A stretch of DNA of 64,000 nt from assembly GCA_949152475.1 (NCBI GenBank), contig OX424555.1, positions 62,973,977-63,037,976 of the forward strand, read 5' to 3'. Source of the stretch: Terebella lapidaria (taxonomy: Eukaryota; Annelida; Polychaeta; Terebellida; Terebellidae). The notes beneath the pieces are model-generated. The model did not search any database. It saw only the letters and a program-made list of their open reading frames with translations, and was not told where the DNA came from. How positions within the stretch are numbered: position 1 is the stretch's first letter; each line of letters opens with the position of its first letter. Both the position numbers and the translations under genes were made by a program. Shown here piece after piece: positions 1-64,000 of this stretch.

Positions 1-3000
1 TGAGGAGGAGGAGGGGGAGGATGCTGTCAAGGACGACAAATCAGACATCAAAGATCTGAACTTGGACGACAAGGGAGCCAGCGATCCTAGCGATGGATTC
101 CCCGAGGCTGAAAATATTGATCTCAATCAAGATTCCTCTTGTAGGTGTAAATAATCGTGATAACTGTCTAACCTTATGTTCTTCAAATAGCTTCTGTAAA
201 AGTGAAGTTCGATTACACCTTATAATCGTTGTTATTGCTTCATTGAAATTTGATGGAAAAACCAATTTAAGAAAATGATCTTATAAACGCGGAGTTATTA
301 CCGAGAAATGGCCTGGTTTCATGGACATAGATAATAGGATACATATAATATTTGTCTTTTTCCATTGATTACAGCAGGACATGAGGTTGTGCATATCAGA
401 TACTTTTACCCTCCAAAACCGAACAGTGAACTTGAAACACCGCCTGACAAAGGTAGCTATAATAAATGCAGGGTATGCTTACTGTGTGACGAATGTTCAT
501 TTCGTATTACTTTGATGGAAGAATTTAGCTTAAAAACTTGTAAAGTATTCAAGCTGTCACTGCAGTACATACCTTGGATGTCCATATGCCACCGAGGAAG
601 ATTTTGAGATCAATCCGTCATACACCTTCCAACCTCTAGCTGGATAACATTTTTGCTGAGTGCTCCTTGAGGCTCCCTGCATAGAAATAATTAGCTTTAT
701 CATTACCTTTAACAGACATGAAAATGTGAATAAGTATTGTTACTTCGACAGAAACAGCAGAAGCAGCGAATGAAGAAGAATCGCCGGTAAAAGACTGCGA
801 TGAAAATTCCCGAGTCAGTCCAAAGAGAAAATGTATGTAACACGTGTGCATATTTCCTGTGGAGCAGATTAATGTGTATCATGTGCAAATGTGCATAAAT
901 ATATGTAGATATATTTAGTAATACCAGAAGCAATTGTTCATTTAGCTGATGCATATTGATGCCTGCTATTTTTGTTTCAATCGTTGCAACTTGTTATTTT
1001 CAGGTTCATCCAGTAGAAAAACAGCCATACTACAAAAACTTAGTGAGTGACACTTTACCGAGATCCAATTCCATGATCCAAATTGTTTTTGGCATGTTCT
1101 CATATATTCATGCACAAAATGTAATATATATTCATGTATAGCATTAAATTACCAGTAAACAAAATGGTTCTGCAACATTTCAATAATACTTTTCCTGAAA
1201 AAAAAGAGAAAAAAAGCTGTAGAACTGGCAGACTCCATGTGTTATTGTTACAGAGCCATTCCAGTGTACTGACTGCAAGCGACGTTTCCCCAGCGACTAC
1301 ATGCTGGTGGCCCACAGACAGATTCATAAAGCAGAGCCGCTGACATGTGACGAGTGTCAGAAAACGTTCTCTTCAAGGGGAGGTTATAGTGAGTATCATC
1401 TTCAAATATATTCATCTTGTTCTTTTGCCGAGATTATTTCTGTTCTGAAAGAAATTGATCATATTTGTGGCCTGTCGATGTGTACTCGTATTGATACATC
1501 ACACTGTACATGTACATGTATGGTGCTCTATTCTGTGCCTGTTCTTTTGGTTTCCATGAATTTTCTCATCAATAGGAAAATATTACATTAAAAAAATCGT
1601 CTTTCCCTACTGGCAATAGTAGTCTTGAAAACATGTAAGGAATTGTCACCTTCAATGTTGTCAGATAAAAAATAGTACCCAAAGAGCAAGGTTGCAATGT
1701 GACTGCCTGCCGTTTGCAGTTTCACATATGCGGATGCACAGTGGCGAGGACATACCGAAGTGTCCGGATTGTGACTATGTAGCCGGTAGTCAGGCCCAAG
1801 TCAACGCCCACTACCGTGCCAAACACGTCCGCACCCTCAGCCACCTCTGCGACGTGTGCGGCCAGGGCTTTGTCACCAAGGATCGAATGATCAGGCATAG
1901 ACAAGGTATGGTTTGTGCTTCGATTTTGTTGTTGCTAGACTGGAAGTGGTGGCTAGTATTACTCGTGAAATGTTTGTATCTACAGTGTTCTCAGTGTAGA
2001 CGTGATCTTATTCGTCCGGGTATAATTGGACCAATTTGCATACTTTTTCATGTTGTTTGGCATGCAGTTATTAGTGTTTGATCACTGGGGAGACTGAATT
2101 ACAGAAAGATTGACCTGTAGTTAGATGTACTTCTAGTTGTACAGCTACATAGTATGTGCGTTAATCCTAGAGAACTTTGTTGGCAGAAGCTGATGAGTTT
2201 AGTTGGAACACATTCGATGTCATAAATACACAAGATTCATGGGTTCACAAATTTGATGTCATTATTTCTTTAGAAAAAATAAAGTTTCTGACATAATTGG
2301 TGTTGCATGCAGAAAAGCATAGAAAGTTGAACTGTGATCAAACATGAAAAAAGATGACAAGACAGCAAAGGCATAAGCAAGCTCTCATCTGGATTTCATT
2401 TCCACCCTCTTCCTTTGTAACATCCCACGTCAGCCGTGCACCGGTCTCCTGAAAAAAGTAAAAGCATCTCGTGCAAGGAGTGCAGCTTTGCAACACACAG
2501 TGAAGCCATTCTGCGAGGACACGTTAGGAACAAACACAGCAACGGAGAGGGCTGGATCTGTAATATTTGTGGTGCACGACTCAAGTATAAACACTCGCTT
2601 GAAACGCACCAGATGCGCCATCGAGAGAAAGATGGAGAAGATGTGCCACCCCCACGTCCTTGTAAAATCTGCAGCTATCAGCCCTCCAGTGAGTAAGGGG
2701 ACAGATTTCCATTGACTTATAGGCTGCCCTGTATTGACAAATGATTACATACATTGAGACTACTGACACTGTTAGTGGCAGTACCGTGCTCCCATCTAGA
2801 GAAGTACATTGAGGTACTTATATGTTTTATTCCCGGCAGGCTCCAAGGATGCCCGCTTACACATGGCTAGAGAACACCCAGGTCACAAGGTTAAAGAGCT
2901 GTCCGATGAGAAAGCAAAATGTACCCAGTGCAAAAAGTGGTTCAGATCGAAGAGCCACCTGACTCGACACATTCGTCGGGTGCATGAAAAAGGTCAATAA

Positions 3001-4298
3001 ACTTTACTGGTTTCTTTTCAATGACATCAAATTTGTTGAACCAGTTACTACTGTAGTGATTATTTCTCAGTACATTGGGCTGGAATATTTGACAGTGTAG
3101 AATATAATTGACACCAAAAAAAGATATGAAAATTTGGTATTCTGATAAATCTATGGATCTCTCTTCAACAGCTTTGCATCGAGTCATTACGGAGGCAGAC
3201 CTGTTCTACTGTGAGCATTGCTCGTTCAAGACCGCAAACCGCTATGGCCTGAAAGTCCATATGAAGAATGTGCATTCTGAGACTCCGCCTCAGTTTGTCT
3301 GTAACATTTGCGGGACTGTGCTAAAGTTCAAGCAATCCCTTCTGGATCATCAGAAACGCCACTTCAACCAGAAGAACTTCCAGTGCTCCCTCTGTCCCTT
3401 CCTCGGAATTTGTAAGTAAACCTCAATTACTGGCTCCTCTTTTTCACAACACCATCATGTATTTTATTACGCAAGATGTGGTACAATGAACAAGTTGCTT
3501 GTTCGTCATACAAAGTTTTATTCAAACACAGATCTGCACAATGCTGGAGATTCATGCTTTGTATACCAGTTTGTTTGCTCTCGAACTCATGTAATCAATC
3601 AAAACACAAAATGAACAATAACATGTACTTACAGTATATTGAATTCCCCCCACTAGGTGAGAAGGATGTGAAGAACCACATCCGGCGTATGCACCTGGAC
3701 CAGAACTACCCATGCACAGTCTGTGGGAAGACCTTCAAGCAGGCAGGCCACCTCAAGCGCCACCAGGTCATACACACGGGCGCCAACGACTACCAGTGCA
3801 CCAAGTGTAACTATCGGTGCAACGTCAAGGGCAACCTCTCTAAGCACATGGAACAGGTGCTTGTCAGCGCAAAAAAATGATTATTTATGGTGTCAGATTA
3901 TCATGTGATATCTATGTGTGGAAATTTTACTGTGAAAATTTAACCATCCTCCTTCTACTATCAAGGTTCACAAGATCAAGATTCGACTGCGCAACTACAT
4001 TGAGAAAATGGATGCTCCGTCGAGTACACAGGTATCGTACGTCGTACCCAAGGCGGAGGAGGAGGAAGACGTAGAGTCTGTCGTGGACGAAGCGTTGAAA
4101 GCTGCCGACTCGCTGGCAGTGGCACCTGACAGCAGTGACGCCACCAGTGGAGCACACCAATACTTCCAGGTTCCCGTAGTGGACTCGGAGACAGTGGAGG
4201 AGGACTTCCAGGAGGTCATGTTCGTACAGAGTGAAGATGCAGAGGCTGTAGAGGGGCCGGTAGTTTACGCCATCACGCATGACGAGGCCACGTACTAA
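1..4298 (+). CDS. C2H2 zinc-finger protein, 13 fingers, 3' eleven exons (5' partial)
   Basis: Probable nuclear DNA-binding regulator. A consistent splice model reads open throughout: exons 1-140, 375-452, 752-832, 1004-1042, 1254-1388, 1720-1905, 2434-2688, 2840-2992, 3172-3411, 3657-3856 and 3966-4298, all with GT donors and AG acceptors. The acidic Glu/Asp-rich N-terminal part runs off the left edge. Thirteen C2H2 fingers follow, from FQCTDCKRRF (exon 5) to YQCTKCNYRCNVKGNLSKH (exon 10). Several fingers are completed only by splicing, for example RHRQ joined to AVH and HMEQ joined to VH. The tail is acidic (KAEEEEDVESVVDE) and ends EATY, a likely activation or protein-contact segment. Some finger linkers are TGEKP-like (VIHTGANDYQC), but most are irregular. 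The fingers place it in the large C2H2 class; I do not recognise the orthologue. The exon model is inferred from splice signals and frame only. Confidence 0.88.
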
Positions 4299-6090
4299 CC
4301 GGGTCGTGTGGCGGACTGTGTGTGTGTGTGTGTGTGTGTCTTGTCATGTCGAGTGCTTGGATGAGAGTGTATGTGTGCATATGTGACTTTATATGTGATA
4401 TTATCAGGTATTCCATTAAATACTAATTATATGATAGAAAATATTTTTTGTGAAGATGAGATGATGTATGTGGGTTTGCTTGGCTCCAAGCCTGCAGACT
4501 TCAGTATGTTACTTATGTTTGTGTTAGAACATCTTGATATTTTGTCAGTTTGAGGATCGACTTTTGCATGGTAACAAAATATGTTGGTATAGTTAATGCA
4601 GCACGGGATGAGGAAAGGAAAATAATGCTATGATGAATCATGTGTAAGGGAAGAAGTAGGTATTGACCATGTACCATTCGGAACATACAAACTTTTAATA
4701 TTAACCTGGAGCTGTACTACATGTATTCAAGAATTGTGTTGAATTGTATCTTCATTCTTTATCAGTTACTTCAGTACAGAAATGTTTTCAAGGTACTTCC
4801 TTTGACTAAATTATGATTTTCAATATTTTAAAGCTTGATGTTCTAGAACTGTGTCGAATCATTCTAATTGGTCACAGTAACGTCAATATCTCAAATGCTT
4901 TTGATTTCGTTTGCACCCTATTGAAGCCAGTATGACTCATGTTCTTGATAATAATTTTGTTGCTGGACGAAAAAAAATAAACGTTAAACTTTTGAACACA
5001 TTTGTCAGATGTACGTTAACCATAGGCAACATTATTTCACAAATCAACTTGGTCAGTCATTCTGGTACGTCAATAGAACATCTGAGCAGCAAAGTTGTCC
5101 GATAGTACATTCTAGAACTGAATATAAATGATATCACATTGAAATATGAAGCATACTGTGATCACAGCTGATCAGTTTCATTCAGTTAACCAAACTGACT
5201 CAATTTGGCCTGTTCTTGTCCTTCGGTTACCAATATGTGAAAATATCTTCAGTTGATCAATGCTTATATAGGAACTAACGTGGTTGTATTGAGAGCATAT
5301 TAATCTACAAAGTAATATAATAATATTATTATATGACATTTTATGGTGCATCTTTTGGTGACCTTGAAATTGACCTCGCATCCAACTGATGGCCACCTCA
5401 AAATGTGTAAATTGTTGATTGGAGAATGTATGCTTGGGGATTTTGTTTATGTACCATGATCATAAGGAAAGTAATATTTAGTTATTTTCTGTGACCTTTA
5501 AAGTTGGAATAAATTTTAAAATCAGCCAAATTTAGCATTCTTGTTTGTCACAGTACCTAGACAAATACCAATGACGTCATCAGACAGTGTATAGAACTCG
5601 CCCACAAGGCGGGCCGCTCTGAGGAAAAAATGATGCTAGATTGACTGGCCCGATTTTGAATCTTGATTTGGAAACTCAAAATAGGCACGTAATACACATT
5701 TTCATACCCAAATTTGTACGATTTCCCATTCTATAGACAAAATAAAGCTATCGCAGAATGAATAAATTTTGTTAATTCTAAAAGTGATTATAGCTTTAAA
5801 TCGTGTGAATTTACCATTGAATACCATAATGCTTGGAGATTGGTGTTGAGTTTATGAGCATCAGGCAAATCAAGTGTCGTCTTTTGACCTCGGGTGACCT
5901 TGAATGATTACAGTCGGCGTTTACTTCATGGTTTGTAGATTGCCGTTGGAAACAAATCCCTTGATATGGCATAAGTTTAAATTGAGCATATTGAAGAAGT
6001 CATATTTTATATACTGTTTTTGTCATTGAATTAGATGTTATATGCCTATATCTTACCTCCAAAACACATTACGAGTTATGGCTTATTAGC
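4299..6090 (+). other. 3' UTR of the zinc-finger gene and intergenic DNA
   Basis: A (TG)n run follows the stop at about 4317-4340. AATAAA hexamers at 4976-4981 and 5741-5746 are candidate poly(A) signals on the plus strand; the first would give a 3' UTR of about 0.7 kb. Stretches at 5340-5400 and 5880-5910 contain tgaccttga-type sequence like the dispersed repeats further right. I see no gene here. Confidence 0.5.
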
Positions 6091-6099
6091 CTTACTGAC

Positions 6100-9000
6100 A
6101 TAGGAGTTCTCCATAGAGAGAACCCCATTTGGAAAATGGGCTAGACAATGAATTGTACAAGCCACTAACCCACGTGACCGGAACGTGACGTCATTCTCGT
6201 CTCCTATGGCTGTCCTTCAACTTGGATTTTGCCTTGCTGACATGACTTTGGAGAATTTTTCTTAGTTTATCGTCTTACGAACGCTACTTTTTACATGCCA
6301 TTTTGGATTTTACTTTTCTGTGATATTTGTCGTGGATCGTGTGGATTGTTTCGCACCTTTGGCGCCGTTGTGTGTTGGAGCGCGGACTTCCTTTACCCAC
6401 TTTGTTGTGATGCTCCGCTGCGCCCAGTGTGGGCAACAGTTGCCGGCGTGGGAAGTTCACGTGGAGTGCGTGTCTTGCCAGGACCCGGTACACACAGTTA
6501 ACTTGCGGTTTATGCGAGGGCCGTACGCGGGAGGAGTGGGCTCAGTTCCTGGGGGCCGTTCTCGCTAGGAGGGACAAGCTTCAGTCGCGCCAGGTGTCTC
6601 CGGCCCCGTCCTCTTCGTCTTCCGCGTCGTCGGCCAGGCGTCGCCGCCGTCAGCAGAGGAAAGCTTCTGCCCTGCTGGGCAAGCTGGATCGCACCCTGAT
6701 TTGCCTAGGAGTTAAGTTTTCTTCCCCTTCCCCTTTGTTTTGTTCCGCGTGTGACCTGCTGGTGGGAGAGTCACACTCGACCCACGGTGGCGTGTCCGTG
6801 AGTCTTTTCACTGTGTATTTCATGTTCCGTCAGCCGGGAGCCTGTTTGCGCATGTCACCTCAGTAGTTATCGGCGAGCAGGTTCCCTGTGCTGCGTCCGC
6901 GCCTTTTCTGGCCAGTTTCCCCCCGTTTTTCAGTTCCCGGCCCTCGGGGTCCGGACCCCGTTCGGGGGGCCGGGCTTCGTCCGAACGGGGCCCGGGCCCC
7001 GGGGTGCGGGTCCAGCAAACGACTCTTCATGGTGTTCCTGCCTTGCCTTTGCCCGTTCGGGGTCCGACCCCCGTCCTACGGGATCCGGACCTCAGGTGTG
7101 CGCTGTTGACAGGTGGTCCAGTCCACTTTAAGGGGATTTGGTCCTTAGGTTGGCAGGCTCTCTCGAAGGAGAGACCTCTTGTTGGGCCAGGGGTGTCAGG
7201 CCCCGGGAAGCAGGATTGCCTTCCGCCTGTTCAAGCCACCCTTTCAACTGCTACTACGGATAATTCTAACGGTTCTTTCTCTTTGCAGAGTTCTTCGGCG
7301 TTGACAGCCTCGTCGGCCTCCCCCACCGTATTGACAAGCTCGGCGGCTCTGCCTACCCTGCCAGGTCCCTCTCAGGTGGTGTCTCCCCCCCCCCCCTCCC
7401 CTTCGTCTGGGGTTTTCTCCAGCTGTTCCTACGGTAGATGTGTCCAGCATCGTCACGGCTGTATTGGCAGCCTTGGACGCCCGTGCGGGTGTTTCCCTGC
7501 CCCCCACGTCTGATGCCTTTCGGCGTACTTTGGCCTTGGAGCCTCCCCAGCAGTTACCTGCAGAGATCATTGGTCAGGAGTCTGACGAGAACTCGGGGGA
7601 GGACTCGGTTGCGTGCAGGCAGGATGAGGCTACCCCTTCTATACCTGCTGGGCCCACACTACTGGTTTCAGTTCCGAGGAAGCGACATTCTTCCGTGGTG
7701 GCTTCCGTGATGGCTCACTGTGACAAGCGCTCTCGCCTTGACACTGAGCCGGTGGACAGTGAGCATGGGGAGGAGGATCTTTCCTTCGACCACAAGTTGG
7801 ACTTAGTGCGGTCTACTCTGGAACCCACCCTCTTCCCGGCCGAGCCAAAGCCCGCAGTGTCCCAGCGTCCCACGTCTCTTCTGGCGTCCCAGCGTTCCCC
7901 GGAGCGACAGCCACGACGGAGCCTCCCCATCCCGGACAGGCTCCGAGAGGAGTTTTCGCGGCGCCGCACCGAGACCCTGGACCAGGGAAAGACGAGTTTC
8001 CCATCGGCCCCCTTTCCGCAAGAGAGACTATCTCCCGTCTAACCCGGATTACCTAGACAAGCCGGCGGTCTTCCCTGAGGCGGCGCCCCTTACTTGCTCT
8101 CCTTGAACCATCCCGCCAGAGCAGCTACCTGTGTGTCCTCCCTGGGGGACTGGTTCTGGACCGCGGCCTATCGCCAGTTACAGCATGCTCAGACAGCGCT
8201 TGAAGCCCTGGAGTCTCCTCCGGCTGAGTTAGCTTCTCTCGGGGACCACCTCTGTTCAGCTTCCCAACTCTTAGAGTCCTGCGACCTGGCGTCAGCTCAC
8301 CACATGGAACAGACCACGTACGTGGAGTAAGTCCACCACTTGCTGAGGCGGGATGATTTTCTGAGTCAGGCCAAGTTCAAGCTCCCCCCGGCCTTAGTTA
8401 CGGAGCTACGCTGGTGGAACCGGAGGCTGCTGCTGCTCTTCCCTCTTCTCCGCCCCTCTTCGACGGTCTGGAGTCCAGGCTGCCGGCAGCTCGTGAGTGG
8501 CCCGTCAGGAGGAGTCTGTCTCCGCTAGCAAGCGCATTACCCAAGCCCCAGCAGTCGGCCAAGCCCAAGGAAAAGAAGGACAAGAAGCCCTTTCAGGGGA
8601 CCCCTGCTGACAGTAAGCCGAAGAAGTTCGGGCTCAAGGGCAAGCCCAAGCCAGCAGGGGAGAAAAGGTCCTCTGCCCCGTGGCAGGTGAGTGTTTCACA
8701 GATACCGCTCCCTGCAGCGGACTCTGCTATACCTCGGGCTCATACCTTCGTTCCAAAATTCAAGCGAGCCCTTGGGCAGGCGTCTGGCAAATTATTGGCA
8801 AGAGTGGCAGACACTCGGAGCCAGCCCGTGGATCGTGTCAGTCCTTCGCAGGGGATTTCGCATCCAGTTCAGTCAGTGTCCTGCACTGTCTCTAGAGCCT
8901 ATTCCTTTTTCGCTTCCCGGAGCTCACGCCAAACGGTTAGCGCTTTTGCTCGCGATCGCCGATATGATGGCCAAAAACGCGCTCGAAAAAGCCGGAATTT

Positions 9001-10690
9001 CCTCTACCTGGTTACTACAGTATCCTGTTCTTGACCCCCAAGAGCTCAGGCGGATGGCATGCCGTGATCCACCTGTCATCTCTAAACCGCCATGTAAAGA
9101 CCCCCAAGTTCTCCATGGAGACGGCAGAATCGATCCGCTTGTCTCTTCCAGAAAACTTGGGTGGTCTCCCTTGATCTGAAGGATGCGTTCTTTCACATCC
9201 CGATTCACTCAGGCTACCACAGATACCTGAGCTTCGTGCACCAGGGCACTGTGTATCAGTTTCGTGCCCTGCTGTTCAGCCTGTCCCCGGCTCCATGGAT
9301 CTTCACAATGTTCGTGAAAGAGTTACAGATACTGGCTCACAAGGACGGCATCCTCCTCTACCAGTACCTGGACGACTGGACTATCTATCACCAGTCCCCC
9401 CCCCCCCTCCCACCAGGGCCTAACTCGGCACTTACAGTGGGCCCTGGACTTGTGCAAACGCATGGGCCTGTTTGTCAACCTCCAAAAATCGGAGCTAACG
9501 CCGGCCCAGGATTTCGTGTTCGTGGGGTATCGGTACAAAACCCAGCTGGGTATGATTTTCACGACAGAGGAGCGTCTGTCAAAGATACAGCCCTTGCTCC
9601 GCAGGTTCTTGGACGAGCCCAGTCAGTCAGCTCAGATCTGGCAGTCGATGCTCGGGCTGCTGGTGGCAACCGAGAAGTTGGTCCCTTACGGTCGATTTCA
9701 CATGCGGGAGTTGCAGATCGACCTTCGTTCTCAGTGGACAGCAGCCACTGGTTCCCCGAAGCAACTGGTCGTCCTTTCCCCAGCGGGGAGGGCGTCCATC
9801 ATGTGGTGGATGTCCACCGCCAATCTTACTCGGAGCTCACCCTTCCGCCAGCCTCCTCCCTCCAAGCATCTCTTTACGGATGCATCTATGGAGGGCTGGG
9901 GAGTGCACCTGGATTTCAAGGAAGTTTCCGGGGTGTGGGCAGAGCCCGAGAGTTCGTGGCACATCAACCGCTTGGAGTTGGAGGCAGTTTCGCTGGCCCT
10001 GGGCGACTGGGAGGAGGAATATGCTGGTCGTGCTGTCTTGGTGTCCACCGACAACTCCACTGTCGTGGCCTACATCAACAAGCAGGGAGGTACAAAGTCG
10101 GTTACCCTATGTCGGCAAGCCACGATGCTTCTTCTCTGGTGCCGGGCTCGGGGTATTCACTTGCGAGCATGTGACATCCCGGGTCCGACTCGGTTGAATG
10201 TGTTGGCGGATCAGCTGTCCCGCAGGGGGCAGACCCAGACAACGGAGAGGTCACTGCATCCTCTGGTGTTCAACTCCCTGTGTCTCAGGTAGGACCGTCC
10301 TAAGGTGGATCTCTTTGCGACCAGGTGGAACAACAAGCTTCCGGTGTTCGTTTCTCCTCTTCCGGACCCCCTCGCGATGTCAATCGACACGTTGTCCACG
10401 GATTGGGACGGCTAGTTCGGGTATGCGTACCCTCCAGCGATTCTGTTGCCCAAAGTCTTGGCCAAAGTCAGGTCTCACACGTGCAGAATTCTCCTGGTCG
10501 CCCCGTACCAGCCGCAGCGTTCATGGTTTTCAAAACTTGTGAGTCTGCTGATAGATCAACCAGTGGCCCTTCCCTCTTGGGAGGATCTTCTCAAGCAACC
10601 CCGGCCGCAGCTATTTCACAGCCGGCCCGGGAGCCTGAGCCTCCACGCGTGGCTTCTGTCCAGTGATCCCTTCGAGCAAAGGTGATAAAG
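6100..10690 (+). mobile_element. DIRS-type (tyrosine-recombinase order) retroelement fossil
   Basis: A GC-rich island in AT-rich surroundings. The left part (about 6.4-8.9 kb) is gag-like: proline/serine-rich and basic, with a CxxC...HxxCxxC-like motif near its start. The central part (about 9.15-9.5 kb) has RT motifs typical of DIRS elements (SLDLKDAFFHIPI, then QYLDDW). RNase H follows at about 9.88-10.29 kb (DASMEGWGVHL, then STDNSTVVAYINKQGG). A final segment with VDLFATRW-type sequence is normal in DIRS elements just before the recombinase. No tyrosine recombinase is seen before similarity ends near 10.69 kb, so the copy lacks its right end. The element is broken, with several breaks, and looks fairly old. 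The left edge, placed between 6.09 and 6.3 kb, is uncertain. Confidence 0.85.
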
Positions 10691-11200
10691 CTTCAAAATA
10701 CTGATTTTATATGATACGAGTTAGATTTTCCTGTTTCCATGAAATGAGCTTGATGGAACAAACATCAAAACCCCATAGTCATTGCAAACCATGCATTGAA
10801 TCGCTATGACTTGAAAATATTCGTCATACCGGTAATTCTTCAATATGAGGACGTTATGAAACAGTATCATTGGATTCCATGCCAAGGAATCAAAACTTAT
10901 GATAATTCCAACTTTTAAAATAGACATTTTGTTCGCAACATTGACATTAGAAATTTTCACGTAGACTCATTTTCAGCGGCTCGATAAACTTATTTCGTCA
11001 GTTGGCGTCTGTTAGCGCAGAATTTATGATTTTGCCGGATGAATTTTTCTAAAATTGTGTGTACATTTTCGTCTTGAAAAGTGGTACATGTATTTTTTAT
11101 CGAATCGCTTGGGCAATTTTTTTCGGGCCGCTTTGGGCCATTCCACATGAAACCAGATTTTATCCTGAATAAAATGAACAAATTAGAAGTCACAAATGTC
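10691..11200. other. AT-rich intergenic DNA
   Basis: No gene, RNA gene or clear repeat boundary is visible between the DIRS fossil and the dispersed repeat to its right. Confidence 0.4.
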
Positions 11201-13320
11201 GATTTCATTGGTGACCTTGAATTGGAGCTTCAATGAGCTTGAACGGTCAAGTTGATAAAAACGTTCATTGAAAATATACTGCAGTACTGAAATTCGAGGG
11301 TATGATCAAAATGAGTGAATCGGCCATTACCGGTATGGGCGAATCGCTTGTGGATAGAGCTTAACATGTAGGTATGGATTATGAGCATAATGGCAAGACA
11401 TATTATGGGGCATATTTCGATGACCTTGAACTCAAAACTACGACTAACTGAACTCATGTGCATGTACCCCGGCGGTGTGTCAAGTTTCGTATCCCCAAGT
11501 GGCATGCTGCGTATGGCAACACAACTCTTATTTGTGCCAAATCAAGTCACTATTCGTTTTGAGCCACTTCCACCCCCCCCCCCCCCCACCAAAAAAAACC
11601 AAAAATATGCAATAATTCGTCCACTGTTTCCTTCATAATGAGAGCTATACGGAGTAAACTACTAGAACACTTCAAGATAGAGCTGAAATATTGGCTCATT
11701 TAAATGGGAAATCATTTATGACGGTTTCAATGGACACCTCGAATTTGACCTCTAATGACATTGAAAGGTACAAAAAGCCATTTTTTGTCGAAAAACGATG
11801 ATTTTGGGACTGTGGAGGCCATTCTCGGTATCTGTTCAATGACTTTTTTTCTAATTCATGTATATTATTTTGCATATGTACCTCAGTGATGCGGCAACTT
11901 TGATTTTTTACGGATCAGCAAAAAAAAAAATGTTTTGTCCCAAATCAAGTCACTATTCGTTTTGAGCCATTGCCAGCCAAGGAATTGGCGTTTTAAGCTT
12001 ACCGGCCCATATGGGCCGATAAGCTATTGTCGTGGTTTTTCGTCCGTCCGTCTGTCCGTCGTCCGTCCGGCAAATAACTTTTTTTGCCTTGATGAATTTT
12101 TCTGAAAATTTACCAAAATATTCTTTGAACTAATACCCTGAAATCTTTTTTTCGTTTTTTTTATTCAATCGTTTTTGCCGATTTGGCAGCCATTTTTGCT
12201 GAAAAAATGGCCAATTTTGGACTTTGATGGCCATTTTCTCAAAAACTGTCTGATCAGTTTTGAGTTTTTTGTTTCAAAACATCCCCTTCATGTACCTCTA
12301 TGATGCGTATAAGTTTCGTTGCCCTTGAATCGCCGGTCTGCGTGTGACAATTTTTTTTTGTCCCAAGTCAAGTAAATATTCGTTTTGAGCCATTTCCAGC
12401 AAAAAAAAAAAAAATTTGCCATTGAAATTTTTTTTGAACTTACATTTTTCCTTCATAATGGGAGCTGTGCGGAGTAAGCTCATAGAATACTTGAAGATAG
12501 AGCCTAAGTATTGGGACATTCAAATGGGAAATCATATATTGCAGTTTGAATGATGACCTTGAATGTTACCTTCAATGACCTTGGGAGGTCAAAACAATCT
12601 TTTTTGTCGAAAAATGGCCACTTTTGGACTTTGATGGCCATTTTCTCAAAAACTGTCTGATCAGTTTTGAGATTTTTGTTTTAAAACATTCCCCTCATGT
12701 ACCTCTATGACGTTTGTCAGTTTTGTTGCCCTTGAATCGCTGGTCTGCGTGTGACGGCCATTTTCATTTTCTAATGGATCGGCGAAAGAAAAATTTTTTT
12801 TCTGTCCAAAATCAAGCCATTTCTAGCAAAAAATAGATTTTCTTTTTTGGCCTATGAAAAATGTTTTGGACTTGGAAAATTTCACCCAATTTTTCCTTCA
12901 TAATGGGAGCTGTGGGGAGTAAACTCATTGAAGACTTCAAGATAGAGCCACTTTCAAATGGGAAATCATATATTGCGGTTTGAGTGATGACGTTGAATTT
13001 GCCCTTCAATGACCTTGGAAAAGGTCACTTGACCTTCAATGACCTTTTTTTTTGTCGAAAAAAAAACGATGAATTTTGTCTTTGGTGGCCACTTTCTCTA
13101 GATCTATTCAATTCCTTGTATACTTCAAGATAGACCTTGCGTATTGACACATTCAAATGGGAAAGTCATGCATGGCAGTTCCAGTGGTGACTTTGAATTG
13201 ACCTTCAGTGACCTTGAAAGTTAGAAATAGCAATTTTGGTAAAAAAAAAATGAAGTTGTGGCTTAACACTATACATTTCTTCGGTAACCTTTCTGAGCCC
13301 TTGGGCTAATTTTCTAATAT
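11200..13320. repeat. TGACCTTGA-rich dispersed repeats (two or more copies)
   Basis: Repeated blocks contain TGACCTTGAATTTGACC and AATGACCTTGAAAGGTCA-like segments, TTGTCCCAAATCAAGTCAC and CCTTCATAATGGGAGCT. One copy starts at about 11,998 with an imperfect palindrome (TTACCGGCCCATATGGGCCG) followed by a GTCC-rich run. It ends near 13,310 with GAGCCCTTGGGCTAAT. Relatives of this family lie at about 26.15-26.69, 31.44-32.24, 46.14-47.07 and 58.53-60.61 kb. No protein is encoded, and the superfamily is not recognised. Confidence 0.75.
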
Positions 13321-13377
13321 CTACTCTGTCTCCAGATTAGATTAAGTAAAAACAAGGGTAATTTCCATAAAAAGTTC

Positions 13378-13383
13378 TTTATT
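13378..13383 (-). promoter_or_regulatory. Poly(A) signal AATAAA of the glutathione peroxidase gene
   Basis: A canonical hexamer on the minus strand, about 120 bases beyond the SECIS candidate and about 890 bases after the stop codon. It gives a plausible 3' end for the selenoprotein transcript. Confidence 0.7.
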
Positions 13384-13499
13384 GAACCAAAATTTCAGCG
13401 TCAATTAGTCCTTAATAATCTGTTAACAAACCGTGCGACCACGAGGTGTGATTTACTCGATGCAGTGAATGCACAAAAACTGCACCGAGTTGATCAACA

Positions 13500-13548
13500 A
13501 TCGAAGACAACTCGCCACCGGGTTTGTGGTTTCCGAGAATCTTGTCAT
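13500..13548 (-). ncRNA. SECIS element candidate in the GPx 3' UTR
   Basis: On the minus strand the order is ATGA, a 12-base stem arm, AAA, a small CCAC/GTGG stem with a 7-base loop, a returning arm, then CGAT. The quartet UGAC/CGAU gives U-U, G-A, A-G and C-C oppositions, the non-Watson-Crick core of SECIS elements. Helix II pairs AAGAT with GTCTT and CTCG with CGAG around a small internal loop. An AAA bulge under a mini-stem is the form-2 layout. Helix I below the core pairs poorly, which is the weak point. It is the only site I found in the 3' UTR with all core parts. Confidence 0.72.
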
Positions 13549-14275
13549 AAAACGTGTGGCAGGGTTTGCTTCCAAATACAAAAGGACCTAAAACTAGTAC
13601 TGATGTATCAATGAAGCGATAATAAATATGTGAAACATAAGCATGTGAAACGTATACCGGGTACATGTCGATGGATATGCATAACATATACTCGAAATAT
13701 ATTGAATTAGTTCTAAGTTGGAAAGATTTAGTCATGTAAATACGTCCCACGCCTCCCGCCCATAACTTTGTTTTGAATCATTTAATTAATGTTAAGTTCT
13801 TGTGCTTCTATTGGGTAAAAACCCACTGTTTTAAGAATTTCCAAATCCAATAGGTTATATGAAAAATGGATAGAATCAAATTCAATTATAATTGAGGTCT
13901 CGACTTGTTTGCGGTGTTTTGTGCCAGTCGTGTTCTAATCGAAACTTTCTCCGAGATTTCCTTTGATAGATGTGGAGTGAAAATGACCAATTGAAAATTC
14001 AAGCTTATCCAATGATTCAGCCATGTACACCTAATCATCTGGAATAAGTATGCATTGGACATGATAATTTTCCCCCAGAAGTTACATCCCAGCGGTATTA
14101 GGAAATGTTTTTCACTATTTACACGAAAAACCGGATATACTAGTAAACATATTTACTATTATTATTGGGATCATAACCTAAACTCAAAATATGATATTCT
14201 CGTGGTTCCGTTAGTCTGCTCCTTTGCTTTTAGCCCAGTGACCTCCGAGGCGGCGGCCCGCCAGACACACGAGAT

Positions 14276-17200
14276 TTAGGCGGTCGCCTTCAACAGGTTC
14301 TCTATATCGTCATGAATGTTCTCGGGGCTGTATCCCTCGGAGTAATGCATAACCGGCTTCCCGTTACGGTCCAACAGGAACTTCTCAAAGTTCCAGCGGA
14401 TGTCACTAGCTTTGAAGTTATCGTAGTGGAGTCGGTTCTTGGGAGGGAACTCACCGAGCGCTGGTGGACACGCCGACTGTTGAATGGGGGTTAAAATATG
14501 CAAAACCCGATTGTAATTATATCACTCAGTGTCTTGAAAAAGACTATTTTTACACGAGAGGCCAGTATGTCAATAAATTTAGGTGAGGGAAATGACTAAT
14601 TTTTCGCGCAGTGCCAAATATTTGTTTGATGTCTCACGATCGGAGAGACGTACAAAGTGTACCTTTAGATAAGTGTAGATGGGGTGTTCGTTGGGTCCAT
14701 TGACTTCAATCTTCTCGCTGAGGTCGAAGTTTGGTTCAAACCCGTCCCCGGGTCTGACATATTTCAGGCTGTTCAAGATCTCCGTGCCATTGGCGCCAGG
14801 CTCTTGCTGCCAAAAATAACACGGATATTTACACTCAGATAACACAGTCTTTATGATAGCCATAAAAAACATTAACATTTTATCTCGTATTTATGTGCGA
14901 TGTGATATAACACGGATATATATACACTCAACAGATATTTACAATCACAAAACATACACATGTCTTTATCATTGAATAATCACCACACGTCGAGTCAGAT
15001 ATACAGTAGACTAATGTATGCAATGTTACTATGTCCAAGGTTTATTATCAATGTGGGCGAATTATTACCTAAATAAACCCAGCATAATTATTCCGGACAA
15101 AATAATATTCAACATTGGAAGGACTATAAATGAACACATAATATTACAGCCCACACCAGCCGCAAAGTTACTTTTTCCATTCCGTGTTTATCATTATTAA
15201 GCTAGTTCATTGTCATGTAATCACTGGCAGTGGATAAAGCATTGCATGGAGGAAAAGAGGAAAATGTAAACTATGAACTCAACTCTAATTTGAATAAAAA
15301 ATACTGATCAGCATTGGCTTGAACCGTAGTCTGCCATAAAACAAAGAAGAACTAACTATGGTCATACTGTTTGAAACACTTGAACTTTGATTAGACGGTT
15401 TTAATGATATAGAGAGTTATTCAAGGAAACCCACGATAAAAAAATTCTTGTTTGGCAGTACATTCACCAGCTTTTTGTGAATTACTGCATCTAGCGAGGA
15501 GATTGTGAACTGTAAAGACTAATTAATATGAATTGAAATATTTATATCTACAATGTAGATGATGCCCAAGTCAAAACATTCTCTTGATTTCAAAACTTCA
15601 AGGGGGGGGGGGGGGTTAAGTAATACGATTATGTAGCTTAATATTCAGCGAAATGGTGAAAACCATTTCGTTATAATAATCCTGAAAAAGAAGTTTGGCC
15701 AATTTGTGGACCCGTCTTCATCAGATTAAGGAATACTCACAAGGCCAAACTGGTTACAGGGCACGCCGAGAACCTTGAACTCTCGGTATGATGACTGTAG
15801 TGCATTCAGGGGCAGATACTGGTCGGTCGAGCCTCAAAACGACGCCACGTTCACAACCAGGACCACCTTACCCTGCGCAAAACACAAAACAAGACTTGAC
15901 CACAAATTCCCAGATATGAAGTTATAATTGAAAATTGCGTGGAAAGCTAAGACTACGTATACACGAGGTGACGCCAAAGAAGCCTCCTGGTACTGATTCC
16001 GGTTAAGTGTACGGTCTACCTTGCACCGGTCCCAGTCGAGTGTACGTCCTACAGCAGGCCTACCTTGCACTGGTCCCAGTCCAGTGACGTCCTACACCAG
16101 GCCTACCTTGCACTGGTCCCAGTCCAGTGCACGTTCTACAGCAGGCCTACCTTGCACTGGTCCCAATCGAGTGTACGTCCTACAGCAGGCCTACCTTGTA
16201 CTGGTCCCAGACGAGTGTACGGTCTACAGGAGGCCTACCTTGTACTGGTCCCAGACGAGTGTACGTCCTACAGCAGGCCTACCTTGCACTGGTCCCAGTC
16301 CAGTGCACGTTCTACAGCAGGCCTACCTTGCACTGGTCCCAATCGAGTGTACGTCCTACAGCAGGCCTACCTTGTACTGGTCCCAGACGAGTGTACGTCC
16401 TACAGCAGGCCTACCTTGCACTGGTCCCAGTCGAGTGTACGTACTACAGCAGGCCTACCTTGCACTGGTTCCAGTCGAGTGTACGTCCTACAGCAGGCCT
16501 ACCTTGTACTGGTCCCAGTCGAGTGTACGTCCTACAGCAGGCCTACCTTGTGCTGGTCCCAGTCGAGTGTACGTACTACAGCAGGCCTACCTTGCACTGG
16601 TTCCAGTCGAGTGTACGTACTACAGCAGGCCTACCTTGCACTGGTTCCAGTCGAGTGTACGTCCTACAGCAGGCCTACCTTGTACTGGTCCCAGTCGAGT
16701 GTACGTCCTACAGCAGGCCTACCTTGTACTGGTCCCAGTCGAGTGTACGTCCTACAGCAGGCCTACCTTGTACTGGTCCCAGTCGAGTGTACGTCCTACA
16801 GCAGGCCTACCTTGTACTGGTCCCAGTCGAGTGTACGTCCTACAGCAGGCCTACCTTGTACTGGTCCCAGTCGAGTGTACGTCCTACAGCAGGCCTACCT
16901 TGTACTGGCCCCAACCGAGTGTACGGCCTACAGCAGGCCTACCTTGTGCTGTTCCCAGTCGAGTGTACGGTCTACAACAAGCCTACCTTGTACTGGTCCC
17001 AGTCGAGTGTACAGTCTACAGTAGGCCTACCTTGTACTGGTCCCAGTCTATTATACGGCCTACAGCAGGCCTACCTTGTACTGGTCCCAGTCGAGTGTAA
17101 GATCTACAGCAAGCCTACCTTGTACTGGTCCCAGTCGAGTGTACGGTCTACAGCAGGCCTACCTTGTACTGATCCCAATCGAGTGGCGTCGTCCCATGTA

Positions 17201-17351
17201 CCTCCTTCAGTTCATGGTCGTAGATGCTGTCCTCGCTGAGGAAGGAGTGGTAGCAGAAAACTTTGTTGGCCCTGGCTGCCGACACCACATCTGCCAGGCC
17301 CCAGAATCCTAGGACCAGAGCCAGTAGTGACCCTGACTGGATCCCACCCAT
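14276..17351 (-). CDS. Secreted selenocysteine glutathione peroxidase (GPx3-like)
   Basis: Reduces hydrogen and lipid peroxides with glutathione or thioredoxin-type donors; the signal peptide implies extracellular action. Four phase-0 exons: 17351-17163, 15872-15741, 14806-14663 and 14476-14276, giving 221 residues. This is close to the usual length of extracellular GPx (about 220-226). Residues 1-25 form a signal peptide ([18 protein letters not shown]). The active-site block is [12 protein letters not shown]-Sec-GSTDQY. The remaining catalytic residues are present: Gln in PCNQFG, and Trp and Asn in IRWNFEKFL. The segment [18 protein letters not shown] and the longer middle region fit tetrameric GPx1/GPx3 rather than monomeric GPx4. 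Sec is encoded by TGA, so simple ORF callers stop there. A SECIS candidate and a poly(A) signal lie downstream. Intron 1 is expanded by a minisatellite derived from its own donor. Confidence 0.93.
15834..15836 (-). other. Selenocysteine TGA codon of GPx
   Basis: An in-frame TGA sits exactly at the catalytic position in VNVASF-TGA-GSTDQYL. The flanking frame is open and conserved on both sides, and a 3' SECIS candidate is present. It therefore reads as Sec rather than a stop. In cysteine-type GPx paralogues this codon is TGC or TGT. Confidence 0.92.
16000..17185. repeat. 44-bp minisatellite in GPx intron 1, built from the splice junction
   Basis: About 26 tandem units of 44 bp. On the minus strand each unit contains CGACTGGGACCAGTACAAG followed by GTAGGCCTGCTG. 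That is the last coding bases of GPx exon 1 (...LDWDQYK) plus the 5' splice site and the first intron bases. The unit next to exon 1 is the real junction. Units in the middle of the array are near-identical and those at the edges more varied. Because 44 is not a multiple of 3, all three plus-strand frames stay open, which produces long meaningless ORFs. Confidence 0.95.
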
Positions 17352-18295
17352 AGTGACTCAACAACTGACTCCTCCGTTAGTTGGACTCAACTTTGTTCTG
17401 AGCTGTGGATTTTGTGACTCGCATTTAATGCTCACTCCTTTCCAACTAAAATTACATGGTCAAAATTGGTGACACTTGCACTTGACGGATAAAAAACCAG
17501 GAAAGAAAAAAGAAAAAGTGGAATAACAGTAACTGGCGCCGTGCTATTTCTGACACGGACTAAAACCAGTTCTTTCGTGGGTTTCATCGAATAGTTTTTT
17601 CCTGCCTGTAGTTATCACGATAATTATAACAATACTCCAATTTTAGCCTTATCAGCAACGTGCTATCAGAGAGGACGTATTATACAACTGCGGTATTTTA
17701 TTATATTAAAGGCAAGTGCATGTAAGCTTCAGGAAATATATATGTCGTCCTTTAGCAGTACGTAGCCTGATTCCACGATTCCTAGATATTTTGTTTATTA
17801 AAAGAATACCATAACTAGTGGATTTCAAAACATTCTCCATATTTAGAACAATTCCAGTACCACAAACTGTAGACTGTGAGATCAGTCCTCCATAAACATT
17901 ATCTTCCGAATCGACTTTTCATCGTTCGAACCCGTGAGGAAAATATTTTACTAGTGCCTAGCATTCAACATACACCGAAACCACCAAATCCTCGAACCAC
18001 TATATGTAGTATCGATGGACTAAGCTGAGCCAAAGTTTTGTCGGACTCTGCTTTCAATTGGAAAGGTTGTAGATGTATCGTGATCGATATGCTAGATAAT
18101 TGTAATATCGTTAATATCTTACGCAAATGAGCCTGTTTCTGTAATATCACTGTCAGTACAGGCAGTACCAATTTCCAACGAGAACTAACAAAAAAATAAT
18201 AATAATAATAAGCATTTGCTTGGAATGTAAGTTGTAATCACATTACAACCATAAAATAAGATAAACGTTCACTTAAGGTTGTTCGCTACCTTTGG
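17352..18295. other. Upstream region of GPx; no gene seen
   Basis: AT-rich DNA that must contain the GPx promoter and any 5' UTR on the minus strand. I see no convincing TATA box or other core element and no coding segment. Confidence 0.4.
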
Positions 18296-20265
18296 ACCCG
18301 GTCAGAGTGAGCTGAAATTTGAAATTCATTTGATGATTTTCAGACTTTTAAAAAATCATCAATATGACATTGTGCATTCGAAAACAGAACGTTGATATCA
18401 CATATTCTATTCAGTGTGGGATTATAGGCCATTTTACTAAAAAATACCACCGAAAGGGGCACTTTTGGCCATTTTCACTAAAAATAATATCTAATAAGAT
18501 CATGTGAATATATTTCTCCGAACCGCTGTGTACGTTTTTGAAAGAAAAAATATGGGGTCACATTGCTAGTTTTTTGTTACATGTTGTCATATATGTGGAT
18601 GTCAGTGAATTTAAATTTCAGCAAATTTAGGTGTAATTTCCTATTCTTGTTTAGAGGAAAAATTAGCATGGTGACCCCATAGCGACAATCCCATAACACA
18701 GATATTTGGACCGTGCAATGAACGGGGCAATTTGATTTTCGATTTCGACTGATTGTTTCAATAGCAGGAGAAAGTCTTCACTAACTGTGATGTGAAGTCC
18801 CGACGGATTTTCGATAATTTATATGCAAGTTATATGAAACCGAGCAAATAGAATTTTCGAAATTTGGCCGAAATTTTGGCGGGAAAAGTTGTTTGTCGCC
18901 AGAAATGACGAAATCACGTAAAATAACGCGACGTTTTAAATCTCACTGTCCAGCCCTATAGTCTTGAAAAATTTGTCAGCTAATTAGTATGCAAATAAGA
19001 TGTGTGACGTCATTGACAGATTGCTTTTTAATGAGGCGTTTAAACATGTCACAATTAGGCATTTAAGCTTATGTTAGGTCACTAAAACTTATCAGTTATA
19101 TCGTTCAGTAGGAATAGTCAGTGAGTGTATGTCAATTTTTGTTGACATGGCAACCAATGTGTTGATTTGGCCCTTAGTAACCAGGTTGCTAAGACTGGTT
19201 TTCAAGTTCAAACAAGACATAAAAGTATCAAACCAATTTAGATTACAGGGTAGTGACAATATTTTATGTAATTGATCAACAAAATGTACAAAAAACACTC
19301 CTTAGCAACCGATACAGGCCTGAGATATCACTGACATTTAGAGCCATGTGAAGTTAATGTATCCTATTATCGCTGGTGCCTGTATTGGTTACTAAGGGTG
19401 GTGTTCAGACATTTTGCTGATATATTCCTCAATATATTGCTATTACTCTATTGTCTGAAATGGTTTCATTCATGTATATCTCGTTTTCAATTAGATATTG
19501 GCCCTAGCAACCATGGTTGCTAAGGGCTCAGCCAGGCCATTGGTTGCCATGGCAACCACAAATTTCATGGAATCACTGACTATTCCAACTAAAACACATA
19601 AAAAAAAGGGATTTTGGTGAAAAAATATGGATACAAAATTTTAAAATGCCTAAATAAGAAGCAGTCTGTCAGTAACGTCACCCGGCTCATTTGCATATTA
19701 ATTAGCTGTCAAATTCTGTTGCCAAATTATGTAAATATATACATGTTTAAAGTGCCATAACTTTGGAATGAATCATGATATCAATATGCTGTGCAGAACA
19801 TTTTGTTCGGTTCAAATAGTGCTTTCACATACACAACAAAAAACAATATCCAATTTTCTTGATATATACCCTTTAATTTTAGTGAAAATGGCCAAAAATG
19901 CCCTTTTTCGTGGTACTTTTTGAGTAAAATTACCCAGAATTCCACACTAAATAGAATATGTGATCCCAACCTTCTGTTTTCGAATGCACAATGTCATATT
20001 GATGATTTTTTAAAAGTCTGAACATCATCAAATGAATCTCAAATTTCAGCTCAAATTTTCAGAAAAATCTATTCGAAAGCTTTCATTGAATATTGATTTT
20101 AGTGAAAATGGCCAAAAATAACCAATTTTGAGGGCATTTTGGGGGTGAAATTACCCCTAGTTCCACACTGAAGAGAATATTTGATCCCAATTTTTTTGTT
20201 TTCGATTGCACAATGTCATATTGATGATTCTTTGAAAGTCTGAAAATAATCAAATGAATCTTGTT
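18296..20265. mobile_element. Long foldback (inverted-repeat) non-autonomous element
   Basis: The left arm starts near GAGCTGAAATTTGAAATTCA (about 18.3 kb). It is matched in inverse orientation by about 19.87-20.06 kb, and partly again by an extra copy at about 20.09-20.265 kb. Shared pieces include CAATATGACATTGTGCATTC and GGCCATTTTCACTAAAA. Inner arms also match inversely: ATGCAAAT with TGACGTCA at about 18.99-19.02 kb, and CGTCA with ATTTGCAT at about 19.67-19.70 kb. The centre has AGCAACCATGGTTGCT and a perfect GGTTGCCATGGCAACC palindrome. No ORF of substance. A shorter relative lies at 48,690-49,573. Superfamily unknown. Confidence 0.8.
19542..19557. promoter_or_regulatory. Perfect RFX X-box-like palindrome
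   Basis: GGTTGCCATGGCAACC is a perfect 16-bp palindrome matching the RFX-factor X-box consensus. It lies in the centre of the foldback element. The motif match is direct; binding is not shown. Confidence 0.5.
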
Positions 20266-20299
20266 TGAAACACACATTACCACGATAACCTCTGATCTT

Positions 20300-23200
20300 T
20301 ATCGACCGGTTACACTGGTTTTTTTTCTTCGTGCTCGTGTGCTATACTGCCAACGCTTCGGAATCTGGGAGTCTTGCTTTCTGGGTGAGCATGACGGAGG
20401 CGGTGACCATGCGCAGCTCCCGTCTCCGATGTTCAGCGTAAAGGAGCTTGGCTCCCGAGAACAAACAATTCTAGGCACCATCAAGAGGAGGCCGTTTGGT
20501 TCGGCGTATGCGCCTGAGACTATGGCTAATCCCTGAGGTGGTACGTACATGCTTTGGGCTAACAGAGGTCATATCCCCTCATTGGACTATCTGCAGGTCC
20601 AGCCAGCAACAGATACCAACTGGCTCACAGGCGCTGATAATGGCTGTGCTACAGCTCAGCAGGGCGCCCACACCCTTAGAGTGCCACGCGGTGCCACATT
20701 CTACATTTGTGCCATTGCCAGGATCATTCCGATGACGAACGCATTGCAACCTTTCACATACCTGCCAAAAATTGCCCCAGGGACTCGCCCTCTGTCAAAA
20801 ACACACTCTAAGGATGCCCACGGAAGAGACATTAGACTTGGTGGCGATCTGAGCCCGTTCACAAACACATCGACTGTCTTGAAGACCACGAGAGCCCTCC
20901 TCTGGACTTGACCACATTGAGGAAGTGTCTCCGGTCATGCGATCCGAGCTGTTTGGCCAGCAGCCTTGGCTGCTCACTGGCGTTAGATCCCGAGAGTATG
21001 GCTGGTCTAGAAGCCACCGTAAAGTCCGACAATGGATTTCATTGTCCCATCTTGCCTAGGATATTGGCGCTGCCGCTGGGATTTTAGCCGTCACCTCTGA
21101 GGAGGCCTGATGGAAGATCTCGCCAGTGCCGCTCCTAAGTGCCGGCCTGACATTGTGCCAGACCACAGCCGCAGACGTGGACAATCTGCTACAACGAAGT
21201 CCACCGTCTGAGTCACACCCTAGTGAATTGTCTCCATACGGCTGCTACGAACGTGGTCGGTAGCATTATTATAATAGGCAATGGGATGCCCGAGCCTGCT
21301 CACCCTCTCTGCACTGACTGTTCGGACAGTGACACTCAGAGGAACTGTTGAAGGGAGAGGGGATGATAATACCAAAGCAGTCATGGAATAAGCATGTGGA
21401 CAAGCCTCCGAAGTGAGCTTGGGATATACACTGTCCCAGCTTTAGTGGGAATGACTCCCAAACAAAGTTCCCAACACCCATGTCTCTGTTTATGCATGTG
21501 GCTCGCTATCAGGGATAGACCTAGACTTCCCCCGCTTTGGCGGTGGTACCGTCAGTCAGCTATCCAGGAAAGACGTTGTTGACTGGCACACCAGGTTACC
21601 ACTGGCAACTTGTGGCTTTGGCTATGGAGTATGCAGTTACTCCCAGCTGCATGATGCTTATGCACAGAGGCAGGTGAGAGCACCTCCTGTGTTGGCATTA
21701 ATCCGAACTTGATGTCCTTCACAAGGCTGGTCAATGCTGGTGATGGACACTGGTCCACCGCTGACACAGGTCAAACTGCAGATGATGGATTCAGACTGTT
21801 TGACCGCTCTCAGAGTGTTAAACAGCCTGGCCAATCTGCGTGGAGGAAGAGATTTGACAGTAACAAGATCGCTCTAGACTACCTCTGACAGCTTGAGTTG
21901 ATCGCTTCCTAACAAGGATGTACCGACGGGCACATCAATTACATCCTTGCGCTCCAGGTGTCTGGATACAAAACCTTCCCAGATTTTAATCCAATGAGAT
22001 TTGAGGCAACCCAGATTGTCCAATCCATTGATAGACAGCTGTACTACATACGGCCAGGCACAATAGGCAGTTGATGCAAGATTCTATTAATGCAACTCTT
22101 GCTATCGAATCATTGATGACTGCACGTGAATTGCAAGCAGATCATTGAAATTGCACGGGAATCACCTGATTCCTGCAGAGAAGGGGTCTCGCACTACGCC
22201 AGCGCCAGCCACCACCTCGAACATGTTCCACTGGGAAGATCCAGCTTTATACGCTACACCATGGAACCTGGGTCTCCACCAGAATGAGCACAAGCTCACC
22301 GACCACCAGTGCAGATACAGGTGGCTCGATCACCATTCCGTACGACTCACAAGAAAAGATTATGAAGAAGAAGTGTAGGATCTTGGTGTGGTGTAGATGA
22401 TTGTGCACTGCACAGGAATTGACTTTCTGGGCCTGGCCCAAAGCTGCACCTTCTCGTCTGGTCCTAGTGCCGACCGAACCCACTACAGTTGCTCTAAGCA
22501 GCAGGGTCACTTCTGGCTCCAGTGCCCCAACTTGTTTGAGCGCCTGCAGTCTAGTGGTTATTGCGTCAGTATAAGTGAGAGCTCTGCAATGCCCCCACGT
22601 CGTTTAAGTACCACGTGAAAATGGTGCAAAAAGGATATCTTTGGAAGCGAAGCAGGGTGTACATCCACGTTGTCATTGTGCATGTACCAGCAGACACGGT
22701 TCAAACCCAAGTCGTGAACGCTTTGCCATGGAGATTTTGTACTTCAATTACTGGTGACTAGAACAAGCGTCCGTCGAGACCTCTGGAAGGTAGATAGCAT
22801 AATGTGTCGGCCCTTCAACGTGGGAGACGTGAGGTCCTTTCTGGTCTTTGTGAGATGCCACCGCCACTTCATCTGAGTTTCGTGGAAATTGTGCCTCCCT
22901 TGATCATCCTCACTGAGAAGGTAGCCAATTTTGTCTGGGACACTTAGCAGGAGGTCGCCTCCGTTGACCTGCATAAGTCATTAACGTCTGCTCCTGTGCT
23001 TTGACACCGATGGAACCAGCTGCCATTCGATCTGGGATTGCGGCACAGCTGAAGTAGAACTTTCTCGGACGAGGTACCCTCCTTGTGGGCTCCGACCCTG
23101 ATTAGGTCGAGTTATGTTGTTGTCGTTACTGCTGCTGTTGTTGTTGTTGTTGTTGTTGTTGTTGTGGTTGTTGTTGTTGTTGACTTTCGATAGACAGCTG

Positions 23201-24294
23201 TACTACATATGGCCAGGCACGATTGGCAGTCGATGCAAGAGGCTATTGATGCAGCTCTTGCTATCGAATCATTGTTGAGTGCACGTGAATTGCAAGCAAA
23301 TCTTTGGTGAGCAAATCATCGCACTACGCCAGCGCCAGCCACCACCTCGAATATGTTCCACTGGGAAGATCCAACTTTATACGTTACACAATGGAACCTG
23401 GGTCTCCACCAGCATGAGCACAAGCTCACCGACCACCAGTGCAGATACAGGTGGCTCGGTCACCATTCTTGAAACTCACAAGGAAACTATGAAGAAGAGG
23501 TGTAGGACCTTGGTGTGGTGTACATGATTGTGCACTGCACAGGAATTGACTTTCTGGGCCTGGCCCAAAGCTGCGCCTTCTCGTCTGATCCTAGTGCCGA
23601 CCGAACCCACTATTGTTGCTCTTAGCAGGGTCACTTCTGGCTCCAGTGCCCCGATTTATTTGAGCGCCTGCAGTCTAGTGGTTATTGCGACAGTATTCCC
23701 GAGCTCTGCAATGCCCCTATGTCTTTTGAGTGCCACGTGAAAATGGTGCAAAAAGAATATCTTTGGGAGCGGAGCAGACGTTGTCATCGTGAATGTACAC
23801 TCTTTGAGAAGAGACCATGGCCAATTTCCAGATGGTGTTCCATCACACCCAGCAGACACGGTTCAAACCCAAGTCGTGAACTCTTTGCCATGGAGATTTT
23901 GTACTTCAATTACTGGTGACTAGAACAAGCGTCCGTCCAGACCTCTGGAAGCTGGATAGCATAATATGTCGGCTCTTCAACGTGGGAGACGTGAGGTCCT
24001 TTCTGGTCTTTGTGAGATACCACCGCCACTTCATCTGAGTTTCGTGGAAATTGTGCCTCCCTTGATCATCCTCACTGAGAAGGTAGCCAATTTTGTCTGG
24101 AACACTTAGCAGGAGGTCGCCTCCGTTGACCTGCATAAGTCATTAACGTCTGCTCCTGTGCTTTGACACCGATGGGACCAGCTGCCATTCGATCTGGGAT
24201 TGCGGCACAGCTGAAGTAGAACTTTCTCGGACGAGGTACCCTCCTTGTGGGCTCCGACCCTGACTAGGTCGAGTTATGTTGTTGTCGTTACTGC

Positions 24295-24331
<37 letters not shown>

Positions 24332-25860
24332 GACTTTCAATAGACGGCTGTACTACATATGGCCAGGCACGATAGGCAGTCGATGCAAGAGGCTATTGAT
24401 GCAGCTCTTGCTATCAAATCATTGTTGAGTGCACGTGAATTGCAAGCAAATCTTTGGTGAGCAAATCATCGCCAGCGCCAGCCACCACCTCGAATATATG
24501 TTCCACTGGGAAGATCCAACTTTATACGCTACACAATGGAACCTGGGTCTCCACCAGCATGAGCACAAGCTCACCGACCACCAGTGCAGATACAGGTGGC
24601 TCGGTCACCATTCTTGAAACTCACAAGAGGAGACTATGAAGAAGAGGTGTAGGACCTTGGTGTGGTGTACATGATTGTGCACTGCACAGGAATTGACTTT
24701 CTGGGCCTGGCCCAAAGCTGCGCCTTCTCGTCTGATCCTAGTGCCGACCGAACCCACTACTGTTGCTCTAAGCAGGGTCACTTCTGGCTCCAGTGCCCCC
24801 ACTTGTTTGAGCACCTGCAGTCTAGTGGTTATTGCGACAGTATTCCCGAGCTCTGCAATGCCCCTATGTCTTTTGAGTGCCACGTGAAAATGGTGCAAAA
24901 AGAATATCTTTGGAAGCGAAGCAGACGTTGTCATCGTGAATATACACTCTTTGAGAAGAGACCATGGCCAATTTCCAGATGGTGTCCCATCACACCCAGC
25001 AGACATGGTTCAAACCTAAGTCGTGAATTCTTTGCCATGGAGATTTTGTACTTCAATTACTGGTGACTAGAACAAGCGTCCGTCGAGACCTCTGGAAGCT
25101 GGATAGCATAATGTATCGGCCCTTCGACGTAGGAGACGTGAGGTTCTTTCTGGTCTTTGTGAGATACCACTGCCACTTCATCTGAGTTTCGTGGAAATTG
25201 TGCCTCCCTTGATCATGCTCACTGAGAAGGGAGCCAATTTTATCTGGACACTTAGTGTCTTGTAGGAGGTTCATACTGGACGTGGACTAGAGTGAGTTCG
25301 TGCTCGCCGGTGTGGCAGATTGTAGAAGAACATGTATTAGCCTAAGTGCGTTTTGTTCTCAGCTGCTTGCAAATGAACTACTGCACAACCCATCTTGAGC
25401 ACCTCACGGTGGTGATCAGGATCGAGTGCTTCCGGTATTACCTATTAGGAGGACACTACCGCCTGCGGACAGAACATAGTTTGCTCTGGTGGTTTCTGAA
25501 GTACAGCGAAGCCAACGGTGAGGTGACACAGTGGCTTTTCAAAGGAGTATGATAAGCAAATTGATTACAGTGCTGGTAAGCACCATGGAAATGCTGACAG
25601 CCTGTCACGTTTTGCAAGAATCCAAATATGCCGGTGCTTTCTCTGTCAGAGGCATTGCAGATTTTTCCTCAGATAACACAACTAAGACAACTGCGGCGGC
25701 CCAGCCACCGGGTGTATACCCGTTGGGTACACACCGATGGAACCAGCCGCCATTCGATCCGGGATTGCGGCACAGCTGAAGTAAAACTTTCTCGGATGAG
25801 GTACCCTCCTTGTGGGCTCCGACCCTGACTAGGTCGAGTTATGTTGTTGTTGTTGTGCGC
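20300..25860 (+). mobile_element. Ty3/Gypsy-related LTR retroelement fossil, rearranged
   Basis: Recognisable parts: a gag-like segment containing a zinc-knuckle-like motif (CSKQGHFWLQCP), present in several tandem copies, and a short RNase H segment at about 25.37-25.63 kb (RYYLLGGHYRLRTEH, with a GKHHGNADSLSRF-like end). No integrase or paired LTRs were identified. The region 20.3-22.0 kb has similar composition but no domain I can name. The fossil is broken, with many breaks, and is internally duplicated. It looks old apart from the near-identical tandem units, which are younger. Confidence 0.6.
22025..25285 (+). repeat. Three tandem copies of a ~1.15-kb unit inside the Gypsy fossil
   Basis: Units begin at about 22,030, 23,190 and 24,335 with GATAGACAGCTGTACTACAT-like sequence. 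Spacing is about 1,160 and 1,147 bp. Two junctions carry (TTG)n runs (about 23,135-23,190 and 24,293-24,332). A fragment of the unit end recurs at about 25,735-25,855. The second and third units are nearly identical. Confidence 0.85.
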
Positions 25861-26690
25861 AACATCCTTTTCAGAGAGTTGTGTTACATTTGCAGATGCA
25901 GTGTGGGGTCTACTTCTTCGTTCCTATTCAGACACCCCAGGTTGCTACATATATGACATATCTTGTTGATTAGGAAGCTACCGTTGGCTACGTCCCTTCC
26001 ATTTTTGGAGCTCCTGAAGATGTGAAATGACGTCTGTGATTTGGTTGATGAGTTGCTCTGGCTTACGGTTCTTCATCATGCTGCTTTTCTCGCATTTCTC
26101 CTCTCTTGTTGAAAAACATTAATTTAGAACTTTCAGAACTTTCTGGGCTCTCAGAGATTTTTGGACTCCCAGAACGTTCTTCTCAGAACATATTGAAAGC
26201 GTTATCTTTTTTTACATTTATGCATGGGACTGTTCATATATATGATATACCCCTATAAAGTGCATGGGTTTTGTTGCCCTTGAATCGCTGGTGTACATGT
26301 GCCAGTTTTTTTTAGTTTTCGAGATATTGGCGAAAACATTTCTTTGGGTTCAAAATCAAGTCACTATTTGTTTTTAGCAATTGCCAGCCAAAAAAGTATG
26401 GAAATTTAACTGTTGAGCATTTTCCTGGCGTTTGAAAATTTTATCTTCTTTTTCCTCCACATGAAAAAGCAGTATGGAGTAACTCCCAGAATACTTCAAA
26501 ATAGAATTTGAATTTTGGCACATTCAAATTGGATGTATTAGTGATTTGAATGGTGACCTTGAATTTGACTGTCGATGACCTTGATCAAAAGAGTAACCTT
26601 TTTTTTAAAGGTCAAAACAGTAATTTTTGTAAAACGGTTGCATTCAACACTAGACATTATTTCGGTCACCTTTCATAAATCTTGGGCTGA
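25861..26690. repeat. Intergenic DNA and a partial TGACCTTGA-family repeat
   Basis: From about 26.15 kb the sequence matches the dispersed family (TTCAAAATCAAGTCACTATT, GGTGACCTTGAATTTGACTG). It ends with CTTGGGCTGAT just before the next element. No gene is seen. Confidence 0.6.
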
Positions 26691-27116
26691 TAGCGGTGTT
26701 TCAGTTTTAACGTCTAAAAGTACGTGTTTTATACACGATATCGCATAACCCAAAAGTACGTATACGGCTCGCATATTAAAGGGGACCGTATCAAAATTCA
26801 AAAGTCGCATTTGAATCATGCAACGTGATTTTTTGACAGTGAGTTCGAAATAGCGACTTGACTGTAAGTAGCCCTACTTTAAAATGATTCGGTTCTTCTT
26901 CTTTTTTCACTGAGATTGCTTCTCGCGAAACATCATTGTAAGCTCATTGGTTTCATACCATGTAACATTTCAGTTCATACATGTATAATCAGGAATGTTA
27001 CACAAGTATGATATGGGTGATGTCATCAAAAATAATATAGGAATACAGTTGAATATTGATTGAAAACTGTAAAATAGTACTACATAGTGTATACAAAGCA
27101 TTACATGGTGTAGCTT

Positions 27117-27692
27117 CGTAAAGGCGGTTAAACACCGCGCTACCTTGACGCCTCATTTTATTGTAATGGAAATCCGCACGAATGCCTCCCTATTTCATAC
27201 ATCATAATGAGAAAGACGGTAACACGAACTTCACGGTTGCAAAAAGGCATATTTAGGTATATATTCTGTGGTAAACAATAACAAACAATGTAAAAATCAA
27301 ATTAAATTTCTTTAAATTGCTCTTTGGAAATGCGAAAATAGTTCTGGTATTTGGCCGGGTATTCTTCCAGTTCCCGTACCAACCTATATTCACCAAGGTG
27401 GTTTAGTGGATTGATACAAAACACGATGCACAAATTGGTGTCTTCTTGTAACTCTATTGGCCTTCTTATCATTCTTTTTTATCAGAAAATACTTTGAATA
27501 GCCTATGTCCACGTCTCAAAGTTGCAGGAGGAAAACGTACTTATTTTTTACGGACATGAGCTAAGTTCTTAACACAAACGTCAGTACTCAGTGTGTACAG
27601 AAAAAAATGATACCCTTTCTAAAATGACACGGTCGTCAAGAAACATTGACATCGCCGTAAACGGTCGCGCGGCTTCAGTGTGTAACCGCCTT
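27117..27692. mobile_element. Nested small inverted-repeat element
   Basis: The left end GTAAAGGCGGTTAAACAC is matched inversely by GTGTAACCGCCTTA on the right, with CGCGC-containing sequence just inside each. About 576 bp and non-coding. Ends and target-site duplication are not resolved. Confidence 0.5.
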
Positions 27693-27956
27693 AAGTTTTA
27701 ACTATCGATCGCACAGACATGTATCCGTGATCAATTACTTGCTTCTCATTTCGTGTATCCCATCCAAATGTATATCTGTTGCAATTCACTGAAAATATAT
27801 TGTGCCGCAGATCAGTGTCGCACAAGTAAATGTCAGAGGATTTTTTGTATAGGAAATACCGTCAATTTTCAGCTGTCGATAACGTTGTTACAAGGGTGTT
27901 CTGTATTACTGTTCTGTATTACTGTGTTCTGTATTCGTTATTGAAAAATAACGAGA

Positions 27957-28382
27957 GTTAAAGTGATATTGGCAGGAAAACTATTTTTTCCAAATCAATT
28001 ACGCCTGTTGTCTCAGAAAAATAAGTTACGAAACAAACTATGCTTGATCAGATGGATAAATCAAGCATTTCACAGTACAGCAACCGCTTTTTCTTTTGTT
28101 TTGTGCGCCACTTAGAGTTACCCTTTGACTTAACCTATTTCACGCTCGATTGGCTCCGACATGAACGAGTAAGCTGGAATCGCACTGCATCACGGGATAT
28201 AAAGCACCGAGAATGGAGGTAATGTAAACAAACTCAATACCTCCACCAGAAACTCGCAACGAAATCAATTAGAAAGGGGCGTCTGTTCGGGCATACAAGT
28301 GCAGATATATAACTGTTATGTTTTCTTCGTTCGATCAGAAAGGTATGAAAAATCCATAACTTACTGCCAATATCACTTTAAC
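27957..28382. mobile_element. 426-bp MITE with perfect 19-bp terminal inverted repeats
   Basis: GTTAAAGTGATATTGGCAG at 27957-27975 is the exact reverse complement of 28364-28382. The interior is non-coding. It sits inside the larger TA-flanked element, so it inserted later. No clear target-site duplication is visible. Confidence 0.8.
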
Positions 28383-28673
28383 CTCCCACAGTAATAAATG
28401 AACACATTACACTATTTATTGCTGTGCAAGGCAAAAGGCAAAACTCCACGATGGCTGTCCGAGTGTCCCATACGTGAGTGTCGGTACATGTAATGCACGC
28501 TTTGAATGCGAAACTTTTGATACGACCCCCTGCTATATGCGAGCCTTATACGTACTTTTGGGTTAGGCGATAACGCCTATGACCCGCGTAGCTTTAGACG
28601 TTAAAACTGAAACACCGCTAATACACCGTGACAATACACAAACATACATTACACTGTGCGTCGATATGCTATT

Positions 28674-29142
28674 AAAATACACCTGTGACGTCACACTATT
28701 GTTTGTTCGCTCCATTCTTTTTCAGGAATGGACAGAAATAAAAGAATGTAGTCCATTCTTATTGAGTCTAAGAATGGACAGTCTGGGGGTGTATTTTAAG
28801 TCAGAGAAAGCACTCGTAAACTGTCCATTCGTAGATCTGAAAAGCCTCGGCCCTTCGGGCCTTGGCCTTTCAGATCTACGAATGGACAGTTACTCGTACT
28901 TTCTGTAATAGAGAAAGTACGAGTAACTGTCCATTCGTAGATCTGAAAGGCCGAGGCCCGAAGGGCCGAGGCTTTTCAGATCTACGAATGGACAGTTTAC
29001 GAGTGCTTTCTCTGACTTAAAATACACCCCCAGACTGTCCATTCTTAGACTTAATAAGAATGGACTACATTCTTTTATTTCTGTCCATTCCTGAAAAAGA
29101 ATGGAGCGAACAAACAATAGTGTGACGTCACAGGTGTATTTT
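28674..29142. repeat. 469-bp near-perfect palindrome
   Basis: Two 231-bp arms (28674-28904 and 28912-29142) in inverse orientation flank a 7-base spacer. I find only two differences between them. Each arm holds a smaller stem (GTCCATTCGTAGATCTGAAA and its inverse around GGCCCTTCGGGCC) and a TGACGTCA. A single-arm relative is at 57,991-58,231. ORFs on both strands here are mirror images of one repeat. Confidence 0.95.
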
Positions 29143-29489
29143 AACTATTACGGAGGTCCCGGCGGAAATTATACTGAATGGGCTCAACTCCAGCTTGTAT
29201 GTACTGGATTAAACTGTACATGTATTTGTGATGATGTTCCTGTCTGTTCCTATAAGTTTTTGTATTGTTTGTACTAAACTCATAATATATGTGCATGACG
29301 ACACATACAGAAGTTCGACAGGTTGAATATACGGGTACACAGCGTTGACTTTGAAATTGATAGAAGTCGAACTTTAACTTGACGGATAACTATTTTCATT
29401 CCTTGAAAGTTACATGTAAGTGAAGTTAATCACGCGCGTTCAGTTCAAAGATATCTACATTAGTCTATTGACTTCATATTATGGAGTCT
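29143..29489. other. Intergenic DNA; nothing recognised
   Basis: No ORF, RNA gene or repeat boundary is supported between the palindrome and the 27-bp array. Confidence 0.4.
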
Positions 29490-30395
29490 TGTGTATCGTG
29501 TGTCATGTATGTAAAGGCTATATCGTGTAATGTACGTGTAGGCTGTATCGTGTGTCGTGTACGTGTAGGCTATATCGTGTGTCATGTTCGTGTAGGCTAT
29601 ATCGTGTGTCGTGTACGTGTAGGCTATATCGTGTGTCGTGTACGTGTAGGCTATATCATGTGTCATGTTCGTGTAAGCTATATCGTGTGTCATGTACGTG
29701 TAGGCTATATCGTGTGTCGTGTACGTGTAGGCTATATCGTGTGTCGTGTATGTGTAGGCTATATCATGTCACATATGTAAAGGCTATATCGTGTGTATAT
29801 CATGTCACATACGTGAAGGCTACATCGTGTGTCATGTACGTGTAGGCTATATCATGTGTCATGTACGTGTAGGCTATATCATGTGTCATGTACATGTAGG
29901 CTGTATCGTGTGTCATGTACGCGTAGGCTGTATCATGTGTCATGTACGTGTAGGCTATATCATGTGTCATGTACGTGTAGGCTATATCGTGTGTTATGTA
30001 CGTGTAGGCTGTATCGTGTGTCATGTATGTGTAGGCTATATCGTGTGTCATGTTCGTGTAGGCTATATCGTGTGTCACGTATGTGTAGGCTGTATCGTGT
30101 GTCATGTATGTGTAGGCTGTATCGTGTGTCATGTACGTGTAGGCTGTATCGTGTGTCATGTACGTGTAGGCTATATCATGTGTCATGTACGTGTAGGCTG
30201 TATCGTGTGTCATGTACGTGTAGGCTATATCGTGTGTTATGTATGTGTAGGCTGTATCGTGTGTCATGTATGTGTAGGCTGTATCATAGGCGTCATGTAC
30301 GTGTAGGCTATGTCGTGTGTCATGTACGTGTAGGCTATATCGTGTGTCATGTAGGTGTAGCTATAATGTGCATCACCTACGTGTAGGCTATAGCA
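29490..30395. repeat. 27-bp minisatellite, copy A
   Basis: About 33 units of GTGTAGGCTATATCGTGTGT plus CATGTAC. The period of exactly nine codons keeps frames open on both strands. Units differ by a few transitions (CG/TG/CA exchanges are common). The same array with the same right flank recurs at 43,925-44,800. Confidence 0.95.
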
Positions 30396-31440
30396 TCAAG
30401 TCCTTGTGATAGCGAATGAACGTGCGTCTGTTCATGGCAAGGTCATTAAAACTATACCGCAAGCCAACCGGCGGTATTCAGCTATCATCATTTAGATGCA
30501 CCATCTGTCTGTGTAAATCATTGGAATTTCTATTCATACGTGTACTGGTTGAAATTTTTATTTGTTGTTTTCACTGCGCACTTTGCTGATATGTGGACCT
30601 GTGCCTAGATGAATATTGTTGATGTGAACACAAATATGGTCCACAGGCAATCCTAGCTACACATAGTAAGCCAAAAAACTGTACCGAAAAAAAAACATGC
30701 TAATGGTGTATTGATAAAAAGCAATGATTATTAAATTTTAATATTGCAACAATGCAACACAAACAACAGCCCAAGTTCATCACATAACATCTTCAATATG
30801 TCCAAGAGCTCAGAGGGTTTTAATGGAGTCGGAAATACCAGAATGTAATTCAGATGAACGCTATACCATGGCATCTTTGAAATTTTAGCAAAAACAAATC
30901 CACAAATATGCAAATGAGATGCCCATTTTTTAAACATATGTTGCCGTAAATATTTGTAGCAATGCATCCAATTACATGTACAATGATTGAAGTGTCTAAA
31001 CCTATCTTCCCATGGTCAAGCTACATTATACCAAGTTGAGCTATGTAAATGTATTCGATGTAATTTAGAATCCGCCATTATCATAATATCAATCTTTGGA
31101 TTTCGTTTGAAGAGTCTAATTCATTGACATTCAAGATGGGTATACTATACTGCAGCCCATCTTCGGTCGAAGGAGTGGGGGTTTACGCACTGGCTTGTGC
31201 CATGAAGCAAAAATGCCCCAAAAATGAGACAATAACATCAGACTGTCACATAATCAGTTTCAGTTACAATCTCGGTTGTCCAGTTCAAATGCTGGCCCCC
31301 TACTGCCATACATGTGCTAACAGTGTTTGACGTTATACTGTCATGGGCTGGATTTTACCTATTGCTAAGTAAACTGTTGGCACCAATGTCATCACCACGC
31401 AATGCCCACTACTATTTGGGTCCAATTGAAAGTGGCTCAT
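30396..31440. other. Non-coding flank of the 27-bp array, duplicated in block B
   Basis: Matches 44,800-45,840 with small indels. No gene is seen; the short ORFs are not conserved between the two copies. Confidence 0.6.
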
Positions 31441-32240
31441 TATTAGCTTATTTGCCCATCTGGGCCAATAAGCTACTGCCGTGGTTTTAGTCTGTCGTCC
31501 TTCCGTTTGTCCGTCGTCCGACCTGGTCTGTAATTTTTTTTTTGATATGAAGAATTTCCCCATAAATTTGTCAGAACATAATGAGCTATCCAAGGATTTT
31601 TTTTCAATTTTTTTTAGCTTGACGAACAATGCCCTAATTGGGACTTTGGTGGTCCTTTTCTCCAAAGTCTTGAAATTTTTGTTTCATGCCCTTGAATGGC
31701 CGGTCTATGTGTGGTGGCCATTTTATTTTTTGACGCGTCGACAAGTCTCTTTTTTGGACATTGGAATTTTTTGGGATTTGGAAAATTTCACCTTATCTTT
31801 CCTTCATAAAATGGGAACTATGTGGAGTAAACTCCCAGAACACTTCAATTGAATTTGACCTTCAATGACCTTTAAATGTCAAAAAAAAAACCTTTTTTGA
31901 TTGAAAAAACAACAACAATGATTTTAGTCTTTGGCAGGCATTTTCTCAAAATCTATTCCGACAATTTTCAAAATCGTGCATGAGATTCTCCTTATGTACC
32001 TTCGTCCATGTATACGTTTTATTACCCTTGCATCGCTGGTGTGCACGTGGCAGCCATTTTGAATTTCGGATGGGTCGGCGGAAATTTTTTTTCGATCCAA
32101 AATCGAGCAAAAATATTTGTGTTTGCCATTGAAAATATGTTTGGACCTAGAAAATTTCATCCACTTTGCCCTTCAAGATTCGAAATGTATGGAGTCAACT
32201 CCCAAAACACTTCAAGATGAAGATTAAATATTGTATTAAC
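31440..32240. repeat. TGACCTTGA-family repeat, block A copy
   Basis: Starts with the imperfect palindrome TTAGCTTATTTGCCCATCTG...CCAATAAGCTA and a GTCC-rich run, followed by TGACCTTCAATGACC. Parallel to 46,140-47,065 in block B. Confidence 0.75.
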
Positions 32241-32520
32241 CTCAGTTAGCTCATTGTATTAAACTGAGCATAGTGGCCACATATTACCATTGGTTTAGTC
32301 ATCTGGCATCTGTAACATATTTGTTGTGCCAAAGAATATATGTCATTAACTGAAAAAAAAAACCTTTCAAGATGTAGCTTGATTTTCGAATTAAAGTCCA
32401 TGTGGAAAACGTATGTTCGGCACGATGTTTTGACAATTAACACATTTACTTCTGCCGTGTTATATACTAACCAAATACTACCTACACGTGCTGTCATCTT
32501 TCCTTTGGTCGTTGAGGATA

Positions 32521-32656
32521 AATAACGTTATTTCCGCGTAAAAAAACTTTATTTATGCAGAAAAAACGTTACTCACGCATACATAAGTTTATTCAGGCAT
32601 AAATAACATTATTTACGTGGAAATAACGTTATTCACGCGGAAATAACGTTATTTAC
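32521..32656. repeat. 20-bp tandem repeat of AATAACGTTATT palindromes
   Basis: Seven units in exact 20-base register. The best units read AAATAACGTTATTCACGCGG, with a 12-bp palindrome at the centre. Some units are degenerate. Confidence 0.85.
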
Positions 32657-32739
32657 CACCACGTTATGTCTGTACAAATTAGGTCATTTATAAACAAGTC
32701 AAGATTACTTCGAAAAATAAATAAGTTCTTTTCGCAGTG

Positions 32740-32814
<75 letters not shown>

Positions 32815-33604
32815 ATAAGGATCGTACCCATAAAAGGCGACCTCTCCTAAAAATTGTTTTAACTCCCTCAGATTGTAAAATTTGTCAACAAATATGACAT
32901 TATTGTTCTTGCATAGTTTTAGATGGCTACTGGTTCAAACTTGTTTTCATTTTTGGAGATTCTGAGATAACTCAAAAAGTCTTACAAAACGGGGCATGTC
33001 ATGCATTGTGATGAAATACCTTTGTGATGTGCGGGTTTCAAATGTATTTCAGCATAGAAGCATTATTTGGGTGTCAATAATTTTCATTAACAGCATTTCT
33101 CATTATCTACAGCAAGAAAAAAGTTGAAATTTCCGAATTTGAGAACATGCGGTTCCGGGGTAGTATTTGAATCACACTCGAAAGCTTCCGTTGACACGCA
33201 AATGTTGTTTAGAACAAAGACATCTATTTACCCTTGACCGATTCACTTTTCATGCACATGAGTGAGTATATACATATGTTCCATACCTAGAGAAGCGGTA
33301 ATGATGATCATAGGCACTTGGGTGCATTAACATCATTAAAATCTGCATGTTTGGAAAATGGGTACAGGATTCCAGCCGCAGGCGGGGTATGTAAACCAGC
33401 CTCGGAAGGGGTATGTAAGCCCGCCTGAGGAGGGATATGGGCATGTATGACATGGAACAAGGTGGGAAGATCGACATTTCGTGCACGTAAATTAATATAT
33501 ACATACAACACATGCCAAGACAAGCAGATTTAATGACCCTAGACCCTTGCATTTAATATCATGCCCCCTCGGCAGGGGTATGTAAGCCAGCCCAAGGAAG
33601 TGTA
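32657..33604. other. Gene-free DNA with a (TTA)n microsatellite
   Basis: A TTA run spans about 32,741-32,812. The remainder is AT-rich and shows no gene. At about 33.36-33.45 kb, GTATGTAAGCCxGCCT-like words foreshadow the minisatellite to the right. Confidence 0.5.
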
Positions 33605-34060
33605 TAGCTGCTATGGAGGGTAGTTGACCCATGCCAGGAGGCCTAAGTATTGGAGTTGACCCATGCCTAAGGAGGCCTTAGGTGGGGAGGTGACCCATGC
33701 CTAAGGAGGCCTAAGGCGTGGAGGTGACCCATGCCTAAGGAGGCCTAAGGTGGGGAGGTGACCCTTGCCTAAGGAGGCCTAAGGAGGGGAGGTCACACAT
33801 GCCTAAGGAGGCCTATGGTGGGGGTGACCAATGCTTAAGGAGGCCTAAGGTGGGGAGGTGACCCATGCCTAAGGAGGCCTAAGGTGGGGAGGTGACCCAT
33901 GCCTAAGGAGGCCTAAGGTGGGGACGTGACCCATGCCTAAGCAGGCCTAAGGTGGGAACGTGACCCATGCCTAAGGAGGTTTAAGGTGGATAGGTGACCC
34001 ATGCTTCAAGAGGCCTAAGGACAGGAGGTGACCCATGCGTATAAGGATGCGTAAGGAGGT
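33605..34060. repeat. 34-bp minisatellite
   Basis: About 13 units of GGTGACCCATGCCTAAGGAG plus GCCTAAGGTGGGGA. The register is 34 bp in the centre and degenerate at both edges. It contains the palindrome-like AGGCCT once per unit. Confidence 0.9.
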
Positions 34061-34509
34061 GACCAATATGTAAGCCGGCATAAGGATTGGCATTGGTATG
34101 TATGACCTGAAATGTGGGAAGATCGGCACTTCAAGCACGTAAATGGATATCGACATACGTTAATACATGCCCAGACAAGCAGATTTAATGATCCTAGACT
34201 CTTGGGTGCATTTGATATTATGAAAAATAGTGGACTAGTAGGCCTAAATTGGGATGACGGGGTATCTAAGCCAGCCTAAGGAGGTGTATTGACATATATA
34301 ATAATAATACTTTATTATTCTCGATGCGCTTAACAATAAAACCACAAGTTAAACAACACAAAAGTGTACAAAACATTATTAAATAACACAAAAGTGAGTA
34401 AAATAGATTAAAATATGCTAGTGGATTACATGACCTGGAGGTGGTAAGATCAACTTTTCAGGCGCGTTAATGAATATATACATACATTAGACTACATGCC
34501 TAGGCAACC
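34061..34509. other. Gene-free DNA; possible retroposon tail
   Basis: At about 34,300-34,400, ATAATAATACTTTATTATTC followed by A-rich, CACAAAAGTG-bearing sequence looks like the inverted 3' end of a LINE- or SINE-like element. Nothing else is supported. Confidence 0.35.
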
Positions 34510-34617
34510 AGATTTAAAGCTGACGGAGCCGTATATAAGGGGGGCCCTCCCCCCGCCCACTGCAGAGCATGGGCTGGGGGGACGCCTCCCCTTATATACG
34601 GCTACGGCAGCTTTAAT
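34510..34617. repeat. ~105-bp snapback hairpin
   Basis: TTTAAAGCTGACGGAGCCGT...ATATAAGGGGGG is answered inversely by CCCCTTATATACGGCTACGG and CAGCTTTAA. The arms are about 35-40 bp with few mismatches. This fits a tiny foldback insertion. Both arms include TATATAAGG. Confidence 0.75.
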
Positions 34618-34704
34618 GTTCCTAGGGATGATGGGATATGTAAGTCCCAAGTGTGCCTGCTGTGTCAGGGCATCAATGGAAAGAAGCATATTATCTCCAT
34701 GTAG

Positions 34705-35190
34705 GGGAGAGACGTGTAATATGGACCGGTGTGTAATATGGACCACCCCAGGTAGAAGCAGCAGGACTGCATATATATCCATGGTGATTGACGTAATTAT
34801 GACACTCATCAATTGTGTCTTTTTGTCATCGAGGAGAACAACATCACAGAAGGCATGGTGTATTTAATGAAATTTGAGTGAAAATCGCTAAAAATGATGT
34901 TATTTTTTAATCGTAAGTATTATCATCTGGTCAACTATTGTTTATCCCAAGGGCTACGTTGTGATTCCTTATTACATGTCATTAAATATAGTATTTCGAA
35001 GGTTAGTTGTGATTATGCCTTCAATTCCTTAGAAACCAAGTTACACGAGACGTGGTCCATTATCACTACATGGTGGTCCAGACGAGAGACGTGTAATATG
35101 GACCGGTGTGTAATATGGACCGCCCCTGGTAGAAGCAGCAGGACGGTATATATATTCATGGCGATTGACGTAGTTATGACACTCATCAAT
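34705..35190 (+). repeat. Pair of ~110-bp direct repeats
   Basis: 34,707-34,812 and 35,082-35,190 share GAGACGTGTAATATGGACCG, GTAGAAGCAGCAGGAC and GACACTCATCAATT with about 90% identity, 375 bp apart. Each copy also repeats GTGTAATATGGACC internally. No function is recognised. Confidence 0.8.
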
Positions 35191-35339
35191 TTTAGGGACA
35201 TGACACAAATTAGTCTTTTTCCAGTATGCCTAACCAGTACATACAACTAGTAATGTGGTTAGAGTTGGTTTGTATGTTAATCGTAGCCTGCGATTCGAGC
35301 TCAGTTGGTTTGCTTTGATCTTCCCAAATAAGTATATCA

Positions 35340-35689
35340 GTCCCTTTTGATGGGTAAGTAGTACCCTCAGTAGGGGTATGTAGCACCCTCCGATGGGTAT
35401 GTCAGGCTTTCAAAGGGGGTATGTATCTCCTTGTATGGGGTATCTCTAACTTTCGAAAGGGTATGTCGGGCCCTGAAATGGGCATGTCATGCCTTCAATG
35501 GGGGTATGTCTGTCTTGAGAAGGGTATGTCTGACCCTCCGATGGGGGTATATCCTGCCTTGCCAGGGGTATATATGACTTTCGTGTGGGGCATGCCCGAC
35601 CTTCATGTACCCTCATGGGTGGGGTATGTGCGGCCCTTACTTGGAGACCATGGGGTAGTTCAAGATAATCTGTCGTACATACCCCCACA

Positions 35690-35740
<51 letters not shown>

Positions 35741-35741
35741 G
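35340..35741. repeat. Degenerate ~30-bp GGGTATGT repeats and an (ATT)n run
   Basis: About ten degenerate units of the type GGGTATGTC-N-CCxTC-N-ATG occupy 35,340-35,660. An ATT microsatellite follows at about 35,690-35,741. Confidence 0.7.
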
Positions 35742-36832
35742 AAATTGGTGTTATTATTCCAGTATTTCCATAGCGCATGACTGATGGATGGAGCAGATTC
35801 TATAATTGTTAAGATTCTATAAATTTCAAACTCGGCTTTTACATTATACACAGGCCTAGAAAGTAATATAGCTGGCAAAAACAGCATTCACTCAAATGCA
35901 CATGGAAACGATGAGTCGCAGATGTCACAGTTGAATATTATGTATCACGAAAAACACAGGCGAGTTCGATAATTGGTGAAGCAAAGTTGACTATTCATTG
36001 GAAAACTAGTTTCCGAGGCGCAAGTGTGGCCTTTACAGAAATCTCTGATTGGTTGGTGGATAATATGGTTGGCAATTGAATATTTGTGAATTATTCCATA
36101 GGTTATATTTCTTGCAACCGGTAAACACTTTTTTCATTTTCCTTGGCAGATAAATCCTGCGAAGTATATTTCCCAATACCGATACTAAAAAAAAAGGAAA
36201 TATATTGAAAGGATATAATTGCGGATATTTAAAATACAATAAATGAGCATGTATATGATAATAATATTAAAAACCCACAAGCAATGAGTTTCTGATGATA
36301 TATATACCAACGACTAACTCTAATTGCACTTGTTCTTCCTGACCGGACCCTTCTACCAGCGTCAGAGCCATGGGTTGCTGGCAGCAGTCCCCCCGTGAAA
36401 GCATCGGTGAGAAAACACTGATCCTGGAAAGTCGACGCAATTTCGCGACTGACGATGACAAGGACCATCTCGAAGTCGAAGATTCGCACTGTAGCAGGCA
36501 AATAGCTTTGGGATATGCAATCACATTAGTTGGAAATCTATTAAATGTATCTTCATACGCCAGCGTACAGATGCTAGTTGAGTCAGTTCCTCACTGGGAA
36601 TTGAATGCACTCAGATTCTCTGCTCAATGTGCTGTATGTGCTACACTTGCTGGCTGTACGAAGTCAACCATATCGATACCAAGAAATCAGATTGGCTATC
36701 TGATCCTCCTTACATTAATTCTTGTCGTGTGTAACTTTACCGCATACGGAGCTGCATATTATATGCCGCTTGGTAAGGCAGATGGACTCATGATAACACT
36801 GGAACTGTTGATGAATTCTGGCATAAGTATAA

Positions 36833-37130
36833 TCGAGACGAGACGTATCCGAATGAGGGAAGTTCTCGCTGGCGCGATATGCATCATAGGCATCATGATG
36901 ATAATTCAGCCCGTTATTTTATTCCACAATATCGGCGAATCCTTGGTCAATGGCTCCAATGGCTACCAATCTCCATGCTACCTGACACGAGATGACAATC
37001 AAACGTACAGCAAGCTGCTGGACCTACACAACAAGTCTGCTAACCAGAAGGCCGTCACCGGTTATGTGTTTTGCTGTATAGATCATGATGTGGATTACAG
37101 AGACTCCATTTATGTCGCGTATCCCTGTGT
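36833..37130 (+). repeat. Left copy of the host target-site duplication
   Basis: 298 bp of membrane-protein gene sequence, identical to 41501-41873 wherever both are present. It lacks the 110 bp equivalent to 53405-53514. It abuts the 3' end of the retroelement. Confidence 0.9.
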
Positions 37131-37237
37131 TTTGGAGAGTATAAAAAATGCACTGGCACAAGATAATTGTAAGAGTAACACATAACATAAAACAGCAATA
37201 AAAATTCAATGAGCAACATTGAACAAATTTTGTTGGA

Positions 37238-39415
37238 TTATTTAAGTTTGCTTCTGACTAAAAGTTCTTTAAGATTTTGATGCTTCTTGTAAGCTGTTGC
37301 TATTTTAATATCACCATCAGTATTTTTGTTGAGTTGTTTCATATGCTTTTTAACAATTTGGGCTGAAAGAGTACCTGTTTTTGAGAAGGGTACTATATAC
37401 ACCATGTCGAATTTATTTTTACTTTTGTTCAAAGGGTCATACTTTGTAAATTTTTGAACGTTGAGGCCATGAGGTTCGAAAGTGCCTAGAGTATCAATCC
37501 AACAATATTCCCTTTCAAGTCGCCATTGTTTGTTTAAAAGTTCATCACCAAGATCGGAAACCTGTTCAATTGGTAAAAGAGAAAAACATTCAATGGAAAA
37601 TTCAGTTTTGCTGTGAAATTTAGATAGATGACTGTATAATGCATTTTCCTCATTGCAGCTAGTTATTGCAGCACGGTGACGATTGTTTCTGAATTTGAGT
37701 GATTTACCGGTTTCACCTACATATTGTTTTTCGCAAAGCTTACAAGTGTATAGATAAATTATATTTTCTGAGTTGCAATCCAAAGCTGAGTTGATTGAGT
37801 AGGTCTGTTCAAAAACTGATCCTGAGAAATTTTGACAATTTGGAACTAAATGACATGTCTGACATTGTCTAGAATTACAAGGTTTTGAGCCAGACGAGCT
37901 GGAAGTGGGCAATTGAAAATCAGCACCTAATCTTTCCTCACTGTTCAAAATTCTCAATGTTTCATTCTTGATTTTGCGAAGCCAACGTTTTGAATAGTTA
38001 CGTTTCGAAAGTGCCTTGAATAATATTTGACAAGCTGATTCAACATCATCTGGATATGAGCAAATTTGGAAAAATCGAAAAACTTGGGACTTGATTAGAC
38101 CTTTATAAGTGTGTTTTGGATGAAAAGAGAGCTTATGCAACAACTGATGAGTATCCGTTGGCTTGAAGAAAACTTTTGCTTCTAATGTGTTTTCTTTGCT
38201 CCTGAACAAAGTAGTATCCAAAAAATTAACTGAATCAGTACTAATTTCAGCTTTGAAGTTGATTGATGCCCTATGAGAATTGAAAATTTCGAGAAACTGG
38301 TGAAATTTGGAAATGCCATGTGGCCAAATGAGGAAAATGTCATCTAAATACCTATAATAGCAATCTGGTTTGAATGGACACTTTTGCAAAGCTTGCTTTT
38401 CAAATTCAGCCATATAAATATCTGCATAATGAGGTGCATATTTCTGACCCATGGCTGTGCCTGAAACTTGTAGGAATGTCTTACCGTCAAATTCAAAGTC
38501 ATTACATTTAAGTGAAATTTCCAATAATTCTATTATACCTTTGAATAGTTCATTGTTTGCCAAAGTCGGGAATGCATTTTTAATTGCTTGGATACCTTCT
38601 TCATGATTTATATTAGTATACATACTTTCAACATCTAAAGTGATTAGTAAAGAATTTGGATCTAGTTCAAGACCTCTAACTTTATCTAAAAAGTCATACG
38701 TGTTTTTTATATATGACGGATGCTTATTTGCTTGATCTTTTATATATGAATCAATATACATAGCTACTTTTTCAGATTCACTGCTGCAGTCCGAAACAAT
38801 TGGGCGCCCTGGAGGCATTACATTTGGAATTGGCCAGGAGTCTTTGGGTTTATGAATTTTAGGTAGCATATAAAATCTTCTTTGACGAGGGCGTTCTGGT
38901 GGTAAAAGAAATTGGAATACTTTTTCAGAAAGGCATCCAGAATTGCGTAATCCTTTTAAAATTTTTGTTATTTTTGCTGAATTTTCTAGGTAAAGAGGAG
39001 TGTCAATTTCTCTGTAATGAGCTGGATTGTATAATTGACGAAAGCCTTCATTAATATAATTTTGCCTATCCATAATTACGACTGCACTACCTTTATCTGC
39101 TTTTTTAATTACCAAGTCTACGTTATTTTGTAAATCCTTTATAGTTTTATATTCCATTTTCGTTAGGTTTTTGGTTTCTGGTTGAATTTTCAAGTTTTCA
39201 ATTTCCTTAGATATTGCCGAAATGCAATCTAAAACGGGCTTGTCAATCATGGAACTCGGTGGAGTCCAGGTAGATTTTGGAGTGAATTTTGATCTATTTG
39301 TGAATGAATTTGGACGGTGAGAAAAATAATTTTGAAGTTTGAGTTTTCTACCAAAATCCTGCACAGCTTGTTTAATTGGATCCAATGTTATTTTGGGTGT
39401 GGGAACAAATGTCAA
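37238..39415 (-). CDS. Penelope-like ORF2: reverse transcriptase + GIY-YIG endonuclease
   Basis: Copies the element RNA at nicked target DNA. Counting from 39415 (725 residues): RT spans about residues 100-480, with KADKGSAVVIMDRQNY, LITLDVESMYTNIN (motif A), GTAMGQKYAPHYADIYMAEF (motif B) and the catalytic YRYLDDIFLIWP (motif C). A Cys cluster (CNSRQCQTC) precedes the GIY-YIG domain at about 551-655: YLYTCKLCEKQYVGETGKS, then RNNRHR, then the catalytic Glu region LEREYCWIDTL and PHGLN. Codon 1 here is TTG; the frame is actually open upstream to 39550 and overlaps the end of ORF1. The first ATG is at 39250, inside sequence that looks conserved (NLSKFTLSDTQ and GLTFVPTP lie upstream). Translation probably depends on ORF1, by shifting or reinitiation. 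Confidence 0.93.
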   Translation of the reverse strand: MTFVPTPKITLDPIKQAVQDFGRKLKLQNYFSHRPNSFTNRSKFTPKSTWTPPSSMIDKPVLDCISAISKEIENLKIQPETKNLTKMEYKTIKDLQNNVDLVIKKADKGSAVVIMDRQNYINEGFRQLYNPAHYREIDTPLYLENSAKITKILKGLRNSGCLSEKVFQFLLPPERPRQRRFYMLPKIHKPKDSWPIPNVMPPGRPIVSDCSSESEKVAMYIDSYIKDQANKHPSYIKNTYDFLDKVRGLELDPNSLLITLDVESMYTNINHEEGIQAIKNAFPTLANNELFKGIIELLEISLKCNDFEFDGKTFLQVSGTAMGQKYAPHYADIYMAEFEKQALQKCPFKPDCYYRYLDDIFLIWPHGISKFHQFLEIFNSHRASINFKAEISTDSVNFLDTTLFRSKENTLEAKVFFKPTDTHQLLHKLSFHPKHTYKGLIKSQVFRFFQICSYPDDVESACQILFKALSKRNYSKRWLRKIKNETLRILNSEERLGADFQLPTSSSSGSKPCNSRQCQTCHLVPNCQNFSGSVFEQTYSINSALDCNSENIIYLYTCKLCEKQYVGETGKSLKFRNNRHRAAITSCNEENALYSHLSKFHSKTEFSIECFSLLPIEQVSDLGDELLNKQWRLEREYCWIDTLGTFEPHGLNVQKFTKYDPLNKSKNKFDMVYIVPFSKTGTLSAQIVKKHMKQLNKNTDGDIKIATAYKKHQNLKELLVRSKLK

Positions 39416-39516
39416 ACCACGATTTAGAAGAGCGATTTGTGTGTCCGAAAGTGTAAATTTGGAAAGGTTTACAACATTATTAGTCGTACTGGAGTTCGGT
39501 GGACTCTCAGAATGAT

Positions 39517-41226
39517 TTAGTTTAAATGACTGAGCCAGAATTTCAACATTTCATTGGCCGTTTGTTCAGTCCAATGAATGTTATCTGTCTGTGTAGAAAA
39601 CTTGATTGGATCCAACTGTTTAACAACTGTGAGATTGCTGAAACGTGAACTCATGTCATCCAAAGCCCTGTTAATCATATCCAAGTTGCGTTTCTCTACA
39701 GATGGAAGATTGTCTGAGTAGTTAATTTTTGGAATGAGAATTTTGGAGTGGGGGAAGATTCGGAAAGCACTGCTGAGCATATTCCTCAGCTCTGGAATTG
39801 AAGTAACACTTGGTTTGGAGCTTCGATTGTTCAGGCCTACACTTAAGATTAAGTTTTGGGGGGCATCAAATGATTTTTTACAGGCCGTGAACATCATTCT
39901 TAGATGGTTGAACAAAGCTCCAGGATAAGACACAACTTGGATATCACTGACAGGGGATTTGGTGATGCGAGAAAGGTTAGAAGAGCCGAGGATGACAGTG
40001 GAGGAGGTTAGTTTAGGAAGGGCCCAAATAGTTTTGGGTCCTCTGATAGTGGAAGGAGAGACATGGAAAGTGGTGTTAGGAGAGTTTTTAGGAGAGACAA
40101 AGCGAGTGCGTTTGCCTTTAGGTAGAGAGGAGGGTGAGAGTTCAGGAGAAGAAGGAAAGCGCGGACGCCGTTTGGGCGTGGCACTAAGGCGGTTATCAGG
40201 AGAAGAGCGAGAGAGAGGTGGCCAATCATCAGATGATGATAGGCAAGGAGGGTTAGAGAGGGTATCAAGGAGTTGGAAGCGGTTAGAAGTGGACACAGAG
40301 GGAGGAGTGTTATTTGAAGATGGATGGGAAGAGCGAGAGGGTTTAGGATTGTTAGTAGGAGAGTTGGCACGTTTTAGGTCCATTAGGAGGCGGCCAAAGA
40401 AGTTAGAGCCTTGACCATGACGGTTAACACCCCAGTGGCTGTCAGGAACTGGATGGACAATATGACACCCTTCAGGAAGACCCATCAGAGTGTCACGGAA
40501 CAATTTGCAAGAATTAAACTTAACTTGAAGAAGTTGACGCATGATTCCATTTTTACTTTTATGCCAGAATGGGGACAGGCTAGGAATTTCACTAGCCAAA
40601 CGTTTGGCCACTCCTGCATGGGGAGCCCTGAGGATCCGATTGGCTAGGTGTTGACAATCATGGTACCGGGCTTTGTGATACTGATAGATGTGCTCAAGGC
40701 TAGGGAATCTCATACCACGATAGGATATATTACATGGGAAGAAATTACTAAGTGGGTGTTTGTGACCTTTTACCTCGCAAGTCTGAGGTTTTGATTGAGA
40801 GTTAGAATTTGGAATAGGGGAATTTGGAAGAGTAGAGGTTTTGAATTTCTGGATGGTGGAAGCCTGAAGTTTTTTGCCGAAATGAGATTTAGCCTGCTGA
40901 ATGACGAGAGCTACCGAATTTGCAATGTCCGAATCTGATAAACCTAAAGAGGAAATGTGGGCCAAAAGGTTTTGAATTGAGCTCTCATAGTGTTCCACCA
41001 AATGTTTGGTCACGTTTTGTACCCAATTTTGATTAATTTTGGAGATTTTTTGCTTGATTAGAGGACCAGAACAAGCAGGTTTAATGAAGTCATCCAGGTG
41101 TTGTTGTTTTTTACTGAAAGCCCTGGTGACTTGGCCTTGAGACTGCTGGAGCATTAGTGACAGGTGGTGAAAGCATTGAAGAAGAGTGTAAAAAGAACGG
41201 AAGTGAGGAGGTTTAGAAAGAGCCAT
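39517..41226 (-). CDS. Penelope-like ORF1: NADAR (YbiA/DUF1768) + SGNH-hydrolase-like protein
   Basis: 569 residues from the ATG at 41226. Residues 1-150 are helix-rich and unrecognised. Residues about 153-285 match NADAR: HPLSNFFPCNISYRG, then FPSLEHIYQYHKA, then MRQLLQVKF, then DSHWGVN, then GQGSNFFGRLLMDLKR. The Glu of SLEH, the Trp of HWG and the Asp before it are in place. Residues 290-395 are Ser/Pro-rich and basic (TPKRRPRF, PKGKRTR). Residues about 405-565 resemble an SGNH/GDSL fold: VILGSSNLSR (block I), a Gly in SYPGALFNH, LSVGLNNR (block III) and DNIHWT (block V). NADAR proteins are known N-glycosidases, including removal of ADP-ribose from guanine. An SGNH esterase is known in ORF1 of CR1 LINEs. 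The role in this element is inferred. Confidence 0.85.
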   Translation of the reverse strand: MALSKPPHFRSFYTLLQCFHHLSLMLQQSQGQVTRAFSKKQQHLDDFIKPACSGPLIKQKISKINQNWVQNVTKHLVEHYESSIQNLLAHISSLGLSDSDIANSVALVIQQAKSHFGKKLQASTIQKFKTSTLPNSPIPNSNSQSKPQTCEVKGHKHPLSNFFPCNISYRGMRFPSLEHIYQYHKARYHDCQHLANRILRAPHAGVAKRLASEIPSLSPFWHKSKNGIMRQLLQVKFNSCKLFRDTLMGLPEGCHIVHPVPDSHWGVNRHGQGSNFFGRLLMDLKRANSPTNNPKPSRSSHPSSNNTPPSVSTSNRFQLLDTLSNPPCLSSSDDWPPLSRSSPDNRLSATPKRRPRFPSSPELSPSSLPKGKRTRFVSPKNSPNTTFHVSPSTIRGPKTIWALPKLTSSTVILGSSNLSRITKSPVSDIQVVSYPGALFNHLRMMFTACKKSFDAPQNLILSVGLNNRSSKPSVTSIPELRNMLSSAFRIFPHSKILIPKINYSDNLPSVEKRNLDMINRALDDMSSRFSNLTVVKQLDPIKFSTQTDNIHWTEQTANEMLKFWLSHLN

Positions 41227-41455
41227 GATACGTTTCAGCAATTAATTTTGTATTAAAACCAGAACGTGATTGATTTGGATGATAAAACCAAAGGATAAAA
41301 TTATGAAAAATAAAAACAATTGTATAAAATGAGAACAAAACGTTTGAAGAAACCTGAATGCAAAGATATGGTCAATAATCTGACCAGTATCTAAAACACA
41401 ACAAAATAATACAAAACAATATAAAAGAGGTTACTCACAATGTACTCTGCCTGTT

Positions 41456-41492
41456 GCACGACCGGTTTCGGAGTTGAATCCTTTGTCAAGTG
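41456..41492 (-). ncRNA. Hammerhead-like core in the element leader (weak)
   Basis: Minus strand: TTGACAAAGGA, a short loop, TCCGAAAC, then CGGTC. The arrangement mimics a hammerhead core (CUGANGA, stem II GGA/TCC, GAAA, cleavable GUC), and Penelope-like elements are known to carry hammerheads. Two core positions differ from consensus, so activity is doubtful. Confidence 0.25.
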
Positions 41493-41500
41493 CTGAAGTC

Positions 41501-41873
41501 TCGAGACGAGACGTATCCGAATGAGGGAAGTTCTCGCTGGCGCGATATGCATCATAGGCATCATGATGATAATTCAGCCCGTTATTTTATTCCACAATAT
41601 CGGCGAATCCTTGGTCAATGGCTCCAATGGCTACCAATCTCCATGCTACCTGACACGAGATGACAATCAAACGTACAGCAAGCTGCTGGACCTACACAAC
41701 AAGTCTGCTAACCAGAAGGCCGTCACCGGTTATGTGTTTTGCTGTATAGAAGCAATCTGTTGTTTCTGGAAATGTTTTTGTTTTGAATAGTTGGATTGCC
41801 TTTCTTGGTGGAATAGTGGCGTCGATCATGATGTGGATTACAGAGACTCCATTTATGTCGCGTATCCCTGTGT
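41501..41873 (+). repeat. Right copy of the host target-site duplication
   Basis: 373 bp, lacking the 35 bp equivalent to 53416-53450. Adding back each deletion, both copies reconstruct to the same 408-bp interval of the intact gene (53157-53564). Confidence 0.9.
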
Positions 41874-42139
41874 GTGTATGTTTTATGTTGCTACACATGT
41901 TCACCAGTACATCTACTGTCTGCTACGTGAAAGGTGCTCAATTAATCTTGCCTGTACATATGTCTTTGGTTCGCACCCTGAAAATCCACCTAGCGTTCAT
42001 TGCTCAGTATACCATACTCTCGGGTATATATCCCGGTCACGCCAATGTAGTGGAGATGTGTGGCGCTTCCTTCATCTTTGTGGGTAATGTCGTTGTACCT
42101 GCATACAATAGGTACAAATATCACCAAAAGTTGCCATAA

Positions 42140-42767
42140 CGTAGGTTATTTGAAATTATTTCGGTGAAGTGCACATTTTCCTTTCAAATTTTTACATATT
42201 TTCTGTATATCATTTGGGACTCCAAAATGTTCCTATTATAATAGTGTGCTATATTTTCAGATCAAATTTGATCACCACTTGTATAATGGATGGATTTTTT
42301 GAGTCAATGATCGTGGATCTTTCCGCCAAAAAAGTTTTCCAAGCTTGATCTGAGTGAAAATGGTCGTGACCAATCACAACTAGGCCAATATACGGCTAAC
42401 CCAAACGTGATTTCATTGAGAAAAATGTATAACTAGTTTGATGATGTTAGAAATCAGTCTTTATTGTCATGTCAGTTAGCACTAATTAAGGTGAAACATT
42501 GTCATTGTAATGATCGTTTTTATACTTATAAGGAATAATGTATAGATTTGGAGTAATTGTCGCACAATAAACTTCGGGGTCTCGAGGGACCTTATCACCT
42601 GTATATCCCGAGTAGTTTATTTTGCAGACTATAAGCGAGATCAGCATTCCAGAAATTGGTGAATAAACAAAAGCACATGGTTGATTTTACTTAGCCCTGA
42701 ATACAAGACACAACCATCTGTCATCACAATTATCAATAGGCATGTCTCAAACCGAGCATTTTTATAC
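42140..42767. other. 3' flank of gene copy A and intergenic DNA
   Basis: Similar to 53,831-54,190 up to about 42,535 (GATCACCACTTGTATAATGG, CAATATACGGCTAACCCAAA), where block A ends. After that nothing is recognised. Confidence 0.6.
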
Positions 42768-43178
42768 CGTAAAACTTCTAATAAACGCCCGGGCGTCTAT
42801 TGATTTCAGTTACACTCTAGACCCGATGTCTATTAGAATCCGGCGTTTATAAGAACCCGGCGTTTATTGATTTTAGTCATTGTCTGGACCCGGTACGTGT
42901 TTATTGTAATTGAAATTGGCGAGGCATGTGTTACGATATGGCAAGTCGGACGACAGTTTAGATTTTGAAAGCTGGAAATTCCCGACTGGGACGCGTTGAC
43001 CTTGTCGAATCAGGGCGTTTTGATAGAAAGCTACAAAATGATGTTATAGTGCATCAGTGTTGCTATGTTACACAATTTACGTAAACCCGGCGTCTATTAG
43101 AACCCGGCGTCTATTAATTTCAGTATACCTGAACCCCCGGCGACTATTAGAAATCCGGCGTCTATTAGAAGTTTCACT
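42768..43178. mobile_element. ~410-bp element with inverted ends and CCGGCGTCTATTAGAA subterminal repeats
   Basis: The ends are CxGTxAAACTTCTAATA in inverse orientation. CCGGCGT(C/T)TATTAGAA-type words recur at least seven times, clustered towards both ends. Non-coding. Subterminal repeats like this are usual transposase-binding arrays. No target-site duplication is obvious. Confidence 0.65.
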
Positions 43179-43924
43179 GATTATTTTTCTCCAGCCACGA
43201 TCACATTCTTTGTGCGAAATATCCTGATTTCATGAACTACAATTACTTTCTGTATGAAATTCACACAAAACATTCATGAGCGGCCTGATTTTCGGGTCGC
43301 TACTTTCATTGGCTGTGACGTCATGCGCGTGCCAGTGGAGGGTTTGATCACGGTATACAATTTTCAATGATGGATGATATTACATGTACGTCTTGCAAAT
43401 AAAGTGGCTTGTCTTGTTATTCCTGCAACACAGCTTTCACCAGCCATAATTTCCACATTTTGAAAAATAATGTTCAGTTCGAATTAAAGCCTGAGTAAAG
43501 TCAAAACGAAAGTTTGAATTTTATATTTTATTTTGAATAACTCAGTGAAATATATAAACTGTTTTTTTTTTTACAAAATCGGATTATCTTCATTAGTTAT
43601 CGAAATATTAAACTTCTTGTGGGCAATATTAGGCCAATATTTTCACTGTAATATCTCGCCTCGTCAGCTAATATAATTAGTATTCAGGACGTCACACCAG
43701 GATATTGCTTTTAATTAGTGATTTATAATGTCATTCTGGCGTTGATTTGCATGGTATCACAAAAGTGTATCATCGGACGATGTAGCTATATAAATTTATA
43801 CCATGGTTACGTAGAGTGGGACATCATTATAGCAATCATTCCTTTGATACAGTCCTTAATATCTAAAAGCAAAATTGGTTTTAAGAAGCTTTGTATATAA
43901 AGTATATACTAGTAAATAAAAACA
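43179..43924. other. Intergenic DNA between duplication blocks
   Basis: No gene. At about 43.66-43.71 kb, GCTAATATAATTAG...GACGTCAC resembles the arm motif of the foldback family. Confidence 0.4.
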
Positions 43925-44800
43925 GGTGAAGGCTATAACGTGTGTCATGTACGTGTAAGCTGTATCGTGTGTTATGTACGTGTAGGCTATATCGTGTGTC
44001 ATGTACGTGTAGGCTAGATCATGCGTCATGTACGTGTAGGCTCTATCGTGCGTCATGAACGTGTAGGCTATATCGTGTGTCATGTTCTTGTAGGCTATAT
44101 CGTGTGTCATGTACGTGTAGGCTACATCGTGCGTCACGTACATGTAGGCTATGTCATGTGTCGTGTACGTGTAGGCTATATCGTGTGTCATGTACGTGTA
44201 GGCTATATCGTGTGTCATGTACGTGTAGGCTATATCATGTGTCATGTACGTGTAGGCTATATCATGTGTCATGTATATGTAGGCTATATCGTGTGTCATG
44301 TACGTGTAGGCTGTATCGTGTGTCACGTACATGTAGGCTATATCGTGCGTCACGTACGTGTAGGCTATATCATGTGTCATGTACGTGTAGGCTATATCAT
44401 GTGTCATGTACGTGTAGGCTGTATCGTGTGTCATGTACGTGTAGGCTATATCATGTGTCATGTACGTGTAGGCTGTATCGTGTGTCATGCACGTGTAGGC
44501 TATATCGTATGTCATATATGTGTAGGCTTTATCGTGTCATGTACGTGTATGCTATATCGTGCGTCATGAACGTGTAGGCTATATCGTGTGTCATGTTCGT
44601 GTAGGCTATATCGTGTGTCATGTACGTGTAGGCTATATCGTGTGTTATGTATGTGTAGGCTGTATCGTGTGTCATGTATGTGTAGGCTGTATCATAGGCG
44701 TCATGTACGTGTAGGCTATGTCGTGTGTCATGTACGTGTAGGCTATATCGTGTGTCATGTAGGTGTAGCTATAATGTGCATCACCTACGTGTAGGCTATA
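43925..44800. repeat. 27-bp minisatellite, copy B
   Basis: About 32 units of the same 27-bp repeat as 29,490-30,395. The last ten or so units and the right flank (GTGTAGCTATAATGTGCATC) align one-to-one with copy A; the left part is shuffled. Confidence 0.95.
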
Positions 44801-45854
44801 GCATCAAGTCCTTGTGTTAGCGAATGAACGTGCGTCTGTTCATGGCAAGGTCATTAAAACTGTACCGCAAGCCAACCGGCGGTATTCAGCTATCATCATT
44901 TAGAAGCACCATCTGTCTGTGTCAATCATTGGAAATTCTATTCATACGTGTACTGGTTGGCAATTTTATTTTTTGTTTTCAATGCGCACTTTGCTGATAT
45001 GTGGACCTGTGCTTAGATGAATATTGTTGAGGTGAATACAAATATGGTCCACACGGTATCCTAACTACACTACACAGTAAGCCAAAAAACTGTACTGAAA
45101 AAGATGCTTATGATGTATTGGTGAAAGCAATGATTGTTAAATTTAAATATTGCAACTATGCAACACAACAACAGCCCAGGTGCATTACATAACATCCTTA
45201 ATTTAGTCCAAGAGCTCAGGGGATTTTAATGGAGTCACATGATATCTTCAATATAGTCCAAGAGCTCAGGGGATTTTAATGGAGTCGGAAATGACAAAAT
45301 GTAATTCAGATGAACACTATACCATGGCATCTTTCAGAATTTAGCAAAAAAATTCCACAGAAATGCAAATGAGGTGACCGAATTTTTTAAACATCTGTCT
45401 TCGTCAATATCTGTCACAAAGCATCCAATTACATGTACAATGATTGAAGTGTCTAATGTTTCAATGCTCAAGCTACATTACACCAATTTGAGCTATGTAA
45501 ATGTATTTGATGTAATTTAGAATCCGCCATTATCATAATATCAATCTTTGGATTTCGTTTGAAGAATCCAATTCATTGACATTCAAGATGGGTATACTAT
45601 ACTACAGCCCATCTTCGGTCGAAGGATTGGGTTTTTACGCACTGGCCCAATACTGAGACGATAACATCAAACTGTCAAAGAATCAGTTTCAGTTACAGTC
45701 TCGGTTGTCCAGTTTAAATGCTGGGCCCCTACCCATATAAGTGCTAACAGTGTTTGACGTTATGCTGTTATGGGCTGGATTTTACCTATTGCCAAGTAAG
45801 TTGTTGGCAATAATGTCACCCCCACGCAAAGCCCATTTTTTGGGTCGTTGTACC

Positions 45855-46085
45855 AAGTTGATGTACCAATTCTCAATCTTGTGATACAAAATCAATTATG
45901 TGATAACAAAATTCGATTTTGTTGGGCAAAATCTAAGTTGATGTACCAATTCCCAATTTTCTGATACAAAATCAATTGTGTGATTACAAAACTTATTTTC
46001 ATCGAAGTTGATGTACCAATTCTCAATTTCGTGATACAAAATCAATTGTGTGATTACAAAACTGATTTTGTAATTATTATTTTCA
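45855..46085. repeat. Three tandem 70-80-bp repeats
   Basis: AAGTTGATGTACCAATTCTC begins units at 45855, 45935 and 46005. Each continues with GATACAAAATCAATTGTGTG. Present in block B only. Confidence 0.8.
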
Positions 46086-46139
46086 ATTTTGAGGGACAAA
46101 ATCCATATTTGTGACAAAAACACCTACTTCACACTACGC

Positions 46140-47065
46140 CCCGTAATTTGAGCCGATTAGCTATTGTCGTGCTTTTTAGTCCGTCGTCCGTTCGTCGTCC
46201 ATCCGTCGTCTGTATGAGTCTGTAAATTTTTTTGACATGATGAATTTCCCCATAAATTTGTCAGAACATATTTTCCGAATATATATAAAGACGTTCTTTT
46301 CTAATTTTTTTTTTTATTGAATCGTTTTTGCCAATTCTGGACTTCGGTGACTCTTTACTCCAAAACTGTATGACCAGTTTTGAAACTTTTGTTTAATGCC
46401 CTCGAATCGCCGGTCTGCGTATAGCAGCCATAATAGCTTTTTGACGTGCGAAGAGAAAAGATTTGTTTTGGGTCCCGTATCAAGTCATTATGTGTTTTGA
46501 GTCATTTCCAGCAAAATAAAAAAACGAATTTTTTTTGGAAATTGAAATTTTTCTGGACCTTATTTTTCCTTCAAGAAATGGGAGTGATGTGGAGTAAACT
46601 CCGAGAATACTTCAAGATAGAGCCTCAGTATTGACAAATTCAAATGGGAAATCATATATTGCGGTTTTAGTGGTGACCTTGAATTTGACCGTCAATGACC
46701 TTAAAATGTCAAAACGACCTTTTTTTAAAAAAAACGAAGAAACAAACAATGATTTTAGTCTGTGGCAGACATTTTCTCAAAATCTATTCAGACATTTTTT
46801 TTCAAAATCACGATGAGATTCTCCTTATGTAACTTGTCCGTGTATAAGTTTTATTACCCTTGCATCGCTGTCTGCACGTGGCAGCCATTTTGATTTTTGG
46901 ATGGATCGGTGGAATTTTTTTTTCTGTCCAAAATCAAGTCACTTTCTGTTCCGAGTCACTTCCAGGCAAAACTATTTGTGTTCGCCATTGGAAAGGTTCT
47001 TGGACCTAGAAAATTTAACCCACTTTACCCTTCAAAATGGGATCTGTATGGAGTAAACTCCCAAA
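46140..47065. repeat. TGACCTTGA-family repeat, block B copy
   Basis: Parallel to 31,440-32,240, with GATGAATTTCCCCATAAATT and GGTGACCTTGAATTTGACCG. Confidence 0.75.
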
Positions 47066-47971
47066 ACACTTGGTATAAACATATTTATTGAATGAAGACA
47101 ATACATCGACCAGCAGGGTCGCCCCTATTTTAAGGTCTCTGCTTGTGACATATATACACGGTGCTATATAACAGAATAACAAAATAACGCAGCAGTATGT
47201 ACATATATACATGATTAGGGCAGCATTAAATGGTATTTAATATATGAAGGCATTCTAAGTGAAGGTGACAGCACATATCAGCAATATTAATAAAGAAGCC
47301 ATACAAATTTACATATTTTAACAGTTCAAAATTTCAATATTTAATATCAATGCATAATATTATTCAGACACCTTTGATATTGTGAGAAAAATGGGAGATA
47401 ATCATAAACATCTACTGATATTGTCATTATTATTGCCGTCATTATCGAATAGCTAATATTTTTAATAGGCCATGAAAATAACCAAGTGAGAGCAACAATG
47501 GACTCATGAAATTACAGCTCGCAAATTGGCCCAGCACGTGTTCACTCCTTATAGGCTTATGTGTAGCCAGTCAAAAGAAACGTTTGGTGTCCTTGATGAA
47601 ATCTTGTACGCAGCGTTGTCAATAAATGTCCCTTCCCCGTATAGAAGTAGCTCAGTACTACAAAACACTTCAAGATAAAGCTTGAATATTGTATTAAGCT
47701 CATTTTGCTCATTGTATAAAACTGAGCACAGTGGCAACTCTACCATTGTTTTAGTCATCTGGCATCTGTAACATATTTGTTGTGCCAAAGAATATATATC
47801 ATTAGCTGAAAAAACCTTTCAAGATTTAGCTTGATTTCGTATTATGGTCCATATAAACGTGTGTTCGGAAACATGTTTTGACAATAGAGGGTTGAAGATC
47901 AGTGTAACAATTTATATTTTATATTTGTTACTAATACTGCTACATCACCCTTGGTGCTATTATTATTGTTA

Positions 47972-48008
<37 letters not shown>

Positions 48009-48382
48009 ATTGTCAAGCACAGTTTTTTGTTAAACTCGGCTTTACATTAAACACAGGCCTAAAAAAACAATATAGCTGGCAACAGCATTCACTCTCACGC
48101 ACATGGAAACGGTGAGTCGCAGATGTCACAGTCAGTTGAATGTATCACAAAAATACCGACGAGTTCGATATTTGGTGAAGCAAAGTTGACTATTCGTTTG
48201 AAAACTAGTTTCCGAGGCGCAGGGGCGTGCTTTACAGAAACCTCTGATTGGTTGGTGGGTAGCTATGGTTGGAATTGAATATTTTATGAATTATTTCACA
48301 GGTCATATCTCTTGCAACCGGTGAACACTATTTTCATTTTCCTTCTCAGATGAATTCTCTCAAGTATATTTCCCGATACCGA
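47066..48382. other. Non-coding DNA with a probable LINE tail and a (TTA)n run
   Basis: 47,070-47,210 looks like the inverted 3' end of a LINE (minus strand ACCCTGCTGGTCGATGTATT then CAATAAATATG). 47,690-47,880 and 48,030-48,380 match block A (32,240-32,400 and 35,820-36,190). A TTA run lies at about 47,975-48,006. Confidence 0.5.
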
Positions 48383-48689
48383 TATTTGTACATTTTCCGG
48401 GCTGTTAGCAGGAATAAATCATACCAGGAAATCATCGATTCTGAGCGGACGGTGGGGTGGGGAACCTGAGTGATGATCCTGAGAGTAAGCGACAATCTTC
48501 GGAATGATTCAGATGAACCTCGAAGTTTTTTGTAAGCAAAAACGCCGAAGACAACAGCGATGCGCGATGGAAAACAACTAAACAGATTAGGTTATCGTTG
48601 TATATTGTTCGTAAGGTAGGCGGAATGGATGTGTGAATGTATTGGTCACATCAGGGAACAATTTGTTTCAAATTTATGGCCATAGTAAG

Positions 48690-49573
48690 TTAAAGTACTA
48701 GTAAAGTGAAAATATGATGCTTTGTTATATGAAAGATCTCAATGATCTGAGCAAAATGGTCTTTACAGTACATGAATATCTCTATCCGTTCAAAAGTTAA
48801 AGCCATTTGAAACTGACATTCCGGCACTACACTTGAAAAGTCTAATATGCAAATTAGATGATAATGAGAATTCATGACGTCACGAGGGGAACAAATTTTA
48901 ATTAGTATATTTCAATCCATGATATAATGATCCTTATTGAAGGTTCTGTCGATCTGACTAGTGCATATTATTATGTACCATACATAGTCAATATCCACAC
49001 AAACTGTACTGTTGCTATGGTTACCAGTCGTTCCCTATAGCCGTAGTTACCCATGATTGCCATGGCCATTAACTGCCAAGTCAGTCTATCCACAGACTTT
49101 CTGTCGATTATTTATGAAATAAATTATTATAGAGCTCAAGTTGCCACCATTTTTATTTGTGCATACCCTGTTCTAAGTGGGTTTCTGGCCCTAGCAACCA
49201 TGGTTGCTATGGGCCATACCAGGTCACTGGTTACCTTGACAACAACAAAAAAGTGAAAATACTGATTATTCATATTAAAATCTGTATAGAATGAGTTTTG
49301 ATGAATAATCATAACAATAAATGGATGAATAATACATATCAAAGTACCTAATTAAATCAACTTCCCCCGATGACGTCATGAATATCTCATTTGCATACTA
49401 ATTAGCTAAATTGTTTTGAAAAAGTAAATTTGCCGATTTCATTCTTTAAAGTGCCATAACTTTTGAACGGATTGTGATATTTACATGCCGTAAAAACCAT
49501 TTTGCTCAGATCAATGAGATATTTCATATAAGTTCACATCATATTTTCACTATACTAACGGTTAGTACTTTAA
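48690..49573. mobile_element. 884-bp foldback element of the 18.3-20.3 kb family
   Basis: The ends TTAAAGTACTA are inverse to each other. The arms contain AATATGATG, GATCTGAGCAAAATGGT, ATGCAAATTAG and TGACGTCA, matched inversely by TGACGTCA, ATTTGCATACTAATTAG and ACCATTTTGCTCAGATC. The centre has TAGCAACCATGGTTGCTA as in the longer relative. Non-coding. Confidence 0.82.
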
Positions 49574-49845
49574 TATTTTCACATTTTGTCGGCACGCCCT
49601 GCGTTCATCCCAGGGGTGCACTCGCCTCGATGTGTAACAGTCCTGAACTCTGAATAGTTATAGCTCATAGACAATCAAGTATGATTTGTTATGTTCATGT
49701 GTTACATGAGATATCAGTTACTGGGAGAAATGTTGACTTTATTTCTCTCTGGTTGAGAAAAATACGGCTTAAACGGATGCAACGACAATCCACGTTGTTG
49801 CAACATTAATCCTCGGATGCCATTTCCATTGATGGTGTGGGAAAG

Positions 49846-51241
49846 TATGCCGGAATTTATGGCTCAAAATCCCACAATTAACCGCTATTTAACCACATCT
49901 GGTTAATCATTAACCAGATGCAGCTATTAAATAACCAGATGTGGTTAAATAATTAACCCCATCCGCTTAATTATTCGATGAACTCTGCTTTCATACAAAT
50001 GATATAACGCATCTATTTGAACAATAAGCGCATCTGCTTAAATATTTAAGCAGATGTGCAAAAAGGCATCCATAATAAAGCAGATGTAGGTAATTAATCA
50101 AGCAGATGCACATGAATGATTAAGCGGATGTGCTTAATTGTACCAACTTACCGGTTGCATGTTATTAATAAAGCGCATCCGCTCAATTATTTGAGCGCAT
50201 CTGCTTAATCAATTTAACCGCATCTGCCTTATTGCTTTTTCCGCTAAATCCCGACCTGAAATTTCCACTGCTACAGTGCTACTGTAGGTTTTTTTATCAT
50301 TGTCAGGGAAAATCCAAGGAAATAAATATTCCAAAATGCCCAGACCCTAATCACTTGTAATAATTTATTTTCACAATGATTGTGTAAATAACGAATCTGT
50401 ATATATATGTACACAATTACTGCTGGTGATTCATGCTTTATTATATTCCCCCTCTCCCACTCACACAATGTCAACCAATTGTGATTTCTGTAACTAGTGA
50501 ATACGCCTAAATCATTGTGTGCAAAATTTTCTAATTGGAGCGCAGGCATTACAATTCTAAAGTCAGTGAAAGAAGATTCTTGTATCATGGGCTTGGCCGT
50601 CGGAATCTACAGCGGGTATATGGCCGCATGACTTTTTGACTATCAAAAAAAATTAAATTCCCATCTACATGTAGGACACACACCCCATATCAATACATAA
50701 ACACGGAAAATAGAATTTGCATCCAGAGGCTGTTACTGCCCTCGGTTGAGTTTGCCATCGTCCCTGATGACCTTGGAAGGTTCTCCATTATATGCGATCG
50801 AGCACAGAATCATCGTATTTGAGTGCACCACTTGCCATTATCAGCCATTTGCAAAACAAACGACGATCGCAGGTTTCTTTTCGACGCAAGTTAGAATGAT
50901 AGACCACATGCACCTAAATAATTAAGCGCATGCAGTCAATTATTTAAGCACATGCGGTTAATTAAGCGCATGCGGTCTATTGTCTGTTAGATATAAAAAA
51001 ATAAAGCAGATGCGGACATTTATTTAAGAAGATGCGGTTAATTATTCAGACTAAAACTAGGATTAAGCGGATGCAGTTAAATAATTTACTGGATGCACCT
51101 AATTATTTAACCGCATGCGCTGATTGATTAACCGCATCTGGTTAATGATTAAGCGCATGTGGTTAAACATTTTACCGCAAGCGCTTAATAATTAACCGGA
51201 TGTGGTTAATTATGGGGTTTCGGGCCATCAATGCCGGCATA
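49846..51241. mobile_element. 1.4-kb foldback element with 6-bp target duplication and subterminal arrays
   Basis: The ends TATGCCGG...CCGGCATA are inverse for about 38 bp with mismatches. GGAAAG flanks both ends directly (49840-49845 and 51242-51247). Inside each end lie dense arrays of a 16-20-bp word, TTAA-[GC]C[AG]CATG/CAGATG-NGGTTAATTA, at about 49,870-50,230 and 50,900-51,220. A unique core of about 670 bp separates them. There is no transposase. Confidence 0.82.
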
Positions 51242-51247
51242 GGAAAG

Positions 51248-52302
51248 CGCTATTAAAGCGGTGATATTTGAGTATTTGAATAACACAAAATTTCGGATGA
51301 AAAAAAAAGCTTCTCAGGCTTCATTGCATCCATTAGTTGTACGTCTCTAGATCTATAGGCATAATGCTATGTCGAAGAGCATACATCTTGATTTGCGCGT
51401 CCAATGGTAATGGACATGCATTTCAACAGATTATAGACTGACTGGCACGTGAGACGATGGGGAGCATTCACAATAAATTCTGAGACGTATGAAAGGCAAT
51501 AACTTCATCGTTATGTCTTATCATGTGTTATGATTGTAATTTATGTACGTTTAAGGGATTTCGACCGTTGGGCTGAGAAATTGGTGTTTTACATGTATGA
51601 AGTAGTGAGATGAGATATTCAGGATTATGACTCTGTTTCAAGATTGTATTTGAATTATCATAGAATTAAGCCTAATCTGACATACCGCCTCCAGAAAGGA
51701 AATTTCAGGGGAAATAGGTGTCAAACAATCGAATGACTGCATCAAAATGCATTGGAAACGAGTAGAGGTATATCTATACTAGTCGTTTTTGGCCCTACAT
51801 GCACTAATATTTCATTACTCTGCCCGCGAAAGGACACATACAAATGACGTAGTCATAAAACAAATGAAGACCAGATTTTACTCCGTGGATAAACGTTACA
51901 TAATTATAGTTCCAAGGATGTTCATTGCAGAGTGGGAAATCACGAAATTAGGCATTTTCTGGCATCATTCCATCGCTTTATACAATGACACATGTGCACA
52001 GATATGGAGGATCTGTTTGGATGACAGTAGGCGCACAGACCGATCGCCTGTAACATGTATCATTCCTGTTTATCCATTCTCAGCCAGCCGATTATCGAGT
52101 TATCACCCAATCTGTGCATACACCAGAATTGTTGTGCGTATTGTTTGATGAGTACCGACTGCATTCAACACAATTGTGGGTTTATCTCACTGCAGCACAC
52201 ATTTATATTGCTCTGAAACATGTTTGTAGATCACATTGGCACGAAACACTCATCAAACACACACAATTATATGACAACGAAGCTGTGTATTGAGAGATTT
52301 AA
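51248..52302. other. Gene-free DNA
   Basis: An open frame at 51,789-52,148 (119 codons) shows no recognisable domain and lies inside the block-B-only insertion. I do not call it a gene. Confidence 0.35.
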
Positions 52303-52693
52303 TCCGAGGTTCATCTGAATCGACTCTGAGGATTGTCGCTCACTCCGAGGATTGTCGCACAGGTTCCCCCACCGTGTGCTAGGGTGAACAGCATTCAGGT
52401 ACATTAAATCACATTTATAAAAAAAAAGAGACAGCTCAATTCTACCAATCAAATCATGCATAAATACAGTTTTAAATATATCTCTAGATACTTGGGAAGA
52501 ATATAAATGCAGATGTTAAAATACAATAAATAAACATGTTATGATAATGAAACTGAAAACCCACAAGCAATGGGTTTCTGATATATAATCCAATCCTTCA
52601 CGTATTCTGTTCGAATCAAGGAGCAATCAAATAACGACTAACTTTGATTGCACTTGTTCTTCCAAATCGGACCCTTATTCCAGCGTCAGAGAC

Positions 52694-53830
52694 ATGGGTT
52701 GCTGGCAGCAGTCCCCCCGTGATAGCATCGGTGAGAAAACACTGATCCTGGAAAGTCAACACAATTCCGCGACTGACGATGACAAGGACCATCTCGAAGT
52801 CGAAGATTCGCACTGTAGCAGGCAAATAATTTTGGGATATGCAATCACATTAGTTGGAAATCTATTAAATGTATCTTCATACGCCAGCGTACAGATGCTA
52901 GTTGAGTCAGTTCCTCACTGGGAATTGAATGCTCTCAGATTCTCTGCTCAATTTGCTGTATGTGCTACACTTGCTGGCTGTACGAAGTCAACCATATCGA
53001 TACCAAGAAATCAGATTGGCTCTCTTGTACTCCTTACATTAATTCTTGTCGTGTGTAACTTTACCGGATATGGAGCTTCATATTATATGCCGCTTGGTAA
53101 GGCAGATGGACTCATGATAACACTGGAACTGTTGATGAATTTTGGCATAAGCATAATCGAGACGAGACGCATTCGACAAAGGGAAGTTCTCGCTGGCGCG
53201 ATATGCATCATAGGCATCATCATGATAACTCAGCCCGTTATTTTATTCCACAATATCGGTGAATCCTTGGTCAATGGCTCGAATGGCTACCAATCTCCAT
53301 GCTATCTGACACGAGAGGAGAATCAAACGTACAGCAAGCTGCTGGACCTACACAACATGTCTGCTAACCAGAAGGCCGTCACCGGTTATGTGTTTTGCTG
53401 TATAGAAGCAATCTGTTCAGTTGCATTTGTACAGATGATATCTAGGAAGATTGTTTCTGGAAATGTTTTTGTTTTGAATGTATGGATTGCTTTTCTTGGT
53501 GGGATAGTGGCGTCGATCATGATGTGGATTACAGAGACTCCATTTATGTCGCGTATCCCTGTGTGTGTATGTTTTATGTTGCTACACATGTTCACCAGTA
53601 CATCTGCTGTCTGTTACATGAGAGGTGCTCAATTAATCTTGCCTGTACATACGTCTCTGGTTTACACCCTGAAAATCCCCCTAGCGTTCATTGCTCAGTA
53701 TACCATACTCTCGGGTATATATCCCGGTCACGCCAATGTCGTGGAGATGTGTGGCGCTTCCTTCATCTTTGTGGGTAATGTCGTTGTACCTGCGTACAAT
53801 ATGTACAAATATCACCAACAGTTGCCATAA
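52694..53830 (+). CDS. EamA/DMT-like multi-pass membrane protein, intact copy B
   Basis: 378 residues in a single exon. After a polar 45-residue N terminus there are about ten hydrophobic segments, for example GSLVLLTLILVVCNFTGYGA, VLAGAICIIGIIMITQP and PVCVCFMLLHMFTSTSAV. VPHWELNALRFSAQ, YYMPLGKADGLMITLELLMN and an acidic residue before the fifth helix (IIETRR) fit the drug/metabolite-transporter fold (SLC35G-like or EamA). A large loop between halves carries NGS and NQT glycosylation sequons. Likely a plasma- or organelle-membrane transporter; the substrate is unknown. The start is the first ATG, shared with copy A. Absence of introns suggests either an ancestral single-exon gene or a retrocopy; no poly(A) trace is seen. 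Confidence 0.8.
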   Translation: MGCWQQSPRDSIGEKTLILESQHNSATDDDKDHLEVEDSHCSRQIILGYAITLVGNLLNVSSYASVQMLVESVPHWELNALRFSAQFAVCATLAGCTKSTISIPRNQIGSLVLLTLILVVCNFTGYGASYYMPLGKADGLMITLELLMNFGISIIETRRIRQREVLAGAICIIGIIMITQPVILFHNIGESLVNGSNGYQSPCYLTREENQTYSKLLDLHNMSANQKAVTGYVFCCIEAICSVAFVQMISRKIVSGNVFVLNVWIAFLGGIVASIMMWITETPFMSRIPVCVCFMLLHMFTSTSAVCYMRGAQLILPVHTSLVYTLKIPLAFIAQYTILSGIYPGHANVVEMCGASFIFVGNVVVPAYNMYKYHQQLP

Positions 53831-54286
53831 CGTAGGTTATTTGAAATGATTTCGGTGGAGTGCACTTAATACTTTAAAATTTATACATATTATCTGTATA
53901 TCATTTGGGACTCCATGTTCCTATTGTAATAGTATGCTGTACTTTTTTAGATCAAATGTGATCACCACTTGTATAATGGATGGATTGTTTGAGTCATTTA
54001 TTGTGGATCTTCTCGCAAAAACGTATTCCAAGCTTGGTCTGAGTGAAAATGGTCATCACCAATCACAACTAGGCCTATATACGGCTAACCCAAACGTGAT
54101 TTCATTAAGAAAAATGTATAACCATTTTGATAATGTCAGAAATCAGTATTTCTCATCAAGCACTAATTATAGTGAAACATTGTCATTGTAATAATCGTTT
54201 TTATACTGCTCGGTAGTGTGTGCTGTTCGAGGCTAGACCGAGGCTAGGCCTCGATCAGATAGTGACAACACTTCTCCTGCAGTATG

Positions 54287-54421
54287 TGCATATGGCATTG
54301 TATTCTCGTGCTAGATCGGTTTATCTAGCACCGAATCTAGGCCGAGCCTTTACGCGAGGCTTAGATGGTGATCAGAGTGCTAGATAAACCGATTTAGCAC
54401 GAGAATACAATGCCATATGCA
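54287..54421. repeat. 44-bp inverted repeat with short loop
   Basis: GCATATGGCATTGTATTCTC...TCGGTTTATCTAGCAC at 54,287-54,331 is the inverse of 54,377-54,420 with one mismatch. The loop itself includes CTAGGCCGAGCC, echoing CGAGGCTAGGCCTCG just to the left. Non-coding. Confidence 0.85.
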
Positions 54422-54429
54422 TTTTCTAG

Positions 54430-55117
54430 CACGACATGCTAATGAACAGCTGCCACGGCAAACAAATTATATATTTTACTCGCTTGAGTGCCAGATAGAA
54501 ATATCTTGGAACTGCTCTCACCATTGGACGGAAACGGTGGAGTGCGAGAATGTATTATCTTACACAATTCAATCTCTCATTGTTGGGTGCATTGCTGGTC
54601 GATACATTACACTTTTCGTGGTGGTTTTTGAGCCGCTTGTTTATCTGGTGTATCTATTTATGTCAATTTTACATTGTTTTTGTCATTTCAATATGTTATA
54701 GGTTTACGTTGCCGATACATCACTCTCAGTTCCTTGTATCTCATGTTGTTTCATGGTTGTTTGGTGATCTAAGGAATTTGAATATTGGTATCATACATGT
54801 CTACATTTATGTGAATTTTATTGTTAAAACTATCATTGGTGTAATTGCGATGAAGAATAAACAGAATGCACGGAATTTAGGTTTGATCCTCTTCAGTTGT
54901 CAGGATGAAGCGGCATCAGCAAGACACATTGAAATACCACTAATGCTCATCAATATGTCATTTTTTTCCCAACAATATTATCTCAACTGGTAGATTCGTG
55001 AGGAGCAATATGTCGATTCAATAGTGTAGTATTTCAAGGACAGGACCGCTCGTAACTCTCCTCCACATGTACTTTCACCTACATACCCAATGCACATAAA
55101 GCGCGCCAAACAATACT
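54430..55117. other. No recognised gene
   Basis: An open frame at 54,550-54,993 is hydrophobic but resembles AT-rich translation rather than a known family. Confidence 0.35.
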
Positions 55118-55336
55118 TATTCCAAGGGCTCATATACTTTCAACATCATACGGACATCACGTGACACACAAAACCAATCAGACACGACCTTATTCCAAGG
55201 ACTCATATACTTTCAACATCATACAGACATCACGTGGCACGCATAACCAATCAGACACTACCTTATTCCAAGGACTCATATACTTTCAACAGCATACATA
55301 CATCACGTGACACACATAACCAATCAGACACGACCT
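55118..55336 (+). promoter_or_regulatory. Three exact-register 73-bp repeats with E-box and CCAAT box
   Basis: Units start at 55118, 55191 and 55264. CACGTG lies at 55159, 55232 and 55305; CCAATCAG starts at 55175, 55248 and 55321. Spacing is invariant at 73 bp. CACGTG is the USF/MYC/MiT-type E-box and CCAATCAG the NF-Y type. Just downstream is AAGCGGGAAATC, an E2F-like word. A promoter role is inferred. Confidence 0.55.
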
Positions 55337-56839
55337 CTGACTCGAAAGCGGGAAATCATACTGACACTTCCACACATAAGGACTTTCCCACAGAGAGTTG
55401 AGTTGTGACAACGTCCAAGCAAATAGACGTTGATATCATAGTCACTGAAGTTACAAGTTGTACATTGGATAAATTATAGAAAAGGACTGATTCACAGTTG
55501 ACGACCGGGGTATAGGATACTGGACTTTATAACGGTGTGCAAGTGGCTGTGATTGTGACATTTCATCCATGGAGCCGAATAGAGAGATTGTGCCTACACA
55601 CAGCGCTCTAGTTTGCATACGATCGTGAAATAAGTTCCGTGGAGCCTGACGAAATCCACAGACTTCACAATAGTTTATTGAACTTCCAAATTCATATCGG
55701 CAGAAACCCATGAGAGATCTTATGGGGTTTTTGATTTCGTCGAGCAGATCAATCATAATGCGTCCATCAATCATCAGTTTTCATGTGTAAAATCGTAGTT
55801 AAATGGACATCATAACGTATCACCAGTATCACCATTTATCATTAGTGAATGATATCAGTTGTTCAGTTACTGAAAATGTAAATTAAAAACGGTGGCCAAT
55901 TTTATTCAGTGTATTATGTCATCAGTTCATCGATGGTTCGTCAACACATCATGGTGAATCTCGATAAATTCAAAGGATGCCCATTAATAATGATAGGACA
56001 TCAGAATATAACATTTTGTTGACAAGAAATTCTGTATATCATGCACTTGACCCAAAAAACCCAGAAGACCCGTTAAATGTATGGGGAGGTCATCCAAAAC
56101 CCGGCTGGGTGGTTATGTTCATCAAATATATGATCCGGTACAAATGTGTGGTGAATCATGATCTGTAAATATTATGACCTAATAGAATGATGAGGAACAC
56201 CTATTTGCAGGACCCAATGAATAATAGTAACTTTATTTCTCAAATGAATAAATAAAGACAGAGCTATGATAGAAAAAAAAGTACAGCGAGACAATCAGAG
56301 ATTGCAGACCCTGGCCCGTTTAGAATGAGTTACTAAAATCAGAGACCCATAGGAGGGATCTGTAATGGGGTTCTGCTACAATTTTCGATCTGTGCGATAT
56401 ATGGGGGAATAGAATTGGTCATTTATCAAATGGTGAAGAATTGGTCATAGATAAAAATAAAATACAAGAATAATGGGAGGAATAATTATTAATAAAATTA
56501 GAGCACTTGCGATTTTCCACTCTTGGCCATATTCTCGGCCACGAATTGAATTCTTCATACTGACCTCCGAAACGACGCAAGCTCTCTCACGTTTATAATG
56601 CCTACTTTGTGTTCAATATTTTATTGAATATATTATTGAATATCGCCAGTTGTTTGGGAATTACTACTACTTGAGAATACGAATCGGTTATTTCAGCTGA
56701 TGACCTTACGTTTCCGACCTTGGGCGACGATGGGGAATTTTGATCATACGACCATCAGTGATATAGAAAATCACGAGGAATTGATAATAGAAATATGAAA
56801 ATTACTAGGGAAAATTAATCACAAATACACTTTTCGATT
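55337..56839. other. No recognised gene
   Basis: Open frames at 55,451-55,774 (-) and 55,977-56,168 (+) have no recognisable domain. At about 56,217-56,290, AACTTTATTTCTCAAATGAA and AATAAATAAAG resemble an inverted LINE tail. Confidence 0.35.
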
Positions 56840-57310
56840 CTGACCGTTTCTGTGACCTTGACCTTGTCGTTCAATATTGAGCTGTAAAATATCAAGGTAT
56901 TGTTTTTATTATCAAGGCACATCTCCTGGACGAAAACGGGTTAAAATGAATGAAAGGTGACTTCACAAAAGGGTCTGTAATTTCAAAATACTCAAAAGTT
57001 GTTAAACCGTTACACCAAAATTTTCAGACTCGGGCGATAACGGGGAATTTTGGTCTTAGGATCATCGTTTGTACACCATGCAATTTGGGAATTGGACAAA
57101 GATAAAATATATATTGATTAGGATTGAAATTATAGCCAATTATGTTATTTTCACTTTTTTGACAAACATAGATGACCTACATTGATATCGCTTCATCCTA
57201 AAAGTTGAAGCCGATAGGACCATTTGTTGTCGAGTGATGCCCGGACAAACAGACAGACAAACAGCGAGACAAACATACAGACAGACCCAAATGCAATACT
57301 CTGCCCCCCT
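56840..57310. repeat. Dispersed repeat ending in a CAGACAGACAAA run
   Basis: TGACCTTGACCTTG, then ACGGGGAATTTTGGTC, then GTCGAGTGATGCCCGGACAA, then a (CAGA)n-like run and CCCCCCTATCGGGGCGAGGG. This has the look of a common marine-invertebrate dispersed repeat; family not named. Confidence 0.5.
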
Positions 57311-57962
57311 ATCGGGGCGAGGGTGATAACCAGAGAGCTACACACATCCAGTGCATAGGGCCATCCATCCATAAACATTTTTCTTCCACACTACATAAGA
57401 AAAACAATAACGTCATAAGGGAGCCAATATGGCTAGCATAATTAATTAAATATTTCTATAAAACAAATACATATTTCATTGAGCACATTATTCAAAACAT
57501 TTTATAATACAAATTCTTAAGTCATTCTCGACATACTTTTTCAACGGCTTTACACCGTAGTCGTAATATAGTCGTAGTCTGCGCGTTTTCAACCAATGAG
57601 AAAATTGGACGCCATTTTGTGCAGTGATTTGCAAACTTGAGCAAATGGATTCCAAATCGAATGTTTGATTAAAATATTATTAAATATTTGATTAAAACTT
57701 CCTACTCCAAAGAATACAGGTAGGTTGCTAAGGTGGGTCAGATTACGTTCATGTCATAGCTCCTGTACGATATGTTTGAAACCTACATCGGGTTGAAGAG
57801 GCTGGCGATATTGCAAGACATTAGCATCAAGTGGGACTCTCGTGTGAGATCATAGATATTAGCTTGTAAACATATTCACACAGAGAGTTCTGGGGACGGG
57901 GGGGGGGGGGGGATAGTTGCACAAATGTACTACAGGTGCATGAACTTTGCTACGAGTCTAAA
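57311..57962. other. Gene-free DNA
   Basis: AT-rich, with a poly-G run at about 57,899-57,912. Nothing else is supported. Confidence 0.35.
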
Positions 57963-58270
57963 AGACCTTCTCGGGCTATACGCACACTTTAAAATACACC
58001 TGTGACGTCACACTATTGTTTGTTCGCTCCATTCTTTATCAGGAATGGACAGAAATGAAAGAATGTAGTCCATTCTCATTGAGTCTAAGAATGGACAGTC
58101 TGGGGGTGTATTTTAAGTCAGAGAAAGCACTCGTAAACTGTCCATTCGTAGATCTGAAAAGCCTCGGCCCTTCGGGCCTCGGCCTTTCAGATCAACGAAT
58201 GGACAATTACTCGTACTTTCTCTATTACGGAATTAACGTTAGTGCCCGAGACCTTCTCGGGCTATACGCA
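57963..58270. mobile_element. Single-arm copy of the 28.7-kb palindrome unit, flanked by 22-bp direct repeats
   Basis: 57,991-58,231 matches one 231-bp arm (AAAATACACCTGTGACGTCA to TACTTTCTCTATTACGGA). Outside it, AGACCTTCTCGGGCTATACG plus CA occurs at 57963-57984 and 58249-58270, identical over 22 bases. Confidence 0.8.
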
Positions 58271-58525
58271 GTGAATGGGGTTAAAAACTCCTCCAGATGC
58301 ACATGCATTACTTTGAAGTTGCTCCCCTTCAGTGTGTATAGTTGTGACAGAGGCATTTTCCTATGTTATATGAGTGTTGACTGAAACTGTTATTGTGCGC
58401 ATGAATACATAAACCAACCGGCCCTTTTTGGGAGTTTGCTTTCCAATTAATTCGCCAAGTGTTAGCAGCTTACGGTCAAATGCTTATCGTGTGTGATGTA
58501 TTCCTCCAACCTGTGCTGATTTTTA
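58271..58525. other. Gene-free spacer
   Basis: No feature supported. Confidence 0.3.
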
Positions 58526-60610
58526 GGTTACCGGACCTATGGTCCGATAACCTATTGGCATGGCGTTGCGTCCGTCGTCTGTCGTCCGTCGTCCACATTT
58601 TTTGTTTACAGGCGAAATTTTTTGAAATTTTGCACAAAAATGCTCAAAAATAATTCAAGAAGGATGTATTTTTTAGTTTTTTTATTTTCGCATTTTTTTT
58701 CAAAATGGCGGCCGTTTTCGACGAAAAATGCCTGATTTTGGACTTTGGCGGCCATTTTCTCTGTTCAGTAATTTTTTTTCTTTTTGATACATAACACTCC
58801 TCATAATGTACTCCTATGATGTGTATAGGTTTTGTTGCGCTTGAATCGCTCGAAGTGGGCCATTTTGGCCCAAACTGGGCCCAAATGGGACTTTCCCTTG
58901 TTAAATTCTCCTATCCTTCATAATGGGACACATTATGCCAAATATCTCACTTAATATTGAGATTAGAGCCTGGGAATCAATTGTGGACATATAGGAAATG
59001 ATATATGCTGAATATTCTCGTGACCTTAAATTTGATGTATGACCTCAATTTCAAGGTCAGAGCACAAAATGGCTTATATCTCGCTTATTATTGACTTTAC
59101 AGCTTAGGAATCAATTGTGGACATATAGGAAATGATATATGCTGAATATTCTGATGACCTTGAATTTGACCTTTGACCTCATTTTCAAGGTCACAGGACA
59201 AAATGGCTAATATCTCGCTTGTTATCGACTTTACAGCTTAGGAATCAATTATGAACATATAGGGAATGATATATGCAGATTATTGTCATGACCTTGAAGT
59301 TGACCTTTGACAACATTTTCAAGATCACAGGACAAAATGGCTAATATCTCACTTTTTATCGATTTTTTAGCTTAGGAATCAATTGTGAACATACAGGAAA
59401 TGATATATGCTGAATATTCTCGTGACCTTGAATTTTACTTCTGACCTCATTTCAAGGTCAAGAGAACAGTATGGCTAATATCTCGCTTCTTATTGACTTT
59501 ACAGCTTAGGAATCAATTGTGAACATATAGGAAATGTTATATTCTGAATATTGTCATGACCTAGAATTTGACCTTTGACCAAAGTTTCAAAGGCACAAGA
59601 CAAAATGACTAATATCTCCCTTATTATCGATTTTACAACTTAGGGATCATTTGTGAACATATAGAAACTGATATATGCTGAATACTGCCATGACCTTGAA
59701 TTCGACCTTTGACCTCATTTTCAAGGTCAAAGGACAAAATGACTAATATCTTGCTCCCCTATTGACTTCATGGCTTGGGAACCAATTGTGGACATATAAA
59801 AAATGATATACACTGAATATTTTCATGACCTTGAATTTGACCTTGAACTTATTTTCAAGGTCAGAGCACAGAATGGCTAATATCTCGCTTATTATCAACT
59901 TTACAGCTTAGGATTCGAAAGTGAACATATAGGGAATGATATATGCTGAATATTTTGGTGTCCTTGAATTTGACCTTTAACCTCATTTTCCAGGTCAGAG
60001 AACAAAATGGCTGATATCTCGCTTATTATCGACTTTACAGCTTAGGAATCAACTACGAACAGGAAATGATATATGCTGAATATTCTCATGACCTTGAACT
60101 AGATTTTTGACCTCATTTTCCAGGTCAGATCACAAATGGCTAATAAATATATCACTTATTATCAACTTTACAGCTGAGGAATCAATTGTGGTCAAAATCC
60201 AAATGATATATGGTGAATATTCTCGTGACCTCGATTTGAACAATGACCATATTTTCAAGTTTCCTTTGACCTGATTTTCAAGGTGACAGGACAAAATGGC
60301 TAATATATCACTTATTGACTTCATAGTGTGAGAACATATAGGGAATGTTATACGCCAAATATTCTGATGACCTTGAATTTGACCTTTGCCTTCATTTTCA
60401 AGGCCACAGGACAAATTGCTAATATCTCTCTGTTTATTGAACTTACAGCGTAGCAATCAACTGTGGACATGATATATGTTTAATATTATACATGCTGAAT
60501 ATTCTCTTGACCTTGAATCTAACCAGTGACATGACTAACGTCTAAAATAATAAACATATACACATGTATTGTCCGGTTGCCTATCTTTGGCCCTTGGCCT
60601 AATTTTTTAA
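58526..60610. repeat. TGACCTTGA-family repeat with a ~134-bp internal satellite
   Basis: Starts with the imperfect palindrome TTACCGGACCTATGGTCCGA and a GTCC-rich run, and ends with TTGGCCCTTGGCCTAAT. Between about 58,915 and 60,540 there are about 12 tandem units of about 134 bp. Each has GGCTAATATCTCGCTTATTA, TTTACAGCTTAGGAATCAAT, GAAATGATATATGCTGAATA and TTGACCTTTGACCTCATTTT followed by CAAGGTCA. Non-coding. Confidence 0.88.
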
Positions 60611-62134
60611 TATTTTTATAAGTTATATATAGTGCTTCAACATACTGAAATTTTATTAAAATTGAGTCATTTTGAAAGTTATTTCTTTCATAAAACTTTA
60701 TAATGGAGTTAAATGGAATTTCTAAATGTGTTTGGTGACCAGGGTCTCCAAAAATGCAAATGCTTTCAGGGGCACCTTGCTTGCGATTTCCTTGCAGACA
60801 TTATGACAACACACGGATAATTAGCCTTGACAATATATTATTGAAGGATTAACACTTTGAGGCGTACCTCCAATGTTTGTTTACATCCGACTTTTTGGCA
60901 CAAGCGATTCGATTAGTCATATGTTGCAGTCATTCAATTCAAACCTAACCATCCCGCAACATTTTTTAGTGACACGCTATCGGTTGTCTGTAAATAGATA
61001 AGTGACAAACACAAATATTTAATTACCATGATGCGGATCCGCTACGAGACAAGGATGGGGCCATACCGGAAACCATACTACCTCTAATGATTCAGTTATC
61101 TCGGCGTATCGACTTATTATCTCGTTCTGGGAGTAAATAAATGACTTAGCCAATTATTGAACGCAGTTGTGTGCACATGAACAATTTCCGCTCTCAAATT
61201 TTTTTTTTAATTTCACTGAAAATACATATTTTTTTCTCCCAAATTACGTGCACTGTGATTCCACAGAATGATGAAATTACAATATCGCATGTCTGTGCGG
61301 AGACATTATTATGTATCAGCTGCTTGTTCTTCTATATTTTTTTCTTCAATAAAGAATAAAATGATGTGAGACGGATTCAATCATATGTTCTCAGTCGACG
61401 AGTAGTATTACGTACATGTAGCGGTACAATGTACTTGAGCACTGAATCTCCCAATATTTGGCCAAAGTAGAGCGCCTTACTCTGCTAATACTACTCAGCT
61501 ACTAAATGTATACCATATTTAATCCGTCTGGCACATTTTTAATCTTCATTGAATTTAGAAGAAATGGTAAGCTGCGCTACATGGGCCCAATGTTCCATAT
61601 AATATATGAATATATATCGCTCTTTCACACCGTATGTTCCCATGATGCTCTGCAATACACCAGAGTGACTGACGCCACTGGTGGATTTCACTGCTTAGTT
61701 TAGTTTGCTCACCATCCTCTATAATCCGGTCGTTATATTCAGCCATGCATTACTGAGTACCGTTTACGATGATATGTCCTGATCTTTACGTTAAGCTCAT
61801 TATTTTCCCCGACACCACTGTCATGATAGTGGGGCAATCTGCGTGAGCAATACTAACAGTAGCTGACTAAAGCGTGTCCTTTCCATTGTGTCCGTGCACC
61901 GAGAGATACTTCTATATATCACCAAAAACTCACTGGACAAGCTGGTGCATGTTTTACTTATAAGGTAGGTGATGTACATACGGTCAATGCTTATACATCT
62001 ACACTATCTCTGAAAGTGTATATCTGAAAGCTACTCCGTATGTTTTTATATCATACACAGTCCTTTGGAAGTCTCGTCTGTCTAGATGTTTCAAGGAACA
62101 GCACGAGTGAATAGCTGTAATGCTAGAGTCGTGG
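60611..62134. other. Intergenic DNA; nothing recognised
   Basis: AT-rich with only short, domain-free ORFs. Confidence 0.4.
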
Positions 62135-64000
62135 TCTAAGTAAAATAAGTAAGTAAGTAAAATTTTATTTAACGTCGATAAAAGGTACAATATAAACATT
62201 AGCCGAAGCTAGTAATCGACATGAAACGATACATGAATGACAACAGGGATGATTGTATACAGATGAGCGGTGAAAAGAAACAGTGGTTCGGTTCTCATAA
62301 TTTGCCTAGTTTGCACAAGTGACAGCTTTGACATCCACATTTTGGATTCCATTTTATCAAATTGCTTTTGAATTCTTTCAATTCCGTATTGTGTTTAATT
62401 TCAGACGGTAGTAGATTCCATAAACACGCTCCTTGATAAGACAAAGTATTTTTGCCATAGTTGATAGTATTAAAATAGGGCAATTTGAGTGATAAGTCAT
62501 TGCGAAGGTCATAGGTACATGTCTTAACGGTATATATATCATGCAAGTACGATGGACATTTTTGGTTGATTATTTTGAAAACATTAACCAGGAGATTTCT
62601 TACCCGGTTAACATACATGGACGGTTGTCCTGCATGCTCTCTAAGAGCTGTGGGACTGGATTTAAAATCATTATATATGTACCGTAACGCCCGAAGTTGA
62701 ATTTTTTCAATTTTGCGTGCGTCGTTTATCGAACAGAAATGGGTAATAGAAGAACAGTATTCAAAATGTGACAATATAAACGAATAAAATAGCACCAGTT
62801 TACTGTCAATACTCAAGGTTTTAGACAGGCGTGCTAGCACATTAATTTTTCTTCCCGCTTTTTGACATATATGAGACATGTGTTCATGGAAGGTAAGCTT
62901 TCTGTCAATATGTAGTCCAAGTAGCTTGACTGCGTCAACATTTTTTACAACAGAATTATCAATTGTAATTTCATTGTTGTGCTTTTCATGATCGAAAATG
63001 ATTAGTTGAAATTTATCAGGGTTGGCCTTGAGATGGTTTGCCTTAAACCAACCCACCATAAAAGTGCCCAGGCCCTGGAGGTTAGTCAGAACCTCCGTCA
63101 GACTTGTGCCTTGACAGCATACTGTTGTATCATCCGCATAATTGTAGACATCACTAGTTTTACTTGTATCTATGATGAGATCATTTATATGTACGTTGAA
63201 AGCAAATGGACCAAAGAGTGATCCTTGAGCCGCCCCCTTGTAAATATATTCCCAGTCACTGCATACATTTCCAAGTTTGACACGTTGTTTCCTTCTCATG
63301 AAATAACTAGCTACGAGGCAACATGCCGTTTTGCTGAGCCCATATGCAGATAATTTAGCGATTAATAGTTGGTGCGGTAAACAATCGAATGCCTTAGATA
63401 GGTCTGTAAGTAATACTCCATAGATTTTTTTATCGTCAAGACTTGCCTTACATTGCTCTGTGAACCTACATAAAACATTCTCACAACCATGGCCTTTCCG
63501 AAAACCTGACAGATATGGCGACATATGATTTTCCATGTACGGACCAAGTTGGTCCAGGAGAATGCTTTCAAATATTTTGGAGATGCTAGGGAGAATGCTA
63601 ATAGGTCGATAATTTTGTTTAGATGTGCTATCACCCTTCTTATGCACTGGAGTGACTTCAGCATATTTAAGGGAGTTGGGAAAGACAGAGTTTAAAATAC
63701 ACATATTTATAGTGTAACAAATAGGACCACTTATGGCCTCTGCACCCATTTTCAGTAATCGAGGCGGTATAGCATCATAACCTGTAGACTTTCGGGGGTT
63801 TAGATTTTTGAACTTCTCGTATACTATGTCTTCACTTATTTGTTTGAAATTGAAGCTCTGGGTGGGGTTCATGCTGGGTAGATTTTGTATGCTAGATATA
63901 CTGCTATGTGTTACATACTTCTCATTCATTATGTCTACGTCAGTGATGGTACAACCTGTTATTCTGTCATCATCACCAATATGTTTAGCTACATCAATGA
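62135..64000 (-). mobile_element. LINE (non-LTR retrotransposon), 3' part, 5' end outside window
   Basis: The RT ORF is followed by about 150 bp of 3' UTR. It ends on the minus strand with AAATAAAATTTTACTTACTT and further TTAC units, a microsatellite-type tail typical of several LINE clades. The RT looks of the broad Jockey/CR1 type; clade not resolved. Confidence 0.85.
62295..64000 (-). CDS. LINE reverse transcriptase, C-terminal part (5' partial)
   Basis: Open from the right edge to the stop at 62295; the first internal Met is at 63929, but the frame continues upstream (AKHIGDDDRITGCTITDVDI). RT motifs: VTPVHKKGD...NYRPISILPS, LLTDLSKAFDCLPHQLL (motif A), AAQGSLFGP (motif B) and YNYADDTTV (motif C, catalytic YADD). 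A thumb and a C-terminal segment follow, ending KCGCQSCHLCK, a short Cys cluster. In most relatives an AP-type endonuclease would lie upstream, outside this window. Motif B reads QGSLFGP rather than the usual QGSxLGP. There is no internal stop over about 570 codons, so this part looks young. Confidence 0.92.
   Translation of the reverse strand, partial: IDVAKHIGDDDRITGCTITDVDIMNEKYVTHSSISSIQNLPSMNPTQSFNFKQISEDIVYEKFKNLNPRKSTGYDAIPPRLLKMGAEAISGPICYTINMCILNSVFPNSLKYAEVTPVHKKGDSTSKQNYRPISILPSISKIFESILLDQLGPYMENHMSPYLSGFRKGHGCENVLCRFTEQCKASLDDKKIYGVLLTDLSKAFDCLPHQLLIAKLSAYGLSKTACCLVASYFMRRKQRVKLGNVCSDWEYIYKGAAQGSLFGPFAFNVHINDLIIDTSKTSDVYNYADDTTVCCQGTSLTEVLTNLQGLGTFMVGWFKANHLKANPDKFQLIIFDHEKHNNEITIDNSVVKNVDAVKLLGLHIDRKLTFHEHMSHICQKAGRKINVLARLSKTLSIDSKLVLFYSFILSHFEYCSSITHFCSINDARKIEKIQLRALRYIYNDFKSSPTALREHAGQPSMYVNRVRNLLVNVFKIINQKCPSYLHDIYTVKTCTYDLRNDLSLKLPYFNTINYGKNTLSYQGACLWNLLPSEIKHNTELKEFKSNLIKWNPKCGCQSCHLCKLGKL

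What the first reader, a model, noticed from the sequence alone, without database searches (positions are those of the whole stretch)
39517..41226. Retroelement ORF1 that fuses a NADAR domain to an SGNH-hydrolase-like domain
An intact Penelope-like element carries an upstream protein with two enzyme-like modules. NADAR (YbiA/DUF1768) shows its conserved Glu, Asp, Trp and terminal GSNFFGRLLMDLKR block. The SGNH-like module has blocks I, III and V. Known: NADAR enzymes split N-glycosidic bonds, and some reverse ADP-ribosylation of guanine in DNA; CR1 LINE ORF1 proteins carry an SGNH esterase. Inference: the element may use NADAR to strip ADP-ribose put on its nucleic acid by host ADP-ribosyltransferases (an anti-defence role), with the esterase acting on an ester-linked modification or membrane. 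I do not know of a described Penelope-like ORF1 with this pair.
Basis: partly seen in the sequence, partly recalled or inferred. Interest (0 to 1): 0.92.

Follow-up and report, generated by a model that had tools for sequence, protein, structure and literature searches.

The report
Retrotransposon with NADAR and esterase domains
A recently active jumping gene of a Penelope-like kind, in an animal genome, makes a first protein that joins a NADAR domain (a family known to remove ADP-ribose from guanine) to an SGNH-type esterase domain, and very probably links it to its reverse transcriptase by a ribosomal frameshift; what the NADAR does for the element is untested.

The parts
37131..41500 (-). 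whole Penelope-like element copy, 4370 bp, 5' end at 41500, 3' end at 37131
   Evidence: bounded by a 100% identical flanking direct repeat; the same 5' end, 31 nt after a TATAAATA box of tandem units, is seen at five other distinct flanks
39517..41226 (-). ORF1 from its ATG (open frame 39517-41241)
40831..41202 (-). ORF1 N-terminal helical domain, residues 14-137; present with and without NADAR in relatives
   Evidence: model of this part alone pLDDT 90.7, no PDB match at E 0.001
40357..40788 (-). NADAR domain, residues 152-295 (Glu183, Lys190, Trp226, His263, Trp270)
40036..40356 (-). Ser/Pro-rich linker of low model confidence, residues 296-402
   Evidence: pLDDT mostly under 50, pN/pS 0.39
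39520..40035 (-). SGNH hydrolase domain, residues 403-574 (Ser421, Gly441, Asn471, Asp553, His556)
39520..39526 (-). UUUAAAC slippery heptamer, in phase U UUA AAC, directly before the ORF1 stop UAA (39517-39519)
37238..39550 (-). ORF2 open frame (770 codons): RT and GIY-YIG-like endonuclease, in the -1 frame to ORF1, no ATG in its first 100 codons
38252..38686 (-). reverse transcriptase domain (RVT_1 match; YLDD motif in the sequence)
37835..37879 (-). Cys-rich stretch CNSRQCQTCHLVPNC between RT and GIY-YIG, a mark of Neptune-like elements
   Evidence: sequence; criterion from PMC3846280 (passage)
37490..37762 (-). GIY-YIG endonuclease-like domain (below Pfam cut-off)
36833..37130 (+). left copy of the flanking duplication (298 bp; lacks 75 bp of the right copy)
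41501..41873 (+). right copy of the flanking duplication (373 bp)
36370..42139 (+). EamA-like (transporter-like) gene interrupted by the element
   Evidence: EamA 19.9 bits, below the cut-off 28.2; element-free paralogue at 52589-53830, one 413-codon open frame, EamA 19.5 bits

Best explanation
This is a recently active, Neptune-like Penelope retrotransposon with a gag-pol-like layout. ORF1 is an RNP protein of three modules (helical N-terminal domain, NADAR, SGNH hydrolase). Most ribosomes stop after UUUAAAC; a minority slip by -1 there and make an ORF1-RT-endonuclease fusion (strongly supported, not measured). NADAR most likely binds and hydrolyses ADP-ribose on guanines of the element's RNA or cDNA, or on other targets of host ADP-ribosyltransferases, so that reverse transcription is not blocked (inferred). 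The SGNH module most likely serves RNP placement at membranes, as proposed for LINE ORF1 esterases, and is dispensable as an enzyme in some relatives (inferred).
For: Domains. Activity and copies: 76 of 76 scored matches (of 1120 first-look candidates) are full length at 97-100% identity, 74 of 76 without inner stops; flanking duplication 100% identical. Selection: pN/pS N-terminal 0.10, NADAR 0.10, SGNH 0.25, linker 0.39 over 18 same-length ORF1 rows of 19 (17 distinct places, as L018 and L026 are one place); ORF2 0.10 over 3 copies. Frameshift: the only in-phase XXXYYYZ heptamer of the searched kind in 575 codons is UUUAAAC just before the stop; heptamer kept at 48 of 48 unique genomic places; the 90 codons of ORF2 before any AUG have pN/pS 0.27 in the ORF2 frame against 1.64 and 1.63 in the other two (25 of 27 distinct sequences, those open in the ORF2 frame; 44 of 47 places open); Leu-Asn ends, or stands within 11 residues of the end of, 19 of 20 related ORF1s with a complete C-terminus. 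NADAR catalysis: Glu183 and Lys190 in 15 of 15 NADAR-bearing ORF1s, also in P0009 and P0010 whose SGNH Ser and His are gone. Published NADARs reverse guanine ADP-ribosylation of DNA and RNA (PMC11543638; PMC11833690).
Against: The YbiA-subfamily glutamate (E125 of the Phytophthora enzyme, structural equivalent of D171 in E. coli C7 NADAR, whose replacement impaired hydrolysis) is not there: Val262-His263; of 15 NADAR-bearing ORF1s only P0015 has Glu next to the invariant His. Schuller et al. say phage NADARs have His at that place, so activity is plausible but not shown. NADAR is absent from 8 of the 23 related proteins, so it is not essential to all such elements. No host ADP-ribosyltransferase was looked for. 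The predicted stem after the slippery site is not significant (z -1.42, 21 of 200 shuffles as good), and two related ORF1s (P0019, P0021) have Gln before Leu-Asn, which cannot give UUUAAAC. Heptamer conservation among 97-99% identical copies is weak on its own, and no relative's DNA outside this genome could be read. No expression data.
Confidence: 0.5

Rival explanations
1. NADAR works as a reader rather than an eraser: it binds ADP-ribose on host proteins or chromatin (for instance at PARP-active DNA breaks) and brings the RNP to sites for target-primed reverse transcription.
For: The third catalytic acid is replaced while Glu183, Lys190 and Trp270 are invariant; the fold matches an ADP-ribose complex (8bau).
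Against: The residues that never vary include the two (Glu, Lys) that published mutants need for hydrolysis. His variants are reported for phage NADARs, and T4 NADAR was active on guanosine-ADP-ribosylated RNA; whether T4 NADAR itself has that His I did not check.
Confidence: 0.22
2. NADAR acts on small NAD- or ADP-ribose-derived molecules (immune signals or reactive metabolites), as proposed for phage NADARs and reported for YbiA on riboflavin intermediates.
For: YbiA-like fold and TIGR02464 match at 62.3 bits, below its cut-off of 73.7; proposal for phages in PMC9503650 (passages).
Against: Fusion to an ORF1 in two unrelated retroelement kinds suggests a target near the RNP; [quoted passage not shown]
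Confidence: 0.15
3. NADAR and SGNH are structural parts of a gag-like protein, kept for folding or assembly without enzyme function.
For: SGNH Ser and His are lost in P0009 and P0010 while the domain stays; NADAR lacks one acid.
Against: Six of the eight NADAR positions that I tabulated (Glu183, Lys190, Trp226, His263, Trp270, Gly271) are invariant in 15 of 15 and Asp267 in 13 of 15; the window's SGNH residues are complete.
Confidence: 0.13

Closest known systems
SGNH/GDSL esterase ORFs of Penelope-like elements (Neptune-like, Athena) (PMC5408684, PMC3905857; passages read)
   Same: RT of the Penelope kind with an SGNH hydrolase in an accessory ORF; Neptune-like elements have a Cys-rich stretch between RT and endonuclease (PMC3846280, passage)
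   Different: no NADAR and no frameshift mentioned in the passages read
NADAR in Tx1 LINE ORF1 of Crassostrea gigas and in Ectocarpus Gypsy Pol (PMC12477816; passages read)
   Same: NADAR captured by a retroelement protein
   Different: other retroelement classes; no SGNH partner mentioned in the passages; in my NADAR tree the Penelope NADARs form their own clade (99/95), though one retroelement clade with three LINE-like NADARs is not rejected (p-AU 0.30). The oyster and Ectocarpus sequences themselves were not in the tree
CR1/L2 LINE ORF1 esterase (ZfL2-1, PMC3905857; passages read)
   Same: SGNH domain in ORF1 before RT; 4c1b, an ORF1-encoded protein, is matched by the ORF1 family profile
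   Different: a coiled coil instead of the helical N-terminal domain; no NADAR mentioned; non-LTR (LINE) element
DarT1-associated NADAR antitoxins and YbiA (PMC11543638, section and passages; PMC11125620, abstract)
   Same: NADAR fold, Glu and Lys of the active site
   Different: bacterial proteins not fused to a retroelement protein; acid Asp171/Glu125 present there, absent here

Membership tests
Penelope-like elements | reverse transcriptase | tested here: met
   RVT_1 43.5 bits, cut-off 29.6
Penelope-like elements | GIY-YIG endonuclease after the RT in the same ORF | tested here: inconclusive
   GIY-YIG match in the expected place, E 0.002, 18.8 bits, below the cut-off 22.6
Penelope-like elements | RT groups with telomerase/Penelope RTs in a tree | not tested
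   no reference RTs were at hand; viral contigs, phages and plasmids gave no RT relative
[quoted passage not shown]
   CNSRQCQTCHLVPNC between the two domains; criterion from PMC3846280
Penelope-like elements | tandem arrangement of copies | tested here: met
   array L025 with a 4918-bp period and 100% identical neighbours; 16 neighbouring same-strand pairs spaced 4907-4924 bp among the 76 rows (counted by eye)
NADAR superfamily | PF08719 profile and fold | tested here: met
NADAR superfamily | active-site Glu (E43/E88) and Lys (K50/K95) | tested here: met
   Glu183 and Lys190, 15 of 15 NADAR-bearing ORF1s; roles from PMC11543638
YbiA subfamily of NADAR | glutamate E125 | tested here: not met
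   Val262-His263 in the window, neither a Glu; Glu only in P0015 among 15
NADAR superfamily | hydrolysis of guanine-linked ADP-ribose | not testable with these tools
   needs an assay
SGNH hydrolases | Ser, Gly, Asn and His blocks and fold | tested here: met
-1 programmed frameshift (gag-pol-like) | X XXY YYZ heptamer in phase before the ORF1 stop, ORF2 in the -1 frame, translated without its own AUG | tested here: met
-1 programmed frameshift (gag-pol-like) | stimulatory structure 5-9 nt downstream | tested here: inconclusive
   9-bp stem with an 8-nt spacer predicted, z -1.42
-1 programmed frameshift (gag-pol-like) | measured frameshift product | not testable with these tools
   needs an assay or ribosome profiling

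The most novel reading that the evidence does not exclude
Animals such as this one mark retroelement nucleic acid by guanine ADP-ribosylation as a defence, and unrelated retroelements (Penelope-like and LINE-like) took up NADAR erasers as counter-defence; the Penelope-like element delivers the eraser inside its RNP, also fused to its polymerase by a -1 frameshift.
Probability: 0.27. Interest if true: 0.88.

Novelty: new variant of a known kind. Interest (0 to 1): 0.64.

Why it matters
Guanine ADP-ribosylation of nucleic acid is known from toxins and a few animals (DNA-guanine-modifying activity was found in six edible clams, and CARP-1 was cloned from one: PMC11209040, passage), but its role in animals is open. 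A NADAR kept under selection in a recently active animal retrotransposon, with LINE-like NADAR ORF1s in the same genome, makes it testable whether such a mark restricts transposons. The frameshift would give Penelope-like elements a gag-pol-like control; one search of the library for Penelope with programmed ribosomal frameshift found no paper, and seven papers that hold 'Penelope-like', 'frameshift', 'ORF1' and 'retroelement' were listed but not read for it.

Full report

INSERTION. The element splits an EamA-like gene (EamA below cut-off: 19.9 bits in the broken copy, 19.5 in the paralogue, cut-off 28.2). Its flanks are copies of one stretch: 36833-37130 and 41501-41873, 100% identical over 250 + 50 bp, the left copy lacking 75 bp. 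A paralogue without the element, with one open frame of 413 codons, lies at 52589-53830. The identity of the flanks says the insertion is recent. A duplication this long is unusual against the 8-10 bp, or none, told for Penelope elements in the passages of PMC3846280, and I cannot explain it.

COPIES. In those rows 16 neighbouring same-strand pairs are spaced 4907-4924 bp (counted by eye), and one array read in full has a 4918-bp period with identical neighbours. Array units have about 545 bp more than the window copy, with a TATAAATA box (read in L025). Copies without that stretch upstream begin exactly 31 nt after the first T of the box at six distinct flanks (window, L020 with its duplicate L021, L028, L030, L034, L056), at position 4 in L054, at 47-50 in six (L023, L032, L033, L047, L052, L057), and further in for the 5'-truncated ones; for L058, L063, L068 and L069 too little upstream DNA was held to tell. 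So such copies look like reverse transcripts from the transcription start onward (inference), and lone copies such as the window's lack that promoter.

SELECTION. Over 18 ORF1 rows of equal length (of 19 collected; 17 distinct places) pN/pS is 0.10 for the N-terminal domain, 0.10 for NADAR, 0.39 for the linker and 0.25 for SGNH; ORF2 over 3 copies 0.10. Variable codons are few (NADAR: 9 silent, 4 changing, of 144; SGNH: 11 and 9 of 172), so the ratios are rough.

FRAMESHIFT. ORF1 ends CAT TTA AAC TAA and ORF2 is open in the -1 frame with a 33-nt overlap. U UUA AAC is a classic slippery heptamer (recalled) and the only in-phase XXXYYYZ of the searched kind in ORF1. It is kept at 48 of 48 unique genomic places, one of which has UAG instead of UAA; as the copies are 97-99% alike, this alone is weak. 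Stronger: the first 90 codons of ORF2, before its first AUG, have pN/pS 0.27 in the ORF2 frame and 1.64 and 1.63 in the other frames (25 of 27 distinct sequences, chosen as open in the ORF2 frame; 44 of 47 places are open), so they are translated although they have no AUG. In related ORF1s Leu-Asn ends the protein in 15 and stands within 11 residues of the end in 4 more, of 20 with a complete C-terminus; the miss is P0022. In P0019 and P0021 the residue before is Gln, so their site cannot be UUUAAAC. A 9-bp stem 8 nt downstream is predicted but is not significant.

RELATIVES. Of 23 proteins found, 14 carry NADAR (P0001-P0013, P0015); in 12 of these both the N-terminal and the SGNH domain are there, while P0008 lacks the N-terminal domain and P0013 stops early in SGNH. 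Eight have no NADAR (P0014, P0016-P0022; P0020 is cut at its end), and P0023 is a LINE-like ORF1 with NADAR. The 14 NADARs plus the window form one clade (96/88; 99/95 with P0001 left out), while the ORF1 tree needs two changes of NADAR presence: one old capture with two losses is the simplest reading, but the root is not known. Most sources give no names.

ACTIVE SITES. Glu183, Lys190, Trp226, His263, Trp270 and Gly271 are kept in 15 of 15 NADAR-bearing ORF1s; Asp267 in 13 of 15. In PMC11543638 (section read) the equivalents of Glu183 and Lys190 matter for hydrolysis (one Glu-to-Ala change had only a minor effect in vitro), and a further acid (E125, or D171) marks the subfamilies; that acid is not present here. 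A His is invariant at or beside the place, depending on the alignment, and the paper says phage NADARs have His there. In P0009 and P0010 the SGNH Ser and His are both replaced while the NADAR positions stay, so NADAR is the more constant enzyme.

SECOND ELEMENT KIND. P0023, LINE-like by eye, finds 69 of 69 scored places (of 985 candidates) in the own genome at 24-35% identity; 65 of them start at residue 164 or earlier, so cover the part before NADAR as well. I read two (L073, L074): NADAR at 114 and 129 bits; L073 also has an L1-RBD-like match below cut-off (17.5 against 22.4). Neither has an ORF of 200 codons or more in the 1.6-2 kb downstream, so they may be ORF1-only or decayed copies. 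They keep a Glu at the E125 region. One clade of LINE-like and Penelope NADARs is neither shown nor rejected (p-AU 0.30).

PRIOR ART. SGNH in Penelope-like elements: PMC3905857 and PMC5408684 (passages). NADAR in C. gigas Tx1 ORF1 and Ectocarpus Gypsy Pol: PMC12477816 (passages). I found no paper on the pair or on NADAR in a Penelope-like element; searches: (listings; only the papers cited here were opened). For frameshifting. The library holds open-licence papers only; PMC8557442 on Penelope-like elements was not held.

MECHANISM. Shown by computation: the architecture, its spread, selection on each module, and selection on ORF2 codons ahead of any AUG. Inferred: RNP role of ORF1, frameshifting itself, NADAR as eraser (best guess, about 0.5), SGNH in membrane placement (after the proposal of PMC3905857 for LINEs).

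Noticed in passing
L073, L074 and 69 places listed: Many diverse LINE-like ORF1s with a C-terminal NADAR match in the same genome; the two that were read lack a long ORF downstream, as if ORF1-only.
   Followed up: partly
36833-37130 and 41501-41873: Unusually long flanking duplication (298/373 bp), 100% identical apart from a 75-bp gap in the left copy, in the coding part of a gene.
   Followed up: partly
L025 and other arrays; window 41450-41500: Tandem units carry a TATA box in a ~545-bp stretch that lone copies lack; copies start 31 nt after it or, in six cases, at position 47-50, just after a GAAACCGGTCGTGC motif that reminds of hammerhead cores (no Rfam match).
   Followed up: partly
6411-10292: A second retroelement with reverse-transcriptase-like reading frames that look like the DIRS/Ngaro kind (judged by eye).
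   Followed up: no
29758-30386 and 43856-44577: Two tandem-repeat arrays open in several frames (repeat peptide like YMTHDIAYT).
   Followed up: no
15972-17239: A long minisatellite-like array open in three frames.
   Followed up: no
1629-3880: Exon-like stretches that look like C2H2 zinc fingers (judged by eye).
   Followed up: no
40831-41202: The helical N-terminal domain of this ORF1 family is predicted with high confidence and has no convincing match in the PDB.
   Followed up: partly
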